Below are positions 1 to 64,000 of a stretch of DNA of 64,000 nt, in pieces. The stretch comes from Arenicellales bacterium (GTDB lineage: Bacteria; Pseudomonadota; Gammaproteobacteria; Arenicellales; JAHEKD01): NCBI GenBank assembly GCA_028284225.1, contig JANQSD010000001.1, positions 124,001-188,000 of the forward strand, given 5' to 3'. The notes under the pieces are model-generated. The model was not told the origin of the DNA, made no database searches, and worked only from the letters and a program-made list of their open reading frames with translations. The position numbers were made by a program, and so were the translations under genes. The first letter of the stretch is position 1, and each line of letters starts with the position of its first letter.

Positions 1-402
1 TAGTGCCAGCAAGTAGTGGTGCCATGTGTTGGCGGCATAATTTACCCCTTGTCGGCCATTGCTGATAAAAAGTTGTAAATCATTGGCATTAGGCTTATCG
101 ACGTTGGGTGCTACCAGCACCAGGAATGGCGAGCCTGTTAACGGATAAAACAACTGGCTGGAAAGTGGGTGGCGTTCAACTACTTTGACCTTAAAGGGTA
201 AATTAATAGGCTTGCTTCTAAAAATATTAAAAATGGGGCGGCCGTTATTCTGATTTAAATCCAGTGTCGCCAAATCGTGAAAGCGATCGGTTTGGCCATA
301 ATTGATCTTCTTAGTTTCGTTGTGTTGGTCTAACTCAATCACTTGCCCGAAAGGTTCAAACTTCTCTTTGGTCAGTAGTATGGGTGTTAGGATGTTGCTC
401 AC
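1..402 (-). CDS. allA: Ureidoglycolate lyase, 3' end cut by the window edge
   Basis: AllA splits ureidoglycolate into glyoxylate and urea, the last step of the allantoin branch. I translated this stretch by hand on the minus strand. It begins GTG-AGC-AAC at 402 and stays open for 134 codons to base 1. Visible family motifs are FEPFGQVIE near the N-terminus, DRFHDLA, ERHPLSSQ, FISNGRQGVNY and the metal-site region NTWHHYLLAL. The GTG start overlaps the TGA of the upstream allantoicase half by 4 bases, so the two are translationally coupled and this is the last visible gene of the leftward operon. The C-terminal 30 or so residues expected of the family lie outside the window. Confidence 0.93.
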   Translation of the reverse strand, partial: MSNILTPILLTKEKFEPFGQVIELDQHNETKKINYGQTDRFHDLATLDLNQNNGRPIFNIFRSKPINLPFKVKVVERHPLSSQLFYPLTGSPFLVLVAPNVDKPNANDLQLFISNGRQGVNYAANTWHHYLLAL

Positions 403-899
403 GTTGGAACTCCGAAAATACGCAATCGACTAATACCTCCATCAGGGAAAATATTTAAGCGTAAATGTGTAATCGGTGCATGCTTGAGTATTGCTGCTTG
501 CTTTATGCTTAACAGATTATCTGCTTTCAATTCGGTGTCCGGCAAAATTACAGGCCAATAAAGGCTCTGGGCCGCAATACTTTGATCCGTCCATTGCTCC
601 ATATATTCACCATTAAGACTAAAGGACTTTGGAAAGTTGCCCTTAAAAAAAGCAGTATCAATTTCAACCCTGATAATTTGACCGGGCTCTGCTAATTCAA
701 AAATCACCCAGTCAAAACCGGGTTCGCGCCGACGCCGTGTTTCCCAACCATCCGCCATGCTGGCTGCAGTCCGGGAGGAATTGAGATTATGCATGCTGCC
801 GTAGTGTTCGTCGTTACAACATATTGCGCGTCCACCATTATCAGCACTTAGCAAATCGATTAAGCCAGCTTGGGAAGGTTTACCCATCGGGTTGTCCAT
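399..899 (-). CDS. alc: Allantoicase, C-terminal half encoded as a separate ORF
   Basis: Allantoicase hydrolyses allantoate to ureidoglycolate and urea. A normal enzyme has two tandem copies of one beta-sandwich domain in about 330 residues. This ORF is 166 residues and contains only the second copy: ADNGGRAICCNDEHYG near residue 19, DGWETRRRREPG near 50, DTAFFKGNFP near 82, and HLRLNIFPDGG with RLRIFG at the end. The first copy is at the C-terminus of the upstream UraD fusion, which ends 20 bases inside this ORF in another frame. ATG at 899 is preceded by an AAGAG that could act as a weak ribosome binding site. It is either a real split subunit or the far side of a frameshift; the two halves probably work together in either case. 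Confidence 0.85.
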   Translation of the reverse strand: MDNPMGKPSQAGLIDLLSADNGGRAICCNDEHYGSMHNLNSSRTAASMADGWETRRRREPGFDWVIFELAEPGQIIRVEIDTAFFKGNFPKSFSLNGEYMEQWTDQSIAAQSLYWPVILPDTELKADNLLSIKQAAILKHAPITHLRLNIFPDGGISRLRIFGVPT

Positions 900-1872
900 A
901 GACTCTTAACCTGGCTACGCCGCCATCGGGAAATATATTCAACCTCATATGTGAAAACGATTGATCAGACTGAATCTTGAATTCGTGCTTATGATCGCCA
1001 TTGAGGCTGACAGCTGGCAGTAAAGATTGCCAATTTGTATCCTCGGGTAAAGCATCAGCATCGCTCTGACAGGCATCCAAAGAAGCACAGGGCGGATAAT
1101 TGCCGGTAAAAAATGCGGTGTCTATTACGATTGAATCAATCCGCCCGGATTGAGTCAGTTTGACGATGCAATAATCATGTCCTGTCGCCCGTTTACGTCT
1201 GGATTCCCAGCCGTCCATCCATTTGCCGTGATTATCATAGACTCCTTCCTTGAAAACAGGTTCCTGATCCTGAATTAAGCGCTGTTTAGCCGCAAAAAAA
1301 TCATCAGTTGCAAACAGAACCTGTGCACCGGCATTGGCTGAAGCGAGGTTAACAATCTGATGTTGATCAAACCAGTCTTGCAGTCGAAAATCGGCAATTT
1401 TATTGATTTCACTCAAGGCAGTTGCAAATTCTTGTTGATATGAATTGTCCAATCGTTGTTCGAATTCCTTAAGAATAGTACGGCGGTTTTGCCCTTTAAC
1501 AGCCTTAATAAATGGAAAGTCGAATTTTGCTTTATAATTTTGGTTGTAGTGCTTGAATGTTTCGAATTCTTCGGTGGAACACTGATCCAGGCCGGCACTA
1601 TTTTGTTCATTGCTGGAATGCGCACTAAGTTCATTATTAATTGCCAATTTTCCGGCCAGGTCCGGGTGTGCTTTGATGACCTCTAGTTGCCTGGTTTTTG
1701 GCTGGTTTGAAAACAGTTGTTGAAAAGCCTGGGTCAGGTTTTCACACTTATTATGGTTAGAAGTCAAGCCAGTGTCATATAACTTCTCGGCCATCCAGGG
1801 TGAATGTTCATATATTGCACCGAATGCCCGAATGAATTCAGTTCGAGACATGTTGAAGGGTGATTTGCTCAT
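880..1872 (-). CDS. uraD: UraD (OHCU decarboxylase) fused to the N-terminal allantoicase repeat
   Basis: The first 165 or so residues are 2-oxo-4-hydroxy-4-carboxy-5-ureidoimidazoline decarboxylase, which makes S-allantoin from OHCU. Motifs are KAHPDLAGKL (catalytic His), AGLDQCS, and FDFPFIKAVKG with RRTIL. After a short linker comes one allantoicase repeat: DGWESRRKRATG, DTAFFTGNYP and HMRLNIFPDGGVARLRVYG, ending QPDG-stop. I chose ATG at 1872 because it overlaps the puuE stop as ATGA. A longer reading from a TTG at 1899 adds nine low-complexity residues. The protein stops exactly where the linker to the second allantoicase repeat should begin. The fusion places two consecutive pathway activities on one chain. 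Confidence 0.88.
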   Translation of the reverse strand: MSKSPFNMSRTEFIRAFGAIYEHSPWMAEKLYDTGLTSNHNKCENLTQAFQQLFSNQPKTRQLEVIKAHPDLAGKLAINNELSAHSSNEQNSAGLDQCSTEEFETFKHYNQNYKAKFDFPFIKAVKGQNRRTILKEFEQRLDNSYQQEFATALSEINKIADFRLQDWFDQHQIVNLASANAGAQVLFATDDFFAAKQRLIQDQEPVFKEGVYDNHGKWMDGWESRRKRATGHDYCIVKLTQSGRIDSIVIDTAFFTGNYPPCASLDACQSDADALPEDTNWQSLLPAVSLNGDHKHEFKIQSDQSFSHMRLNIFPDGGVARLRVYGQPDG

Positions 1873-2783
1873 GCTGGCTGAGGGTGTTGCTGACGCCAAT
1901 GCTTGGCTATATCAATGCGCTTACAAAACCAGACATCGTCAAATTGGCGTACGTATTCAATAAATCTTTTCAAGGACTGATAACGGCCGGGCCGCCCGAT
2001 CAGGCGGCAGTGTAAACCAACCGACATCATTCTTGGTACTGAAGCACTTTCCTCATAGAGCGTGTCAAATGCATCTTTAAGGTAATTTAAGAACTGCTCG
2101 CCACTGTTAAATCCCTGGGCACTGGCAAAACGCATATCATTATTGTCAAGAGTATAAGGAATGATCAAATGAGGATTTTCAAAACTAGTATCCCAAAAAG
2201 GCAAATCATCACTGTAATCATCTGCATCGTATAAGAAGCCACCTTCTTCAGCAATTAGACGACGTGTATTCGGACTGGTCCGTCCTGTATACCAACCATA
2301 GGGCCGTTCTCCGGTGACGGCTTTAATAGCTTCAATAGCCTTATAAATGTGATCACGCTCAATGTTCTCAGGAATGTATTGATAATCAATCCAGCGATAG
2401 CCATGTGAACAAATCTCGTGTCCCAGTTTTTGCATATGTTCAATAACGACAGGGTGGCGTTCAACGGCCATGCCTACTGCAAAAATAGTCAGCGGAATTT
2501 CGAAATCCTGAAATAGCTGCAAAATACGCCACACCCCGACTCTGGAACCATATTCATAGATGGATTCCATGCTCATATGGCGGACACTAGGTCGCTTGTC
2601 GACATTGATGATTTCAGATAAAAAAGCTTCGGATTCTGAGTCACCATGGAGGATGCTTAGCTCCGCTCCTTCTTCATAATTCAGTACAAATTGCAATGCT
2701 AAGCGCTTACCGTCCGGCCAGTCAGCTTGCGGTGGGTCATCTGCATAACCGATTAAATTCCGTGGATATGGAGTATTTGTCAT
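1869..2783 (-). CDS. puuE: Allantoinase, polysaccharide-deacetylase-like type
   Basis: PuuE opens the hydantoin ring of allantoin to give allantoate. It belongs to the carbohydrate esterase 4/polysaccharide deacetylase fold and is unrelated to the amidohydrolase AllB. The protein is 304 residues, usual for the family. It starts YPRNLIGYADDPPQADWP, followed by NYEEGAE, EYGSRVGVWRIL and HEICSHGYRWIDYQ (metal-binding His region), then GWYTGRTSPNTRRL and GLHCRLIGRPGRYQ. It is the first gene of the leftward operon, faces hiuH across a 225-base divergent promoter, and its stop overlaps the next gene by 4 bases. Confidence 0.95.
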   Translation of the reverse strand: MTNTPYPRNLIGYADDPPQADWPDGKRLALQFVLNYEEGAELSILHGDSESEAFLSEIINVDKRPSVRHMSMESIYEYGSRVGVWRILQLFQDFEIPLTIFAVGMAVERHPVVIEHMQKLGHEICSHGYRWIDYQYIPENIERDHIYKAIEAIKAVTGERPYGWYTGRTSPNTRRLIAEEGGFLYDADDYSDDLPFWDTSFENPHLIIPYTLDNNDMRFASAQGFNSGEQFLNYLKDAFDTLYEESASVPRMMSVGLHCRLIGRPGRYQSLKRFIEYVRQFDDVWFCKRIDIAKHWRQQHPQPA

Positions 2784-2839
2784 GCCAGCATTTTACTTAA
2801 ATCTTATAGATGTGGACAGAAAACTTGATAAGCGTTAAT

Positions 2840-2856
2840 CTAACCTGCATATTGCA
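2840..2856. promoter_or_regulatory. Operator-like site, left copy
   Basis: CTAACCTGCATATTGCA. An exact reverse complement of these 17 bases lies at 2962-2978. The core TGCA-TAT-TGCA (2846-2856) is itself an inverted repeat, as expected for a dimeric regulator. It lies in the intergenic region between the divergent puuE and hiuH operons, 57 bases upstream of the puuE start. Confidence 0.7.
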
Positions 2857-2961
2857 CCAGCCGGAGCCGAAGAAATGAAGTGGCACTACCAGTATCAAAT
2901 TAAAAGTGAAATTAACCAGGTATTGCGACTGTCACAGTTTGCTCAAATTATTAAATGCTGA

Positions 2962-2978
2962 TGCAATATGCAGGTTAG
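2962..2978. promoter_or_regulatory. Operator-like site, right copy
   Basis: TGCAATATGCAGGTTAG, the perfect inverted partner of 2840-2856. The core centres are about 116 bases apart, close to eleven helical turns, so two bound dimers would face the same side of the DNA. This site ends 30 bases before the hiuH start, where it would overlap or flank the hiuH promoter. Confidence 0.7.
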
Positions 2979-3008
2979 CCGCTAAAATATTATGCATAAG
3001 GAGACACA

Positions 3009-3362
3009 ATGGGCCGTTTGACAACGCATGTGCTGGATACCGCACAAGGTGTGCCCGCCAAAGGCATGGGGATTGATTTGTTCAAGATATATGGTGATAA
3101 CAAGGAAAAAATCTGTACGCTTGTGACCAATGAAGACGGTCGTTGTCAGCAGCCGTTGTTAGAAAACGAGCAATTTACCAAAGGCGAATATGAACTGGTC
3201 TTTGCCGCCGGTGATTATTTCCGTCGGCACGATTATGCCCTGGATGATCCCGCTTTTCTGGATCACATTGTGATACGTTTTAGCATCGCTAAACCGCAGC
3301 AGCATTACCATGTGCCGTTACTGGTTTCACCTTATGGCTATTCAACATATCGAGGTAGTTAA
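3009..3362 (+). CDS. hiuH: 5-hydroxyisourate hydrolase (transthyretin-like)
   Basis: HiuH hydrolyses 5-hydroxyisourate, the product of urate oxidation, to OHCU, which UraD then decarboxylates. The 117-residue length is typical. It shows the N-terminal TTHVLDTAQGVPAKG signature, HYHVPLLVSPYGYSTY near the end, and the diagnostic C-terminal YRGS. An AAGGAGA ribosome binding site sits just upstream. No signal peptide is visible, so the protein is cytoplasmic. It is the first gene of the long rightward operon, and its TAA overlaps the xdhA ATG as TAATG. Confidence 0.96.
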   Translation: MGRLTTHVLDTAQGVPAKGMGIDLFKIYGDNKEKICTLVTNEDGRCQQPLLENEQFTKGEYELVFAAGDYFRRHDYALDDPAFLDHIVIRFSIAKPQQHYHVPLLVSPYGYSTYRGS

Positions 3363-4864
3363 TGCCCAGGTTGTACCGGCGGTCGCGTAAAACTCAGCAG
3401 CAAGAATCATCAGATAAATTAGCATTTTTGCTAAACGGTGAATGGGTCGAATTAGACCCGGTCAGCCCAACCCTAACTGTGCTTGAGTTTTTGCGCCGAG
3501 ATAGGCGCTTATGTGGAACTAAAGAGGGTTGTGCGGAAGGGGATTGCGGTGCTTGTACGGTAACCATAGGTGAGTTGCATGGCTCTAAAATAAAATATCA
3601 GGCGGTGAACAGCTGTATTTGCTTTGTCGGCTCGCTACATGGCAAACACTTGATTACCGTAGAAGGTATTAAACAAAATGGGAAATTACATCCAGTACAG
3701 CAATGCATGATTTCCTCGCATGCCTCGCAATGCGGTTTTTGTACGCCGGGTTTTGTAATGTCTTTATACACTTATTGTTATCAGCAAGAGCCCGGCTTTT
3801 CGCGTCAAAAAATTAATGATTTACTGGCCGGTAATTTATGCCGTTGTACAGGCTATCGCCCCATCGTTACTGCAGCACAAAAATTGCTTAAACGTAAAAA
3901 TTTGTCCCGTTACGGATACTCTGATCAGGCCGTTACAGCTCAACTTAAAAAAAACCATTTTAAGAAATCACACAGCTTTAGTGTTAATGACGCAACGTAT
4001 CACTCACCGGTCAGCAGCGATGAATTAGCGACACTTTTACAGGACCATCCTAAGGCGACTCTGGTGGCAGGAGCAACTGATGTTGGGCTGTGGGTGACTA
4101 AACAGCAGCAAAAATTAGACTGCATAATTTCTATTGAACGAATTGATGCCTTAAAAACAACTCGGGTAGGAAAAGATATGGTCAGTTTTGGTGCGGGTGT
4201 GTCCTTAAGTGAAGCCCGCCAGGTATTAATGTCTGACTATCCTGATTTAGGTGAGTTGATTCGCCGTTTTGGTAGTGAGCAAATTCGTAACCGTGCTACT
4301 GTCGTAGGCAATATTGCCAATGGCTCACCAATCGGTGACTTAGCCCCAGCGCTCATGGTTTTAGATGCGAAGTTGACACTAAGAGTCGGCAGCTATCGTC
4401 GCTTTGTGAAGTTAGACGATTTTTTTATTGACTATGGCAAACAGGATATAAAACCGGGTGAGTTTATTGAAAGTATTCAAATACCCAGAGTCTTCAAAGA
4501 TGCAATGTTTAGCGTTTACAAGCTATCAAAACGTTTTGATCAAGATATCTCGGCAGTATGTGGGGCGTTTAACTTACAAGTTGATGATGAAGGTATCATC
4601 AAAGATATTCGTATTGCCTTTGGCGGCATGGCGGGGATTCCCAAGCGGGCCAGCAATGTTGAGCAGGCATTGATGGATGAAAGCTGGAGCCTGCAAACCA
4701 TTAATAAAGTAATGCCGCTATTTGAGGCTGATTTTCAGCCCATCACAGATTGCCGTGCCAGTGCTGAATATCGAATTTTAGCTGCCAGAAATTTATTGAA
4801 GCGATTTTTTCTGGAAACACAATCTGAATCTATAGAAACCCGACTGTCAGGTGCTGTTGAATGA
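3362..4864 (+). CDS. xdhA: Xanthine dehydrogenase small subunit (2Fe-2S and FAD)
   Basis: This electron-transfer subunit of xanthine dehydrogenase oxidises hypoxanthine and xanthine to urate together with XdhB. The plant-type [2Fe-2S] domain has CGTKEGCAEGDCGACTV near residue 52. The second [2Fe-2S] domain has CGFCTPGF and CRCTGYRPI. After residue 200 comes the FAD domain, with VAGATDVGLWVTK and the IRNRATVVGNIANGSPIGD flavin motif. At 500 residues it matches the bacterial XdhA architecture. The ATGA overlap with xdhB at 4861 indicates coupled translation. Confidence 0.96.
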   Translation: MPRLYRRSRKTQQQESSDKLAFLLNGEWVELDPVSPTLTVLEFLRRDRRLCGTKEGCAEGDCGACTVTIGELHGSKIKYQAVNSCICFVGSLHGKHLITVEGIKQNGKLHPVQQCMISSHASQCGFCTPGFVMSLYTYCYQQEPGFSRQKINDLLAGNLCRCTGYRPIVTAAQKLLKRKNLSRYGYSDQAVTAQLKKNHFKKSHSFSVNDATYHSPVSSDELATLLQDHPKATLVAGATDVGLWVTKQQQKLDCIISIERIDALKTTRVGKDMVSFGAGVSLSEARQVLMSDYPDLGELIRRFGSEQIRNRATVVGNIANGSPIGDLAPALMVLDAKLTLRVGSYRRFVKLDDFFIDYGKQDIKPGEFIESIQIPRVFKDAMFSVYKLSKRFDQDISAVCGAFNLQVDDEGIIKDIRIAFGGMAGIPKRASNVEQALMDESWSLQTINKVMPLFEADFQPITDCRASAEYRILAARNLLKRFFLETQSESIETRLSGAVE

Positions 4865-7152
4865 GTAACCCCGGGTTTAAATTTGTCGGCCAAGAATATG
4901 CCCATGACAGTGCCGAGTTACATGTTACTGGTGAGGCGGTTTATGTTGACGATATTTTACTGCCGGAAAATTCCTTGTATGTGTTTGTGCAGGGCAGCGC
5001 AATTGCTGCTGGAAAGTTAACTAAACTGGATCTAACTAAAGTAAAAAAAACCGAAGGGGTGATGGCAGTTATTACAGCTGAGGACATCCCTGGTGAAAAT
5101 AATATTGGCCCCGTGGTTCATGACGAGCCGATCTTGACTCAGGGCAAAATATTATTTGCCGGACAACCGATATTCGCAGTAGCGGCACAGACGTTGGCAC
5201 AAGCCAGGGATGCGGCACAATACGCCAAAATCGAATATCAACCCAAAGAGCCGGTGATTACGATCGAACAGGCATTAAAAGCGAATGCCAGGGTATTACC
5301 TGATGCAGTCATCAAACGTGGTCGTTCAAGTGCTGTAATTAAAAAAGCCGAATACCAACTAAGTGGCCAGCTATGTATAGGAGGGCAAGATCATTTTTAT
5401 CTGGAAGGGCAGGTTTCTCTGGCTGTGCCACAGGAAAATGGCCAAATGCTGGTATATTGCTCGACTCAGCATGTTTCAGAGGTTCAGGAATTAATTGCCA
5501 GAGCATTAAACGTCCAGAACAACGAGGTGGTTGTAGAAACACGCCGCATGGGAGGTGCATTTGGAGGTAAAGAAACTCAGGCTGCACAATGGGCGGTGAT
5601 TGCAGCACTTATCGCCAATCAAACCAAATGCCCGGCTAATCTATGTCTGGATCGAGACAGCGACATGATTATGACGGGCAAGCGTCATGATTTTAATGTT
5701 GATTACAAAGTAGGTTTTAATCAAAAAGGCGTTATCGAAGGCCTAGAAGTAATACTGGCATCACGTTGTGGTTGCAGTGCCGACTTATCCGGTCCGATTA
5801 ATGATCGGGCAATGTTTCATATCGATAACGCTTATTATTTAAAAGACATTACCATTACTTCAAAACGATTGAGGACCAATACTGTCTCAAATACCGCGTT
5901 CAGAGGGTTTGGTGGGCCACAGGGTATGATGGTTATAGAGCGTATCATGGATGAAGTCGCCCAAAAACTCGGTTTAGATGCCTTGACTGTTCGCAGCCGT
6001 AATCTATATGGTAAGACCACTCGCAATATGACGCCGTACGGGATGAAAGTCAGTGATAATGTATTGCCGGAACTCATCGAGCAACTTAAGCGCAATGCGA
6101 CCTATGCTAAGCGCCGCAAATTGGTTGAACAATTTAATCAGTCTTCATCGATTATTAAACGTGGCATTGCTTTGACACCTGTTAAATTTGGTATTTCCTT
6201 TACCACAACGTTCCTTAATCAAGCCGGTGCTCTGGTGCATGTTTATAAGGACGGCAGCATTCATGTTAATCATGGCGGCACTGAGATGGGACAAGGCTTG
6301 TTTATAAAGGTGGCTCAAGTCGTAGCAGAAGTTTTTCAAGTCGACCCGGCTCATGTTAAACCGTGCGCAACGCGCACCGACAAAATTCCCAATACATCTG
6401 CTACTGCCGCTTCTTCAGGTGCTGATATTAACGGTATGGCTGCCAAAATAGCGGCAGAACAAATCAAGCAACGTTTAATTGAATTTGCGGTCAAAGAGTA
6501 CAAAATCAGTAAGGCGAGCATCAAATTTGCACCAGAGGGTATAAAAATAGGTCGCAAAACAGTGCGATTTAAGACGCTTGCGTATCAAGCCTATCTGGCG
6601 CGGACGTCGTTATCTGCACAGGGATTTTATGCAACGCCGAAAATTCATTATGATGCCGCAAAGGGCAAGGGGCGACCATTTTATTATTTTGCATATGGTG
6701 CAGCAGTTACTGAAGTTGCAATCGATACTTTAACAGGTGAAAGTAAGGTTTTGCGTGTTGATATCTTGCACGATTGTGGTCAGAGTCTGAACCCTGCAGT
6801 TGATATGGGGCAAATCGAGGGAGGATTTGTCCAGGGTATGGGTTGGTTAACCACCGAAGAACTATACTGGGATAAACAAGGTCATTTACAAACTCATGCA
6901 CCCTCAACCTATAAAATTCCTGCCTGCAGTGATGTCCCCCAAACGTTTAATGTCAAAATCTGGAATAAAGGGAAAAACCTCGAGCCTACAATATTTCGCT
7001 CCAAAGCAGTAGGTGAACCGCCTTTGATGTTGGCTATATCCGTTTACAGTGCACTAACACACGCAATAGCTTCAATGAAGTCAGGCGCTGATTTACCCAG
7101 GCTTGATGCGCCACTAACACCGGAACGTATTTTGATGGCGATTAATCAGTAG
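4861..7152 (+). CDS. xdhB: Xanthine dehydrogenase large subunit (molybdopterin)
   Basis: This is the molybdenum-cofactor subunit that hydroxylates hypoxanthine and xanthine. At 763 residues it is normal length. Key motifs are GGAFGGKETQ near residue 235, TAFRGFGGPQGM near 345, the GTEMGQGLFIKV cofactor loop, TAASSGADINGMA, and KAVGEPPLMLA near 720, which carries the catalytic Glu. No Tat signal is present, so it is cytoplasmic, as for XdhAB generally. It lies between xdhA (overlapping) and xdhC (105-base gap with a palindrome). Confidence 0.96.
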   Translation: MSNPGFKFVGQEYAHDSAELHVTGEAVYVDDILLPENSLYVFVQGSAIAAGKLTKLDLTKVKKTEGVMAVITAEDIPGENNIGPVVHDEPILTQGKILFAGQPIFAVAAQTLAQARDAAQYAKIEYQPKEPVITIEQALKANARVLPDAVIKRGRSSAVIKKAEYQLSGQLCIGGQDHFYLEGQVSLAVPQENGQMLVYCSTQHVSEVQELIARALNVQNNEVVVETRRMGGAFGGKETQAAQWAVIAALIANQTKCPANLCLDRDSDMIMTGKRHDFNVDYKVGFNQKGVIEGLEVILASRCGCSADLSGPINDRAMFHIDNAYYLKDITITSKRLRTNTVSNTAFRGFGGPQGMMVIERIMDEVAQKLGLDALTVRSRNLYGKTTRNMTPYGMKVSDNVLPELIEQLKRNATYAKRRKLVEQFNQSSSIIKRGIALTPVKFGISFTTTFLNQAGALVHVYKDGSIHVNHGGTEMGQGLFIKVAQVVAEVFQVDPAHVKPCATRTDKIPNTSATAASSGADINGMAAKIAAEQIKQRLIEFAVKEYKISKASIKFAPEGIKIGRKTVRFKTLAYQAYLARTSLSAQGFYATPKIHYDAAKGKGRPFYYFAYGAAVTEVAIDTLTGESKVLRVDILHDCGQSLNPAVDMGQIEGGFVQGMGWLTTEELYWDKQGHLQTHAPSTYKIPACSDVPQTFNVKIWNKGKNLEPTIFRSKAVGEPPLMLAISVYSALTHAIASMKSGADLPRLDAPLTPERILMAINQ

Positions 7153-7218
7153 GAAACTCCAGTGGTTGAGCTTACAAAGAATTTAGAGATTATCAATGGG
7201 GATCGTGAAACGACCATT

Positions 7219-7237
7219 CTCCCCCTTTTAGGGGGAG
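7219..7237. repeat. Palindromic G/C-run element upstream of xdhC
   Basis: CTCCCCCT-TTT-AGGGGGAG forms an 8-base perfect stem with a 3-base loop, directly followed by a second G run (GAGGGGG) that sits where the xdhC ribosome binding site should be. It resembles short dispersed palindromes seen between genes in many bacteria. It is the only interruption in the xdhAB-xdhC run, so it may be an inserted repeat or may modulate xdhC translation. Confidence 0.6.
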
Positions 7238-7256
7238 TTAGAGGGGGTATCAAATA

Positions 7257-8219
7257 ATGTTCCAATACTTCAACAACCACTGGACTGATTCACTTCACGA
7301 TTACATCGTTAAAGGAAAATCACTGGTTATGGTAACAGTCGCGAAGGTCGAAGGCTCAGCACCCCGGGAGTCAAGTTGCCGTATGTTTGTGCTTGATGAC
7401 CGAATCGTTGAAACAATTGGCGGCGGTAACTTAGAACAAGAAGCGATCAAACTAGCCAGGGATATGCTTGCAGACCCTGGCGCGGAGGTTTATAAACTTG
7501 AACTATATGGTCTGGGTCCGGCATTGCAGCAATGTTGTGGTGGGGCGGTGACATTAGCCTTCGAAAAAATCACCAGCTTGCCTGATTGGCTACAACCATG
7601 CCTTCAGGCCAGTGCTGCCAATAAGATACTTATCTCCACTTTTGGTGATTCCCAAGTCGAACGCAGAATCAGTGATGAGGTGGTTCTCAGCGCTGAACAG
7701 TTAGACAACAATGTATTAGTCGAACGTATGCAGCCCATTAACCCGGAGGTTGTGGTTTTCGGTGCCGGGCATGTTGGTGCCGCATTAATCAAAGTGCTAA
7801 CGAATTTACCCTTTAGCCTGCACTGGGTTGATGAACGTAGTGAATTGTTTGTTGATGTGAGTGATAGTGTTAATCTCTACACCGGTAAATCCGCTCTGGA
7901 TTTTATAAATGAGCTACCGGAAAATGCTTTAAATATTGTGATGACACATTCACACGAATTGGATGAGGATATTTGTTACCATTATTTAAACAATAAGGCG
8001 TTTAAATTTTTGGGTTTGATCGGATCAAAGACTAAACGGGCGCGGTTCCTGCATCGTCTGCGTGATCGGGGTATTGATCAGCAGCGTTTATCGGCTTTAA
8101 CCTGTCCTATCGGCGTAACAGAAGTAACAGGCAGTTCACCGCCGGAAATAGCTATTGCCGTTGCTGCACAGCTTTTAAGCCTGAGAGACCAGATTAAGCT
8201 GGACACCAGTTTAGTATGA
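7257..8219 (+). CDS. xdhC: XdhC molybdenum-cofactor insertion/sulfuration chaperone
   Basis: XdhC binds molybdenum cofactor, helps sulfurate it and delivers it to XdhB; it is not part of the final enzyme. The N-terminal XdhC/CoxI domain has VEGSAPRESSCRMFV and ETIGGGNLEQEAI. The C-terminal Rossmann-like domain has VVVFGAGHVGAALI near residue 165, THSHELDED and FLGLIGSKTKRARF. The 320-residue length is slightly above the common 280-300. The last codon overlaps the transporter ATPase start as ATGA, which ties cofactor assembly to purine uptake in one transcript. Confidence 0.94.
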   Translation: MFQYFNNHWTDSLHDYIVKGKSLVMVTVAKVEGSAPRESSCRMFVLDDRIVETIGGGNLEQEAIKLARDMLADPGAEVYKLELYGLGPALQQCCGGAVTLAFEKITSLPDWLQPCLQASAANKILISTFGDSQVERRISDEVVLSAEQLDNNVLVERMQPINPEVVVFGAGHVGAALIKVLTNLPFSLHWVDERSELFVDVSDSVNLYTGKSALDFINELPENALNIVMTHSHELDEDICYHYLNNKAFKFLGLIGSKTKRARFLHRLRDRGIDQQRLSALTCPIGVTEVTGSSPPEIAIAVAAQLLSLRDQIKLDTSLV

Positions 8220-9745
8220 GTGATCAAAGCCCATTGCTGCGTCTTGAGTCTATTTCCAAGCAGTATCCCGGTTGCCTGGCCAATGATAATGTTTCATTGA
8301 TTATTAAATCCGGGGAAATTCATGCCTTACTGGGTGAAAACGGCGCCGGTAAAAGCACTCTGGTAAAAATAATTTATGGTTTGCTTAAGCCCAGCTCCGG
8401 GCAACTCTATTGGAAGGGAAAGCCCTTGCATGTTGACGGGCCGTCTGCTGCAAGAGCATTGGGGATCGGCATGGTGTTTCAGCATTTTTCCTTGTTTGAG
8501 GCACTGACTGTTGCTGAAAATATTGCGCTTGGATTGGACGAGCATATTCCCGAAAAGCAGTTGCATGAAAAGATTACTCAGGTTTCACACGCCTATGGTT
8601 TGCCGTTGGAGCCAAAGCGAGAAGTCCATAGTCTGTCGGTTGGTGAACGCCAGCGTATTGAAATAGTACGCTGCCTTTTACAAAACCCACAATTATTAAT
8701 CATGGATGAGCCTACTTCAGTATTAACACCACAAGAAGTGCAAACTCTGTTTGCTACATTAACTAAGCTCAGCAAGGAAGGTTGTGCAATCTTATATATC
8801 AGTCATAAACTGGATGAGATAAAACAACTTTGTGAAGCAGCAACGATTTTACGTGATGGAGCGGTTGTGGCCGAATGTGATCCACGCCAGGAAACAGCCC
8901 AATCACTGGCCAGACTGATGATTGGTACAACCCCTGAAATTATCTCTGCTGCCTCTTCAGGGTTAGACAAGACAATGCTGAGCGTCAGAAATTTGTCGAT
9001 TAAATCGACCGAGGCATTTGGCACTGATTTATCCGATATTAGTTTCCAGGTCAATGCCGGGGAGATTCTCGGTATCGCAGGCGTTGCAGGCAATGGCCAG
9101 ACTGAGTTGCTTAATGTACTCTCCGGCGAAACCTTAACCGCCGCCACGTCGATTGAAATAAATAACCAGCCTTGCGGCAACCTCAGTCCGGTCGCCAGGC
9201 GTCAGCTTGGTATGGCTTATGTGCCTGAAAACAGGTTAGGCCATGGTGCTGTGCCATCAATGGATTTAATTGAAAATACCATCTTAACCGGATATAAAAA
9301 ACAAAAATTAATCAATAAGTTAGGAATTGATATTAAAGCTTCACACGATATTACTAAGTCGATCAGAGACGGTTTTAAAGTGAAAAGCAGTGGTGCTGAA
9401 GATGAAGCTCAAAGTTTATCCGGTGGAAATTTACAAAAATTTATTGTGGGCCGTGAAATTACTCAAAAACCTGAATTACTGATTCTGGGGCAGCCGACTT
9501 GGGGGGTAGATGCCGGTTCCGCTGCAGCCATTCATCAGCAGATTATTCAATTAGCTCAATCCGGCGTGGCCGTGCTGATTATTTCGCAGGATCTGGACGA
9601 GCTATTAACTCTGTCAAACAAGATTGCGGTGATTTCGGCAGGCCACTTGTCAGAATTTAAACCGGTCGAAACAGTCGATGCCGAATCTTTGGGACTGTTG
9701 ATGGGGTCTGCCGCAATCGAGGAGACACATGTTACTCAGGCTTGA
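8216..9745 (+). CDS. ABC transporter ATPase, BMP-type nucleoside/purine uptake
   Basis: This is a tandem ATPase of a CUT2-like importer (NupO/YufO type) that powers nucleoside or purine-related uptake. The N-terminal cassette has Walker A GENGAGKST near residue 39, signature LSVGERQRIEIVR and Walker B LLIMDEPTS. The C-terminal cassette has a degenerate Walker A, GVAGNGQTE, with signature LSGGNLQKFIVGRE and a Walker B-like LLILGQPTWGVD, the usual asymmetry in this family. At 509 residues it is full length. It overlaps the first permease gene by 17 bases. The substrate is inferred from context. Confidence 0.92.
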   Translation: MSDQSPLLRLESISKQYPGCLANDNVSLIIKSGEIHALLGENGAGKSTLVKIIYGLLKPSSGQLYWKGKPLHVDGPSAARALGIGMVFQHFSLFEALTVAENIALGLDEHIPEKQLHEKITQVSHAYGLPLEPKREVHSLSVGERQRIEIVRCLLQNPQLLIMDEPTSVLTPQEVQTLFATLTKLSKEGCAILYISHKLDEIKQLCEAATILRDGAVVAECDPRQETAQSLARLMIGTTPEIISAASSGLDKTMLSVRNLSIKSTEAFGTDLSDISFQVNAGEILGIAGVAGNGQTELLNVLSGETLTAATSIEINNQPCGNLSPVARRQLGMAYVPENRLGHGAVPSMDLIENTILTGYKKQKLINKLGIDIKASHDITKSIRDGFKVKSSGAEDEAQSLSGGNLQKFIVGREITQKPELLILGQPTWGVDAGSAAAIHQQIIQLAQSGVAVLIISQDLDELLTLSNKIAVISAGHLSEFKPVETVDAESLGLLMGSAAIEETHVTQA

Positions 9746-10805
9746 ACCGCGTAAGTCAATTTCAAGAACTTATCAATATTTAAGCCCGGTATTAGCTTTA
9801 CTGTTAACTTTATTGGCAGGATTGCTAGTATTTTTATTCATGGGTCATCCTCCAATCAAAGCCTTGCATGCATTTTTTATTGCACCAATTAGCCATTCTT
9901 ACGGCGTGAGTGAGTTGCTGGTCAAAGCTTCGCCCTTGATTTTAATTGCACTGGGTTTGGCTATGGGATTTAGAGCTAATGTCTGGAATATCGGTGCTGA
10001 AGGACAATTGGTATTAGGTGCAATATTCGGGTCGATTTTGCCGATTTACTTTTCCGACAGTTCCAATCCACTCATGTTGCCGGCAATGTTACTGTTGGGA
10101 TTCATTGGTGGTATGTTGTGGGCGGCTATTCCGGCATTTTTGAAAATCAAATTTAATACTAACGAGATTCTGACAAGCTTGATGCTGACTTATGTTGCGG
10201 CATTGATACTAAGCCTGTTGGTTCACGGGCCCTGGCGTGATCCGGGTGGTTTTAATTTCCCCGAGTCAGTGATTTTTCCAGATGCGGCTACTTTACCGGT
10301 AATTTGGTCCGGGACGCGTGCGCATCTAGGTATTGTTTTTGTAGTGATCATTGCTTTGGCTGTCTGGTGGTTATTGAGCCGGGGTTTGGCCGGGTTCAAG
10401 ATTCGGGTGTTCGGCGAAGCACCACAGGCCGCGCAGTATGCGGGGTTTAAACAAAGTAGCATGATCAGATTTACATTATTGCTGGGCGGGGGACTTGCCG
10501 GTCTGGCAGGTGTTATGGAGGTTGCCGGTCCTATCGGGCAACTACAGCCAAGTGTCTCTCCAGGTTACGGTTTTACCGCCATTATTGTTGCCTTTTTAGG
10601 GCGTTTGCACCCCGTTGGGATCATATTTGCCGGTCTTATCCTGGCATTGTCTTATCTTGGTGGGGAAAATATTCAGATTGCGATGGGGTTGCCCAAAGGC
10701 ATAGCCGGGGTGTTCCAGGGTATGTTATTGTTTTTCCTGTTGGGTTGTGATGTGCTGACACGTTATCGAATTCGATTTTTTAGCGAAGCCGGGCAGTCCA
10801 CATGA
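9729..10805 (+). CDS. ABC transporter permease 1, nucleoside/purine uptake (NupP/YufP type)
   Basis: This inner-membrane permease belongs to the branched-chain amino acid/ribose-type family, with about 9-10 hydrophobic segments in 358 residues. Recognisable motifs are ANVWNIGAEGQLVLGAI near residue 85 and TNEILTSLMLTYVAAL near 140, both typical of YufP-like subunits. The C-terminal half has GYGFTAIIVAFLGRLHPVG. It ends in an ATGA overlap with permease 2, with which it should form the heterodimeric channel. Confidence 0.92.
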   Translation: MLLRLEPRKSISRTYQYLSPVLALLLTLLAGLLVFLFMGHPPIKALHAFFIAPISHSYGVSELLVKASPLILIALGLAMGFRANVWNIGAEGQLVLGAIFGSILPIYFSDSSNPLMLPAMLLLGFIGGMLWAAIPAFLKIKFNTNEILTSLMLTYVAALILSLLVHGPWRDPGGFNFPESVIFPDAATLPVIWSGTRAHLGIVFVVIIALAVWWLLSRGLAGFKIRVFGEAPQAAQYAGFKQSSMIRFTLLLGGGLAGLAGVMEVAGPIGQLQPSVSPGYGFTAIIVAFLGRLHPVGIIFAGLILALSYLGGENIQIAMGLPKGIAGVFQGMLLFFLLGCDVLTRYRIRFFSEAGQST

Positions 10806-11728
10806 ATATTGAAGCCTATATTCCAGTTTTAATTACCGTTATTAATGCTGCTACACCTCTATTGCTTGCAGCCTTAGGAGAGTTGGTGGTGGAAAAGTCA
10901 GGTGTGCTGAATCTCGGTGTCGAAGGTATGATGTTGATGGGGGCTGTAGCAGGGTTTGCTATAACAATAGTGACTGGCAGCGCTATCCTGGGTTTGGCTG
11001 CTGCAATTTGCGCAGGTGCATTAATGGCGCTGATATTTGGATTTTTAACGTTAACGCTTTTATCCAATCAGGTCGCCACCGGGCTGGCGCTGACCTTGTT
11101 TGGGGTTGGCTTAAGTGCGTTGATAGGTGTGAACTTTGTCGGTACACCGGTTGATGCTTTACCGAAGTTGGTTATTCCGGTGTTGTCGGATATTCCGATT
11201 CTCGGGCCATTATTATTCGGCCATGATGCACTGGTTTATTTTTCCATTGCGATGGTATTTGTAATTAATTACTGGCTTTATAAAACCAGATCAGGCTTGA
11301 AGCTCAGGGCAGTGGGTGAATCTCATGAAGCTGCACATGCACTGGGGCATCACGTTATCCGAATTCGTTATATGGCTGTCATTTTTGGTGGCATGATGGC
11401 GGGTCTGGCCGGGGCGTTTTTGAGCCTTTCATATACCCCCATGTGGGTGGAAAACATGAGCGCAGGGCGGGGTTGGATCGCCCTGGCATTAGTTGTGTTT
11501 GCAAGCTGGAAAACTGGCCGGGTATTGTTAGGTGCTTATCTATTTGGCGGCATCACGATCATGCAGCTGTTTTTACAAGGCATGGGTGTCAACATCCCTT
11601 CGCAAATACTGTCAATGCTGCCTTATTTAGTCACGATTTTAGTTTTAGTGCTGATTTCGCGAGATAGTAGTAAAATCTCTTCTGCTGCTCCGGCGAGTCT
11701 GGGCAAAATTTTTCATCCTACACAGTAA
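10802..11728 (+). CDS. ABC transporter permease 2, nucleoside/purine uptake (NupQ/YufQ type)
   Basis: This is the second membrane subunit of the importer, 308 residues and about eight hydrophobic segments. It has EKSGVLNLGVEGMMLMGA near residue 30 and GRGWIALALVVFASWKTGR near residue 222, characteristic of the YufQ partner. The start overlaps permease 1 by four bases, and the substrate-binding protein gene follows 12 bases downstream with its own AAAGGAAT ribosome binding site. Confidence 0.92.
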   Translation: MNIEAYIPVLITVINAATPLLLAALGELVVEKSGVLNLGVEGMMLMGAVAGFAITIVTGSAILGLAAAICAGALMALIFGFLTLTLLSNQVATGLALTLFGVGLSALIGVNFVGTPVDALPKLVIPVLSDIPILGPLLFGHDALVYFSIAMVFVINYWLYKTRSGLKLRAVGESHEAAHALGHHVIRIRYMAVIFGGMMAGLAGAFLSLSYTPMWVENMSAGRGWIALALVVFASWKTGRVLLGAYLFGGITIMQLFLQGMGVNIPSQILSMLPYLVTILVLVLISRDSSKISSAAPASLGKIFHPTQ

Positions 11729-11740
11729 AGGAATGTCATT

Positions 11741-12823
11741 ATGAAATTAAAACAATTAACCGTTAAGTTTGTTTTGGCAAGCTTACTTTCAGTATTTTTT
11801 ATCGGCGCCCAGGCGCAACAAGATAAAGTAAAAGTTGGATTCGTCTATGTTGGGCCGGTAGGTGACCATGGCTGGACCTATCAACACGATCAAGGTCGTC
11901 AGGCGATTGAAAATGCTTTAGGCGATAAAGCCGAAACAACTTATGTTGAGTCGGTGGCAGAAGGTCAGGATGCTGAGCGTGTCATCCGACAGCTTGCTTC
12001 GACAGGACATGATTTGATTTTTACTACGTCATTTGGATTTATGAATCCAACCATCAAAGTGGCCAAACAGTTTCCCGATGTGAAATTTGAGCATGCTACA
12101 GGCTACAAGCGCGCTGATAATGTCAGCACCTATGCGGCACGATTTTACGAAGGCCGCTACATTATCGGCCGTATTGCCGGACAAATGACTGAATCAAATG
12201 TGATTGGTTATATTGCTTCTTTCCCGATTCCGGAAGTAGTACGCGGCATCAACTCATTTACCTTAGGGCTGCGTAGCGTTAATCCTGATGCGCAAGTAAA
12301 AGTGGTCTGGGTTAACTCATGGTTTGATCCGGGTAAAGAAAGTGATGCGGCCAAAACTTTGATTGATCAGGGCGCTGATATATTGACCCAGCATACTGAT
12401 TCACCTGCACCGTTGCAGGTTGCTGAAGAACGCGGCATCATGGGTTTTGGACAGGCCTCGGATATGCATCAATTTGCGCCCACAGCACAATTAACCTCAA
12501 TCGTTGATGACTGGAATAATTATTATGTTGCTCGGGCTCAGGCTGTATTAGACGGTACTTGGGAATCCGGTGATACCTGGGATGGTTTGGCCCAGGGCAT
12601 GGTCATCATGTCACCTTATGCTGATTCACTTCCTGCCGAAGTTAAAGCCGATGCGCAGCAAACTGAAGCGTCATTGACCAGTGGTGAGTTGCATGCTTTT
12701 AAGGGTCCGATAAAAAATCAGGCAGGTGAGGTAATGGTGCCCGAGGGTGAAAATGCCAGTGACGAAATGTTATTAGGAATGGATTGGTATGTCGAAGGAG
12801 TAGACGGCAAATTACCTAATTAA
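11741..12823 (+). CDS. BMP-family periplasmic substrate-binding protein
   Basis: This is the solute-binding component of the importer, a PnrA/BMP-fold nucleoside-binding type. A Sec signal peptide covers residues 1-25 (hydrophobic core VLASLLSVFFIG, cleavage after AQA). There is no lipobox Cys, so it is soluble in the periplasm rather than a lipoprotein as in many relatives. Family motifs are VGPVGDHGWTYQHDQGR, ESVAEGQDAERV, TTSFGFMNP and VNSWFDPGKESDAAKTL. At 360 residues it is full length. Purine base or nucleoside substrate is inferred from the catabolic neighbours. Confidence 0.93.
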   Translation: MKLKQLTVKFVLASLLSVFFIGAQAQQDKVKVGFVYVGPVGDHGWTYQHDQGRQAIENALGDKAETTYVESVAEGQDAERVIRQLASTGHDLIFTTSFGFMNPTIKVAKQFPDVKFEHATGYKRADNVSTYAARFYEGRYIIGRIAGQMTESNVIGYIASFPIPEVVRGINSFTLGLRSVNPDAQVKVVWVNSWFDPGKESDAAKTLIDQGADILTQHTDSPAPLQVAEERGIMGFGQASDMHQFAPTAQLTSIVDDWNNYYVARAQAVLDGTWESGDTWDGLAQGMVIMSPYADSLPAEVKADAQQTEASLTSGELHAFKGPIKNQAGEVMVPEGENASDEMLLGMDWYVEGVDGKLPN

Positions 12824-12850
12824 CAGTGGGTGTTGTGACATAATCCCAAC

Positions 12851-12911
12851 TAGATCCTTCGCTTGCTGGCAATATCGGCATTTGTCATCCTGAACGAAAG
12901 TGAAGGATCTA
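12851..12911. repeat. Imperfect inverted repeat between transporter and adenine deaminase genes
   Basis: Arms 12851-12864 (TAGATCCTTCGCTT) and 12898-12911 match at 13 of 14 positions and enclose about 33 bases that include GTCATCCTGAACGAA. This text resembles a dispersed intergenic element I recall from many bacterial genomes. It lies in a 105-base gap inside an otherwise overlapping operon and could act as a 3' stabilising hairpin for the binding-protein message. Confidence 0.55.
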
Positions 12912-12928
12912 CTTAAATTTACAGATCT

Positions 12929-13939
12929 ATGCTCACGGAGTTAATTCAACGCCTTCCCAAAGCTGAGCTGCATATTCATATTGAAGGCAGTTTTGAGCCT
13001 GAATTGATGTTCGAAATCGCCTCGCGTAACAAAATCAATTTAGACTATGATTCAGTTGAGTCATTAAAGAACGCTTATCAGTTTACCCAACTCCAGGATT
13101 TCCTTGATTTGTATTATCAGGGCATGTCTGCCTTACAGATTGAACAGGATTTTTATGATTTGACCATGGCTTATATGCAGCAATGCAAGCTCGAGAATAT
13201 TGTTCATGCCGAGATTTTTTTCGATCCTCAAGGACATACTCATCGCGGTGTCGATTTCGCAACCGTAATAAACGGCATTAATGCAGCATTAGTCGAGGCT
13301 GAACAAAATCTGGGCATAAGTTCTCATCTGATTATGTGTTTTCTACGGCACTTGGATGAACAGGATGCTTTTAAGACACTGGATCAATCCTTGGCTCATC
13401 AAGACAAAATCATCGCAGTGGGTTTGGATTCCACCGAGCTGGGTCATCCACCGCAGAAGTTTGAGGGTGTTTTTGCTAAGGCCAGGGAGCTTGGCTATCT
13501 ATGCGTAGCCCATGCTGGTGAGGAAGGGCCTGCACAATATGTTAAAGATACTGTTGAGTTATTACAGGTTAATCGTATTGATCATGGCAATCGTTGTTTG
13601 GAAGATCCGCAGCTGGTTAAATCTTTGGCGTACAGTCAAATACCATTGACTGTCTGTCCTTTGTCTAATTTAAAACTCGGCGGTGTCAGCGATATGAGAC
13701 AACATCCATTAAGGGAATTGATTGATAGTGGGTTAATGGTCACTGTTAATTCAGATGATCCGGCGTATTTTGGCGGTTACCTTAGCCAAAACTTTATAGC
13801 TGTGCAGGAATCTTTAGGTTTATCAAAGACTGAAATCGTTCAACTTGTCGAGAACTCATTTAAGGCTTCGTTCTTAAATGATGAGCTAAAGCAGCAGCAC
13901 ATGGCACATATCAGCTCAATTAGTAGCGAATGGAATTAA
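12929..13939 (+). CDS. Adenine deaminase, adenosine-deaminase-like family
   Basis: It deaminates adenine to hypoxanthine, feeding XdhAB. The sequence follows the adenine-specific branch of the ADA-like amidohydrolases: LPKAELHIHIEG at the N-terminus (metal HxH), LQDFLDLYYQG, HAEIFFDPQGHTHRG, VGLDSTELGHPP, HAGEEGP (metal His), RIDHGNRCLED and VNSDDPAYFGGY (catalytic Asp). At 336 residues it is normal. The ATG at 12929 has only a weak ribosome binding site. Its end overlaps puuD by 10 bases. Adenosine deaminase activity is the main alternative, but the motifs favour adenine. Confidence 0.88.
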   Translation: MLTELIQRLPKAELHIHIEGSFEPELMFEIASRNKINLDYDSVESLKNAYQFTQLQDFLDLYYQGMSALQIEQDFYDLTMAYMQQCKLENIVHAEIFFDPQGHTHRGVDFATVINGINAALVEAEQNLGISSHLIMCFLRHLDEQDAFKTLDQSLAHQDKIIAVGLDSTELGHPPQKFEGVFAKARELGYLCVAHAGEEGPAQYVKDTVELLQVNRIDHGNRCLEDPQLVKSLAYSQIPLTVCPLSNLKLGGVSDMRQHPLRELIDSGLMVTVNSDDPAYFGGYLSQNFIAVQESLGLSKTEIVQLVENSFKASFLNDELKQQHMAHISSISSEWN

Positions 13940-15129
13940 TCTGGAATCATGTCTTAGATTGGTTGAGCTTGTTATTGCGCTGGGGGCATTTCATCGTAGG
14001 TGTGGCCTGGATTGGTGCTTCATTCTATTTTAATTGGCTTGAAAACAGGTTAGAACGAATTACTACAGAAGATTCGGATGTCGCCGGCAATCTATGGGCT
14101 ATACATGGTGGCGGGTTTTATCATTTAAAAAAATATAAGCTTGCCCCTGAGCAATTACCCAAGCATTTACATTGGTTTAAATGGGAAGCCTACATGACCT
14201 GGGTAACGGGTTTTTGTTTGCTGTGTGTGGTGTACTATCTTAATGCTGAAGCGTACCTGATTGAAGGTGGGGAACAATCGATTAACCCAAACCTGGGTAT
14301 TCTAATCGGCTTATCTGCTTTGGTAGTAAGTTGGGCGGTATATGATTTACTTTGCAAATCGGCATTAATTAACAGGCCCCTGGTCCTGGCCGTCTTACTG
14401 TTCCTATACTTTTCTCTATTAACCTATATTCTGGATCATTTTTTATCGGGACGAGCTACTTTTATCCATGTTGGTGCAGCTATTGGTACGATTATGGTCG
14501 CCAATGTCTTTTTTGTGATTATTCCATCGCAAAAAGAGCTGGTCAGTGCCGTCACTCAAGGACGAGAGCTACAAGCAAAAATGGCAAAAAATGCCTTATT
14601 AAGGTCAAGACATAATAATTATTTAACATTGCCGGTGTTGTTTATTATGATCAGCAGCCATTATCCATTTACTTATGGGCACTCATTACCTTGGTTGGTT
14701 CTGGCAACCCTTTCATTAGCTGGTGTTTTTGTTCGTCATTATTTTAATATTCGTCATTTGCCGGGTGCAAAAAATCTATATTTATTAGCAGGATTGGCGT
14801 TTCTATTGGTGAGTATTTTATTAACTGCGCCGCTATCTTTTAGATCCGAACAACAACAAGCTGTTGTGACAGCCCAGATTTTCCCGATCATCAGTCAACG
14901 TTGTTCCAGTTGCCATGCTGAACAACCCACTCAACCCGGTTTCACCGCTGCGCCAGCTGGAATGGTATTGCAAAACTTAGATCAGATTGAGCGTAATATG
15001 ATGCAGATACATCAGGCGTCAGTATTAACAAAAACCATGCCCTTGGCAAATCTTACAGGTATGACCGAAGAGGAACGTGATTTGATTGACCAATGGTATA
15101 AGCACAGTGTTACAGGCCTGAATGAATAA
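13930..15129 (+). CDS. puuD: Membrane urate oxidase (urate hydroxylase) with C-terminal cytochrome c domain
   Basis: PuuD oxidises urate to 5-hydroxyisourate at the inner membrane and passes electrons through a fused cytochrome c instead of making hydrogen peroxide. The N-terminal 310 or so residues hold about 8-9 membrane segments with RWGHFIVGVAWIGASFYFNW, AIHGGGFYHLKKY and HWFKWEAYMTWVTGF. The C-terminal part (about 320-399) is periplasmic with heme motif CSSCH and a distal Met region (GMVLQNL, KTMPLANLTG). It replaces the soluble uricases, none of which is present here. It overlaps both neighbours, consistent with co-transcription. Confidence 0.94.
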   Translation: MELIWNHVLDWLSLLLRWGHFIVGVAWIGASFYFNWLENRLERITTEDSDVAGNLWAIHGGGFYHLKKYKLAPEQLPKHLHWFKWEAYMTWVTGFCLLCVVYYLNAEAYLIEGGEQSINPNLGILIGLSALVVSWAVYDLLCKSALINRPLVLAVLLFLYFSLLTYILDHFLSGRATFIHVGAAIGTIMVANVFFVIIPSQKELVSAVTQGRELQAKMAKNALLRSRHNNYLTLPVLFIMISSHYPFTYGHSLPWLVLATLSLAGVFVRHYFNIRHLPGAKNLYLLAGLAFLLVSILLTAPLSFRSEQQQAVVTAQIFPIISQRCSSCHAEQPTQPGFTAAPAGMVLQNLDQIERNMMQIHQASVLTKTMPLANLTGMTEEERDLIDQWYKHSVTGLNE

Positions 15130-16426
15130 CCTTGAATCTTCATTTGCGGTTCGTGGTCGTGTGTTGCATTTTTTGCGCCAACCACAATCCGATCAAGATT
15201 TAGAGTCCTTTGAATATTTTCCTGACGGTGTGCTTTGGATTGAACGAGGCTATATCAAAGCCTTGGCTTCGGCTGACGAACTATTGCCAAAATTACCGAC
15301 GGGAATTCAGGTTCAGAATCGTTCAGACCAATTAATCTTGCCCGGCTTTGTTGATACGCATGTGCATTATCCACAAATGAAAGTAATCGCTTCCTATGGT
15401 ACTCAATTGCTGGAATGGTTAGAGAAATATACATTCCCAGAGGAAAGCAAATTTAAAGATCTCCAATATGCTCGGCAGAGTGCAAAACTATTTTTAGATG
15501 GATTGATGAGTCACGGCACAACAACGGCGCTGGTGTTTTGTACAGTACATCCGGAGAGTGTCGAAGCGTTTTTTACGGAAGCTGAAAAGCGTAATCTTAG
15601 AATGATCGCGGGCAAAGTGATGATGGACAAAAACGCACCTGCAGAATTAACCGATACGCCGATGTCATCCTACCAGCAAAGTAAGGACTTGATCGAAAAA
15701 TGGCATAATCGATCAAGATTGTCCTATGCAGTCACCCCGCGCTTCGCTCCAACCAGTAGCCCGGAGCAATTGCAGATGGCCGGCAAACTGTTAAAAGAAT
15801 ATCCTGATGTTTATTTACAGACACATTTATCCGAACAGCTCGCCGAGATCGAATGGGTGCAAGAACTGTTTCCATCTGCTCTGGATTACCTGGATGTCTA
15901 TGATCAGCATGGCTTGGTTACTGAACGCTCGGTTTTTGCCCATTCTATTCATCTGTCTGATCGTGAGTGCCGGCGTATTTCACAAGCTGACTCTGCAGTC
16001 GCTTTTTGTCCAAGTTCAAATTTATTTCTGGGTAGCGGTTTGTTCAATTTGCATAAAATTTTACAGCATGAAATTAACGTTGGGCTTGGTACAGATGTAG
16101 GCGGCGGAACAAGCCTTTCACAATTGCGTACATTGCACGATGCCTATTCGATAACGGCAATGAATAATGGCAATTTGAATGCATATCTGGCGTTTTACTT
16201 AGCAACTCTTGGTGGGGCTAAAGCTTTGAAGCTGGATCATAAAATAGGTAATTTCGAGCAGGGCAAGGAAGCCGATTTTGTTACAGTCGATATGCAAGCA
16301 ATTCCAGTCTTAGGTCATCGCATTGAAGGTGTAGATGATTTGCACGAACAGTTGTTTGCACTCATGACCCTGGGCGATAGTAGAACTATTAGCCAAACCT
16401 ATGTGATGGGAGAACCGCAATTATGA
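15122..16426 (+). CDS. guaD: Guanine deaminase
   Basis: GuaD converts guanine to xanthine with release of ammonia, supplying XdhAB. It is an amidohydrolase of 434 residues. Metal and active-site motifs are PGFVDTHVHYPQ near residue 75, LPE-like TFPEESKF, HGTTTALVF, TPRFAPTSSPEQL, QTHLSEQLAEIEWV, FAHSIHLSD, CPSSNLFLGSGLF and GLGTDVGGGTSLS (catalytic Asp) near 320. It overlaps puuD by 8 bases and the following VOC gene by 4. Confidence 0.95.
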   Translation: MNNLESSFAVRGRVLHFLRQPQSDQDLESFEYFPDGVLWIERGYIKALASADELLPKLPTGIQVQNRSDQLILPGFVDTHVHYPQMKVIASYGTQLLEWLEKYTFPEESKFKDLQYARQSAKLFLDGLMSHGTTTALVFCTVHPESVEAFFTEAEKRNLRMIAGKVMMDKNAPAELTDTPMSSYQQSKDLIEKWHNRSRLSYAVTPRFAPTSSPEQLQMAGKLLKEYPDVYLQTHLSEQLAEIEWVQELFPSALDYLDVYDQHGLVTERSVFAHSIHLSDRECRRISQADSAVAFCPSSNLFLGSGLFNLHKILQHEINVGLGTDVGGGTSLSQLRTLHDAYSITAMNNGNLNAYLAFYLATLGGAKALKLDHKIGNFEQGKEADFVTVDMQAIPVLGHRIEGVDDLHEQLFALMTLGDSRTISQTYVMGEPQL

Positions 16427-16782
16427 TCGATCATTTCAACCTGCCAGTATCCAATGTTAGTAAGAGCTTTGAATTCTATACTCAAGTTCTCGCACTGCTT
16501 GGTTATAAACCATTATTTCAAGATCAGGATGCGTTCGGCTTTGGACAGAACCACTGGCAATTTGGAATTTATCCGGTGACAGGTGTGATTACACCATTAC
16601 ATATTGCCTTTAGGGCTGCAGACAGAACTCAGGTTGATGAGTTCTTTGCTGTAGCTGTCCAATCCGGAGCCGAATCCAACGGCAAGCCGGGCTCAAGAGA
16701 GCAGTACGGGCCAGGTTACTATGCTGCTTATGTGCTTGATTATGACGGGCATAATATTGAAGCGGTTTATCGATCAGGCTAA
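16423..16782 (+). CDS. VOC-fold (glyoxalase-like) protein
   Basis: This small vicinal-oxygen-chelate-superfamily protein is 119 residues. It opens MIDHFNLPVSNVSKSFEFY, has HIAFRAADRTQVDEFF in the middle and ends with GPGYYAAYVLDYDGHNIEAV. The spacing of the first His, the internal His and the terminal Glu fits the metal site of the fold. It overlaps guaD as ATGA and closes the rightward purine operon. The substrate cannot be read from sequence. A role with a reactive purine-pathway intermediate is possible but unproven, as VOC proteins are functionally diverse. Confidence 0.85.
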   Translation: MIDHFNLPVSNVSKSFEFYTQVLALLGYKPLFQDQDAFGFGQNHWQFGIYPVTGVITPLHIAFRAADRTQVDEFFAVAVQSGAESNGKPGSREQYGPGYYAAYVLDYDGHNIEAVYRSG

Positions 16783-16907
16783 TAACCTTGTTTTTGTTGA
16801 GTTTTTAATAAAAATTTACACTTGGTCACAACTGAAAGCTTTACAAATAGTGAAAATTTGTGTAATTTCATAGGTTAATTATTTTTAATGTTTTTGTTGG
16901 GTTTATT

Positions 16908-16962
16908 TTACCCGGCAGCATTAAAGACAGGCTTACCTACCCCTAATGTGAATGCCGGGTAA
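16908..16962. repeat. Inverted repeat in a convergent intergenic region
   Basis: TTACCCGGCA at 16908-16917 pairs perfectly with TGCCGGGTAA at 16953-16962, with a 35-base spacer. It lies between the purine operon end and the convergent secreted-protein gene, 31 bases beyond that gene's stop. It is a plausible bidirectional end-of-transcript structure, although no clear T tract follows. Confidence 0.5.
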
Positions 16963-16992
16963 TACGCAACGTGTTATTCGGCATTTCACAGT

Positions 16993-17433
16993 TTATTTCT
17001 TCAGACAAAAATGATTGCTATTACCCTTTGTGCCTTTTGCGCGTGGGTTGGGATCGGACGGTTCGATAATTCGAATGCAGTGATAGCCTTTGGGTAGCTT
17101 TCGTTGAAAAAAGTTAAAGTTTTTATTTCCGCTAGAGCACAAATAGTTATCCTTCCATACCCCACCTTTGATATCCATTGAAATGCACTTCATTCCGGCA
17201 ATTCTGCCGTCGTAGGAATATTTAAAACCATGATTGGGTCGATTAAAGCACAAAAAGTTGTCGTGCCAGGTGGTTGATTTAGGTTCTGCCGGTTCGTTGA
17301 TGGCTATACAATGACGAAAATTACCGCTTAATTTTCCGCCGTTAGACCATTTTGCCTTTAATTCATTGGCATGGCCAGCTAGCGATACAAGAAAAAACAT
17401 TAGAAAAATTATAGGATTAAGGACGATTTTCAT
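16993..17433 (-). CDS. Small secreted protein with three cysteine-paired repeats, function unknown
   Basis: At 146 residues, it has a Sec signal peptide over residues 1-22 (NPIIFLMFFLVSLAG, cleavage after HA). The mature part contains three similar units, each opening with Cys-Ile and closing with a Cys: C42-C62 (HCIAINEPAEP, WHDNFLC), C83-C99 (KCISMDIKGG, VWKDNYLC) and C119-C143 (HCIRIIEPSDP, SNHFC). The six cysteines fit one disulfide per unit. The E-P-x-x-P and W-x-D-N-x-L-C elements recur. It is a periplasmic or extracellular protein, monocistronic and convergent with the purine operon. I do not recognise the family and assign no role. Confidence 0.72.
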   Translation of the reverse strand: MKIVLNPIIFLMFFLVSLAGHANELKAKWSNGGKLSGNFRHCIAINEPAEPKSTTWHDNFLCFNRPNHGFKYSYDGRIAGMKCISMDIKGGVWKDNYLCSSGNKNFNFFQRKLPKGYHCIRIIEPSDPNPRAKGTKGNSNHFCLKK

Positions 17434-17679
17434 TTTTTGTTTTCCGCTATAGTAAGTGGGGTGCTAGTCTATACGTTCTAGCTGACGATGAACTGAATTA
17501 GTTTAACATGGAATATGCATTAGGTTTCGTCGCGGGCGGAAAAACTGCAAAGGTCAAGTGCTCGCGCAAGGAATTTAGATGTAGCTATAGTTATTCTATG
17601 GTGAGAATGAATACTGAGCATGTAATCGAGATTGAAGCAATTTTTCATTGCAATAGATTGCTAATGCATATTTTCGGGT

Positions 17680-19356
17680 TTAACAGTACAGCGTTTCTAG
17701 AGCAGCGAAGGCCTCTTTGTCGAGAGTCCCTTTTAAATCCAGGGTGATGCTGCGTCGGAAAAATTCACTCATGTCCAAGTCAATACCAATAGAACGTAAC
17801 TCAATGTTGCTGTGAGTTTCGATACGGTTTGCAATATCGTATAAATGTTGAGCCAAATAGGCGTCATGATTAGTGTTCGCAGTGGCGCTATCCATAGGCG
17901 CACCATCAGAGATCAATATCAAGGCTCTGCGTTTTTCCTGGCGTTTGCTGAGTCGTCGAGCGGCCCAATCTAAGGCTTCTCCATCAATACCTTCGCGATA
18001 GTGTAATGTGTTCATCAGTGAGGCGATTGAATATTTTGCCCGGCGCCAGGGTGTTTCGGCATCTTTATAAATAATAAACAAGGCTTCATTTAATCTTCCG
18101 GGATTAGCAGGTTGGCCGGCTTTACGCCAATCTTGCATGACTCTGCCACCATTCCAGTTATTGGTCGTAAATCCCAATAGTTCAGTTTTTGCGCCTGCCA
18201 ATTCAAGGGCCCGGCAATAGATATCCACCAATACGGCTACACTTTCATAGCGCTGATTTTTCATGGAGCCGGAATTATCGATCAAAAAGCTGACCACTAA
18301 ATCACAAGTCGGTGTTTGGTGTTCGCGCTTAAAAATAGAATGATAGGCAGGATTGGCGACTAGTTGAGCCAAACGTCGAGCATCGATACGTCCTTCATCT
18401 TGAGCGAAATCCCAACCACTACGCTCAGGTAAGCCGAATAGATACCTTAGCTGCAAAGCCAGACGTGATAAGCTAATTGACTGTTCCGAGATTTGTTTAT
18501 CTAGCTGCTTGCGCAGTTTTATTCTTTGCTGTGGTGAGTACAATGTCGCCCCGTTTACAATCCGGTCATAGCAAGTGGTGAATACATGGTAGTCGCTTCG
18601 AGGCGAATCTTCGATTGTCGAGGTTTTGTTGCCTCTTTTAAGACCACCAGAGACTGTTTTCAGGTCTAATTGGTTCGGTGGCAGTGGAATTTTATAGCGG
18701 CTTGCCAGTTCTTCATTGTCAAGATCCACATCAAGATAGTCAGCGATAATTGTGCTGATTTCAAGTGCATGATGAGCATAAAGCGATTGATCGTGAATGT
18801 TTTTGCGCAGTTGCGCGAGCGGTATGCTGATCAGCGGTATAACGTGAAACTGGGGTTCCTCAATGATTGGCGTGACCTCACGCGTGGGCATAATGCCCAG
18901 CATGTTAGAGCGCACAACTTGTATTAGTGTAAAAATTACTAATCCGGCATGGTTTTCGGTAAGACCCTGGTGAATGTAGTCTCGTTGCCAGTCAGTAAAC
19001 GCTTGCTCGAGATTGTATTTTAAACCGATTAGATTTTTGTCTGCATGCGCTTCGACCCGGAGTTGCTCCAGTGTGTCAAAAATAATTGCGGCGATATTAT
19101 GTCTGGGCATTAATGATTGATGCAGCTCAAGATCGGTATGCTTCAATCTAAGCGCAATTGCATCAGCAACACCGCGTGCGTGAGTATATGAATCCTGATT
19201 CAAATCAAGTGCCAGATGTGATGTTCTCAGATCTACTGCACCTGCGTTGGTCCACAGGCCTTGATGCCGGTAACTGGCATTTTGATGACCTGAAAGAGCC
19301 CGAATTACTGCGGAATTGTGACGTTCAACCAGGCGTTTTGAGTCTAAAAGATTCAC
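17680..19356 (-). CDS. cobT: CobT-like VWA-domain protein (cobaltochelatase subunit family)
   Basis: In aerobic cobalamin synthesis, CobT works with the AAA+ ATPase CobS and with CobN to insert cobalt. This protein is 558 residues. The C-terminal VWA domain has the MIDAS motif FLIDNSGSMKNQ near residue 355, then LLGFTTNNWNGG, PGRLNEALFIIYKDAETPWR, EGIDGEALDWAARRL and LILISDGAPMD, all typical of CobT. GTG at 19356 directly abuts the cobS stop. No cobN or other corrin-ring gene lies in the window, so the substrate could be another metal-dependent or chelatase-like target. The reading frame is intact. Confidence 0.85.
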   Translation of the reverse strand: MNLLDSKRLVERHNSAVIRALSGHQNASYRHQGLWTNAGAVDLRTSHLALDLNQDSYTHARGVADAIALRLKHTDLELHQSLMPRHNIAAIIFDTLEQLRVEAHADKNLIGLKYNLEQAFTDWQRDYIHQGLTENHAGLVIFTLIQVVRSNMLGIMPTREVTPIIEEPQFHVIPLISIPLAQLRKNIHDQSLYAHHALEISTIIADYLDVDLDNEELASRYKIPLPPNQLDLKTVSGGLKRGNKTSTIEDSPRSDYHVFTTCYDRIVNGATLYSPQQRIKLRKQLDKQISEQSISLSRLALQLRYLFGLPERSGWDFAQDEGRIDARRLAQLVANPAYHSIFKREHQTPTCDLVVSFLIDNSGSMKNQRYESVAVLVDIYCRALELAGAKTELLGFTTNNWNGGRVMQDWRKAGQPANPGRLNEALFIIYKDAETPWRRAKYSIASLMNTLHYREGIDGEALDWAARRLSKRQEKRRALILISDGAPMDSATANTNHDAYLAQHLYDIANRIETHSNIELRSIGIDLDMSEFFRRSITLDLKGTLDKEAFAALETLYC

Positions 19357-20322
19357 TTATATTAAATTTAATGCTGAAGACTCCTCGAGTTCCTCACCAA
19401 ATACACGTTGATAATATTCCGCAATAATCGTACGTTCGGCTTCATCGCACTTATTTAAAAATGAAAGCCTAAAAGCCAGTGCCACGTCTGTGAAAATATC
19501 GAGATTCTCCGCCCAGGAGATGACTGTTCGCGGTGACATAACAGTTGAAATATCGGCTGCAGCAAAGCCGTTACGAGTCAGTTCAGCGACCTTGATCATT
19601 GATTCAACAATGCTCCGGTCACGCTGATTATTCATCTGAGGAACTCGCGAGAGCACGATCTTTGCTTCATCTTCGGCCGATAAATAATTCAATGTGGCGA
19701 CAATATTCCAGCGGTCTATTTGGCCTTGATTCAGCAGTTGTGTACCATAATAAAGCCCGTTTAGATTGCCGAGTCCGACAGTATTTGCTGTTGCGAATAA
19801 TCGAAAACCGGAATGTGGTCGAATGATTCGATTTTGATCTAGTAAGGTAAATTTTCCGTCGCGCTCAAGGATGCGCTGTATCACAAACATTACATCAGGC
19901 CGGCCGGCATCAAATTCATCAAAAATCAGAGCGACAGGGCGTTGCAAGGCCCAAGGGATTATACCTTCCTGAAATTCTGTGACTTGTTTATCGTCTTTAA
20001 GGCTGATGACATCACGTCCAACTAAATCCAGGCGGCTGATATGGCCATCAAGGTTAACCCGCACGCATGGCCAGTTAAGGCGAGCTGCAATTTGTTCAAT
20101 ATGTGTAGACTTGCCTGTGCCATGATAACCCTGAACTAAAACCCGCCGGTCATTGGCAAAACCGGCTAATATGGCCAGTGTGACATCGCGATTAAAACAA
20201 TATGCATCATCAACTTCCGGTACATGTTCATCACGGACTGTAAAAGCGGGTACCTGAAGATCGCTTTCAATCCCAAAAGTCTCGCGTATAGATATTTGTT
20301 TATCAGGGACTAGATCCTGCAT
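19357..20322 (-). CDS. cobS: CobS-like AAA+ ATPase (cobaltochelatase subunit family)
   Basis: This is an AAA+ ATPase of the MoxR/CobS group, 321 residues. Walker A is GYHGTGKST near residue 66 and Walker B is ALIFDEFDAGRPD near 135. A sensor-1 region ATANTVGLGNLNGLYYG follows, then the WNIVATLNYLSAEDE and MSPRTVISWAENL segments matching CobS. It sits immediately before the CobT-like gene in the order seen for cobST. The pair should form a ring-shaped motor with a VWA adaptor. Whether it serves cobalamin synthesis here is unknown because CobN is absent from the window. Confidence 0.88.
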   Translation of the reverse strand: MQDLVPDKQISIRETFGIESDLQVPAFTVRDEHVPEVDDAYCFNRDVTLAILAGFANDRRVLVQGYHGTGKSTHIEQIAARLNWPCVRVNLDGHISRLDLVGRDVISLKDDKQVTEFQEGIIPWALQRPVALIFDEFDAGRPDVMFVIQRILERDGKFTLLDQNRIIRPHSGFRLFATANTVGLGNLNGLYYGTQLLNQGQIDRWNIVATLNYLSAEDEAKIVLSRVPQMNNQRDRSIVESMIKVAELTRNGFAAADISTVMSPRTVISWAENLDIFTDVALAFRLSFLNKCDEAERTIIAEYYQRVFGEELEESSALNLI

Positions 20323-20433
20323 GATGACTCCACTTTAAAATGATGCGGTTAATTTTAAAGTAAATACCTGGCACCGGTTAAGCCAGTTGTTTATATTAGC
20401 AGGGGACAACGAGATAAGTGTAATTGCAAATAG

Positions 20434-20880
20434 ATGAAAATTCGTTCTGCCAATCTTGATGATGTTAGCCGGATTAAACGAATCACCGCTAATGCCTACC
20501 AGCATTATATCGCCCGCTTAGGCAAGCCACCCGGACCCATGCTTGACGATTATACTGATATCGTCACGCAACATTTAACTTACGTTGCCGTGGAGCAAGA
20601 TATTTTGGGTTTTGTGGTGTTAATGGAAACCTACCAGCCGATACTATTAGATAACATTGCCGTTGACCCAGCACAACAGGCAGCTGGAATTGGCTCAAAA
20701 TTATTAGCCTTTGCAGAACAGGTGGCGCGAGATAAGGGGCATTCATCTATACAGCTGTATACCAATGAATTAATGCATGAAAACATTGAGTACTACAGCA
20801 GAAAAGGTTATCACATCACTGCTAAAATCTATGAAAAGGGTTATAACAGAATTTACATGACTAAGCGTTTGATTAAATGA
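20434..20880 (+). CDS. GNAT-family N-acetyltransferase
   Basis: This 148-residue acetyl-CoA-dependent acyltransferase fold has an acetyl-CoA-binding segment, LDNIAVDPAQQAAGIGSKLL, in the middle; the Q/R-x-x-G-I-G loop is the pyrophosphate-binding motif. It ends with YYSRKGYHITAKIYEKGY. The amino-acceptor substrate cannot be inferred. Its last four bases overlap the start of a second acetyltransferase gene. Confidence 0.88.
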   Translation: MKIRSANLDDVSRIKRITANAYQHYIARLGKPPGPMLDDYTDIVTQHLTYVAVEQDILGFVVLMETYQPILLDNIAVDPAQQAAGIGSKLLAFAEQVARDKGHSSIQLYTNELMHENIEYYSRKGYHITAKIYEKGYNRIYMTKRLIK

Positions 20881-21437
20881 TATTTCGCCAGGTTGTGCCA
20901 CAAGACCTTAGCCAAATTGCAGCATTACATGCATATAGCTGGCAGCAAACATATCGGGGCATATTGAATGATGCTTATCTCAACGACACTGTTATTGTCG
21001 AAAAACAAAACGAGTGGCAACAGCGGTTGACAGGCACAGCGGACAGGCAAATGTGGGTATTAGTGGCCGAACAGGATTTAATGTTATGCGGTTTCAGCTG
21101 TTTGTTTTTTGACCACGGACCAAATAGCGAAACATACATGGATAACTTGCATGTTGAGCCAAAATTTCAGGCCACCGGGCTGGGCAAGACATTGCTGAAA
21201 AAATCGTTCAAGCATGCTTATGATCAGCGTCCTGATTCAGGGTTTTACTTATGGGTCTTTGAAAATAATACTAGAGCGATTAATTTTTATTTAAAACAAG
21301 GGGCCGAGTTGGCGGCTAAAGAAACTCAGGATGCACCGGGCGGTGGTGAGGTTAAGGCGTTGAAACTGGTTTGGACGAACCTGAAATTAGCACACGCTAG
21401 TATGTCCAGCGCTGAGGCGACCCAATCAACTGAATAA
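20877..21437 (+). CDS. GNAT-family N-acetyltransferase, second copy
   Basis: At 186 residues, it has LHAYSWQQTYRGILNDAYL at the N-terminus, the acetyl-CoA-binding motif VEPKFQATGLGKTLL near residue 98, and LWVFENNTRAINFYLKQGA, which is typical of GNAT enzymes. It is translationally coupled to the preceding acetyltransferase by an ATGA overlap. The tail after residue 165 is not conserved-looking. Its stop directly meets the stop of the convergent VOC gene. The substrate is unknown. Confidence 0.88.
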   Translation: MIFRQVVPQDLSQIAALHAYSWQQTYRGILNDAYLNDTVIVEKQNEWQQRLTGTADRQMWVLVAEQDLMLCGFSCLFFDHGPNSETYMDNLHVEPKFQATGLGKTLLKKSFKHAYDQRPDSGFYLWVFENNTRAINFYLKQGAELAAKETQDAPGGGEVKALKLVWTNLKLAHASMSSAEATQSTE

Positions 21438-21758
21438 TTATGTGCTTTTTTCATATTGCATTAGTTCTACTGGTGCACCATTTACTTCAATGAATGCCAC
21501 GACCAACCCTTCACTGGGAGAGTTGGGATCAATAATAACTTTTTGTCCTTTAATTGCTTGATAAATATCGTCGACCTCAAATGCTACATGAGGAATTTTC
21601 TTAATTAATTCGGGATAAGGGGCATCATTCCAATACCGTTGCCACTGAATACCAAAAGGGTTATTGGTGTGGTCAGATACTGTCATTTTAAGTTTAGGCA
21701 AGTCTATTTCACCATCAAATGATTGTGTAGTTGGAATGCCAATGTGATTGAATTTCAT
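21438..21758 (-). CDS. VOC-fold protein, small
   Basis: At 106 residues, it starts MKFNHIGIPTTQSFDGEIDL and has IPHVAFEVDDIYQAIKGQKVI in the middle and VVAFIEVNGAPVELMQY at the end, the His/His/Glu pattern of the vicinal-oxygen-chelate fold. It is convergent with the acetyltransferase pair with no spacer between the stops. The substrate is unknown. Confidence 0.8.
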   Translation of the reverse strand: MKFNHIGIPTTQSFDGEIDLPKLKMTVSDHTNNPFGIQWQRYWNDAPYPELIKKIPHVAFEVDDIYQAIKGQKVIIDPNSPSEGLVVAFIEVNGAPVELMQYEKST

Positions 21759-21869
21759 ATTAAACTTATCGGCCTACTTGCTTAGGTTTGTCAAGTGTTA
21801 CTTTTATTTTTGCTAAGAAGTTTTAATTCGTTGATTGCATTGCTGTTATAAAATCACCATATTAAGCTT

Positions 21870-22055
21870 ATGCTTGAGGTGATTAGCCAAACGTGTCCTT
21901 ACTGTAATGAACCCATCGAACTGGTTATTGATTGTTCGGTCTTATCACAGGTATATATAGAGGATTGTCAGGTTTGTTGCAGGCCGATGACTGTACAAGC
22001 CGAAGTGTCTGTAGAAGGTGTGCCTCAAGTTCAATTATTACGCGAAGATGATTAA
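21870..22055 (+). CDS. CPXCG-motif zinc-ribbon protein
   Basis: At 61 residues, it has two cysteine pairs, TCPYCNEPIEL near residue 8 and EDCQVCCRPM near residue 32, followed by an acidic tail. This matches the small CPXCG/CPXC zinc-ribbon family, common next to metabolic genes in gammaproteobacteria. It lies 14 bases upstream of cysK and probably shares its transcript. The function of the family is not established. Confidence 0.88.
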   Translation: MLEVISQTCPYCNEPIELVIDCSVLSQVYIEDCQVCCRPMTVQAEVSVEGVPQVQLLREDD

Positions 22056-22069
22056 ACAAAAGTAACTGA

Positions 22070-22981
22070 ATGAAACACGAGAATATTTTAAGTACTATTG
22101 GTAATACCCCGGTTATTAGATTAAACAAGATCGGAGCAGAATTAAGCCAGCAACTTTGGTGCAAGCTGGAAAGTTTCAATCCGGGTGGTTCGGTAAAAGA
22201 CCGGCCTGCAATTAATATGATCGAAAAAGCCGAAGCGGATGGAAAACTAAAGCCTGGAGATACCATAGTTGAGCCCACTTCAGGCAATACCGGCATTGGA
22301 TTGGCTATGGTTGCAGCTATCAAGGGCTACAGGGCCGTCTTTGTCATGTCTGAAGACATGAGCGAAGAGCGCAAATCAATCCTCAAGGCTTATGGCGGGG
22401 AAGTGATTCTTACTCCGGCGGACAAAGGTACTGTCGGTGCTATTGAAGAAGCCAGACGCTTAGAAAAAGATAAAGGCTACTTTTTTGTTGGGCAACACTA
22501 TAACCCGGCTAACCCTGAATCTCATTTACACACTGCCAATGAAATTTGGGACGATTTTGGTGCAGATCTGAGTGCTGTTATTTGTACAACCGGAACGGGC
22601 GGTACGATATCGGGTGTCGGTAAAAACTTGAAGGCTAAAAATCCTAATATTAAAATTATTGCCACTGAGCCTTATGATTCACCCATTCTTTCTCAAGGTG
22701 TTGCTTGTAAACACAAAATCATGGGTACGGCTCCTGGATTCATTCCCGATACGCTGGATACACAAATTTATGATCAAGTCATTCAGATAAAGGCCCAGGA
22801 TGCCTATGATTGCGCCAGACAGCTTGCTGCTGAGGAGGGCATGTTTGTCGGTATCTCATGTGGTGCAGCCGTGGTTGGAATGCTCGAGTATGCAAAACAT
22901 TATTCGCAATCAGATGATGTGTTGTTGGCCATATTGGCCGATACCGGAGAGCGTTATTTGAGTACAGATTTGTGGAGCTAA
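22070..22981 (+). CDS. cysK: Cysteine synthase A (O-acetylserine sulfhydrylase)
   Basis: This PLP enzyme makes cysteine from O-acetylserine and sulfide. At 303 residues, it has NPGGSVKDRPA (PLP-binding Lys at about residue 44), PTSGNTGIGLA (substrate loop), GTGGTISGVGKNL (PLP phosphate loop) and GISCGAAV near 266. It follows the CPXCG gene closely. CysM/CBS-like variants share the motifs, but the length and the VKDRPA/TSGNTG set fit CysK. Confidence 0.93.
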   Translation: MKHENILSTIGNTPVIRLNKIGAELSQQLWCKLESFNPGGSVKDRPAINMIEKAEADGKLKPGDTIVEPTSGNTGIGLAMVAAIKGYRAVFVMSEDMSEERKSILKAYGGEVILTPADKGTVGAIEEARRLEKDKGYFFVGQHYNPANPESHLHTANEIWDDFGADLSAVICTTGTGGTISGVGKNLKAKNPNIKIIATEPYDSPILSQGVACKHKIMGTAPGFIPDTLDTQIYDQVIQIKAQDAYDCARQLAAEEGMFVGISCGAAVVGMLEYAKHYSQSDDVLLAILADTGERYLSTDLWS

Positions 22982-23082
22982 TAGCGTCCCACAAAATTTT
23001 GCCTGCGCTGCTGGTTTAAATTCTATGGATTCGCCATTTATAAAAATGGTATGCTTTAATCAAGTTTAATTTAAGTACCTTA

Positions 23083-23721
23083 ATGAGCGAAGAACAGATT
23101 ATTCATCAGGAAACTTTGGCGGTTAATCCAAGTGATGCAGCAGAAAATGAGCTGGAAAAAGCAATTGGCCGTCAAGTCAGGGCGTTTAGAAAGCAGCAAC
23201 ACATGACGGTTGTAGAATTGTCAAAGCAAGCGTCGATGTCACCGGGCATGTTATCCAAAGTAGAGAACGGTCAGGCTTCACCCTCACTGGCAACCTTACA
23301 TTCGTTATCGAAAGCCTTAAATGTGCCGGTTACCTCCTTTTTCAGGTTATATGAGGAAGAGAAGGAAGCTGCCTTTGTTAAAGCAGGCCAGGGATTGAAT
23401 ATCGAACGTCGCGGAACGCGTTTTGGTCATCACTACCAGCTGTTAGGCCATTCGATTGCTAATCGCTATTTACTGGAACCATATTTGATCCGAATCAACC
23501 AGGAGTCGGATGTTTTCCCCTTGTTTCAACATGACGGGGTTGAGTTCATTTATGTGTTGGAAGGCATAATGGAATATCGTCATGGTTCTAAGATTTATGA
23601 GATGCATGCAGGTGACTCGTTGTACTTTGATTCTTCAGCTCCGCATGGGCCGGAAAAACTGACAAAAGTACCACTCAAGTTCATAACGGTATTGTTACAG
23701 GATTCTCACGAATTTGATTGA
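23083..23721 (+). CDS. XRE-family regulator with C-terminal cupin domain, copy 1
   Basis: At 212 residues, it has an XRE helix-turn-helix at about 28-84 (IGRQVRAFRKQQHMTVVELS, MSPGMLSKVENGQASPSL) and a cupin sensor domain at about 130-205 (FPLFQHDGVEFIYVLEG, HAGDSLYFDSSAPHGPE). The cupin binds a small ligand in this PuuR-like class. It is closely similar throughout to the second regulator at 39386-40027, so the two are paralogs at opposite flanks of the amine island. A regulatory role for amt or the ligase clusters is inferred from position. It has no strong ribosome binding site. Confidence 0.92.
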   Translation: MSEEQIIHQETLAVNPSDAAENELEKAIGRQVRAFRKQQHMTVVELSKQASMSPGMLSKVENGQASPSLATLHSLSKALNVPVTSFFRLYEEEKEAAFVKAGQGLNIERRGTRFGHHYQLLGHSIANRYLLEPYLIRINQESDVFPLFQHDGVEFIYVLEGIMEYRHGSKIYEMHAGDSLYFDSSAPHGPEKLTKVPLKFITVLLQDSHEFD

Positions 23722-23727
23722 GACTTA

Positions 23728-24267
23728 ATGATCTCTACAATGGATAATTCGACCAGTAGTAAATTTACCTACTGGCAATGTCAGATTCGAAAGTTTTCAG
23801 TTCGTAATCTAGAGGCCAGGCCAACTTCAGGTATACGTCCAGAGCTTATTTTAAATGGTGATTCAATAGCTGTGATTACCACCTTGCTGGTGCCGGAATC
23901 CCCGGATCATGATATCAGCCATTTAAAACACGCTTATCAAAAAACATTTGATCCCAAAAAGCGTAGAGAAGATGCACTTAAGTACTTACAAAGTGAGTTT
24001 TACCAGTTTCCCTACCGGTTTAGCGGCGAATTAACTGCATTAGCGGGCAAGGGCAGCAACTGGGTTCAACGTGTTGCAGATGCTGATCAGGTTGAACTGT
24101 TTTTTGAGCAGGACTCCAGGCAATGGCAATTAAGTTGTGCAACAGAATTATTGTCTATGGATGATCAGCGTTGGCAATTTACTCTGGCGCATAACCAGTT
24201 GTTTAATCACACACTAACAACCAATGTTGATGTGATTTTGTTCAAACCTGTATGGGATCAGACTTAA
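23728..24267 (+). CDS. Conserved-looking protein of unknown function, 179 residues
   Basis: It lies 6 bases downstream of the first XRE-cupin regulator and is probably co-transcribed with it. It is soluble, without signal peptide or membrane segment. It has an N-terminal mixed region, YWQCQIRKFSVRNLEARP, and central basic helices, KTFDPKKRREDALKYLQ. I recognise no catalytic motif or family. An alternative start is the ATG four codons later (MDNSTSSK). Close linkage suggests a job tied to the regulator, but nothing in the sequence states it. Confidence 0.65.
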   Translation: MISTMDNSTSSKFTYWQCQIRKFSVRNLEARPTSGIRPELILNGDSIAVITTLLVPESPDHDISHLKHAYQKTFDPKKRREDALKYLQSEFYQFPYRFSGELTALAGKGSNWVQRVADADQVELFFEQDSRQWQLSCATELLSMDDQRWQFTLAHNQLFNHTLTTNVDVILFKPVWDQT

Positions 24268-24272
24268 ACCGA

Positions 24273-24540
24273 TTAACGGTGATAGGCCTGTACACGCTCT
24301 TTTTCTAGGTCATAAAAACGCAAAGCGAACCACTCTGGCCGGGATTCGTTTGGCATGACTATCCAGTTTGCCGATTTCACTGTGCCTGTTGTCTGCTGCA
24401 TAGCGCAATATTTTTATTTAATATTGGTAACTTCATCGCGCTGGTAATTTCACCAATCTGAGGCCGGCCAACATGAACACAGTCCCGCTCAGCGACCTCT
24501 TCATCTTTGCGCTCCAGTTCGATCAATGTTTATGTGGTGA
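24273..24540 (-). pseudogene. Remnant of a GcvT-family (aminomethyltransferase/DmdA/Tdm-like) C-terminus
   Basis: On the minus strand, three short reading frames join into one recognisable folate-binding GcvT C-terminal domain. Frame A gives RPQIGEITSAMKLPILNKNI then a stop. Frame B resumes with EIGKLDSHAKRIPARVVRF. Frame C finishes with FYDLEKERVQAYHR and a stop at 24275-24273. Two frameshifts are needed, one near 24375-24400 and one at the A run near 24313, and an in-frame stop lies further upstream near 24537. No N-terminal part is recognisable. This is a decayed fragment of an aminomethyltransferase-family gene, beside an island that handles methylated amines. Confidence 0.72.
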
Positions 24541-24742
24541 GGTTTTGCGCGCGATTAATGCTACGTTTATTTCACTATAAGCATAAAATTTTCATAAAAT
24601 TATAAAAATGCCAAAAGTATTCCTAAAAGGAAAAAATTTGTATTTTGGGTAAAATAATGTCATTATGCTGCTCGCATTATTGTTTTGTATTGATGCAACG
24701 AGAGAGAAATTTTTTACACAGAGTATTTAAGAGGTATCAAAG
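24541..24742 (+). promoter_or_regulatory. AT-rich leader upstream of amt
   Basis: About 200 bases without an ORF, strongly AT-rich (runs such as TTTTCATAAAATTATAAAAA near 24589-24608). It ends with TTTACACAGAG (24713-24723) and the ribosome binding site AAGAGG at 24729-24734 before the amt ATG. I see no clear sigma-54 -24/-12 pair. It probably holds the amt promoter, but the exact boxes cannot be fixed by eye. Confidence 0.5.
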
Positions 24743-26113
24743 ATGGACAATGAACTCACCGCGTTGGGCGTTATATTTACGGAATTTTACTATTGGCTCA
24801 CCGTCGTTTTAATGTTTTTAATCCACGTTGGATTTTGTATGTATGAGGTTGGTGCATCACGTCACAAGAATCATATTCATACGTTAATGAAAAACACTAT
24901 GTTAATCCCTTTAGTCACCATTACTTTCTTTTTCTTTGGCTGGTGGATTTATTTTGCTTTTCCTAATGGGCCCGGAATTATCGGCGGATTAAACAGTGCC
25001 GACTGGGCTGAACCCTGGAGCCCGCTTATGGGTGCACACTTAGGTGGTGTGGAAGATCCGGACGGTTGGTCCCGAATCAATGGCGTATTTTGGGCAGCAT
25101 TCTTATTATTTTCTTGGACGGCAGCGTCGATTGTTTCTGGTGCCGTGATTGAACGAATTCGTTCTGGAGCATTCTGGATACTTGCTGTAGCTATTGGTTC
25201 GTTCTTCTGGATAATCGATGCGGCCTGGGGATGGAGTGCCGATGGCTGGATGGTACAAAAACTGGGTTATCATGATGCTTATGCGTCTGGTGTTATCCAT
25301 GCAATCGCTGGTGGATTCGCGTTAGGCGTATTATGTGTTTTGGGCCCAAGAATAGGAAAGTTCGCTGCTGACGGGACACCTCGAAATATTAATCCGCGCA
25401 ACCCGTGGTTAGTCACAATAGGTTTATTCCTAATTTATACTGGTTTCTGGGGTTTTTATGTGGCTTGTAATATTCCTATGTGGGACATCCAGGCCGGTGA
25501 TGGAGTGTTTTATTCAGCAACTAATATTTATTTGGCGCCCACAACACTAAGTGCAATTACTTTTAATTTCTTGATGTCGCTTTCCGGAGGCTTAATGGCG
25601 GCATACTGGATATCAAAGGGCGATGCCTTCTGGACTTATTCTGGTGGGTTAGCCGGAATTATCGCGGCTTCTTCCGGTAATGACTTATATCATCCAATCC
25701 AAGCTATGTTTATTGCTTGTTTAGGTGTAATCGTTGCCTACAAAATGCACTATTGGGTCGAGCGTAAATTCAAAATTGATGATGCGGTAGGTGCGGTCGC
25801 CGTGCATGGTTATGCCGGTTTCTTCGGTGTTGTAATTTGCGGTTTTATGCTTTGGGGCTATCCATCTTCACCAAATCCTGAGTATGCTCACATTACACCT
25901 TGGGGGCAGTTTATCGGTGCGATAATTATGTTCGGTGTTCTAGGGTTTTTGCCAGGGTATGTTATTTCGAAAATTTTAAATGCGATGGGTGTACTTCGAA
26001 TTCCGGCAGCTGTCGAAATTGCCGGGCTTGATTCTCATGCCGCTGATGAGATCGAAGCAGATCGACTGGCGGTTATTGAGTCTGAGCGTGCAGAAATTCA
26101 ATCATTGAACTAG
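24743..26113 (+). CDS. amt: Ammonium transporter (Amt/MEP/Rh family)
   Basis: Inner-membrane ammonium channel, 456 residues with about 11 membrane segments. Recognisable stretches include HVGFCMYEVGASRHKN near residue 27, VFWAAFLLFSWTAASIVSGA, YASGVIHAIAGGFALGVL (first pore His), NPWLVTIGLFLIYTGFWGF and VGAVAVHGYAGFFGV (second pore His). It opens the amine/ammonium island and should supply ammonium or methylammonium to the ligases downstream. Usually amt pairs with glnK; here the next gene instead encodes a 74-residue membrane peptide 11 bases away. The C-terminal tail is acidic and cytoplasmic. Confidence 0.93.
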   Translation: MDNELTALGVIFTEFYYWLTVVLMFLIHVGFCMYEVGASRHKNHIHTLMKNTMLIPLVTITFFFFGWWIYFAFPNGPGIIGGLNSADWAEPWSPLMGAHLGGVEDPDGWSRINGVFWAAFLLFSWTAASIVSGAVIERIRSGAFWILAVAIGSFFWIIDAAWGWSADGWMVQKLGYHDAYASGVIHAIAGGFALGVLCVLGPRIGKFAADGTPRNINPRNPWLVTIGLFLIYTGFWGFYVACNIPMWDIQAGDGVFYSATNIYLAPTTLSAITFNFLMSLSGGLMAAYWISKGDAFWTYSGGLAGIIAASSGNDLYHPIQAMFIACLGVIVAYKMHYWVERKFKIDDAVGAVAVHGYAGFFGVVICGFMLWGYPSSPNPEYAHITPWGQFIGAIIMFGVLGFLPGYVISKILNAMGVLRIPAAVEIAGLDSHAADEIEADRLAVIESERAEIQSLN

Positions 26114-26124
26114 AGGAAATAATC

Positions 26125-26349
26125 ATGTCTACAGGAACATTTGAAAATTGGGCCGGTAACATAGTTGATATCGGTGTTATTTATCCATTTGAAGGCTCCG
26201 AGTTTGTCTTGGTAATCGCCGGCCTTGTATTTTGGGTGTGTTGGCATATTCGACAGATGAAAGCTGAGAATGCCGCCCTTGACCAACAAGTCAAAGAGCT
26301 TAGTAAAGAAAAGCTCAAGTCTCTCGACCTAGATGATCTAGATGTTTAA
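26125..26349 (+). CDS. Small single-span membrane protein downstream of amt, function unknown
   Basis: At 74 residues, it has a short N-terminal segment, one transmembrane helix at about 29-46 (FVLVIAGLVFWVCWHI) and a charged C-terminal helix with coiled-coil character (MKAENAALDQQVKELSKEKL). It starts 11 bases after amt, with GGAAATAATC as a reasonable ribosome binding site. Position and size suggest an accessory subunit of the Amt channel or an anchor for a partner. This is inference; I do not recognise the family. Confidence 0.7.
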   Translation: MSTGTFENWAGNIVDIGVIYPFEGSEFVLVIAGLVFWVCWHIRQMKAENAALDQQVKELSKEKLKSLDLDDLDV

Positions 26350-26402
26350 CGCTTTCTGCGTAGAAAAAACAGTCTGTTGACTGTTCCTCTCGTCTGTAAT
26401 GA

Positions 26403-26428
26403 CTGGGTGTCACTAAACTGACACCCAG
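26403..26428 (+). terminator. Strong hairpin after the amt unit
   Basis: CTGGGTGTCA (26403-26412) and TGACACCCAG (26419-26428) form a perfect 10-base-pair stem with a 6-base loop, 54 bases after the small membrane protein gene. Only a weak T-containing tail follows. It is best read as an intrinsic terminator or transcript-end hairpin separating amt from the ligase operon. Confidence 0.65.
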
Positions 26429-26485
26429 CTCATTTCAAAGGATTGACGCAAATTCCATTATTTTAACTACAGGAAAATATTATTC

Positions 26486-26514
26486 TTGACATTATATTTT
26501 TCGACTCATAATAT
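26486..26514 (+). promoter_or_regulatory. Sigma-70-like promoter of the first ligase operon
   Basis: TTGACA at 26486-26491 matches the -35 consensus exactly. A 17-base AT-rich spacer leads to TAATAT at 26509-26514. The start codon of the ligase gene lies 63 bases downstream, with an AGGAGAA ribosome binding site. Confidence 0.6.
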
Positions 26515-26577
26515 TGGATTAGAAGCAATTTCAGTCGCTAAACCGATTATTAGCATCACCCAGACCAGGAGAAATAC

Positions 26578-28059
26578 ATGGCAAAAAATGACTCAACTGA
26601 TTTAGAACGCCACGTCAGTGCACGTGGTCGTACTCAACTTATTAAACAAGTACGCGAAAAAATTAATGAACTCGGTATCGAGTATATCTATTACCAGTTT
26701 ATTTCAGTAACAGGACGAATAGTGGGTAAGGGTATCCCCGCCGATCATTGGGAACGTACCGCCGCTAAGGGATTTCAATTAGTTTACGGTGCAACTGCGA
26801 ATCTGTTTGTGGATCGTCATGGTGAGTACATTGGCTATGGTCCGGAGGCCGCGGAGTTGGTTGGTATTCCTGATCCCGAAACCTTTGTGCAGTTACCTTG
26901 GGATAAACGTATTGGTCGTGTATTTTGCACATGTTTTCGAAATAGAGAAGAAAAAGTCAATCCTGGTGGCCATTTGACCTCTGATTGCCGAGGGAATCTA
27001 CGCATTATTCATGACGAATTTAAGAAAAAGCACGGCCTGGAATTACGTGCCGGCACAGAACCGGAGATGATGTGGCTCAAGCGTGGTGAAGATGGGCAAC
27101 CCGATGGTGGTTTTTCAAACCCATATTGTTATCACATCGATCAGTTTGAATCATTAAGGCCGGTTTCCATGCAAGTCATTAAGTATGCCCGAGCGATGGG
27201 ACTGGATATGATTCAGGGAGATCATGAAGATGCACCCGGTCAGTTAGAGTTAAACTGGCAATTCGATGAAGTGCTGCGAAACGCCGACAGGCTTTCAACT
27301 TACCGGCAAATTTGTGCTCAGGTGGCCCGTGAAAATAATCTGATTGCCTGTTTTATGAGCAAACCGTTTATGGGTGTGTCAGCATCAGGTTGTCATCATA
27401 ATGTTTCACTTTGGAAAGGCGGAAAGGATGTAACCAATAAACTCGGTCACGACAAACTGCCAGGGTTGAAAGATTCGTTTAGTTATCGTGATGGTGGCGA
27501 TAACAAGTTCATGCCTGACACCAAGGATCAACAAAAACCAGGCAAAGTCGGCCTAATGGCAATAGGCGGTATTATGGCGCACCTGGGTGCGTTGACGGCG
27601 ATAGGCTGTTCCACGGTTAATTCTTATCGACGTTTATGGGATACAGGTTTTTGGGCACCGGTCTTTGCTGACTGGGGCTATCAGAATCGTACTACCGGCA
27701 TGCGGGTATCTGCGCCGGGCCGATTCGAGTATCGCGCAGTGGACTCCATGGTTAATCCTTATTTAATGGGATCGGCAATCTTGAAAGCGTTTGATGATGG
27801 TCTGCAAAATAAACTCGATCCCGGTGAGCCTGAAGAACGCAATATATATGAAGCAATGGAGGCGGGTAAAGAAGTTAAAAAATTACCCATGTCTCTGGGC
27901 GAAGCTCTTGACCGGCTGGCGAATGATGAAGTCATTAAATCTGCCATGCCGGATGAAATGTATAAGGTTTTCCACTGGTACAAAAACGATGAATGGGAGA
28001 AGTTCATGTCGACGGTAACGGATTGGGATCAGGAAACGTATCTTGATTGTTTGCCTTAA
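26578..28059 (+). CDS. Glutamine-synthetase-family ligase, copy 1 (GlnT-like)
   Basis: An ATP-dependent glutamate-amine ligase of the glutamine synthetase superfamily, 493 residues. GS motifs are ELRAGTEPEMMW (metal Glu), GDHEDAPGQLELNW, ACFMSKPFMGVSASGCHHNV (His and ATP site), CSTVNSYRRLWDTGFWAP and GRFEYRAVDSMVNPYL. It heads an operon with amidotransferase, GXGXG and FMN-synthase genes, so its product is probably handed to that complex. It is clearly diverged from both other GS paralogs in the window. It could be a true ammonia ligase or a gamma-glutamylamide synthetase; the amine cannot be read from sequence. Confidence 0.9.
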   Translation: MAKNDSTDLERHVSARGRTQLIKQVREKINELGIEYIYYQFISVTGRIVGKGIPADHWERTAAKGFQLVYGATANLFVDRHGEYIGYGPEAAELVGIPDPETFVQLPWDKRIGRVFCTCFRNREEKVNPGGHLTSDCRGNLRIIHDEFKKKHGLELRAGTEPEMMWLKRGEDGQPDGGFSNPYCYHIDQFESLRPVSMQVIKYARAMGLDMIQGDHEDAPGQLELNWQFDEVLRNADRLSTYRQICAQVARENNLIACFMSKPFMGVSASGCHHNVSLWKGGKDVTNKLGHDKLPGLKDSFSYRDGGDNKFMPDTKDQQKPGKVGLMAIGGIMAHLGALTAIGCSTVNSYRRLWDTGFWAPVFADWGYQNRTTGMRVSAPGRFEYRAVDSMVNPYLMGSAILKAFDDGLQNKLDPGEPEERNIYEAMEAGKEVKKLPMSLGEALDRLANDEVIKSAMPDEMYKVFHWYKNDEWEKFMSTVTDWDQETYLDCLP

Positions 28060-28093
28060 TCAGCTAACGAATTATTACTAAGGAGTTTTATCA

Positions 28094-29029
28094 ATGTGTG
28101 GAATAGCTGGACTTATTCATCGCGGAAAGAGTTCGGATATTGGTTCAGAAATGGTTTCCATGTTGCAGTCACTCAAGCACAGGGGGCCTGACTCAACAGG
28201 TTTTGCTCTATATGGTGTGCCTGAAGAAAATCGCTGTATTTTGCGATTCAAGGTGGCAGAACAAGAGGACCTGAGTTCTGGATTTGATATTCATGCACAA
28301 ATCAAAGAGCGTAAAGCGACCGTTGATGAGCGCTTAAAAGAACTCGGAGCCAGTGTGGTTGAAAAAGATGAAGCCACTGAATATGCATTCAGATATGAGT
28401 TTGAATACGACGGTGATATGCGGCGATTGGCCGATTATATTGAAGATGGTGATGGTGCAGAAATTTTGTCAATCGGTAGAGGTCTGGAATTAATCAAGGA
28501 TCTAGGTGATGCTACTGTTGTTTCCGATGCTTATGACTTAAAAGGTTTTCAGGGGACACACGCAATCGGCCATACTCGTATGGCTACCGAGTCGGATGTT
28601 GATATTCGTTCCGCCCATCCTTATTGGGCGTATCCGTTTAATGATGTTTCAGTCGTCCACAATGGTCAGCTGACCAATTATTGGACTTCCCGGCGGGAAC
28701 TGGAACGTCGCGGTCATCGCTTTATGTCCAATTGTGATTCAGAGGTCATTGCAGTTTATATTGCAGATCGAATGAATCAGGGTGATGACCTGGAAGCCGC
28801 CATGAAACGATCTATTGATGAGCTTGATGGCGTGTTTACCTATATTGTTGCCACCAGCGATAAATTGGGTATGGCTAAAGATGTAATGGCAGCCAAGCCG
28901 ATGGTATTGTATGAAAGTGACGATTTCGTGGGCCTGGCATCTGAAGAAGTGGCAATTAGAAGTGTCTTTCCGCATGAGATTGATACTTGGGACCCTTATG
29001 AAGGCGAGGTGAAAGTATGGCAGGCGTAG
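28094..29029 (+). CDS. Class II glutamine amidotransferase, GlxB/MgsA-like, cluster 1
   Basis: An Ntn-type amidotransferase domain equivalent to the N-terminal part of glutamate synthase, 311 residues. Met1 is followed by the nucleophile Cys2 (MCGIAGLIHRG). Other motifs are LKHRGPDSTGF, THAIGHTRMATES, VHNGQLTNYW and NCDSEVIAVYI. It has an insertion at about 85-130 rich in Glu and Lys. It overlaps the next gene by 13 bases, and the set mirrors glutamate synthase split into three chains. Confidence 0.9.
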   Translation: MCGIAGLIHRGKSSDIGSEMVSMLQSLKHRGPDSTGFALYGVPEENRCILRFKVAEQEDLSSGFDIHAQIKERKATVDERLKELGASVVEKDEATEYAFRYEFEYDGDMRRLADYIEDGDGAEILSIGRGLELIKDLGDATVVSDAYDLKGFQGTHAIGHTRMATESDVDIRSAHPYWAYPFNDVSVVHNGQLTNYWTSRRELERRGHRFMSNCDSEVIAVYIADRMNQGDDLEAAMKRSIDELDGVFTYIVATSDKLGMAKDVMAAKPMVLYESDDFVGLASEEVAIRSVFPHEIDTWDPYEGEVKVWQA

Positions 29030-29856
29030 CGCATAAATCCCATGAGATGGGATTGCATTCAGAACAGTTAAGCGGACGTACACAGCAGCGTTTTTTTTCT
29101 GCAACAGAGGAAGAAAATTTCGTCTACCCGTGGTCGTACGAAGTTGATTTTGATAAGTCCGCACAGTTTGATGCCGAGGGCATGGATACGCCACAGATCA
29201 ATGTGAAAATCCGCGAATTAATGCAGCAGGGCCACGGCACGATTACGGTCAAAAACCCAATGGCCAGACATTCTTTGGGTGTGGGTATTCTGAATCGATT
29301 AAATCTTAATTTTGAAGGGTCGTTGGGCTACTTTGGTTGTGGATTAATCGATGGCCCGAACGTTCATATCAGTGGACGTGTGGGCTGGTCTTGTGCAGAA
29401 AATATGATGGCCGGTACTGTAGTGATTGAAAAAAACGGTGGTTCAACTTTTGGTGCAGCAATGCGTGGTGGAGATTTGGTCTGCAAAGGTGATGTCGGTT
29501 CACGAACAGGTATCGATCAGAAAGGCGGCACCATTATTGTTGGTGGTCGTACCGGTGCTTTTTCTGGCTTTATGATGCAACGTGGTCGTATGGTGATTCT
29601 TGGGGATGCCGGTAAAAATCTAGGTGACTCCATGTATGACGGAACGATTTATGTGGGCGGCAAGCTCACCGATCTTGGCGTAGATTGCGTGGAAGGGGAA
29701 ATGACAGATTTGGATGTTAAATGGTTGAATGACAAGCTCGGCAAGTATGGACTTGAAGCGCCAAACGGAGCCGAAAACATGACTAAGCTGGTTTCAGGCA
29801 AGCAGCTCTGGAATTATGACAATTTAGAACCGACTGAGAAAAAATTGGTTCTGTAA
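29017..29856 (+). CDS. GXGXG-domain protein, GlxC/MgsB-like, cluster 1
   Basis: A beta-helix domain equivalent to the C-terminal GXGXG part of the glutamate synthase large subunit, 279 residues. The repeats run from about residue 95 to 230: GSLGYFGCGLIDGPN, GRVGWSCAENMMAGT, GAAMRGGDLVCKGDVGSRTG, GGRTGAFSGFMMQRG and GDAGKNLGDSMYDGTIYVGG. It is about 50 residues longer than its paralog at 41087, mostly an N-terminal extension. It bridges amidotransferase and FMN subunits in the assumed complex. Confidence 0.9.
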   Translation: MAGVAHKSHEMGLHSEQLSGRTQQRFFSATEEENFVYPWSYEVDFDKSAQFDAEGMDTPQINVKIRELMQQGHGTITVKNPMARHSLGVGILNRLNLNFEGSLGYFGCGLIDGPNVHISGRVGWSCAENMMAGTVVIEKNGGSTFGAAMRGGDLVCKGDVGSRTGIDQKGGTIIVGGRTGAFSGFMMQRGRMVILGDAGKNLGDSMYDGTIYVGGKLTDLGVDCVEGEMTDLDVKWLNDKLGKYGLEAPNGAENMTKLVSGKQLWNYDNLEPTEKKLVL

Positions 29857-29877
29857 CTTATAGCCAAGGATTTAACT

Positions 29878-31251
29878 ATGACAGGAAGACCAGTAAAAAT
29901 AGATGCTAAAACCGGACGGCAGGTTCGGGATGTCCATAATCTTGGTAAAAGTTTTATTTTTCCACCGGAAGTCATCGATGACATTCATATCAAATCCGAA
30001 CTTGGACGCTATCGTATGCGGGGATTTTCTTTGTTCAAGAAAATTCCGACCTGGGACGATTTAACATTTATGCCGGGGACATTAACACGTTTTGTGATAG
30101 AGGGTTATCGTGAGAAATGTCTGACTAAAACAATCATCGGGCCTAAAGCCAAGCACCCGCTTGAATTAGATATTCCCGTTTATATTACCGGTATGAGTTT
30201 TGGTGCCTTATCCTATGAAGCTAAAACGGCTTTGGCGCGTGGCGCTACTATGGCTGGAACGGCAACCTGTTCAGGTGAGGGCGGTATGATTCCGGATGAG
30301 CGCCGTTATTCTTCTAAATGGATGTATCAATGTATCCAATCACGTTATGGTTTCAATCCTAACCATTTGCGTCTGGCCGATTGTGTTGAGTTCTTTATTG
30401 GCCAAGGGTGTAAGGTAGGGCTCGGCGGGCACTTGATGGGTCAGAAAGTGACCGACCAGGTGGCAGAAATGCGCTCATTGCCGGCGGGTATTGATCAGCG
30501 TTCACCTGCCCGCCATCCCGATTGGCTGGGACCGGATGACTTAGCATTAAAGATTAATGAAATTCGAGAAGCGACTAATGGTGAAATTCCTATTCAGTTA
30601 AAACTTGGTGCAGCACGGGTGTATGATGACGTTCGCATGGCTGCAAAAACTGGCCCAGATTCTATTTATATTGATGGTATGGAAGGTGGAACCGGCGCTG
30701 GCCCGCACTTGGCCACTGAAGAAACCGGTGTGCCGGGTATTGCGGCAATCAGGCAAGCACGCCATGCCTTGGATGATGTTGGTCAATCCGGAGAAATCTC
30801 ATTGGTGTATGCCGGAGGGATTCGTAATGGCGGTGATGTGGCCAAAGCGTTGGCCCTTGGAGCCGATGCAGTGGCTATTGGCCATAGCGCTTTAATGGCA
30901 CTCAATTGTAATAAAGCTATTCCTGAAGCTGACTTCGAAACGGAAATGGGTGTAGAGGCCGGTTATTGTTATCACTGTCATACCGGTCGCTGCCCGGTTG
31001 GGGTTGCGACTCAGGATCCGGAGCTGCGAAAGCGTTTGAATCCTGATGATGCGGCCGAGCGAGTATATAACTTCTTGCATACCCTGACTATTGAGGCGCA
31101 AATGTTGGCACGTGCTTGCGGTAAAACTAACATTCATTCATTGGAACCTGAAGATTTAGCGGCATTAACAATGGAGGCATCTGCTTTAGCTCAAGTTCCA
31201 CTGGCCGGTACTCAGCATACCGTTGGCCGGCCGGATATGACCCGTTTCTAG
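29878..31251 (+). CDS. FMN-binding glutamate synthase-type subunit, GlxD/MgsC-like, cluster 1
   Basis: A synthase domain of the split glutamate-synthase-like enzyme, 457 residues. It has YITGMSFGALSYEAKTALA, CSGEGGMIPDERR, GGHLMGQKVTDQVAEMR, GAARVYDDVRMA, GMEGGTGAGPHLATEETG and YAGGIRNGGDVAKALALGAD, the FMN and 2-oxoglutarate site of GltB. A cysteine cluster, C364-x2-C367-x4-C372 (CYHCHTGRCPVG), corresponds to the [3Fe-4S] site of glutamate synthase. The cluster 2 paralog lacks these cysteines. The product is either glutamate or an N-substituted glutamate. Confidence 0.9.
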   Translation: MTGRPVKIDAKTGRQVRDVHNLGKSFIFPPEVIDDIHIKSELGRYRMRGFSLFKKIPTWDDLTFMPGTLTRFVIEGYREKCLTKTIIGPKAKHPLELDIPVYITGMSFGALSYEAKTALARGATMAGTATCSGEGGMIPDERRYSSKWMYQCIQSRYGFNPNHLRLADCVEFFIGQGCKVGLGGHLMGQKVTDQVAEMRSLPAGIDQRSPARHPDWLGPDDLALKINEIREATNGEIPIQLKLGAARVYDDVRMAAKTGPDSIYIDGMEGGTGAGPHLATEETGVPGIAAIRQARHALDDVGQSGEISLVYAGGIRNGGDVAKALALGADAVAIGHSALMALNCNKAIPEADFETEMGVEAGYCYHCHTGRCPVGVATQDPELRKRLNPDDAAERVYNFLHTLTIEAQMLARACGKTNIHSLEPEDLAALTMEASALAQVPLAGTQHTVGRPDMTRF

Positions 31252-31260
31252 GAGATAAGC

Positions 31261-31650
31261 ATGAGTACAGACAATATCGATCATTTTTTAGAAACAGATG
31301 GTGTAGACACTGAGCGTGAAAAAGATATCGGACAACACATTGGTTATCGTTACGATGTTAATCTTGTTCCGGACATGGCTTATTGCACGCCATTTTTAAA
31401 AAAATACATGGAAGTCATGGGCTGGACAGATCTGAACTGGCTCGAAGATGTGCATATGGGTTACGAAGAAAATCGAGCAGCAGTATTTGATCGTAATATA
31501 AATGGTTGGGTCACTGTCCCAGAAGATATCGAATTGCCTGATAACCAGCAGGAGCGAGACATGATTGCCCGGGAATTATTAATAAAATTCCAAATGTCCA
31601 GCAATCATCCAATGGTTGATTTGCGCAAGGCTTACGAGAAATTTAAATAA
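31261..31650 (+). CDS. Unknown 129-residue protein closing ligase operon 1
   Basis: It starts 9 bases after the FMN-subunit gene with GGAGATAAGC as ribosome binding site, so it belongs to the same operon. The protein is soluble and acidic, without signal peptide. Notable segments are KDIGQHIGYRYDVNLVPDM, TPFLKKYMEVMGWTDLNW, and a C-terminal helical part with MIARELLIKFQMSSNHPM. I do not recognise the family. There is no equivalent in the mgsABC-gmaS set at 40188-44448, making it a candidate specific subunit or chaperone of the cluster 1 enzyme. Confidence 0.8.
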   Translation: MSTDNIDHFLETDGVDTEREKDIGQHIGYRYDVNLVPDMAYCTPFLKKYMEVMGWTDLNWLEDVHMGYEENRAAVFDRNINGWVTVPEDIELPDNQQERDMIARELLIKFQMSSNHPMVDLRKAYEKFK

Positions 31651-31653
31651 ATA

Positions 31654-31688
31654 TTTATTTTCGAAATACTAGCAGGGACGAAAATAAA
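31654..31688. repeat. AT-rich inverted repeat after ligase operon 1
   Basis: TTTATTTTCG (31654-31663) pairs perfectly with CGAAAATAAA (31679-31688) around a 15-base loop, immediately after the last gene of the operon. It may mark the transcript end or a regulator site. The remaining intergenic DNA to 31940 is AT-rich and shows nothing else I can support apart from a plausible tmm promoter region. Confidence 0.45.
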
Positions 31689-31940
31689 AAGAATTTATTA
31701 AATCTGTAGCAGCTGATGAGAATCCACTGCTTGGGAAAATAATTTCAATCTATCGCCATATTGAAGCTTCTCTTTAGCACATGTAGCAATATCTGATTTT
31801 TTTTGCGGGATGGTTGTTTCTTATTATTTTTTCATATCGAAACCTATCGTATGTGCTGGCTAAGTTAAATGACCCACTGAATCGGCACTTTTGCTATATT
31901 TTGCTTTGATGCTTGCAACTATTAATTTAAGGTATGGTTT

Positions 31941-33281
31941 ATGACAAGAGTGGCAATCATCGGAGCCGGTCCATCAGGTACGGCACAACTAAGAGCATTT
32001 GCATCAGCATCTGAAAATGGTGCTGAAATCCCGGAGATTGTTTGTTATGAAAAACAGGCTGATTGGGGCGGATTGTGGAATTACACCCAGTACACAGGTA
32101 TTGATCAGCACGGTGAACCAGTCCATGGGAGTATGTATCGTGACTTATGGTCTAATGGTCCCAAAGAATGCCTTGAATTTGCCGATTATACGTTTGAAGA
32201 ACATTTTGGCCGTCCAATAGCATCTTATCCACCGAGAGAAGTTTTAGCTGATTATATAAAAGGGCGTGTAAAAAAAGCCGGAGTGAGAAAATACTGCAGA
32301 TTTAATCATAGTGTCCATCACGTTAGTTATTGTGATCAAACAGAAAAGTTTATGATTCAGGTCAAAAATCTACGTGACAATCAATTTATTACTGATGAGG
32401 CTGACTATGTTGTTGTGGCAACAGGACATTTTTCAACACCTAATCTACCGCATTTCAAGGGTCTAGAGACTTTTAATGGGCGTGTGCTTCACGCACATGA
32501 TTTTCGTGATGCCAGAGAATTTATTGATCAAGATTTATTAATTGTTGGTGCCAGTTATTCTGGTGAGGATATTGCATCTGTATGTTATAAGTTTGGCTCT
32601 AAATCAGTAACAATTAGTCATCGAACAGAACCTACCGGTTTTAATTGGCCTGACAATTTTCAAGAAGTGCCTTTATTGGCTCATGTCGATGAAAAGACTG
32701 CATATTTTAAAGATGGCAGTAGCAAACAAGTGGATGCGATTATTTTGTGTACAGGCTATTTGCACCATTTTCCATTTATGGAAAACAGTTTGTGTTTACG
32801 TACTGATAATCGTATGTGGACGCCGGGGTTATATCAGGGTGTGATCTGGCAGGACAACCCTAAATTGATTTATCTGGGTATGCAAGATCAGTTCTACACC
32901 TTTAATATGTTTGATGCGCAGGCTTGGTACGCGCGTGATGTAATTATGGGTCGAATCGAGTTGCCTGCAAAAGCAGATATGCAAAAACATAGTGATGCCT
33001 GGGAAGCGCGTGAGCAAACGTTGGTGAGCAATGAGGATATGATCTGGTTTCAAGGTGATTATACTCAAGCTTTAATCGATCTGACTGATTATCCATGTTT
33101 TGATGTAGAAGGCGTGAATAAAACATTTATGGAATGGGAGCATCATAAACATAAAGATATTCTGAAGTTTCGTGATAATTCCTATCGTTCATTAATAACC
33201 GGAAATATGCAGCCCGTTCACCATACCTCGTGGATGCAAGCGATGGATGATTCAATGCAGGCATATCTAAACCAACCATAA
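31941..33281 (+). CDS. tmm: Trimethylamine monooxygenase (bacterial flavin-containing monooxygenase)
   Basis: Tmm oxidises trimethylamine to trimethylamine N-oxide with NADPH and oxygen; it also accepts related methylated amines and sulfides. At 446 residues it has FAD motif GAGPSG at 8-13, EKQADWGGLWNY, SMYRDLWSNGPKECLEFADY, the FMO signature FNGRVLHAHDFRD, NADPH motif GASYSGED, ILCTGYLHHFPF, and GMQDQFYTFNMFDAQAWYAR. These segments closely resemble Tmm of Methylophaga and marine bacteria. It has its own upstream region. Its frequent partner Tdm (TMAO demethylase) is not adjacent. Its substrate links it to the mgs/gmaS methylamine genes nearby. Confidence 0.92.
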   Translation: MTRVAIIGAGPSGTAQLRAFASASENGAEIPEIVCYEKQADWGGLWNYTQYTGIDQHGEPVHGSMYRDLWSNGPKECLEFADYTFEEHFGRPIASYPPREVLADYIKGRVKKAGVRKYCRFNHSVHHVSYCDQTEKFMIQVKNLRDNQFITDEADYVVVATGHFSTPNLPHFKGLETFNGRVLHAHDFRDAREFIDQDLLIVGASYSGEDIASVCYKFGSKSVTISHRTEPTGFNWPDNFQEVPLLAHVDEKTAYFKDGSSKQVDAIILCTGYLHHFPFMENSLCLRTDNRMWTPGLYQGVIWQDNPKLIYLGMQDQFYTFNMFDAQAWYARDVIMGRIELPAKADMQKHSDAWEAREQTLVSNEDMIWFQGDYTQALIDLTDYPCFDVEGVNKTFMEWEHHKHKDILKFRDNSYRSLITGNMQPVHHTSWMQAMDDSMQAYLNQP

Positions 33282-33448
33282 AAAATTCGGCAGTGCGACT
33301 AATATGTAAATTTCTTTAATGATAGACATTTACACTGCTTGAAAAGTAAATCATTAATAATAAAATCGCGATGACACTGCCGGAATAGAATTTGGCATTG
33401 TATTATGCATTCCTGTCAGCACAATAGTGATGACATGATGTTAATCAA

Positions 33449-33459
33449 TTTACACAGAG
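33449..33459 (+). promoter_or_regulatory. Shared leader motif before ppc
   Basis: TTTACACAGAG. The same 11-mer precedes amt (24713-24723) and the GS copy 2 gene (36867-36877). Its AGAG may serve as the ppc ribosome binding site, 4 bases before the first ATG. Confidence 0.45.
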
Positions 33460-33463
33460 TACT

Positions 33464-36244
33464 ATGCATATGACCAATTTGGTTAGCGATAAAGAACTGC
33501 GTTCGCTTGTTAGAACGCTTGGCGGCATACTGGGTGATGTCATTAAAGAGAATGCAGGCACTGAGGTTTATGACGTCGTAGAAGTCCTTCGTACCGGCTA
33601 TATTGAGCTTTACCGCAAGCCTGATGATTCCAAAGCCGTTGAGCTGCGTGAATATATGCAGAACCTGGATATCTCGACTCTAACTGATGTGATACGTGCC
33701 TTTAACTCCTATTTCACATTGATCAATATCGCCGAAGAGCTTTATCAGCATATTAATCGCAGACTTAGAGTTAAGCAGGGCGGTCCGCTATGGAAAGGTT
33801 CCTTTGATGAGGCTATTCGAGATTTAAGTGATTCAAAAAATATCCAGATCACCGATCTGATTAAGGAACTAGAATACAGGCCGGTTTTCACTGCTCATCC
33901 TACCGAAATTAAACGTCGCACTGTGCTTGAATTAAACAGAAAAATTTTTATCGTTACAGAGAATCTGGCAGTAGCAAAAGGTGATGAAGAAAAACAGCAA
34001 CAGAATCTGAATAAGTTACGCGATTTGATTCAAATTCTGTGGAAAACAGATGAAGTGAGGATTAGTAAATTATCTGTTGAAGGCGAGGTAAAAAATGGGC
34101 TGTATTATTGTCGTGAGTCGATTATTCCTGCAATTCCTCAGGTTTATCGTAACTTAGAAAGGGCGATAAAACGCCATGTTGATCAAGATTGGGACTTAAA
34201 TTCATTAGCACCGGTTGTTCGATTTGGTTCCTGGATTGGTGGTGACAGAGACGGAAATCCTAATGTTACAGCAGAAGTCACCTTGCATTCCGTGCGTTTG
34301 ATGTCGTCTGTTATTTTGCAGCACTACATCAAAGAAGTTTCGAGTCTCATCAATATATTAACTCACTCATATCAGGCGAGAATCAGTGATCGTCTGGCTC
34401 GCTCTATTCATGCAGATCGATTGATTGCCCGTGAATGCTTTAAGCATGAACCGGAATTATATTTACATGAACCTTATCGGCGTAAGTTAGCGATTATATG
34501 TTTTCGCTTGCAAGATAATTTAAAAATCACGCGCCAGCGGCTGTGGGGTTATGATGGTGAAACCTACTATAGTTATGCCTCAAGCCTGGATTTACAGAAC
34601 GATCTGCAAATCATTGAAGAATCCCTGTTGGAAAACGGTGATGCTGGTCTTGCCGATGCCTATGTTAAAGAATTAATCCTATCTGTCAGAACCTTTGGGT
34701 TTCACCTGTTAAATCTTGATATTCGCCAAGAATCAACTTTGCATACTACCGCTGTTGGAGAAATTTTAGCTTTGGTTGACACGCAGCTAAATTACGCTGA
34801 CTTGGCTGAATCAGATCGTATGGCATTGTTAACGGAAATGATTATCAGCAATAAAGTGCCGGGTTTTGATGAATTTGCACTTAGCAGTCAAACGCGTGAA
34901 ATTCTGGATGTATTACATGTTGTGGGACAGATAAAAAGGGAAATCGGTGAGCAGACTGTTGAGAATTACGTTATTTCAATGACGCATCACGGTAGCCATA
35001 TTGTTGAAGTCCTGTTTTTGATGTGGGTTGCCGGTTTATTAGTCAAAGAGCAAAATGGCTGGAAAATGCGGCTTAATGTTTCTCCCTTGTTTGAAACTAT
35101 AGATGACCTAGAGCGCTCACCAGAAATTTTGACCTGTTTATTTGCTAATAAATTTTATCGAACGCTTGTTTCAAACAACCCAATCGGCCAGGAAATCATG
35201 CTGGGTTATTCGGACTCGTGCAAAGACGGCGGTATTCTGGCGTCCAGTTGGAACCTTTATCTTGCCCAGCGCAAGTTATACCAGATAGGGATCGACCACG
35301 ACATTCCGATTCGATTCTTTCACGGGCGAGGTGGAAGTATAGGTCGGGGAGGCGGTCCTACTCACGATGCTATTTTGGCGCAGCCTTCAGGCACAGTGAA
35401 TGGTTCTATTCGTTTCACTGAGCAAGGCGAAATGATGACCTATCGTTACGGTAATTTTGAAACGGCAGTTTCTGAAATAACAATGGGCATGTCAGCGGTA
35501 TTTAAGAACTCTGTGGTGGATCAAGGCCGGCCGCAAAGAAATGCCGAACCGCTGTATCAGGTTTTAAAAGAATTAGCACAGGAATCAGAACAGAAATATC
35601 GCAGCATGACGGAGTTGACCCAAGGTTTTATGGACTACTTTTATGAAACCACGCCTGTGAACTATATTAGTCAGATGAATATTGGTTCACGTCCGGCTCA
35701 CCGGAAAAAAGTTGATAGAAGCACCAAATCAATCCGTGCAATACCCTGGGTTTTTGGTTGGGCACAATGCCGGGTGGCTTATCCTGCCTGGTTTGGTATT
35801 GGCACAGCCGTGCACCAATGGCGGGTAAAAAACCCGGATCGGGAAAACTTGTTAAAAACCATGTATGAGCGTTGGCCGTTTTTTACAGCACTAATCACTA
35901 ATGTCGAACAGGCATTGTCTAAAACCGATATCAATATTGCTAAAGAATATGCCACTTTGGCAGCTGATTCCGGCAGGGCGGAAAAAATTTACCTTGAATT
36001 AGCGGAAGAATTAAGCAAAACCCTTGAGGCTATACGCTTCATCACCGGTAATGAGAATTTACTGGATGAATATCCTGAAATACAAAAATCAATTAATCGG
36101 CGCCGGCCTTATTTAAATGTATTGAATCGTCTGCAGATTCATTTAATGCATAGCCTGCCGGATACCGATGTGCCGGAGCAAGTAGAAAAAGCCTTATACC
36201 GTTCAATCAATGCCATAGCAGCAGGTTTACGCAATACAGGCTGA
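33464..36244 (+). CDS. ppc: Phosphoenolpyruvate carboxylase
   Basis: Ppc fixes bicarbonate onto PEP to make oxaloacetate, replenishing carbon skeletons for 2-oxoglutarate and glutamate. At 926 residues it is slightly longer than the Escherichia coli enzyme. Catalytic motifs are FTAHPTEIKRRT near 145 (His), GGDRDGNPNVTA near 262, GYSDSCKDGGILAS near 580, FFHGRGGSIGRGGGPTHDA near 620, and the C-terminal RNTG. The start could be ATG 33464 or the second ATG two codons later. Placement inside the amine island suggests co-regulation with glutamate-consuming ligases. Confidence 0.95.
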   Translation: MHMTNLVSDKELRSLVRTLGGILGDVIKENAGTEVYDVVEVLRTGYIELYRKPDDSKAVELREYMQNLDISTLTDVIRAFNSYFTLINIAEELYQHINRRLRVKQGGPLWKGSFDEAIRDLSDSKNIQITDLIKELEYRPVFTAHPTEIKRRTVLELNRKIFIVTENLAVAKGDEEKQQQNLNKLRDLIQILWKTDEVRISKLSVEGEVKNGLYYCRESIIPAIPQVYRNLERAIKRHVDQDWDLNSLAPVVRFGSWIGGDRDGNPNVTAEVTLHSVRLMSSVILQHYIKEVSSLINILTHSYQARISDRLARSIHADRLIARECFKHEPELYLHEPYRRKLAIICFRLQDNLKITRQRLWGYDGETYYSYASSLDLQNDLQIIEESLLENGDAGLADAYVKELILSVRTFGFHLLNLDIRQESTLHTTAVGEILALVDTQLNYADLAESDRMALLTEMIISNKVPGFDEFALSSQTREILDVLHVVGQIKREIGEQTVENYVISMTHHGSHIVEVLFLMWVAGLLVKEQNGWKMRLNVSPLFETIDDLERSPEILTCLFANKFYRTLVSNNPIGQEIMLGYSDSCKDGGILASSWNLYLAQRKLYQIGIDHDIPIRFFHGRGGSIGRGGGPTHDAILAQPSGTVNGSIRFTEQGEMMTYRYGNFETAVSEITMGMSAVFKNSVVDQGRPQRNAEPLYQVLKELAQESEQKYRSMTELTQGFMDYFYETTPVNYISQMNIGSRPAHRKKVDRSTKSIRAIPWVFGWAQCRVAYPAWFGIGTAVHQWRVKNPDRENLLKTMYERWPFFTALITNVEQALSKTDINIAKEYATLAADSGRAEKIYLELAEELSKTLEAIRFITGNENLLDEYPEIQKSINRRRPYLNVLNRLQIHLMHSLPDTDVPEQVEKALYRSINAIAAGLRNTG

Positions 36245-36300
36245 AATAATACGAAAAAAGTAATAAATAAATATTTTTTTGATTAAAACGTAATAAATGC

Positions 36301-36334
36301 TATACTAATTTTACGAATACGTAAAATTAGTATA
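36301..36334. promoter_or_regulatory. Long perfect palindrome upstream of the Lrp-type regulator
   Basis: Arms of 15 bases, TATACTAATTTTACG (36301-36315) and its exact reverse complement (36320-36334), flank a 4-base AATA centre. It ends four bases before the regulator's ATG and leaves no room for a Shine-Dalgarno sequence. It is most simply read as an autoregulatory operator for the Lrp/AsnC protein it precedes; an RNA hairpin masking the start is the alternative. Confidence 0.7.
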
Positions 36335-36338
36335 TAAA

Positions 36339-36854
36339 ATGCCAAAACTAAAAGCCGTCGAATCCAGCTTAGAACACAGCGGGCAAAGCAAATCTTCTCC
36401 TGAGGATAAATTGAATCGGGAAATCATTTTAATGCTACAAGACGATGGCCGCCTTTCCTTTAAAGACATTGCCGGTAAACTGGGTGTGTCCGAGGGAACG
36501 ATACGTAACCGCGTGCAATGGATGAAAGAGGCCAATGTTCTAAAGATTGTGGCATTGGCTGATCCGATGGCGATTAAATACAAAGCTGATGCAATGATCG
36601 GTATTAAAGTCTCTAATCACTCCAGCCCCAGGAAGGTTGCCGAACGCTTATCAGAGCAATTGCAGGTTGTATATGTTATTTGGGTATCCGGTCGTTACGA
36701 TTTGCTTATCGAAGTGGTATGTGAGTCGCAGGAAGATTTTCAGGATTTTCTCGATATGCATTGTTTTGGTCATCAAGATATAGATCAATTTGAAGTAATG
36801 ACCACCATTGAAATGTTCAAGAACCAATTTTTGCTAAAAAGGCAATCCGTTTAA
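36339..36854 (+). CDS. Lrp/AsnC-family transcriptional regulator
   Basis: At 171 residues, the N-terminal 23 or so are a charged extension. A winged helix-turn-helix follows (LNREIILMLQDDGRLSFKDI, GVSEGTIRNRVQWM at about 28-66), then a RAM effector-binding domain (ADAMIGIKVSNHSSPRKVAERL, VYVIWVSGRYDLLIEVVC). The class senses amino acids or related metabolites. Its 3' end lies 30 bases before GS copy 2, with which it may be co-transcribed. Visible targets are its own palindrome and possibly the ligase genes. Confidence 0.92.
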   Translation: MPKLKAVESSLEHSGQSKSSPEDKLNREIILMLQDDGRLSFKDIAGKLGVSEGTIRNRVQWMKEANVLKIVALADPMAIKYKADAMIGIKVSNHSSPRKVAERLSEQLQVVYVIWVSGRYDLLIEVVCESQEDFQDFLDMHCFGHQDIDQFEVMTTIEMFKNQFLLKRQSV

Positions 36855-36884
36855 ATCTGAACCACTTTTACACAGAGGAATAAA

Positions 36885-38300
36885 ATGACTGCTTATGTAG
36901 AAAACTTTAATGATGCATTGCCATCTTCTGAGAGAATCGCCGAGGTGCGCAAACAGCTGGAAGCAGCCGGTGTTAAATATGTGTTGTCGAGCTGGATAGA
37001 TTTGTTTGGTATTCCTAAAACTAAACCGGTGCCGATGAGCGATTTTGAATTGCTTTGCATGGGTAAAGGCCCTCAGTTTGCCGTTCATTCTATTTCATAT
37101 GTGCCGGAGTTGACGCCAGCGGATTCAGATCAAGTGATGGTGCCTGATCTGGACGCCGTTTATATCTGCCCCTGGGATAAATCCATGGCTATTATTTTTG
37201 CCGATTTATTTTGGGAGGATAAGCCTTACAACGTTTGTCCACGCCAGGCACTTAAGCGAGTAATCAAAGCTGCTGAAGCTGATGGTTATGTGGGGTATGC
37301 CGGAATCGAGCCGGAGTTTATTGCTATGTGCTATGACGACAATGGCCAGCCGGTTAAAGCCATCGATAATGACCCGGCTGAAGGAGTACAACCCCGTCGG
37401 CAAGCTTTTGGTTACGACGTTGAGTATTCATTAGACTCTATGCCTTTCTTAAAGGATATGATTGATATTCTTGAGGATCTTGGCTGGAACTTGCATGATG
37501 TGGTGGCCGAAGGAGCTTATTCACAGTTTGAACTCGATTTTCACTACACCAACCTCTTGGAAATGGCTGATCGCTTCGTGTTTTTACGCATCATGTTAAA
37601 AGAAGTTGCAAAAGAACACGGTATGTTTATTACCTTTATGCCTAAACCAACGATTGGTGACTGGCGTTCTGGAGCACATATAAATTTCTCGCTGCAGTCG
37701 ACCGATAATTCTGGTGAAAATCTATTTGGTAGCGCCGCAAAGGGGTGGAGCGATGAATCGCGTTATGCTGTCGGTGGCTTAATGGCTAATGCCGAGGCGA
37801 TAACTGCAATTACCTGTTCTACTGTAAATTCGTATAACGGGTTGGTGCCTCGGGTAGGGGGGTTTGAAGGAGGCACTGTGACTTGGGCGCCAACGAATAT
37901 TACTTATGGTTATAACAATCGATCTGCACAATTCCGTTTGCCGCAAAGCCGTCACTGTATTGAAAATCGCGCAGCTGATATGTGTATGAATGTTTATTTG
38001 GCATTAGGGATGACATTAAAAGGTGCAATCGATGGAATTAAAAATCAAATCGATCCTGGGCCGGCCACCGACCGTGATCTTTATCAGATGACAGACGAAG
38101 AATTTAAGGAATTAGGGATTCGCCGGTTGCCGCGTAATCTGATGATGGCAACTGATGCATTGCGTGATAATGAGCTTGCCAAAGAAGTTTTAGGGCCGGT
38201 TATGCTTAATTCATACCTTGCCTACAAAGTCGATGAATGGGAGCGTTATCATCAGAGTGTTACCGACTGGGAAGTACAGGAGTACCTGAGACTGTATTAA
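36885..38300 (+). CDS. Glutamine-synthetase-family ligase, copy 2 (probable gamma-glutamylamide synthetase)
   Basis: At 471 residues, with GS-fold motifs GYAGIEPEFIAMC, EGAYSQFELDFHY (where classical GS has a more conserved Glu/His set), TFMPKPTIGDWRSGAHINFS, CSTVNSYNGLVPR and NRSAQFRLPQ followed by RAADM. The N-terminal KYVLSSWIDLFGIPKTKPV is typical of GS-like amine ligases. It is sandwiched between an Lrp regulator and a MetX-like hydrolase that starts on its stop (TAATG). The pairing suggests a specific amine or amino substrate that is glutamylated; which one is unknown. Confidence 0.88.
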   Translation: MTAYVENFNDALPSSERIAEVRKQLEAAGVKYVLSSWIDLFGIPKTKPVPMSDFELLCMGKGPQFAVHSISYVPELTPADSDQVMVPDLDAVYICPWDKSMAIIFADLFWEDKPYNVCPRQALKRVIKAAEADGYVGYAGIEPEFIAMCYDDNGQPVKAIDNDPAEGVQPRRQAFGYDVEYSLDSMPFLKDMIDILEDLGWNLHDVVAEGAYSQFELDFHYTNLLEMADRFVFLRIMLKEVAKEHGMFITFMPKPTIGDWRSGAHINFSLQSTDNSGENLFGSAAKGWSDESRYAVGGLMANAEAITAITCSTVNSYNGLVPRVGGFEGGTVTWAPTNITYGYNNRSAQFRLPQSRHCIENRAADMCMNVYLALGMTLKGAIDGIKNQIDPGPATDRDLYQMTDEEFKELGIRRLPRNLMMATDALRDNELAKEVLGPVMLNSYLAYKVDEWERYHQSVTDWEVQEYLRLY

Positions 38301-39307
38301 TGTCTGAGTTTGATATTTATAGCTTGGGAGATGTGAAGTTACAGTCAGGTGCGATTTTGCCTGATGCCCGGTTGGCCTATAAAACATATGGAAACCTGAA
38401 TAGAGATAAAAGCAACGTTGTACTGTTGCCTACTTTTTATACCGGTTCTCATTTGCGCAATGAGGGTTTTTTCGGCCCGGGTCGAGCCATTGATCCACAG
38501 CGGCACTTCATTGTTTCTATCAATTTGATCGGCAATGGTTTTTCTTCATCGCCAAGTAACACACCGGCTCCGGCTGATAAGGGAAATTTTCCGCTAGTCA
38601 CTTTATATGACAATATCTCCATGCAGCATCAATTGCTGACGGAGCATTTTGGAATTGAAAGGGTCTTGTTGGTGACCGGCTGGTCGATGGCGGGTTGTCA
38701 GTCTTTTCAGTGGGCCGCTCAATATCCGGATATGGTTGATAATATTTTGCCCTTTTGCGCATCGGCAAAAACATCACCGCATAATATTGTGTTTTTAGAA
38801 GGCGTTAAGGCAGCATTATTAGCCGATTCAAGCTTCAACAATGGTTTTTATGATCGACAGCCCCAGGCTGGCTTGAAAGCGTTTGGTCGTGTCTATGCAG
38901 GCTGGGCGTTTTCACAAACCTTTTATCGGGAAAAGTTGCATCGTGAACTCGGGTTTGAAACAGCCGAGGATTTATTGGTGGACTGGGAACTTGATCATTT
39001 AAACTGGGATGCGAATAATCTTTTAGCGAAACTGGCTACTTGGCAGGCTGGTGATATTAGTGCTAATCAAACTTATAAAGGCGATTTTCAGGCTGCATTG
39101 AGAGCGATTAAAGCCAATACTATTGTGATTGCATGTGATAATGATCTTTATTTTCAACCTGCTGATAATGAACTTGAAATTAAGCACATTAAAAACGGTG
39201 ATTTAAGAATCTACCAATCTGCATGGGGGCATTGTGTTGCCTCACCGGGAAACAGCACGGGGTTTGCGGACTATCTGGATCAGGCTATTAATGAACTAAT
39301 TGGCTAG
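38300..39307 (+). CDS. MetX-like alpha/beta-hydrolase
   Basis: It resembles homoserine O-acetyltransferase in fold: VLLPTFYTGSHLRNEGFFGP, DPQRHFIVSINLIGNGFSSS, and nucleophile elbow GWSMAGCQSFQWA with Ser129, followed by VIACDNDLYF (Asp region) and WGHCVASPG (catalytic His). In true MetX the elbow reads GGSMGG, so this is a diverged relative that may be an amidase, esterase or acyltransferase. The ATG at 38300 shares one base with the GS copy 2 stop; a longer in-frame reading from 38237 would run inside that gene. At 335 residues it probably forms a two-gene unit with the ligase. Confidence 0.85.
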   Translation: MSEFDIYSLGDVKLQSGAILPDARLAYKTYGNLNRDKSNVVLLPTFYTGSHLRNEGFFGPGRAIDPQRHFIVSINLIGNGFSSSPSNTPAPADKGNFPLVTLYDNISMQHQLLTEHFGIERVLLVTGWSMAGCQSFQWAAQYPDMVDNILPFCASAKTSPHNIVFLEGVKAALLADSSFNNGFYDRQPQAGLKAFGRVYAGWAFSQTFYREKLHRELGFETAEDLLVDWELDHLNWDANNLLAKLATWQAGDISANQTYKGDFQAALRAIKANTIVIACDNDLYFQPADNELEIKHIKNGDLRIYQSAWGHCVASPGNSTGFADYLDQAINELIG

Positions 39308-39385
39308 TTTTGCCTTTCATAAGCCTCACCTGAAGCGATGATTTGGGTAAAATGGTTCGGCCATAACATATTACTGTGGATCAGC

Positions 39386-40027
39386 ATGAAAAAAGCCAAG
39401 AAAAAATCTCCTCCTTCAAGCAAGCCAACTCTTAAGCAAGGAATTAAAAAAAGTAATGAACTTGAACAAGCGATTGGCAGTCAGGTCAGAGTTTTTCGCA
39501 ATCAGCTTAAACTGACAGTGGCTGAAGCGGCTGAGGCCGCTGAGCTTTCTCCAGGCATGCTCTCGAAAATTGAGAATGGCAATATATCGCCTTCTTTAGC
39601 GACACTGAATTCTCTATCACAGGCATTGAATGTACCGGTTACAGCCTTCTTCCGTAAATATGAAGAGCAGAGGGATTGCGCTTATGTGCCGGCTAATCAG
39701 GGTTTAATTATTGAGCGGCAGGGGTCCCGGGCCGGACATCAATATCAGCTATTGGGTCATACTATGGGCAAGAAGCTTTCTGTTGAACCTTATTTAATTA
39801 CCATTAATGAAAAGACGGATGTCTTTCCATTGTTTCAACATGATGGTGTTGAGTTTATTTACTTGCTTAAAGGCAAGGTGGTTTACCGATACACTGATCA
39901 GACATTTACACTTTCTCCGGGGGATTCGTTATGTTTTGATTCTGATGGCCCGCATGGTCCTGAGGAATTGATCAAACTTCCTGTTGTTCTGATATCGGTG
40001 ATTGTTTCCTCTCGTCTTGAAGGCTGA
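39386..40027 (+). CDS. XRE-family regulator with C-terminal cupin domain, copy 2
   Basis: It has a basic N-terminal tail (MKKAKKKSPPSSKPTLKQG), XRE helix-turn-helix (IGSQVRVFRNQLKLTVAEAA, LSPGMLSKIENGNISPSL) and cupin (FPLFQHDGVEFIYLLKGK, SPGDSLCFDSDGPHGPE). It is highly similar to the regulator at 23083-23721. I chose the ATG at 39386; an upstream ATG at 39338 would add 16 hydrophobic residues that look non-native. It lies directly before the mgs cluster, so it is a candidate methylamine or gamma-glutamylmethylamide responsive regulator. Ligand and targets are inferred. Confidence 0.9.
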   Translation: MKKAKKKSPPSSKPTLKQGIKKSNELEQAIGSQVRVFRNQLKLTVAEAAEAAELSPGMLSKIENGNISPSLATLNSLSQALNVPVTAFFRKYEEQRDCAYVPANQGLIIERQGSRAGHQYQLLGHTMGKKLSVEPYLITINEKTDVFPLFQHDGVEFIYLLKGKVVYRYTDQTFTLSPGDSLCFDSDGPHGPEELIKLPVVLISVIVSSRLEG

Positions 40028-40074
40028 TTCTATGATTAAAAGGTTGAATTTTTTATCATCAAAGTAATTTCCTA

Positions 40075-40095
40075 ATAAGAAATATTTTTTCTTAT
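40075..40095. promoter_or_regulatory. AT-rich hairpin/operator upstream of mgsA
   Basis: ATAAGAAA (40075-40082) and TTTCTTAT (40088-40095) form an inverted repeat with a 5-base centre, 92 bases before the mgsA start and 48 bases after the XRE-cupin stop. It could be an operator for the adjacent regulator. No T tract follows, so it is unlikely to be a terminator. Confidence 0.45.
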
Positions 40096-40187
40096 GAGTA
40101 TTGTTGTCGTTGTATAACTGTGCTAGTCTCAATGGCTAAATGTGGAAAAAATTCTGACTTAAGTAAAAGTAGGTTTTAGCGAAAAAC

Positions 40188-41087
40188 ATGTGTGGAATAA
40201 TCGGTTTATATAGTAAAACGCCAGAGCTTGAGTCCAAACTTGGTCAGTTAGCCTGCGATATGTTAAGGCAAATGACTGATCGCGGACCAGACAGCGCCGG
40301 ATTTGCGATTTATCGAGATCAGGTTGAGGATAATCAAGTCAAGGTCACTTTGCGACTGCTGGATGACCAGGCTGATATTGAACCGATCAGGTCCAGGTTT
40401 GCCGATAAATTCGGTGAGTCAGCTCGAGTCGAGCAAAATGCTAATCATGCAGTTGCGGTCTTGGCGGCCGACAAGCAATCGGTGGCAGATTGGATTAAAT
40501 CAGAATTGCCTGAATGTGTGATAACCAGTATCGGTAGCGCAATAGAAATCTATAAAGAAAAGGGCTTGCCCGGTGATGTGATAGACCAGTTTGGTTTCGA
40601 AGCTATGGCCGCTACTCATGCATTAGGACATACACGTATGGCAACTGAAAGTGCAGTAACCACTGAACATTCTCACCCTTTTTCAACCGGACTGGATTTG
40701 TGCCTGGTGCATAATGGCTCATTATCGAATCATAATCAGTTGAGGGAGAAATTACGCAAAGATGGTGTTGAATTTCAAACCGATAACGACAGCGAAGTTG
40801 CTGCAGGTTATCTGACCTGGCAACTCGGGCGGGGAGCCACTCTGAAACAAGCGCTCGAAGCGGCACTTGAGGATCTGGATGGTTTTTATACATTTGCAAT
40901 CGGTACTAAAAAAGGTTTTGCGGTGTTACGTGATCCCATCGCCTGTAAACCGGCTGTTATAGCAGAAACCGATGATTGGGTAGCCATGTCATCAGAATAT
41001 CGTGCTATCGCTCAGCTACCGGGTAGCGAGGCTGCCAAAATATGGGAACCTGAACCGGCCACAATTTATTCCTGGGGAGATGATTAG
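40188..41087 (+). CDS. mgsA: N-methylglutamate synthase subunit A (class II amidotransferase-like)
   Basis: At 299 residues, it starts MCGIIGLYSKTPELES with nucleophile Cys2 and has MTDRGPDSAGFAI, THALGHTRMATESAV, LCLVHNGSLSNHNQL and TDNDSEVAAGYLTW. It is homologous to GlxB and to the amidotransferase part of glutamate synthase. Order with the next three genes (A-B-C-gmaS) matches the mgsABC-gmaS arrangement known from methylamine-using bacteria, which supports the specific name over a generic GlxB. TAGTG overlap with mgsB. Confidence 0.88.
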   Translation: MCGIIGLYSKTPELESKLGQLACDMLRQMTDRGPDSAGFAIYRDQVEDNQVKVTLRLLDDQADIEPIRSRFADKFGESARVEQNANHAVAVLAADKQSVADWIKSELPECVITSIGSAIEIYKEKGLPGDVIDQFGFEAMAATHALGHTRMATESAVTTEHSHPFSTGLDLCLVHNGSLSNHNQLREKLRKDGVEFQTDNDSEVAAGYLTWQLGRGATLKQALEAALEDLDGFYTFAIGTKKGFAVLRDPIACKPAVIAETDDWVAMSSEYRAIAQLPGSEAAKIWEPEPATIYSWGDD

Positions 41088-41767
41088 TGAATACTTTTGA
41101 TCTTGCCAATGAGTCTGTCAGGCAACTGAATCAGACTTTACATTCGAATCAATGCAAAGACGCTGAAATAGCTGTTATCAATCCCGGCGGTAAGCATTCC
41201 ATTGCAGTCGGTGCGATGGTGAACTGCCAGGTCAATATCGATGGACACGTTGGCTATTATTGTGCTGGCATGAATCAACAGGCTGATATTGTCATCAATG
41301 GTAATGCCGGCCCGGGATTGGCGGAAAACATGATGTCGGGAACCGTCAGGGTTAAAGGCAATGCATCACAGTATTGTGCAGCCACGGCGCATGGCGGGTT
41401 ACTGGTTGTTGAAGGTGATGCTGCTGCACGTTGCGGTATTTCGATGAAGGGCATTGATATTGTGGTTCAGGGCTCGATCGGGCATATGAGCGCATTTATG
41501 GCCCAGACTGGTCGATTAGTTGTGTTTGGTGATGCCGGTGATGCTTTGGGTGATTCAATTTATGAGGCCAGGATTTATCTTCAGGGCCAACCCAAAAGTT
41601 TAGGTTCTGACTGTATCGAAAAACCGATGAATGATGAGCATAAGCAAGAGCTTGGTGAATTACTGGCGAGAGCGAATAGTACCGGTGTGGATATCTCAAA
41701 TTTCAGACGCTATGGTTCAGCCCGCGAATTGTACAATTTCAAAGTCGATAACCTGTCAGCATATTAG
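41087..41767 (+). CDS. mgsB: N-methylglutamate synthase subunit B (GXGXG domain)
   Basis: At 226 residues, it starts with GTG at 41087, sharing its first base with the mgsA stop. Its beta-helix repeats include GGKHSIAVGAMVNCQVNIDG, GHVGYYCAGMNQQ, GNAGPGLAENMMSGTVRVKG, GDAAARCGISMKGID and GDAGDALGDSIYEARIYLQG. The C-terminal RRYGSARELYNF matches the same region of GlxC. It joins A and C in the NMG synthase complex, which transfers methylamine from gamma-glutamylmethylamide or directly onto 2-oxoglutarate. Confidence 0.88.
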   Translation: MNTFDLANESVRQLNQTLHSNQCKDAEIAVINPGGKHSIAVGAMVNCQVNIDGHVGYYCAGMNQQADIVINGNAGPGLAENMMSGTVRVKGNASQYCAATAHGGLLVVEGDAAARCGISMKGIDIVVQGSIGHMSAFMAQTGRLVVFGDAGDALGDSIYEARIYLQGQPKSLGSDCIEKPMNDEHKQELGELLARANSTGVDISNFRRYGSARELYNFKVDNLSAY

Positions 41768-41779
41768 AGGACTAACAGC

Positions 41780-43111
41780 ATGAGCAAAAAAATTGACCAA
41801 AGCTGGCTGAACGAATCGGCAACGTTTACTCGGCCGGTTATTCGTGAAATTCAACGTGCGGCCAGCGAAGGGATTTATGATATTCGCGGGTTTGGCGCCA
41901 AGCGTTCAATTCCGACATTTGATGATTTGTTATTTTTAGGAGCCAGTGTTTCCCGTTATCCATTAGAGGGCTATAGAGAAAAGTGTGATACCAGAGTGAC
42001 CTTGGGGACGCGCTTTGCGAAAAAACCGATTGAAATATCGACCCCAATCACTATTGCGGGTATGAGTTTCGGTGCACTATCTGCGCAGGCGAAAGAAGCC
42101 CTGGGTCGAGGTGCGACAGAGGTAGGTACCAGTACCACAACCGGCGATGGTGGTATGACGCCGGAGGAGCGTCAACATTCGAAGATTCTGGTTTATCAAT
42201 ATTTACCTTCACGCTACGGTATGAATCCGGATGACTTGCGTAAAGCCGATGCTATTGAAGTAGTGGTCGGGCAGGGAGCCAAGCCTGGTGGTGGCGGCAT
42301 GTTGCTGGGTCAGAAGATTTCCGAGCGTGTAGCACAAATGCGTGATTTACCGCAGGGTATCGATCAACGTAGTGCCTGTCGCCACCCTGATTGGACCGGG
42401 CCTGATGATCTTGAAATTAAAATTCAGGAGCTTAGGGAAATAACGGATTGGCAGGTCCCTATTTATGTCAAAGTCGGCGCCACGCGCACATTTTTTGATG
42501 TTCAGCTTGCCGTTAAGGCAGGTGCTGATGTGGTTGTTGTAGATGGTATGCAGGGTGGCACAGCGGCGACACAAGAAGTATTTATCGAGCATGTGGGTAT
42601 TCCTACTTTACCAGCAACCCGACTGGCAGTTGAGGCATTAAAAGGCATCGACATGCACCGCAAAGTACAGTTGATTGTTTCAGGTGGTATTCGTACTGGT
42701 GCTGATGTGGCTAAGGCACTGGCAATGGGCGCTGATGCAGTTTCGATAGGTACCGCTGCACTCATAGCGATGGGTGATAATTCGCCTGAGTTTGAGAATG
42801 AGTATAATGAGTTGGGTACAAGTGCAGGTTATTATGACGACTATCAAGATGGTAAAGACCCAAGTGGTATTTCCACCCAGGACCCGGAGTTAGGCAGGCG
42901 GCTTGATCCTGAGTTGGCTGGCAGGCGAGTGGCGAATTATTTGCGCTGTTTGACCCTGGAAACCCAAACACTTGCCCGAGCAGCGGGTAAAACCGATGTG
43001 CATAATCTTGAGCCTGAAGATATGGTGGCTTTGACTATTGAAGCATCAGCAATGGCCAAAGTGCCGTTAGCAGGAACTGACTGGATACCCGGGGTGACAC
43101 ACAAATTTTAA
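41780..43111 (+). CDS. mgsC: N-methylglutamate synthase subunit C (FMN glutamate-synthase domain)
   Basis: At 443 residues, with TIAGMSFGALSAQAKEALG, TGDGGMTPEERQ, GGGMLLGQKISERVAQMR, GATRTFFDVQLAVKAGAD, VVDGMQGGTAATQEV and IVSGGIRTGADVAKALAMG. It aligns along its length with the cluster 1 paralog. Where that protein has three cysteines for an iron-sulfur site, this one has Y352, Y355 and D360 (segment AGYYDDYQDGKDPSG), so the [3Fe-4S] cluster is predicted absent. That implies a different electron path in the two enzymes. An AGAGGACTAACAGC ribosome binding region precedes the ATG. Confidence 0.88.
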   Translation: MSKKIDQSWLNESATFTRPVIREIQRAASEGIYDIRGFGAKRSIPTFDDLLFLGASVSRYPLEGYREKCDTRVTLGTRFAKKPIEISTPITIAGMSFGALSAQAKEALGRGATEVGTSTTTGDGGMTPEERQHSKILVYQYLPSRYGMNPDDLRKADAIEVVVGQGAKPGGGGMLLGQKISERVAQMRDLPQGIDQRSACRHPDWTGPDDLEIKIQELREITDWQVPIYVKVGATRTFFDVQLAVKAGADVVVVDGMQGGTAATQEVFIEHVGIPTLPATRLAVEALKGIDMHRKVQLIVSGGIRTGADVAKALAMGADAVSIGTAALIAMGDNSPEFENEYNELGTSAGYYDDYQDGKDPSGISTQDPELGRRLDPELAGRRVANYLRCLTLETQTLARAAGKTDVHNLEPEDMVALTIEASAMAKVPLAGTDWIPGVTHKF

Positions 43112-43140
43112 TTTATTCTTAGCACAGAGAGGCAAAAACA

Positions 43141-44448
43141 ATGGCTAAACAACTTGCTACTATTGCCAAGCAAAAAGGCATCAAATATTTTTTAATCAGT
43201 TTTGTTGATCTATTCGGTGTACTGCGAGCGAAACTCGTGCCGGCACGAGCTATTGCGGAAATGCAGCAAGAGGGCGCCGGGTTCGCCGGTTTTGCTTCCT
43301 GGCTGGATATGACTCCGGCCCATCCCGACATGTTCGCTATACCTGATCCTGACAGTTTAATCCAATTGCCCTGGAAACCGGAAGTTGGCTGGTTGGCTGG
43401 AGACTTGTGGATGGATGATAAGCCGGTTGAAGCTTCACCACGAGTAGCTCTCAAGCGCCAGATAGAAAAAGCGGCAAAAAAAGGTTACCAGATGAAAACC
43501 GGGGTGGAGTGTGAGTATTTTTTGATTTCACCCGATGGTCAGCAAATAGCCGATGCCAAAGATACTCAGGAAAAGCCTTGTTATGATCAGTCTGCATTAA
43601 TGCGCCGCTATGATGTTATTAGTGAGATTTGTGACAGCATGATAGAACTGGGTTGGGGGCCCTATCAGAATGATCACGAGGATGCTAATGGTCAGTTCGA
43701 GATGAATTGGGATTTTTCTGACTGTTTAAGCACTGCGGACCGTCATGTGTTTTTTAAATATATGACCAAACAAATAGCGGAAAATCATGGATTACGAGCA
43801 ACCTTTATGCCCAAACCATTTTCGCATTTAACCGGAAATGGTTGTCATGCCCATGTCTCCCTGTGGGATAAAACCGGCAAAAAGAACCTGTTTGCAAATA
43901 AATCTGATGAGCTGGGTTTATCTAAAGTGGCTTATCAATTTTTGGGCGGCATTATGCATAATGTTGAAGCACTGGGTTCGATTTTTAATCCTACGGTAAA
44001 CAGTTATAAACGCATTAACGCGCCGCGAACTTTATCAGGGGCAACCTGGTCTCCAAATGCTGTTAGTTATTCCGGGAATAATCGTACCCATATGATTCGA
44101 GTTCCGGGCGCCGGACGATTTGAAATGCGGCTGATGGATGGCGCAGCAAATCCATATTTAATGCAGGCTGGAATTCTGGCAGCTGGATTGGACGGCATTG
44201 AGAATAAACGCGATCCGGGCAAACGTCATGATGTGAACATGTATGAAGAAGGTCATAAAATAAAAGGGCTGAAAAAATTGCCTTTGAACCTGCTAGATGC
44301 AGTACGCAAAACGCAAGCAAGTAAATCGTTGAAAGCGGCCCTGGGTGAAGATTTGGTCGATAGCTATTGCAAGCTGAAAATGGAGCAATGGAATAGCTAT
44401 ACTAAATCAATCAGCCAGTGGGAATATGATAATACTCTGGATTGTTAG
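43141..44448 (+). CDS. gmaS: Gamma-glutamylmethylamide synthetase
   Basis: GmaS ligates methylamine to glutamate with ATP, the entry step of the indirect methylamine pathway. At 435 residues it closely resembles GmaS: KGIKYFLISFVDLFGVLRAK at the N-terminus, GAGFAGFASWLDMTPAHPD, QLPWKPEVGWLAGDLWM, TGVECEYFLI, QNDHEDANGQFEMNWDFSD, MPKPFSHLTGNGCHAHVSLW, NPTVNSYKRINAPRTLSG and GRFEMRLMDGAANPYL. It directly follows mgsABC. GlnT-type glutamine synthetase activity is the alternative; the gene order and N-terminal signature favour GmaS. Confidence 0.9.
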   Translation: MAKQLATIAKQKGIKYFLISFVDLFGVLRAKLVPARAIAEMQQEGAGFAGFASWLDMTPAHPDMFAIPDPDSLIQLPWKPEVGWLAGDLWMDDKPVEASPRVALKRQIEKAAKKGYQMKTGVECEYFLISPDGQQIADAKDTQEKPCYDQSALMRRYDVISEICDSMIELGWGPYQNDHEDANGQFEMNWDFSDCLSTADRHVFFKYMTKQIAENHGLRATFMPKPFSHLTGNGCHAHVSLWDKTGKKNLFANKSDELGLSKVAYQFLGGIMHNVEALGSIFNPTVNSYKRINAPRTLSGATWSPNAVSYSGNNRTHMIRVPGAGRFEMRLMDGAANPYLMQAGILAAGLDGIENKRDPGKRHDVNMYEEGHKIKGLKKLPLNLLDAVRKTQASKSLKAALGEDLVDSYCKLKMEQWNSYTKSISQWEYDNTLDC

Positions 44449-44465
44449 GACCTTTAATTTAATAG

Positions 44466-45038
44466 ATGCTAATCAATAACGGCTGGCTGGATTTTGCTAG
44501 AAAAGTAGAATCCCCAAACTTTGATGCCCGACCAATAGCGGTGGAACCGCAGGTTCTGATTATTCATTGCATCTCTTTGCCTCCTGGAAAATTTACAGGG
44601 CAAGGGGTTGAGCAATTATTTACTAACAAGTTAAATCCATCAGCTGATCCGTATTATCAGCAAATTCAAGGGCTAAAAGTTTCATGCCATTTTTTTATTC
44701 GCCGCAGCGGAGAAATAATCCAATTTGTCGCTACCGATAAACGAGCCTGGCACTGTGGTGAATCAACTTGTCTTGGTCGACCAAGGGTTAATGATTTTTC
44801 TATAGGTGTAGAATTAGAAGGTTTGGACAACATTGAATTTGACCAAGCTCAATATGACCAATTGATTGAACTAACTCGTTGTTTGCAGACAACCTATCCA
44901 CAAATCTTAAATGATCATATTTTTGGTCACCAACATATTGCTCCAGCGCGTAAAACCGACCCAGGCATGAGTTTCGACTGGTATTATTATTTGTCTACTC
45001 TGTCTCAAAAATTGAATGTAATTACTCCCTCTGGTTGA
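44466..45038 (+). CDS. ampD: 1,6-anhydro-N-acetylmuramyl-L-alanine amidase
   Basis: AmpD is a cytoplasmic zinc amidase that recycles cell-wall muropeptides and lowers the beta-lactamase inducer. At 190 residues it is typical. Zinc and active-site motifs are IIHCISLPPGKFTGQG (His), SCHFFIRRSGEIIQFVATD, RAWHCGES, FSIGVELEGLD (Glu) and GHQHIAPARKTDPG (His and Asp). It follows gmaS by 17 bases but is functionally unrelated, so the link is probably only positional. Confidence 0.94.
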   Translation: MLINNGWLDFARKVESPNFDARPIAVEPQVLIIHCISLPPGKFTGQGVEQLFTNKLNPSADPYYQQIQGLKVSCHFFIRRSGEIIQFVATDKRAWHCGESTCLGRPRVNDFSIGVELEGLDNIEFDQAQYDQLIELTRCLQTTYPQILNDHIFGHQHIAPARKTDPGMSFDWYYYLSTLSQKLNVITPSG

Positions 45039-45202
45039 AATTGACTATAAATAAATGCCTCTGAAAATATAATCGCAATGCCAGGCACTCAGCTAGTACA
45101 TCAATAAGAGTTCCATTAAAGTTATAGACACGATTTAATCTTTACTGCTCAGTAGTATTCTGTTTCAATGGATTTTTATAAAAACTTATTGACCAAACAT
45201 CT

Positions 45203-46510
45203 ATGGACCAAACTAATCACCCGAGCCGCATTCAGTATATTGTCGAGGGTGGGCACAAACTTACTGGTGAAATAGAGCCTAGCGGCAATAAGAATGCTGC
45301 TTTGCCGATGATCGCCGCATCACTTATGACAGATCAGCAAGTGCAACTAAGCAATGTTCCACGTATACGCGATGTTGAGGTGTTAGTAAAATTAATACAG
45401 TCAGTTGGTGCCGATGTCCGCTGGCTGGAACAAAATACATTGCAAATAGAGGCAAAGAATTTACGTCCTGCAGATTTGGATCCGGAGCTTTGCGCCAGTA
45501 TTAGGGCTTCAATTTTATTAGTTGGGCCTATGTTGGCACGTTGTGGAGAGCTTGAGCTGCCGCCACCTGGTGGAGATGTGATTGGTAGACGAAGATTGGA
45601 TTCTCATTTCCTTGCCTTACGACAGCTCGGAGCAACTATCGGTATCGATGACTGTTATCGTTTTAATGCCAATGCGCTTCATAGTGCGGATGTTTTCTTT
45701 GATGAACCTTCAGTTACCGCAACAGAAAACGCACTTTGTGTTGCCGTTTCAGCAAAGGGCACGACTATATTGCGTAACTGTGCATCTGAACCGCATGTTC
45801 AAGATCTTGCCCATTTCCTTGAAGCCTTAGGTGCTCAAATTGAAGGTGTTGGCACCAACACCATGACTGTCCACGGTGGGCTTGATTTGAATGGTACCCA
45901 CTATCGGATTGGTCCGGATCACATTGAAGTAGGGTCATTGATCGGGCTGGCAGCTGTGACTGGTTCGGAAATTACTATAAAGAATGCAGGAATCGCACAT
46001 CTTAGATCTACTTTGATGAATTTCGAACGACTAGGCGTTATGTTGAAAGTCAGTGGTGAGGATTTACAGATTCCATCCCAGCAGACTATGAACATAAGTC
46101 CGGATTTTGGTGGTCATATTCCTAAAATTGAAGATCAACCCTGGCCCGCATTTCCGGCTGATATGATGTCAATTGCTATTGTTGTGGCAACTCAATGTCA
46201 TGGGGTGGTGATGATGTTTGAGAAAATGTTTGAAAGTCGTTTATTTTTTGTCGACAAACTAATCGCTATGGGTGCTCGGATTGTGTTGTGTGATCCACAC
46301 CGCGTAATCGTTTCAGGTCCATCGCAGCTTCGTGCAGCCAGACTTGAAAGCCCTGATATTCGTGCAGGTATGGCAATACTCATTGCAGCCCTGTGTGCGC
46401 AAGGTGTTAGCACTATTAATAATGCCCAGCAAATTGAGCGTGGTTATGAACGTATTGATGAACGTTTAAACGCGCTCGGAGCAAATATTCTACGGACCAA
46501 TGAGTTATAA
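45203..46510 (+). CDS. murA: UDP-N-acetylglucosamine 1-carboxyvinyltransferase with Cys-to-Asp active site
   Basis: MurA transfers enolpyruvate to UDP-GlcNAc, the first committed peptidoglycan step. At 435 residues it is slightly longer than average. SGNKNAALPM holds the substrate Lys and Asn. In the catalytic loop the usual PGGC is PPGGDVIGRRRLD, so Asp125 stands where the fosfomycin-alkylated Cys normally is. The rest, including DHIEVGSLIGLAAVTGS, PWPAFPADMMS and SPDIRAGMAILIAAL, looks intact. It stands alone between ampD and an M24 hydrolase and may be a second MurA. Predicted to be insensitive to fosfomycin. Confidence 0.92.
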   Translation: MDQTNHPSRIQYIVEGGHKLTGEIEPSGNKNAALPMIAASLMTDQQVQLSNVPRIRDVEVLVKLIQSVGADVRWLEQNTLQIEAKNLRPADLDPELCASIRASILLVGPMLARCGELELPPPGGDVIGRRRLDSHFLALRQLGATIGIDDCYRFNANALHSADVFFDEPSVTATENALCVAVSAKGTTILRNCASEPHVQDLAHFLEALGAQIEGVGTNTMTVHGGLDLNGTHYRIGPDHIEVGSLIGLAAVTGSEITIKNAGIAHLRSTLMNFERLGVMLKVSGEDLQIPSQQTMNISPDFGGHIPKIEDQPWPAFPADMMSIAIVVATQCHGVVMMFEKMFESRLFFVDKLIAMGARIVLCDPHRVIVSGPSQLRAARLESPDIRAGMAILIAALCAQGVSTINNAQQIERGYERIDERLNALGANILRTNEL

Positions 46511-46691
46511 ATGGCTGACCTGATAATCTGCGACTAGACTGTTTGTATATTTAAAGTTCTGATCTATTGGTAATTTATAACTGGGCTAGAGCTTGGTTAT
46601 GGTATTGGTTATTGTTCGATAAAAACGAAACCAAATCCAGGCTTCAACTGATATGATTATTGATTTTATTAACACAGGGAACGCTAATAAT

Positions 46692-47873
46692 ATGACTGCC
46701 ACCAGGCTAAGTTTTTCTGTAGAAGAGTATCATTTACGATTGTCCAAAGTTCGCCAGGCGATGGTTGAAAAAGACATTGAGTTATTAGTCGTCACTGATC
46801 CATCAAACATGGCTTGGTTGACAGGCTACGATGGCTGGTCATTTTATGTGCATCAATGTGTAGTCTTAACACATGAGGGCGAACCGTTATGGTTTGGGCG
46901 AGGTCAGGATGCTCAGGGTGCTGTGCGCACAGTATTTATGGCTGATGAAAGTATAGTCGGGTATCCGGATCACTATGTGCAATCGACACAGCGTCATCCT
47001 ATGCAGTATCTGGTAGAAATATTGAATCGGAGAAAATTGCCGACAGACAGGGTCGGGTTAGAGATGGATAATTATTATTTCAGTGCGGCCTGTTATACGA
47101 ATTTAAAGGCAAGTCTGCCTGACTGCACATTTGTTGATGCTACTGGATTAGTCAACTGGCAACGGGCCGTTAAATCTGAGCAAGAGCTTGAGTATATGCA
47201 AAATGCGGCCAGGATTGTTGAGAATATGCACAGTTATATCCTTAACAATATTAAACCCGGGATGCTAAAAAACGAACTGGTTGCCGGGATTTACCATGCC
47301 GGGATTACAGGTATTGATGGCCTGGGTGGGGATTATCCGGCGATTGTGCCGTTACTGCCTTCAGGGGCAGATGCCGCTGCGCCGCATTTGACCTGGGATG
47401 ATGAACCGATAAAAAACAATCAGGGTACGTTTTTTGAAATTGCCGGCTGTTACAAACGCTATCATTGCCCTTTGTCCAGAACGATCTATCTGGGTCAGCC
47501 ACCGAAGCAATTTCTGAATGCGGAAAAGGCTCAGCTTGAAGGCATTGAAGCAGCTTTAGAAACGGCAAAACCCGGTAATACCTGTGCCCAGGTAGAACAG
47601 GCATGGCGTGAAGTGATTGCAAGATACGGCATAAAAAAAGAAAGCCGTATTGGTTATCCCATCGGTCTTAGTTATCCGCCGGACTGGGGTGAGCGTACCA
47701 TGAGTCTGCGACCGGGTGATGAAACTATCTTGCAGGAAAATATGACGTTCCATATGATCCCGGCATTATGGATGGATGACTGGGGGCTTGAAATTACTGA
47801 GAGTTTTAGGGTGACTGAAAATGGTGCACAAACATTTTGTAATTATCCACGTCACTTATTCATTATTGATTGA
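46692..47873 (+). CDS. doeA: M24-family hydrolase, ectoine hydrolase (DoeA)-like
   Basis: At 393 residues from the ATG at 46692, chosen because CAGGGA precedes it; an earlier ATG at 46653 adds 13 residues. It has a pita-bread fold. Segments strongly recall DoeA/EutD: VTDPSNMAWLTGYDGWSFYV, GYPDHYVQSTQRHPM, FVDATGLVNWQRAVKSEQEL, GGDYPAIVPLLPSGADA, FFEIAGCYKRYHCPLSRTIY, GYPIGLSYPPDWGERTMSL and WMDDWGLEITES. DoeA opens ectoine to N-acetyl-diaminobutyrate. No doeB or ectoine transporter is nearby, so the substrate may differ from ectoine. A creatinase or Xaa-Pro peptidase label is the generic fallback. Confidence 0.8.
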   Translation: MTATRLSFSVEEYHLRLSKVRQAMVEKDIELLVVTDPSNMAWLTGYDGWSFYVHQCVVLTHEGEPLWFGRGQDAQGAVRTVFMADESIVGYPDHYVQSTQRHPMQYLVEILNRRKLPTDRVGLEMDNYYFSAACYTNLKASLPDCTFVDATGLVNWQRAVKSEQELEYMQNAARIVENMHSYILNNIKPGMLKNELVAGIYHAGITGIDGLGGDYPAIVPLLPSGADAAAPHLTWDDEPIKNNQGTFFEIAGCYKRYHCPLSRTIYLGQPPKQFLNAEKAQLEGIEAALETAKPGNTCAQVEQAWREVIARYGIKKESRIGYPIGLSYPPDWGERTMSLRPGDETILQENMTFHMIPALWMDDWGLEITESFRVTENGAQTFCNYPRHLFIID

Positions 47874-49685
47874 GTCAGTCAGCTCTGCCAGTTTCTCCTG
47901 TTGTACCAGGTCGATTAACTCCCGAATCGGAATGCGCCGGTTAGTTCGGTGTTCAGTATAATTTTTCTCATTTGGATCGCGACGTAAATCTGTTTGACGA
48001 ACTATTCGCCTGTTATTGTCGACATGAAATTTTTCACCGGAGTGAGAATGAATGATGGCGTATTCATCAGGAATCATATAAACCCGTATAAACGATTCAG
48101 GGTAGGGCCTGAGCAGGCTGAAGCCATCGAGTTTTTTTGCGGCAGGGATATTGTATAAATCCAGAATAGTCGGAAAAAGATCGACAATAGATACAAAATT
48201 ATCACCATTAGTACTTAAATTTTCTATTTGTTCAGTACTGAAAAGGTGTTTCAACTGAGGTGGGATATCGATATAAAGCGGTACATGAATACCTTCTTGC
48301 CAGAAAACTTTGCCGTGAAAAAATTGCCGATGTTCGTACATTGCTTCAGCATGATCCGCAGTCACTACAATAATTGTATTGTCGTCTAAATTTTGTTGCT
48401 CAAGTTCGTTAACAATAATTTCAACTGCGGCGTCGTTATAAAGAATGGCGTTATTGTATTTGTTAATAAGCTCTTGTACTTTTCTCGGTTCGAACCTGTC
48501 ATCAGCAGGAACCCACTTATGGTAATCAGGGGGTGAAACATAAGGATAATGTGTACCTGCAAAGTGGACTACACCGAAAAAGGGTTGATCTTTTTTAGCG
48601 AATTCTGCCAGTGTGGTTTTGAATTTTCTTGCTGTGGTCATATCATAACCGATCAGTGATGCATCTACGGCAAGCGGGGCTTGGATTGAATCAACATCTT
48701 TAGATAAAAAAGCGCGGCCAAACCAGCCATTCCACTCCAGCCAGTGTGAACCAATATAAAACAAATTCAGATTAGCTTGCTTTAAATAAGACCATAATAA
48801 CGACGTGCTATGGATGTTCAGGTTGGTACGATCAATGCCCGTAAAGATTAGTTCAGCCGATGTGTCAGTCGAAGTCGTATTCGAAATTGCATGATTGAAA
48901 TGAAATGAATGTTTAAAACGTTGTGACTGAAATGGAGTCGTATCACGTTCGTAACCATACAGTGACATATGATCTTGTCGTAACGACTCAAGAATAACAA
49001 ATAAAATATTGAAATCACCTCGGCGCTTAAAATCAGGAATTTGGTCAACGTCGCGTTGATAAAAATCCAGCTCGGCCCCCGGTTTGACTTTTTTCATAAA
49101 ACGAGGTCTTTCGAGATTGAAACGCCTCAATTCATGTGTTAATGACATGACAGGTGTAGTCAAATAATGCAATTGCTTTTGTTTGATATAAAACAAACTG
49201 CTTAAAGAGGAGATAGCTACAATCAGAAAAATCATGGCCTGCTGGCGGATAATATTGCTAATTGAAATCGGTATACGGGGAGATCGATAAATAAAAGTAA
49301 GTAAGAAGATAATTAAATACACCGCAAACCAAGGTAGGTTAATAATCGACAACAGTTTGTTTGCACCTTGCTGCCAGTATTTAAGATTACCGACGATCAG
49401 GCCTATATCAACGGCAGTAATAAACTGATAGTAAACAATATAAACTGCACTTTGAATCCAATAAATAATAGAAAAAAGTACAGCCGTTAATACGCCAAGC
49501 GACAATCGAATTACTTTGTTCGGAATACTGATACAGACGATGCGGGAAAAATAAATAAATCCAAACAGCAAGATCACTATGACTGAATAGTGACTGATGT
49601 TATCTTTGATTAAATCGCCGCGTAAAATAACATCCAAAATCACCAGCACTGTGGTAGTGATAAATGGAATCAGAATGTAGGCCAT
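47856..49685 (-). CDS. Inner-membrane sulfatase/LTA-synthase-like phosphoglycerol or phosphoethanolamine transferase family
   Basis: At 609 residues, the N-terminal third has five transmembrane helices (about 1-190). A periplasmic alkaline-phosphatase-like domain follows: FNILFVILESLRQDHMSLYG near 228, NTTSTDTSAELIF with a candidate Thr nucleophile near 275, VVHFAGTHYPYVSP, TIIVVTADHAEAMYEHRQFF and HGKVFWQEGIHVPLYID. Family members transfer headgroups to lipids or carbohydrates or are structural, such as PbgA/YejM. Exact substrate unknown. Its 3' end overlaps the doeA-like gene's end on the opposite strand by 18 bases. Confidence 0.88.
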   Translation of the reverse strand: MAYILIPFITTTVLVILDVILRGDLIKDNISHYSVIVILLFGFIYFSRIVCISIPNKVIRLSLGVLTAVLFSIIYWIQSAVYIVYYQFITAVDIGLIVGNLKYWQQGANKLLSIINLPWFAVYLIIFLLTFIYRSPRIPISISNIIRQQAMIFLIVAISSLSSLFYIKQKQLHYLTTPVMSLTHELRRFNLERPRFMKKVKPGAELDFYQRDVDQIPDFKRRGDFNILFVILESLRQDHMSLYGYERDTTPFQSQRFKHSFHFNHAISNTTSTDTSAELIFTGIDRTNLNIHSTSLLWSYLKQANLNLFYIGSHWLEWNGWFGRAFLSKDVDSIQAPLAVDASLIGYDMTTARKFKTTLAEFAKKDQPFFGVVHFAGTHYPYVSPPDYHKWVPADDRFEPRKVQELINKYNNAILYNDAAVEIIVNELEQQNLDDNTIIVVTADHAEAMYEHRQFFHGKVFWQEGIHVPLYIDIPPQLKHLFSTEQIENLSTNGDNFVSIVDLFPTILDLYNIPAAKKLDGFSLLRPYPESFIRVYMIPDEYAIIHSHSGEKFHVDNNRRIVRQTDLRRDPNEKNYTEHRTNRRIPIRELIDLVQQEKLAELTDSINNE

Positions 49686-49764
49686 ATGATATCTCGATTG
49701 ATCGAGAGATTATATGTAATGTTACAGAATTATTACAAATTCTGCATTGCTGTATTTTTGGGAT

Positions 49765-50322
49765 TTATGTCTTAGAAAATTCGTTATTCCACAATACATC
49801 TGACACACCACTTGCGTGATTAATATATCTACAAATAACGAACAAGAAATCTGATAATCGGTTTAAAAAGTTTTGAGCAATTTGGTGCGGTGATTCAAGC
49901 GTTTTGTTTAGACTTACCATTTGTCGTTCTGCCCGTCGACAAACGCTTCTGCATAGATGAGCATAGGAAGCGGCTTTAGTGCCGCCAGGCAGGATGAATT
50001 CTTTTAAAGGCGTTAAGGATTCATTGTAATAATCTAATCTGTTTTCCAGCAATTGAATGTCGTCTTCCTTAACTAACTGATAATCCGGCATGGCTAATTC
50101 TCCTCCCAGATTAAACAAGATATGTTGAATCTTAACTAAATCATTTCGTAATTCGTCGGGAACAGGCTCAGTCAGTAATAAACCGATAGCGCAATTAAGC
50201 TCATCCACATCACCCATGGATTCAATACGATGATCATCTTTATCAATCCGATTGCCGTCGGCTAGCCCAGTTGTTCCTTTGTCGCCTGTGCGAGTGTATA
50301 TCTTAGTTAATCGATGCCCCAT
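49765..50322 (-). CDS. Cob(I)alamin adenosyltransferase, PduO type
   Basis: It adenosylates cob(I)alamin to coenzyme B12 with ATP. At 185 residues, with the N-terminal signature TKIYTRTGDKGTTGLADG (ATP binding), HRIESMGDVDELNCAIGLLL, FNLGGELAMP, EFILPGGTKAASYAHLCRSV and RRAERQM (cobalamin and ATP site), and NRLSDFLFVICRYIN at the end. It overlaps the upstream zinc-ribbon gene by 20 bases. It implies the organism uses adenosylcobalamin, relevant to the CobS/CobT-like pair 30 kb away. Confidence 0.94.
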   Translation of the reverse strand: MGHRLTKIYTRTGDKGTTGLADGNRIDKDDHRIESMGDVDELNCAIGLLLTEPVPDELRNDLVKIQHILFNLGGELAMPDYQLVKEDDIQLLENRLDYYNESLTPLKEFILPGGTKAASYAHLCRSVCRRAERQMVSLNKTLESPHQIAQNFLNRLSDFLFVICRYINHASGVSDVLWNNEFSKT

Positions 50323-50572
50323 TTGTGTGAAATCTGCGAATTGCCGGAGTCACGGAGTTTAATTGCTTTTTCCCCAACTGGGTATCCCGAATATCAAATA
50401 TTTCTGCGGGTGTGCTGCTCAGCATGTGACTGCCGCAAGCAGGGCATTCATACCAGATTTGCACGCATTTATGAGTTGTTTCCGAACGAGTCATGGCCAT
50501 GTGGCTATGGCATTTTTTACATTTCAAGGCGTTATCTCCCAAGTGCCAGTCGGCACCTATGTTACACATCAT
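50303..50572 (-). CDS. Small zinc-ribbon protein, function unknown
   Basis: At 89 residues, with two CXXC pairs, ALKCKKCHSHMAM and YECPACGSHM, about 25 residues apart, a clear zinc-ribbon pattern. The remainder (SSTPAEIFDIRDTQLGK) is not diagnostic. The start is uncertain: two ATGs in a row at 50572, but the conserved part begins near DNALKCKKC. Its end overlaps the adenosyltransferase gene. Two long open frames run antisense here but lack any such pattern. I assign no role. Confidence 0.6.
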   Translation of the reverse strand: MMCNIGADWHLGDNALKCKKCHSHMAMTRSETTHKCVQIWYECPACGSHMLSSTPAEIFDIRDTQLGKKQLNSVTPAIRRFHTNGASIN

Positions 50573-50819
50573 ATAGTGGTTGGTAAAGTTAAAATTACTA
50601 TATATTGTGTTTTGTTTAGTTTTGGCATAAAAATTTCAAGCTAATTCAATGCATTAATTGGAGGAACTAATAAATCTCTTTAAGTGTGAATAGATATTGA
50701 TTATGCAGCTTGAAAATATTGCCGGGCAGAAATTTCATTTAGCGGGTTGTTTTCATTATGCGGGCAAAGTACTATCCATAACATTAGTAATTCAAAGCCT
50801 AAAAATCAGCGAGAATCTT

Positions 50820-51686
50820 ATGTTTAGTGGCAGTATTGTTGCACTGGTTACGCCAATGCATGATGACGGCAGTGTTGACTATGCTGCATTGGCAAAATTA
50901 GTTGAATTTCATATTGAAAATAAGACTCAGGCTATAGTGTCAGTAGGAACTACGGGAGAGTCTGCAACTTTAAGTCACGAAGAGGACTCTGAGGTCACTC
51001 GAAAAGTAGTCGAGTATGTAAACGGACGTATCCCAGTTATCGCCGGGACCGGTTCAAATTCTACCAGTGAAGCTATATCACTAACGGCTGAGGCTAAAAG
51101 TGCAGGTGCTGATGCATGTTTAATAGTTGCGCCTTATTATAATCGCCCACCACAGGAAGGCATGTACCAACACTTTAAATCTATTGCTGAAGCTGTTGAT
51201 ATTCCAATAATTTTATATAACGTACCGAAGCGAACCTCGAGCGATATAGAAACTGATACAGTGATTCGTCTGGCTCAGATAGATAATATTATCGGTATTA
51301 AGGATGCTACGGCTGACATGTCCAGGGTTAAACCAATGAGGCAAGCCTGTGGTGATAATTTTGTTTTACTCTCAGGTGATGATGGAAGCTTTTTTGACTA
51401 TATGGTTGAAGGCGGGCAAGGTGTTATTTCTGTAGCGGCTAATGTGGCACCTGCGCATACTCAGCAAGTGTGTGAATTAGCGCTGGCAGGAAAGATTAGC
51501 GAAGCGAGAGAAAAGAACCAACAGTTACAAGGCTTATATGACGCAATGGGTTGTGATACTAACCCCATCCCGGTTAAATGGGCGTTACATGAAATGGGTT
51601 TGATTGATGCGGGAATACGTTTGCCTCTAATCAAATTACCACAAGCAAAACGAGCTGTGGTGCAACAGGCGATTGCTAACCTTTAA
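50820..51686 (+). CDS. dapA: 4-hydroxy-tetrahydrodipicolinate synthase
   Basis: DapA condenses pyruvate with aspartate semialdehyde, the first step of the lysine/diaminopimelate branch. At 289 residues from the ATG at 50820, where MFSGSIVALVTPMHDDGSVD matches the family start; an upstream ATG at 50697 would add 41 non-conserved residues. It has GTTGESATLSHEE (pyruvate site), IIAPYY-like CLIVAPYYNRPPQEG, LYNVPKRTSSD (catalytic Tyr), IIGIKDATADMSR (Schiff-base Lys) and LLSGDDGSFFDYM. It precedes bamC as in many gammaproteobacteria. Confidence 0.96.
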   Translation: MFSGSIVALVTPMHDDGSVDYAALAKLVEFHIENKTQAIVSVGTTGESATLSHEEDSEVTRKVVEYVNGRIPVIAGTGSNSTSEAISLTAEAKSAGADACLIVAPYYNRPPQEGMYQHFKSIAEAVDIPIILYNVPKRTSSDIETDTVIRLAQIDNIIGIKDATADMSRVKPMRQACGDNFVLLSGDDGSFFDYMVEGGQGVISVAANVAPAHTQQVCELALAGKISEAREKNQQLQGLYDAMGCDTNPIPVKWALHEMGLIDAGIRLPLIKLPQAKRAVVQQAIANL

Positions 51687-51761
51687 CAAATGGCTTCAGT
51701 CGAACTTAAGCTGGCCTGGATAAACTTTGCGTCAGCTATCAATAATGGAGTCAATCTGATA

Positions 51762-52898
51762 ATGAAAAAGGCTATATCTATGAATGGCAAAATTTTAAGT
51801 AATTCTATCTTGGCTATGTTGTTAGCGATAGTTGTTGGCGGCTGTAGTTTCTCAGATAAAGAAGATAAACCCAAGGCTGAATACTATGGTTCATCCCATC
51901 GCAGTAGCGGCCTGGAAGTACCACCGGACCTGACTCAGACTGATCCAAACAAAAATATCACCATTCCCGGTGCGGTAAATTCCTCAGGTCAAACTTCAGG
52001 TGTGCTTTCAAACAGCAATGTGTTGGCTGAACCGTCCAATGTTAAGATGCTCAGAGATGGTCAGCAACGTTGGTTGGTTGTTGACGATATTCCTGACAAT
52101 GTCTGGCCGCAGCTGATCTCATTTTGGGAAAAAGATGGAATTAAACTGTTAACTGCTAACCCCCAATCCGGTGTTATTGAAACCGATTGGTTAGTGAACT
52201 ACGCAGATTTAACATCCGATGTAGGTAAACTGTTCCGAGGTTTATTGAATAAGCTCACTACATCTGGCCAACGGGATAAGTACCGGGTCAGAATCGACAG
52301 AGGGGTTGAAGATGGCACCACTGAAGTTTACGTGAGTCATCAGGGGCTTGAAGAAGTACCTGTCAGCCCTTTTAACAAAGATGTCGGTGAATACAAGTGG
52401 GTCAAGCGTCCAACTGATCGTGGTTTAGAAGTTGAAGTAATGCGGCAAATAATGGTTTATTTGGGTGTAGAAGAAGATCAGGCAGACCTGGTTGCTGACC
52501 AAAACAGACCGGCAAGCAGTGATCGTTCCCGATTGATTATTGAAGATACGGATGAGCCGGTGTTGGTTCTGGATGACGGCTTTCCCAGAGCCTGGCAACG
52601 GGTTGGTTTGGCGCTGGATAGATCCGGTGTAACAATTTTTGGCCGTAACCGTCAGCAGGGAGGCTATGTGGTTGAATTAGCTGATCTGGATATCGAGGAA
52701 GAAAAGCCCGGCTTTTTCGGTCGCTTGTTTAAGCGCAAGAAAAAAGATGCAGAAGATATTACTTATCGTATGCAAGTCAGATTGTTGCCGCAAGGTGATG
52801 AAAAAACAGTTGTGGCAATCGCTACTGAAGAAGGGCTTCATGATAACTCAGAAACCGCAATCAGCTTATTGAGACAACTTCACGAACAGCTTAAATAA
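51762..52898 (+). CDS. bamC: Outer membrane assembly lipoprotein BamC (NlpB)
   Basis: BamC is an accessory lipoprotein of the BAM complex that inserts beta-barrels. The ATG at 51762 (MKKAISMNGKIL) gives a lipoprotein signal peptide with lipobox VVGGC around Cys29; the ATG at 51780 is also possible. After the lipid site come a disordered region and the typical GLEVPPDLTQ element, followed by two helix-grip domains (about 95-215 and 260-375). Adjacent to dapA as in Escherichia coli. The protein marks the organism as a gammaproteobacterium. Confidence 0.92.
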   Translation: MKKAISMNGKILSNSILAMLLAIVVGGCSFSDKEDKPKAEYYGSSHRSSGLEVPPDLTQTDPNKNITIPGAVNSSGQTSGVLSNSNVLAEPSNVKMLRDGQQRWLVVDDIPDNVWPQLISFWEKDGIKLLTANPQSGVIETDWLVNYADLTSDVGKLFRGLLNKLTTSGQRDKYRVRIDRGVEDGTTEVYVSHQGLEEVPVSPFNKDVGEYKWVKRPTDRGLEVEVMRQIMVYLGVEEDQADLVADQNRPASSDRSRLIIEDTDEPVLVLDDGFPRAWQRVGLALDRSGVTIFGRNRQQGGYVVELADLDIEEEKPGFFGRLFKRKKKDAEDITYRMQVRLLPQGDEKTVVAIATEEGLHDNSETAISLLRQLHEQLK

Positions 52899-52917
52899 CA
52901 TTCAAAAGTAGACACTA

Positions 52918-55900
52918 GTGCAAATCAATGCTTACCGGGGTGCTCAGGCATTCTCGGAATTTCGTCTAAATAAACTAGCTCAGGGCCTGAGTGATCAATT
53001 CAAACAGTTAAAGCGGGTTAATGCCCGCTTTATCCATTTCGCTCAGATTGATGAGGCCAGTCAAAGCTTTAATGAATCCATACTATTGCAATTGCTGGAT
53101 TATGGAACCACGGGCCAGGATTTAACCGATGCAATAAATTTATGGGTAGTCCCGCGGCTGGGCACGATTTCACCCTGGTCAACCAAGGCCACTGATATTG
53201 CTCATCATTGTTCATTAGAAGCGGTTCTGCGATTGGAGCGTGGTATTGAATGGCAGTTACAGTTTGATCAACCCTTTGAGCTAAGCAATTCTGATAAGTC
53301 GGTACTTGCGCAGTTATTATCAGACCGCATGACCGAATCTTTGTTATATGCAGAATCACAATTCGAGCAAATTTTTAACCATGAGCAGCCTAAATCTTTA
53401 AGGTTTGTAGAGGTGCTTGAAAAAGGCAAATCTGAGTTAGAGCGAGCTAACAAAAAAATGGGGCTTGCACTGGCACAGGACGAAATTGAATATTTGTATC
53501 AAAGTGCTGTCAAAGCGAATCGTAATTTAACTGATGTTGAGTTAATGATGTTTTCGCAGGTCAATTCCGAGCATTGCCGGCACAAAATATTTAATGCCAG
53601 CTGGACTATTGATGGCGAGGATCAGGATAAATCATTGTTTGCGATGATTCGCAACACTCATCAACTACACAGTGACGGAACCCTGATTGCATACAAAGAT
53701 AACGCAGCTGTAATTGAAGGATCACAGGCAGGGCGTTTTTTCCCTGACAAACAAACCAATATATATGGTTATAGTCAAGAACCTGTCCACATTCTGGCTA
53801 AAGTTGAAACGCATAATCATCCAACCGCGATCTCGCCATTTCCTGGTGCAGCAACGGGTTCCGGTGGTGAGATTCGGGATGAAGGTGCGACAGGTAGAGG
53901 CGGTAAGCCCAAAGCCGGTGTGACCGGATTCAGCGTTTCAAATTTGCGCCTTGTCGATGCAATTCAAGCCTGGGAAGGTGAAGAGCATAAACCGTCTCAT
54001 ATCGCGACACCGTTGCAAATTATGCTGGATGGGCCGATCGGTGGGGCATCATTTAATAACGAATTCGGACGACCGAATATTGCAGGTTATTTTCGTACCT
54101 TTGAACAATCGCCTGCGCTGGGTTCTTCGAGGTTTGGCTACCACAAACCAATAATGATTGCCGGTGGTCTGGGTAATATCCGTGAGCAGCATATTAATAA
54201 AAATCAGATCAATGACGGTGCCAAAATTGTGGTGTTGGGTGGCCCTGCCATGCTGATCGGGCTTGGCGGTGGTGCAGCATCCAGTGTGGCCAGTGGGCAT
54301 AGTGATGAAGACTTGGATTTTGCTTCGGTCCAGCGGGGTAATCCGGAGATGCAACGGCGCTGTCAGGAAGTCATTGATGTTTGCTGGGCCATGGGTAAAG
54401 ACAACCCAATTGTATCAATTCACGATGTAGGCGCAGGCGGACTTTCCAATGCTGTACCGGAATTAGTTCATGATGCAGATCTGGGCGGTGAATTCGAACT
54501 ACGACAGATACTCAATGATGAACCGGGCATGTCGCCTATGGAAATCTGGTGTAACGAAGCACAGGAACGTTATGTATTGGCCATCGACCCGGAACGGCTG
54601 GAAGAATTTGAACAAATCTGCCGGCGCGAACGTTGTTTATACTGTGTTATCGGTGAGGGTACACAGGCACAACAGCTTAGCTTAACTGACAGTTTGTTAG
54701 ACAATCATGGTGGTCATCCAATCGATATTGAAATGGATGTTTTATTCGGTAATCCACCCAAAATGCATCGAGACGTAACTAGCTGTGCCAGTGCAAAATT
54801 AGAATTGGATTTGGATTTAATCAGTCTCGATGAAGCAGTTAATCGATTGCTCAACCTGCCTACTATTGCTGACAAAACATTTTTGATTACCATCGGCGAC
54901 CGCAGTGTCACTGGAATGATCTCGCGTGATCAAATGGTCGGCCCATGGCAGGTGCCTGTTGCGGATGTGGCGGTAACGACGAGCAGTTACGACAGTGTTC
55001 ATGGCGAAGCAATGGCTATGGGCGAGCGTACACCTGTTGCCATACTCAATCCGGCCGCGAGTGGTCGGATGGCCATTGGAGAAGTGCTTACAAATATTGC
55101 CGCAGCACCAATTCAATCTACTAAGAAAATTAAACTTTCGGCGAACTGGATGGCGGCTGCCGGTTATCCGGGGCAAGATGCGGCTTTATATGAGACAGTT
55201 AAAGCTGTTGGCATGGAGTTGTGTCCGCAGTTGGGTATATCTATTCCTGTAGGTAAAGATTCAATGTCCATGCGAACAGTATGGCAAGAGAATAACCGGG
55301 AACAAACTGTTGCAGCACCTGTGTCCTTAATTGTCACCGGGTTTGCACCCGTTACCGATGTCAGAAAAACCTTAACGCCCGTTTTATCCAATAAAGAAGA
55401 TACTGAGCTATTGTTAATCGATTTAGGTCAAGGCTTGAATCGCCTGGGCGGCAGCTGTTTGGCACAGGTGTTTAATCAAACCGGTGAATTGGCACCGGAT
55501 GTAAATGATCCGCAGTTGTTGAGAGGATTTTTTGCTGCAATCCAAGAACTGAATTTACAAGGGTTGCTTTTGGCTTACCATGATCGCTCAGACGGCGGAT
55601 TATTTGTGACCCTGATGGAAATGGCATTTGCAGGACGCTGTGGCTTGGTCATTAATCTTGATAGCCTTGATGGTAATGAGAAATCTACGCTATTTAACGA
55701 AGAATTAGGTGCCGTTATCCAAATCAATAGCCGTGATAAACAACATGTAGAATCGATTTTGGAAAAACACGGCCTGATAGATTGTTGTCACATGATAGGT
55801 CAGTCGATTGATTCTCGAAAGATTCAGATCAGTAGAGGGGGAAATCTGATCTTTGAATCCAGCCGCATTGAGTTGCATCGAAAATGGTCACACACGACTT

Positions 55901-56826
55901 ATAAGATGCAATCACTGCGTGATAATCCACAATGTGCACAACAAGAGTATGACCGCCTTTTGGATGAGTCTGATTCGGGTTTGTACAGCAAATTGACCTT
56001 TGACGTTAAAGAAGATATTGCTTTGCCCTACATAAATACTGGTGCAAGGCCGAGAGTTGCTATCTTGCGCGAACAAGGCGTCAATAGCCAGACTGAAATG
56101 GCGGCAGCGTTTGACCGGGCCGGGTTTACATCGGTCGACGTGCATATGAGTGATTTGGTTGACGGCAGGCAAACACTTACTCATTTCGTCGGTGTTGTAG
56201 CCTGTGGTGGTTTTTCCTTCGGTGATGTTTTAGGTGCCGGTCAGGGATGGGCCAAATCCATTTTGTTCAACAATAAATTAGCCGATCAGTTTGCCGAGTT
56301 TTTTCATCAGTCAGATAAATTTAGTCTGGGAGTGTGCAATGGTTGTCAAATGATGTCCGGAATTAAATCACTTATCCCGGGAGCAGCCAGCTGGCCGCAG
56401 TTTGAACGGAATAAATCGGAGCAATATGAAGCTCGACAAGTCATGGTTAAAATTGAAAACAGCCCTTCGATATTTTTCAACGGGATGACGGGCAGTGAGT
56501 TCCCGGTGGTCGTTGCCCATGGAGAAGGGCGTGCTCAATTTGATTCGGATGATCAATTAGTTGCTGTACAGGCAACCAGCCTTGTGGCCGCCAGGTTTAT
56601 TGATCACAACGGGCAGCCCACACAAATCTATCCCTACAATCCTAATGGATCGACACAGGCAATCACAGCTTTAACCAGTACCGATGGGCGAGCAACTATT
56701 TTAATGCCGCACCCTGAGCGTGTTTTTCGTTCTGTTACTAATAGTTGGCGTTCCTCTGAATGGGGCGAGGACAGCCCCTGGATGCGAATTTTTAGAAATG
56801 CCCGTGTATGGGTCACAGGCTCTTGA
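52918..56826 (+). CDS. purL: Phosphoribosylformylglycinamidine synthase, long form
   Basis: PurL converts FGAR to FGAM in de novo purine synthesis. At 1302 residues it is the single-chain proteobacterial type. It starts with GTG at 52918. N-terminal PurS-like domain; then FGAM synthase motifs MMFSQVNSEHCRHKIFN, KVETHNHPTAISPFPGAATG, GRGGKPKAGVTGFSVS and SIHDVGAGGLSNAVPELVH; second half IPVGKDSMSMRT and YHDRSDGGLFVTLMEMAF. The C-terminal glutamine amidotransferase has GGFSFGDVLGAGQGW, LGVCNGCQMMSG (Cys nucleophile) and LMPHPERVFRSV. Confidence 0.96.
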   Translation: MQINAYRGAQAFSEFRLNKLAQGLSDQFKQLKRVNARFIHFAQIDEASQSFNESILLQLLDYGTTGQDLTDAINLWVVPRLGTISPWSTKATDIAHHCSLEAVLRLERGIEWQLQFDQPFELSNSDKSVLAQLLSDRMTESLLYAESQFEQIFNHEQPKSLRFVEVLEKGKSELERANKKMGLALAQDEIEYLYQSAVKANRNLTDVELMMFSQVNSEHCRHKIFNASWTIDGEDQDKSLFAMIRNTHQLHSDGTLIAYKDNAAVIEGSQAGRFFPDKQTNIYGYSQEPVHILAKVETHNHPTAISPFPGAATGSGGEIRDEGATGRGGKPKAGVTGFSVSNLRLVDAIQAWEGEEHKPSHIATPLQIMLDGPIGGASFNNEFGRPNIAGYFRTFEQSPALGSSRFGYHKPIMIAGGLGNIREQHINKNQINDGAKIVVLGGPAMLIGLGGGAASSVASGHSDEDLDFASVQRGNPEMQRRCQEVIDVCWAMGKDNPIVSIHDVGAGGLSNAVPELVHDADLGGEFELRQILNDEPGMSPMEIWCNEAQERYVLAIDPERLEEFEQICRRERCLYCVIGEGTQAQQLSLTDSLLDNHGGHPIDIEMDVLFGNPPKMHRDVTSCASAKLELDLDLISLDEAVNRLLNLPTIADKTFLITIGDRSVTGMISRDQMVGPWQVPVADVAVTTSSYDSVHGEAMAMGERTPVAILNPAASGRMAIGEVLTNIAAAPIQSTKKIKLSANWMAAAGYPGQDAALYETVKAVGMELCPQLGISIPVGKDSMSMRTVWQENNREQTVAAPVSLIVTGFAPVTDVRKTLTPVLSNKEDTELLLIDLGQGLNRLGGSCLAQVFNQTGELAPDVNDPQLLRGFFAAIQELNLQGLLLAYHDRSDGGLFVTLMEMAFAGRCGLVINLDSLDGNEKSTLFNEELGAVIQINSRDKQHVESILEKHGLIDCCHMIGQSIDSRKIQISRGGNLIFESSRIELHRKWSHTTYKMQSLRDNPQCAQQEYDRLLDESDSGLYSKLTFDVKEDIALPYINTGARPRVAILREQGVNSQTEMAAAFDRAGFTSVDVHMSDLVDGRQTLTHFVGVVACGGFSFGDVLGAGQGWAKSILFNNKLADQFAEFFHQSDKFSLGVCNGCQMMSGIKSLIPGAASWPQFERNKSEQYEARQVMVKIENSPSIFFNGMTGSEFPVVVAHGEGRAQFDSDDQLVAVQATSLVAARFIDHNGQPTQIYPYNPNGSTQAITALTSTDGRATILMPHPERVFRSVTNSWRSSEWGEDSPWMRIFRNARVWVTGS

Positions 56827-57714
56827 TTGTCGGCTAACCTTCAAGGTGCCTTATGGATAATTGCCTCCTGCCTTGGAGCGACCGTAATGAGCCTGGGTTT
56901 AAAAGGCCTGGCGGGGGAGATTCATTCGACTCAAATAGTGGTTATAAGGTGCTTGTTTGGCCTTTTATTGATTTTTCCAGCTCTAGCCAAAACAGGTTTT
57001 GGCTCACTTAAGAGTTCACAATTAAAACTGCATTTAATCCGTGGCCTGTTTGCGGCAATAGCGATTAATTTAGGCTTTTATAGTTTAACCATTCTGCCCC
57101 TGGCTACTGCTACAGTCTTATTTTTTACTGCACCGCTGTTTGTGACTATTTTTGCGATTCCATTGCTAAACGAAAAAGTCGGTTGGCGACGTTTGCTGGC
57201 TACCTTGGTTGGGTTTATAGGTACAATCATAGTGATTAATCCGGGTTTGCAAGGATTCGATCAGCGTTTATTAATTCCGGTATTTAGTTCAGTTTTCTTT
57301 GCCGTATCGTTAATACTTAACAAACAATTATCAAAAACCGACTCACCGGCAGTATTGATGTTTTATATATTTACAATCGTAACGATAATTAGCTTGCCAT
57401 TCGCCATTATGAACTGGACTTGGCCAACAACGACTCAGTGGCAAGTTCTGATATTTGTGGTGGCCCTGTTTGCTACCTCGAGAACCTACTTCGACATCAA
57501 AGCCTATTCGATCGGTGAGGCCAGTTTCGTGGCGCCGTTTCAATACCTGCGCATCCTCTTCGTTGGTATAGCTGGTTATCTGGTTTTTGCCGAAGTGCCT
57601 ACATTTAATGTGCTACTAGGCGCTTTAGTCATCATCTCCAGCACATTATACATAGCCCAACGCGAGTATCGCCTAAAACGAAAACTGGGTCGCCAAGCGG
57701 AACCTTATGGGTAA
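56827..57714 (+). CDS. EamA-family (DMT superfamily) transporter
   Basis: Ten-span inner-membrane carrier of the drug/metabolite transporter superfamily, 295 residues, with two tandem EamA domains (about 1-135 and 145-285). Hydrophobic helices include LWIIASCLGATVMSLGLKG, LPLATATVLFFTAPLFVTIF and ASFVAPFQYLRILFVGIAGY. It starts with TTG directly after the purL stop, so translation is probably coupled. Substrate unknown. Confidence 0.88.
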   Translation: MSANLQGALWIIASCLGATVMSLGLKGLAGEIHSTQIVVIRCLFGLLLIFPALAKTGFGSLKSSQLKLHLIRGLFAAIAINLGFYSLTILPLATATVLFFTAPLFVTIFAIPLLNEKVGWRRLLATLVGFIGTIIVINPGLQGFDQRLLIPVFSSVFFAVSLILNKQLSKTDSPAVLMFYIFTIVTIISLPFAIMNWTWPTTTQWQVLIFVVALFATSRTYFDIKAYSIGEASFVAPFQYLRILFVGIAGYLVFAEVPTFNVLLGALVIISSTLYIAQREYRLKRKLGRQAEPYG

Positions 57715-57911
57715 AGTTATTAACAATCAGGCCACTTTGAAGCTAAAAACTTTTGAGTGAACTTGTTCAGACTAATCATTATCTTGTAAATATTTTTAGC
57801 CTAAGCTATTACAGCGAAAGTTAATGGCCAAACTAGACTAAAGTAATAAAGACACCCTCGACTGCTGTGGATAATATTTAATTAGAAGAAAAGTGGGTAT
57901 AGAGGCGCTTA

Positions 57912-58397
57912 ATGGCTGATTATGTAGAGATAAATGTTAATGGTGTGAGACATAGATTAGATATACGTCATAAACGCACTCCTCTACTATGGATTTTGAG
58001 AGATGAACTTAAGTTAACAGGTACTAAGTACGGCTGTGGAATTGCTCAGTGTGGTGCTTGTACAGTTCATATAAATGGGCTTTCGCGTCGCTCTTGTGTA
58101 ACCGAAGTTGGGGAGCTTACTGAAGACGATAAAGTTATTACTATTGAGGCGGCTGATTCAACTATTGCAAAAGCAGTCAAGGAAAGCTGGGTTCAACATC
58201 AAGTCGCACAATGCGGCTATTGTCAATCTGGCCAAATCATGTCGGCAACGGCTCTGCTTAGCAAGAATAAAAATCCTACCGATGATGATATCGACCGTGT
58301 GATGTCGGGAAACCTGTGTCGTTGTGGTACTTATCCATTAATTCGCAAAGCTATTAAAACAGCTGCGAAAAGCTTGACTGAGGCGAACAATGGGTAA
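57912..58397 (+). CDS. Molybdenum hydroxylase small subunit, 2Fe-2S (IorA/CoxS type)
   Basis: At 161 residues, with two [2Fe-2S] domains: GTKYGCGIAQCGACTVHING near residue 38 and CGYCQSGQIMSA with GNLCRCGTYPLIRKAI near 100-145. This is the electron-transfer chain of an isoquinoline-1-oxidoreductase or aldehyde dehydrogenase type enzyme without an FAD subunit. No signal peptide, so it must travel to the periplasm with the Tat-targeted large subunit. It overlaps that gene by 8 bases. Confidence 0.93.
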   Translation: MADYVEINVNGVRHRLDIRHKRTPLLWILRDELKLTGTKYGCGIAQCGACTVHINGLSRRSCVTEVGELTEDDKVITIEAADSTIAKAVKESWVQHQVAQCGYCQSGQIMSATALLSKNKNPTDDDIDRVMSGNLCRCGTYPLIRKAIKTAAKSLTEANNG

Positions 58398-60684
58398 CCT
58401 GGCAGCCATTACCAGGCGTTCATTCCTTATAGGTTCAGTTGCAATCACTGGTGGCATGTTAATTGGCTGTCAATCCAAAGGGTTTTCCCTGCTTCAAAGA
58501 AAAAGCAAAGATAAAACCCATTTGACACCTTATATCCGAATTGACCAGACCGGCATAACGATTATTACGCCACGGGCTGACATGGGCCAGGGTGCCTATT
58601 CCGTACAAGCCGCCCTGGTGGCCGAGGAGTTGGACGTTGAACTTGATGATGACTCTATTCAGGTTGACCATGGCCCACCAAAACCGGAATATTTTAACGG
58701 TAAAGTGTTGTCAGAGCTTTTGCCATTTGCTTCAACGGATAATAGTAAATGGGCTGTACGATTGCGCAATTTTACGGAAGGTTTTAGCGAAAGAATAGGC
58801 TTATTCATGACCGGTGGTTCTTCAACTGTGGCAGATGCTCACTATAAATTGCGGCTCACCGGCGCAGTCGCCCGACAGTTGCTAATAATGGCTGCAGCTG
58901 AACGTAGCAAAGTGCATAAAAATAAATTAAAAACTGAAAATGGCCATGTGCTGTTGCCTGATGGCACAAAATACAGCTATGTTGAGTTAGCGCCTGAAGC
59001 TGCTGACATTAAATTATCTGAAGAGATCAAGATAGACGACCTAAAGCTAAAAAGTAATTGCCGAGTTTTGGGTAAGCCTATGCAGCGTGTGGATATGGTG
59101 GATAAATGTACAGGCAAGCAAAAATACGGCATCGATATTAACAAAGATGGAATGTTATATGCTGCAGTGCGTACTAATCCACGATTAGGTGGAAAAATAA
59201 TCAGTTATGACGCTAAATTCGCTGAAAGTATTGTTGGTAAAGATAAAGTAATACCCATTAGTGGTGGAGTAGGTGTTATAGCTGATAATACTTGGCAAGC
59301 ATTTGAACTAGTTGACAGTATAGACATTAAGTGGGAGGACGCCTCTTATCCGGAAACTTCATATCAGATGTGGGAGGAATTCGAGAACTCATTTACTCCC
59401 TGGCGTAAGAAGAACAGGCTTAAAAACGAAGGAAATGTCAAAACTGCTTTAGAACAAGGTGATGTTGTAGAAGCAAATTATCGTGTGCCTTATCTGGCTC
59501 ATGCACCTTTAGAACCCATGAATGCAACAGTGCTGCTTGAGGATGGTCGACTCGATATTTGGGTGGGTACTCAAATTCCATTATTCGTCAAATCAGTCGC
59601 TGCTAAGCTGACAGGATTATCTGAAGATAATATTCATGTCTATGTTGAAGTGATGGGTGGTAGTTTTGGCCGGCGCCTGGAAGATGACTTTGTCTGTCAG
59701 GCAATTGAATTAGCTAAAGCAAGACCAGGTGATCTAATCAAAATGACCTGGTCCAGAGAAGAAGACATGACACATGATTTTCCGCGTACTATGCAATTGG
59801 CTAAGGCTCGGGGTGTAGTCAACAACGGTAAAGTGGAGGCGATGGACTTAAAAATTGCTGCATTATCTACAACTGCATCACAGTTTAGTAGAACAACAAT
59901 ATCATTGCCGGGTTTACGTATGCCAATTTCTATACCAGAAGCGATAATTGCAAATGCACTTCGTAAAGACGTGGCTCTGGTATCAGGCGCCTGGGATCAG
60001 CCTTTTTCGATACCGAATTATCGGGTAACTGGTTATAAAGTGCCTTCAATGGTGCCGGTTAGTTCCTGGCGTTCGGTGGGAGCATCAGGTAATGGATTCT
60101 TTCACGACTGTTTTCTTGATGAGTTGATTCATGCTGCAGGTGCCGATCCGCTAGAGGAACGTATACGACTATGTTCGCATTCAGTGTCAAGCAAGGTATT
60201 GGAAAAAGTCGGTGAAATGTCTAATTGGGGCAGTGCTCTTCCTGCGGGTAGTGGGCGTGGAGTCGCGTATACATTATCGTTTGGCGTGCCAGTGGCCGAA
60301 GTCGTTGAAGTCACAAACACAGCCAAAGGCATAAAAATAGATAAAGCTTATGTAGTGGCTGATGTGGGTAAGGTATTGGATCCAGTAAATATTGAGAATC
60401 AAATGATGGGGGGTGTTATATGGGGACTAGGTCATGCTATGAATGCAGAACTCACTTACAAGGATGGTAAAGCTGAGCAAACCAATTTTCATGCCTATGA
60501 ATGTATGCGTATGTATCAAACCCCTGAAATTGAAATCTGTGCCCTGGAGAATGCTGATGAAATACGGGGTATCGGTGAACCTACTGTTCCACCAGCCGCC
60601 CCGGCATTGGCTAATGCGATATTTGCAGCAACTGGTCAAAGAATACGCGAGCTGCCGCTGAACAAACATATCAAGTTTATATAA
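58390..60684 (+). CDS. Molybdenum hydroxylase large subunit, Tat-targeted (IorB type)
   Basis: At 764 residues. The N-terminus carries a twin-arginine signal (ITRRSFLIGS) and also a lipobox-like LIGC at about 24-27, suggesting a Tat-exported lipoprotein. Molybdopterin-binding motifs are PRADMGQGAYSVQAALVAEE near 65, APLEPMNATVLL, GGSFGRRLEDDFV near 425, VSSWRSVGASGNGFFHDCF, and GIGEPTVPPAAPALANA (catalytic Glu) near 725. The fold is that of IorB/AldH-type periplasmic oxidoreductases acting on N-heterocycles or aldehydes. Unrelated in targeting to XdhB in the same window. Substrate unknown. Confidence 0.92.
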   Translation: MGNLAAITRRSFLIGSVAITGGMLIGCQSKGFSLLQRKSKDKTHLTPYIRIDQTGITIITPRADMGQGAYSVQAALVAEELDVELDDDSIQVDHGPPKPEYFNGKVLSELLPFASTDNSKWAVRLRNFTEGFSERIGLFMTGGSSTVADAHYKLRLTGAVARQLLIMAAAERSKVHKNKLKTENGHVLLPDGTKYSYVELAPEAADIKLSEEIKIDDLKLKSNCRVLGKPMQRVDMVDKCTGKQKYGIDINKDGMLYAAVRTNPRLGGKIISYDAKFAESIVGKDKVIPISGGVGVIADNTWQAFELVDSIDIKWEDASYPETSYQMWEEFENSFTPWRKKNRLKNEGNVKTALEQGDVVEANYRVPYLAHAPLEPMNATVLLEDGRLDIWVGTQIPLFVKSVAAKLTGLSEDNIHVYVEVMGGSFGRRLEDDFVCQAIELAKARPGDLIKMTWSREEDMTHDFPRTMQLAKARGVVNNGKVEAMDLKIAALSTTASQFSRTTISLPGLRMPISIPEAIIANALRKDVALVSGAWDQPFSIPNYRVTGYKVPSMVPVSSWRSVGASGNGFFHDCFLDELIHAAGADPLEERIRLCSHSVSSKVLEKVGEMSNWGSALPAGSGRGVAYTLSFGVPVAEVVEVTNTAKGIKIDKAYVVADVGKVLDPVNIENQMMGGVIWGLGHAMNAELTYKDGKAEQTNFHAYECMRMYQTPEIEICALENADEIRGIGEPTVPPAAPALANAIFAATGQRIRELPLNKHIKFI

Positions 60685-60685
60685 G

Positions 60686-61345
60686 ATGAAAGTGATAGAA
60701 AAAAAGCTGGTATTTTTAGTTTGCTTTTTCATGTTTGTAATTGAAGGATTTGCGGAAAAATGTGAGCTTTATGATGAAATTCCAGCACAAGGATCGATCA
60801 GTGAGAAACAAGGGCATGAATATTGGGCCAAGATTTATGAAGTGTTCTCACACCCGCGTTGCACAAATTGTCATGTTGGTGCGGATAATATACCAATGTG
60901 GTCTGGTCCAAGTTACGGCGTTACTCGTCCACATGGGATGAATGTCTCTGCGCCTGTTATTGGTGCGCATGGAACTAGAGGTGGAAGTGATTCATTTGAA
61001 TGTAGCAGTTGTCATACAACAACAAATAACACCATAGCTCACGGTGCTCCGGGTGTCTATAATGAAGACATGGACGGAGAGAAGGTGTCATGGGTGTTAC
61101 CACCGGTGGACTTTGAGTGGTTCGGTAAAACCTCCAAAGAGGTTTGTGAGCAAGTGAAGGATAGTAAACGTAATGGTGGAAAAGAAAATGCTAAAGAGAT
61201 CGCCGACCATCTCTGTCATGATAAGTTTATTGCCTGGAGTTGGAAACCAGGTGCTGGCCGTGAATCTGCACCATATTCCTTAAAGGAAAATATTGCTGAT
61301 GTTTTGGCATGGGGAGCAGCGGGTATGCCATGCCCGGAATATTAG
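60686..61345 (+). CDS. Periplasmic diheme cytochrome c partner of the IorAB-type enzyme
   Basis: At 219 residues, with a Sec signal peptide (residues 1-24, VFLVCFFMF-like core, cleavage after FAE or nearby) and two c-type heme motifs, CTNCH near 59 and CSSCH near 103. RPHGMNV, WVLPPVDFEWFGKTSKEVC and the terminal AAGMPCPEY recur in cytochromes next to IorAB-type genes as I recall them. It starts one base after the large-subunit stop, so it is almost certainly co-transcribed, and should accept electrons from the hydroxylase and pass them to the respiratory chain. Confidence 0.88.
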   Translation: MKVIEKKLVFLVCFFMFVIEGFAEKCELYDEIPAQGSISEKQGHEYWAKIYEVFSHPRCTNCHVGADNIPMWSGPSYGVTRPHGMNVSAPVIGAHGTRGGSDSFECSSCHTTTNNTIAHGAPGVYNEDMDGEKVSWVLPPVDFEWFGKTSKEVCEQVKDSKRNGGKENAKEIADHLCHDKFIAWSWKPGAGRESAPYSLKENIADVLAWGAAGMPCPEY

Positions 61346-61372
61346 AATCTAAACTAGTCCAGCATCTTGAAT

Positions 61373-62416
61373 TTAAGTGGTCTTAAAGCTGGAAAGTGCT
61401 GTTCCAATTTCTTTAATCAGTCTCGGCCCTTGATAAATCAATCCTGTATAAATCTGTACCAGGTTGGCACCCATTTGGATTTTTTCCACCGCATCTTCAG
61501 CGCAGTTGATACCGCCTACACCAATGATCGGGATTTCACCTTGCAGGATGTTTGCCAAAGTCTGGATAACTTGGTTGGATGCTGATTTGACCGGTGGACC
61601 GCTTAATCCCCCAGTTTCATGGCTGAGTGGGTGATCAGCCAACATTTCTCGGTGGGTTGTGGTGTTGGTTGCAATAATACAGTCTATTTTATGTGTCATG
61701 CATGCTGCTGCAATATCCTGGATTTCTTGCTTGCTTAAATCAGGTGCAATCTTTATTGCCAGCGGAGTGTATTTGCCATGTTGGTCGGCTAACCGTGTTT
61801 GTTCACGTTTAAGTATCATTACCAGTTGCTCAAAGCTGTCGCCGCGCTGTAATTCACGCAATTGCTTGGTATTGGGTGATGAAAGATTAATAGTCAAATA
61901 ATCTGCCAGGGTAAACGTGCGCTGCATGCCCTTAATGTAATCGTTCACAGCATTTGCGAGCGGTGTCACAGCATTTTTACCGAGGTTTATTCCAATAATT
62001 GCATCGGTGTTACGCTTTTTATAGTTTTTGATGAATTGGTCCAGCCCGACGCTATTAAAACCCATGCGATTGATAATGGCCTGATGTTCGGGTAATCGGA
62101 ATAATCTGGGTTTTTCATTGCCGGCTTGGGGCAAAGGCGTCACCGTGCCGGTTTCAATAAAGCCAAAACCCATTGCAGCAAAGGCATTAATGCATTGGGC
62201 GTGTTTGTCTAATCCTGCTGCCAGGCCAACACGATTAGGAAAATCCAATCCCATTATGTTGACTGGATTATGTATTGACTCGGGACGACAGCTTTTTGAA
62301 ATCAGTGAGCATAATGCTGAGTGTTTATTCGCAATACTCAGCGTTTTGATAGCCAAATCATGACTGAGCTCAGCATCAAGTTTGAATAATAATGGCTGTA
62401 GTAATTTATACATCAA
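61373..62416 (-). CDS. pyrD: Dihydroorotate dehydrogenase, quinone-linked class 2
   Basis: PyrD oxidises dihydroorotate to orotate in pyrimidine synthesis with quinone as acceptor, on the inner membrane face. At 347 residues, the N-terminal amphipathic helix (YKLLQPLLFKLDAELSHDLA) binds the membrane. FMN-site motifs include GLDFPNRVGLAAGLDKHAQC, GFGFIETGTVTPLPQAGN, FRLPEHQAIINRMGFNS, NLSSPNTKQLRELQ and GVGGINCAEDAVEKIQMGA. It overlaps the downstream end of the pseudouridine synthase gene by 4 bases and is convergent with the cytochrome gene. Confidence 0.96.
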   Translation of the reverse strand: MMYKLLQPLLFKLDAELSHDLAIKTLSIANKHSALCSLISKSCRPESIHNPVNIMGLDFPNRVGLAAGLDKHAQCINAFAAMGFGFIETGTVTPLPQAGNEKPRLFRLPEHQAIINRMGFNSVGLDQFIKNYKKRNTDAIIGINLGKNAVTPLANAVNDYIKGMQRTFTLADYLTINLSSPNTKQLRELQRGDSFEQLVMILKREQTRLADQHGKYTPLAIKIAPDLSKQEIQDIAAACMTHKIDCIIATNTTTHREMLADHPLSHETGGLSGPPVKSASNQVIQTLANILQGEIPIIGVGGINCAEDAVEKIQMGANLVQIYTGLIYQGPRLIKEIGTALSSFKTT

Positions 62417-63153
62417 AAATTTTCACCTGACTTTAGTACCCGCCATTGCCCAAGAGGTAACGAGCCTAACCGGATTCTACCAATACGTACGCGTTGCAAT
62501 TTTAGAATGTTTAAACCGATTTGTTTACACATACGTCTGATTTGTCGTTTGCGTCCTTCCTTTAGAATAAACTTAAGTTGATCACGATTGATCTGGTTAA
62601 CCTTGGCCGGTTTTAGTTGCTTGCCGTCTAATGATAGGCCATGGCGAAGTAAATTTAATTTGGCTTGAGATAAATCACCTTTAAAACGAATCAAATATTC
62701 CTTTTCAATATCCGAATCTGGATTTATTAATTTTCGGGCTATACGGCCATCCTGTGTTAAAACCAAAAGTCCTTCTGAATCGATATCTAGACGTCCGGCG
62801 GGTGCCAGTGAATGTAATGATTTGTTATTAATAAAATTTTTCGGTGGTTTGTGGCTGCAATTAGTTGTTGTGATTAAAGAAGCCGCAGGTTTGTAATCTT
62901 TTTCAGGTGTGCCGGATACATAGCCGACCGGTTTGTTAAGAATGACAGTTAATTTTGAATGTTGAGATTGTTTTGCCTGATCAAGCAAAATGATTTCTTG
63001 ATTTTCATAAACTTTGATACCGAGCTGATCGACGATTTTACCATCGACTTTGACCCATCCTTGACTAATATAAAAATCAGCTTCACGGCGCGAACACAGG
63101 CCTTTTTGGGCCATGAGTTTGGAGAGGCGCAGTTGAACTGGGGAAGGCGTCAC
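62413..63153 (-). CDS. RsuA/RluB/E/F-family pseudouridine synthase
   Basis: At 246 residues, the N-terminal S4 RNA-binding domain (RLSKLMAQKGLCSRREADFY, about 8-65) is followed by the catalytic domain with LAPAGRLDIDSEGLLVLTQD (catalytic Asp in GRLDxxxxG) and EGRKRQIRRMCKQIGL near the end. It isomerises specific uridines in ribosomal RNA; which site cannot be told. Leads a two-gene leftward unit with pyrD. The start is ATG at 63153. Confidence 0.92.
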   Translation of the reverse strand: MTPSPVQLRLSKLMAQKGLCSRREADFYISQGWVKVDGKIVDQLGIKVYENQEIILLDQAKQSQHSKLTVILNKPVGYVSGTPEKDYKPAASLITTTNCSHKPPKNFINNKSLHSLAPAGRLDIDSEGLLVLTQDGRIARKLINPDSDIEKEYLIRFKGDLSQAKLNLLRHGLSLDGKQLKPAKVNQINRDQLKFILKEGRKRQIRRMCKQIGLNILKLQRVRIGRIRLGSLPLGQWRVLKSGENF

Positions 63154-63311
63154 AATAGGTGCTTAGGTTCTCAGGATTTTTGTAGTTTGATGGCGTCTGA
63201 AATTGTTGAGATTTTATTCAATGACGCTCCCTCTAGCAGGGTAGGACAGGAGGGGTAGAAAGTTTTGCAATCTACCAACGACATTCTTCTTGAAGATATG
63301 CTCCAGATAAT

Positions 63312-64000
<689 letters not shown>

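Follow-up and report, generated by a model that had tools for sequence, protein, structure and literature searches.

GmaS and MgsABC, a ligase and a synthase that act on methylamine, are the described systems closest to the locus reported here. GmaS (TIGR03105; solved as 7CQL and 9QUR) has the glutamine synthetase (GS) fold and a methylamine site of seven residues, among which Asp177 and Glu186 are the proposed bases (PMC7948447). RhGmaS also takes dimethylamine (DMA), slowly (Km 16 mM, kcat 2.6 per s; PMC7948447); a GS fold can therefore join DMA to glutamate, and the reaction type has precedent. MgsABC, like GlxBCD, is split into amidotransferase, GXGXG and FMN subunits. For DMA itself the described enzyme is DmmABC, an oxygenase with a PF11927 catalytic subunit that is placed after Tdm, the demethylase of trimethylamine oxide (TMAO) (Lidbury 2017, PMC5520151). 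The lack of dmmDABC in SAR11 and in abundant marine Gammaproteobacteria was called intriguing in that study, and its authors inferred that DMA may accumulate and escape to the air (PMC5520151). SAR11 strain HTCC1062 grows on TMAO nitrogen without dmmDABC, and an unknown isoenzyme has been supposed (PMC8918994).

The window analysed here is a stretch of 64,000 nucleotides from an Arenicellales bacterium. The initial annotation had described a five-gene operon at 26578-31650 (a GS-family ligase, an amidotransferase, a GXGXG protein, an FMN subunit and a 129-residue protein) as parallel to mgsABC-gmaS yet diverged. The five ORFs were found intact and co-directional on the + strand at these coordinates and the families were confirmed (Table 1). 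The genes are separated by 34, -13, 21 and 9 bases in gene order, and the three MgsABC subunit types are all present in the same order as in MgsABC. A TTGACA-17-TAATAT match lies at 26486, shortly 5' of the first ATG, in a region where promoter-like matches are about as numerous as in shuffled sequences; no RNA element reached the gathering score in 24000-34000. The operon had also been called the best candidate for an undescribed system in the window. In a search confined to the open-access PMC literature, no description of the operon, or of a pathway through gamma-glutamyl-dimethylamide or dimethylglutamate, was found.

Table 1. Features of the operon and its surroundings (positions in the window).
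Feature	Position	Strand	Length	Family or evidence
XRE/cupin-type regulator, upstream	23083..23721	+		60% identical to regulator at 39338 beside mgsABC
c7, conserved protein	23728..24267	+	~180 aa	No Pfam family; predicted split-barrel fold
Decayed remnant of tdm C-terminal part	24277..24570	-		tblastn with five Tdm proteins; in-frame stops
Amt-family transporter, upstream	24743..26113	+		PF00909; under cut-off of both NCBIfam amt models
GS-like ligase (GSL), proposed gamma-glutamyl-dimethylamide synthetase	26578..28059	+	493 aa	Gln-synt_C (Pfam)
Class II glutamine-amidotransferase-like subunit (MgsA/GlxB-like)	28094..29029	+	311 aa	GATase_6/7; N-terminal MCGIAG with catalytic Cys2
GXGXG-domain subunit (MgsB/GlxC-like)	29017..29856	+	279 aa	PF01493
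FMN/Fe-S glutamate-synthase-like subunit (MgsC/GlxD-like)	29878..31251	+	457 aa	PF01645 (Glu_synthase)
u129, conserved protein, proposed extra subunit	31261..31650	+	129 aa	No Pfam/NCBIfam match
tmm, trimethylamine monooxygenase, directly downstream	31941..33281	+		NF058570, 780.9 bits, over cut-off
mgsA, mgsB, mgsC, gmaS, canonical methylamine set	40188..44448	+

The GS-like ligase, GSL, scored 290.5 bits against TIGR03105, under the cut-off of 469.6, compared to 681.7 bits (over the cut-off) for the true GmaS of the window, which also matched the solved GmaS 7cql with 645 bits. Ten GSL sequences were aligned to RhGmaS, with residue roles and numbering taken from PMC7948447. The amine-site residues Lys30', Tyr147, Gln175, Asp177, Glu179, Glu186 and Asn188 are identical in all ten. 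In 10/10 sequences Val takes the place of the GS ammonium-site residue Asp50' and Trp that of Glu304; both GS residues are lost in GmaS too, which likewise has Trp at the flap position. GSL differs from GmaS near the amine site (Ala48 to Val, Gly49 to Tyr, Tyr174 to Ile) and by an extra insertion, and it forms a clade of its own (support 100/100) outside the sampled GmaS/GlnT sequences, with a deep placement that is unsure owing to long branches in the tree. By these residues GSL looks like an organic-amine ligase rather than an ammonium ligase. The presence of the GmaS amine site without the two ammonium-handling residues of GS makes ammonium assimilation unlikely. As every methylamine contact of GmaS is unchanged, sequence alone does not favour DMA over methylamine.

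Relatives share 84-96% identity in the FMN subunit, which is 50% identical to the MgsC of the window and about 29% identical to the GltB that the genome also encodes. The FMN subunits of the cassette, as we term the five genes, form one clade (100/99) outside the sampled MgsC/GlxD sequences, whereas the MgsC of the window falls in one clade with plasmid MgsC/GlxD. With the sequences sampled, the ligase and FMN trees do not place the cassette inside characterised MgsABC. The Fe-S motif C-x2-C-x4-C (CYHCH[TS]GRC) is kept in 73/73 cassette FMN subunits checked; the MgsC of the window has none of its cysteines in the part that was aligned, and they are also missing from three plasmid MgsC. The initial annotation was correct in this difference, but the cysteines also occur in the GlxD-type relatives of the Aquabacterium and Acidithiobacillus glnT-glxBCD operons and so do not separate the operon from every MgsC/GlxD relative. 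The amidotransferase starts with MCGIAG in 60/64 homologues (MCGIV/VCGIV/MCGIS in the remaining four), and the GXGXG subunit is present in every complete cassette. By its proposed function, the operon is like GmaS/MgsABC; by sequence, it carries some of the marks of GmaS and of MgsABC and lacks others.

The fifth protein, u129, has no counterpart in the methylamine set. It gave zero matches in Pfam and NCBIfam and no clear sequence or fold relative in the PDB. The best PDB sequence match (E 0.005) was an unrelated-looking Toxoplasma protein and was rejected. With a predicted structure of pLDDT 80, a Foldseek search returned nothing at E 0.001 and the best Z in a VIA-align comparison was an uninformative 3.0. 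Column identity averages 73% over 67 sequences from Gamma- and Alphaproteobacteria, and the gene always lies directly 3' of the FMN gene. Because of this invariant position, we propose that u129 is an extra subunit of the synthase.

Contigs were scanned for u129 relatives, giving at least 579 stretches, of which the best 80 yielded 79 loci. All five genes were complete and in order in the 53/53 loci with more than 5.3 kb of upstream sequence. u129 was found in 31/60 relatives; phylum-wide the cassette is rare, with 2/398 genomes including that of the window. The flanking ORFs of the 79 loci were clustered and scanned for families, and genes were counted in the 42 loci of at least 15 kb. Recurrent neighbours are Tdm (26 of the 42 loci), a GntR/FCD regulator (33), c7 (26), c4 (23), Amt (21), FolD (16), SoxA- and SoxB-type subunits (10 with both), formate-THF ligase (Fhs, 8) and betaine/choline-type ABC genes. 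NF053776 (Tdm) was over its cut-off in both neighbour examples scanned. Some genomes without Tdm, that of locus L049 for example, have soxBDA genes directly 3' of the cassette. The operon thus travels with Tdm and methyl-THF genes. Together with the GmaS-like amine site, this favours the suggestion of the initial annotation that the pathway serves another amine; that annotation named neither DMA, nor the link to Tdm, nor the tdm remnant described below. The neighbour c4 (L051:3835-5172 and 28 other loci) is a FAD-dependent DAO-type oxidoreductase and possibly an N-methylglutamate-type dehydrogenase; its gene often immediately precedes that of the ligase. It was rejected as a core part of the cassette: present in 20/35 cassette genomes and in 3 genomes without cassette, but missing from the genome of the window, it is linked but not universal.

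The window genome carries the cassette without a full Tdm. A tdm remnant closely precedes the Amt gene; in a target of 475 bases it was detected with E values of 1e-14 to 1e-17, against 0/200 shuffles. Intact tdm copies exist in relatives. As the gene stands close to the cassette in divergent orientation in several of the relatives (loci L060 and L065, for example), it was probably once present beside the operon of the window and then lost. c7, present in 38/79 cassette loci, was modelled with pLDDT 93, and flavin/haem split-barrel proteins were among its best Foldseek matches (E about 0.01). Its identification as DmmA was rejected, since DmmA has its own Pfam families and c7 matches none of them.

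To describe the distribution of these genes, 60 genomes of the order of the window, at least 90% complete, were sampled. Both u129 and Tdm were found in 33, u129 only in 2, Tdm only in 2 and neither in 23 (P = 3e-12) when two Tdm fragments are taken as present; the strict count is 32/3/1/24. By genus the table reads 14/2/1/9 (P = 2e-4), and u129 and Tdm switch together between genera inside three families (f2, f3 and f8). As Tdm and the cassette are often adjacent, part of their correlation may reflect joint inheritance. PF11927 was found in none of the 60 genomes, that of the window included. Among 50 cassette genomes reached through loci, several of which are the same as order-set genomes by their identical Tdm coordinates, PF11927 was present in 2, one weakly, and Tdm in 39. 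Of the 398 phylum-wide genomes, 26 have Tdm, and 25 of these 26 have PF11927. The only Tdm genome without it, G067, is the only cassette carrier in this set besides the genome of the window. In two plasmid methylamine-gene loci, PF11927 adjoins DmmA and DmmB homologues. Combined, these data indicate that PF11927 or the cassette is present in nearly every sampled Tdm genome, the two being complementary. Two genomes depart from this pattern: G022 has Tdm without cassette or PF11927, and G507 has all three. Of the enzymes for DMA, which also include DMA dehydrogenase and corrinoid methyltransferases, the survey covered the PF11927 oxygenase, and many of the sampled genomes are incomplete MAGs.

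We consider it somewhat probable that the operon is the DMA counterpart of GmaS/MgsABC, acting downstream of Tdm where the oxygen-dependent DmmABC is absent. It is the distribution that points to DMA. The route proposed here is modelled on GmaS/MgsABC/Mgd, and its substrate, intermediates and acceptor, like the part played in it by u129, are inferred. First, GSL would spend ATP on linking DMA with the gamma-carboxyl group of glutamate, so that gamma-glutamyl-dimethylamide is formed. The amidotransferase subunit would then free the amine into a tunnel, and its reductive addition to 2-oxoglutarate, in which the GXGXG, FMN/Fe-S and 129-residue subunits would take part, would give N,N-dimethylglutamate. 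Tetrahydrofolate-linked dehydrogenases of Sox/Mgd type would strip the methyl groups, yielding methylene-THF for oxidation by FolD/Fhs and leaving glutamate. The operon would share with DmmABC its place in the pathway but no subunit: the PF11927 and DmmA families are absent from it, and DmmABC is an oxygenase whereas the operon encodes a ligase and a synthase.

A second methylamine system is an unlikely alternative. In this case the cassette would be an isoenzyme of GmaS/MgsABC making N-methylglutamate, and DMA would be handled otherwise. The complete GmaS amine site of GSL is what such an isoenzyme would show, and the SoxBDA/Mgd genes that follow the cassette in some loci recall the order gmaS-mgsABC-mgdABCD. 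Furthermore, 14 genomes of the order with cassette and Tdm have no MgsC at 70% identity or more. However, one of the fourteen, G038, has other GmaS/Mgs-like genes near tdm, so that these genomes do not show the cassette standing alone, and 20 cassette genomes of the order, like the window, already have a canonical MgsC. The GSL and FMN clades lie outside GmaS/MgsC on long stems, and dozens of Tdm genomes would be left with no enzyme for the DMA step.

The substrate could also be an amine other than these that occurs in the same habitat, such as a short-chain or a further N-methylated one, with the link to Tdm explained by shared methyl-THF chemistry. We regard this as improbable. Tdm was undetected in 11/50 cassette genomes, as this explanation would allow, and glycine-betaine-type ABC transporter genes are common near the cassette; but these often adjoin Tdm and may encode TMAO transporters, and the near-exclusive pattern of cassette and PF11927 among Tdm genomes would not be expected. 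There is very little likelihood that the cassette merely recycles or detoxifies C1/amine intermediates from Tdm (formaldehyde adducts, for instance) without a DMA route: its close linkage with Tdm, FolD and Fhs would fit, but a GS-like ligase with the GmaS amine site plus a GOGAT-like complex would be left unexplained, as would the complementarity with PF11927. Dedicated ammonium assimilation, the other suggestion of the initial annotation, was rejected as extremely improbable, mainly on the replaced ligase residues: an Amt-family gene adjoins the operon, which has the three GOGAT domain types and a GS-like ligase as in GltBD (NADPH glutamate synthase) and GlnA, but the genome has a GltB of its own, from which the FMN subunit is distant, and the distribution of the cassette tracks Tdm.

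The cassette is a concrete and testable candidate for the DMA step in its carriers. If it does serve this step, DMA turnover would be underestimated by metagenomic work that counts dmmDABC only, and u129 would offer a simple marker of what is missed. A wider reading is more tentative and, in our view, possible rather than probable: in many uncultured Gamma- and Alphaproteobacteria, a Candidatus Thioglobus genome among them, dimethylamine monooxygenase would be replaced by an N,N-dimethylglutamate pathway that needs no oxygenase and has a new, obligate small subunit, and this would close the DMA gap of marine Gammaproteobacteria.

Further genes of these families were seen elsewhere. A third GS-like gene of the window, at 36885-38300 beside an AsnC-type regulator, has Gln175 and Asp177 of GmaS replaced by Asp and Val, respectively. 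In G038 (locus L160, C35:10000-29000), a second diverged Mgs/GmaS-like set lies near tdm and tmm, and its FMN protein, of about 660 residues, is 41% identical to the cassette FMN subunit. Finally, from translations judged by eye, the segment 399-16426 of the window carries genes resembling purine/xanthine catabolism together with an ABC transporter.
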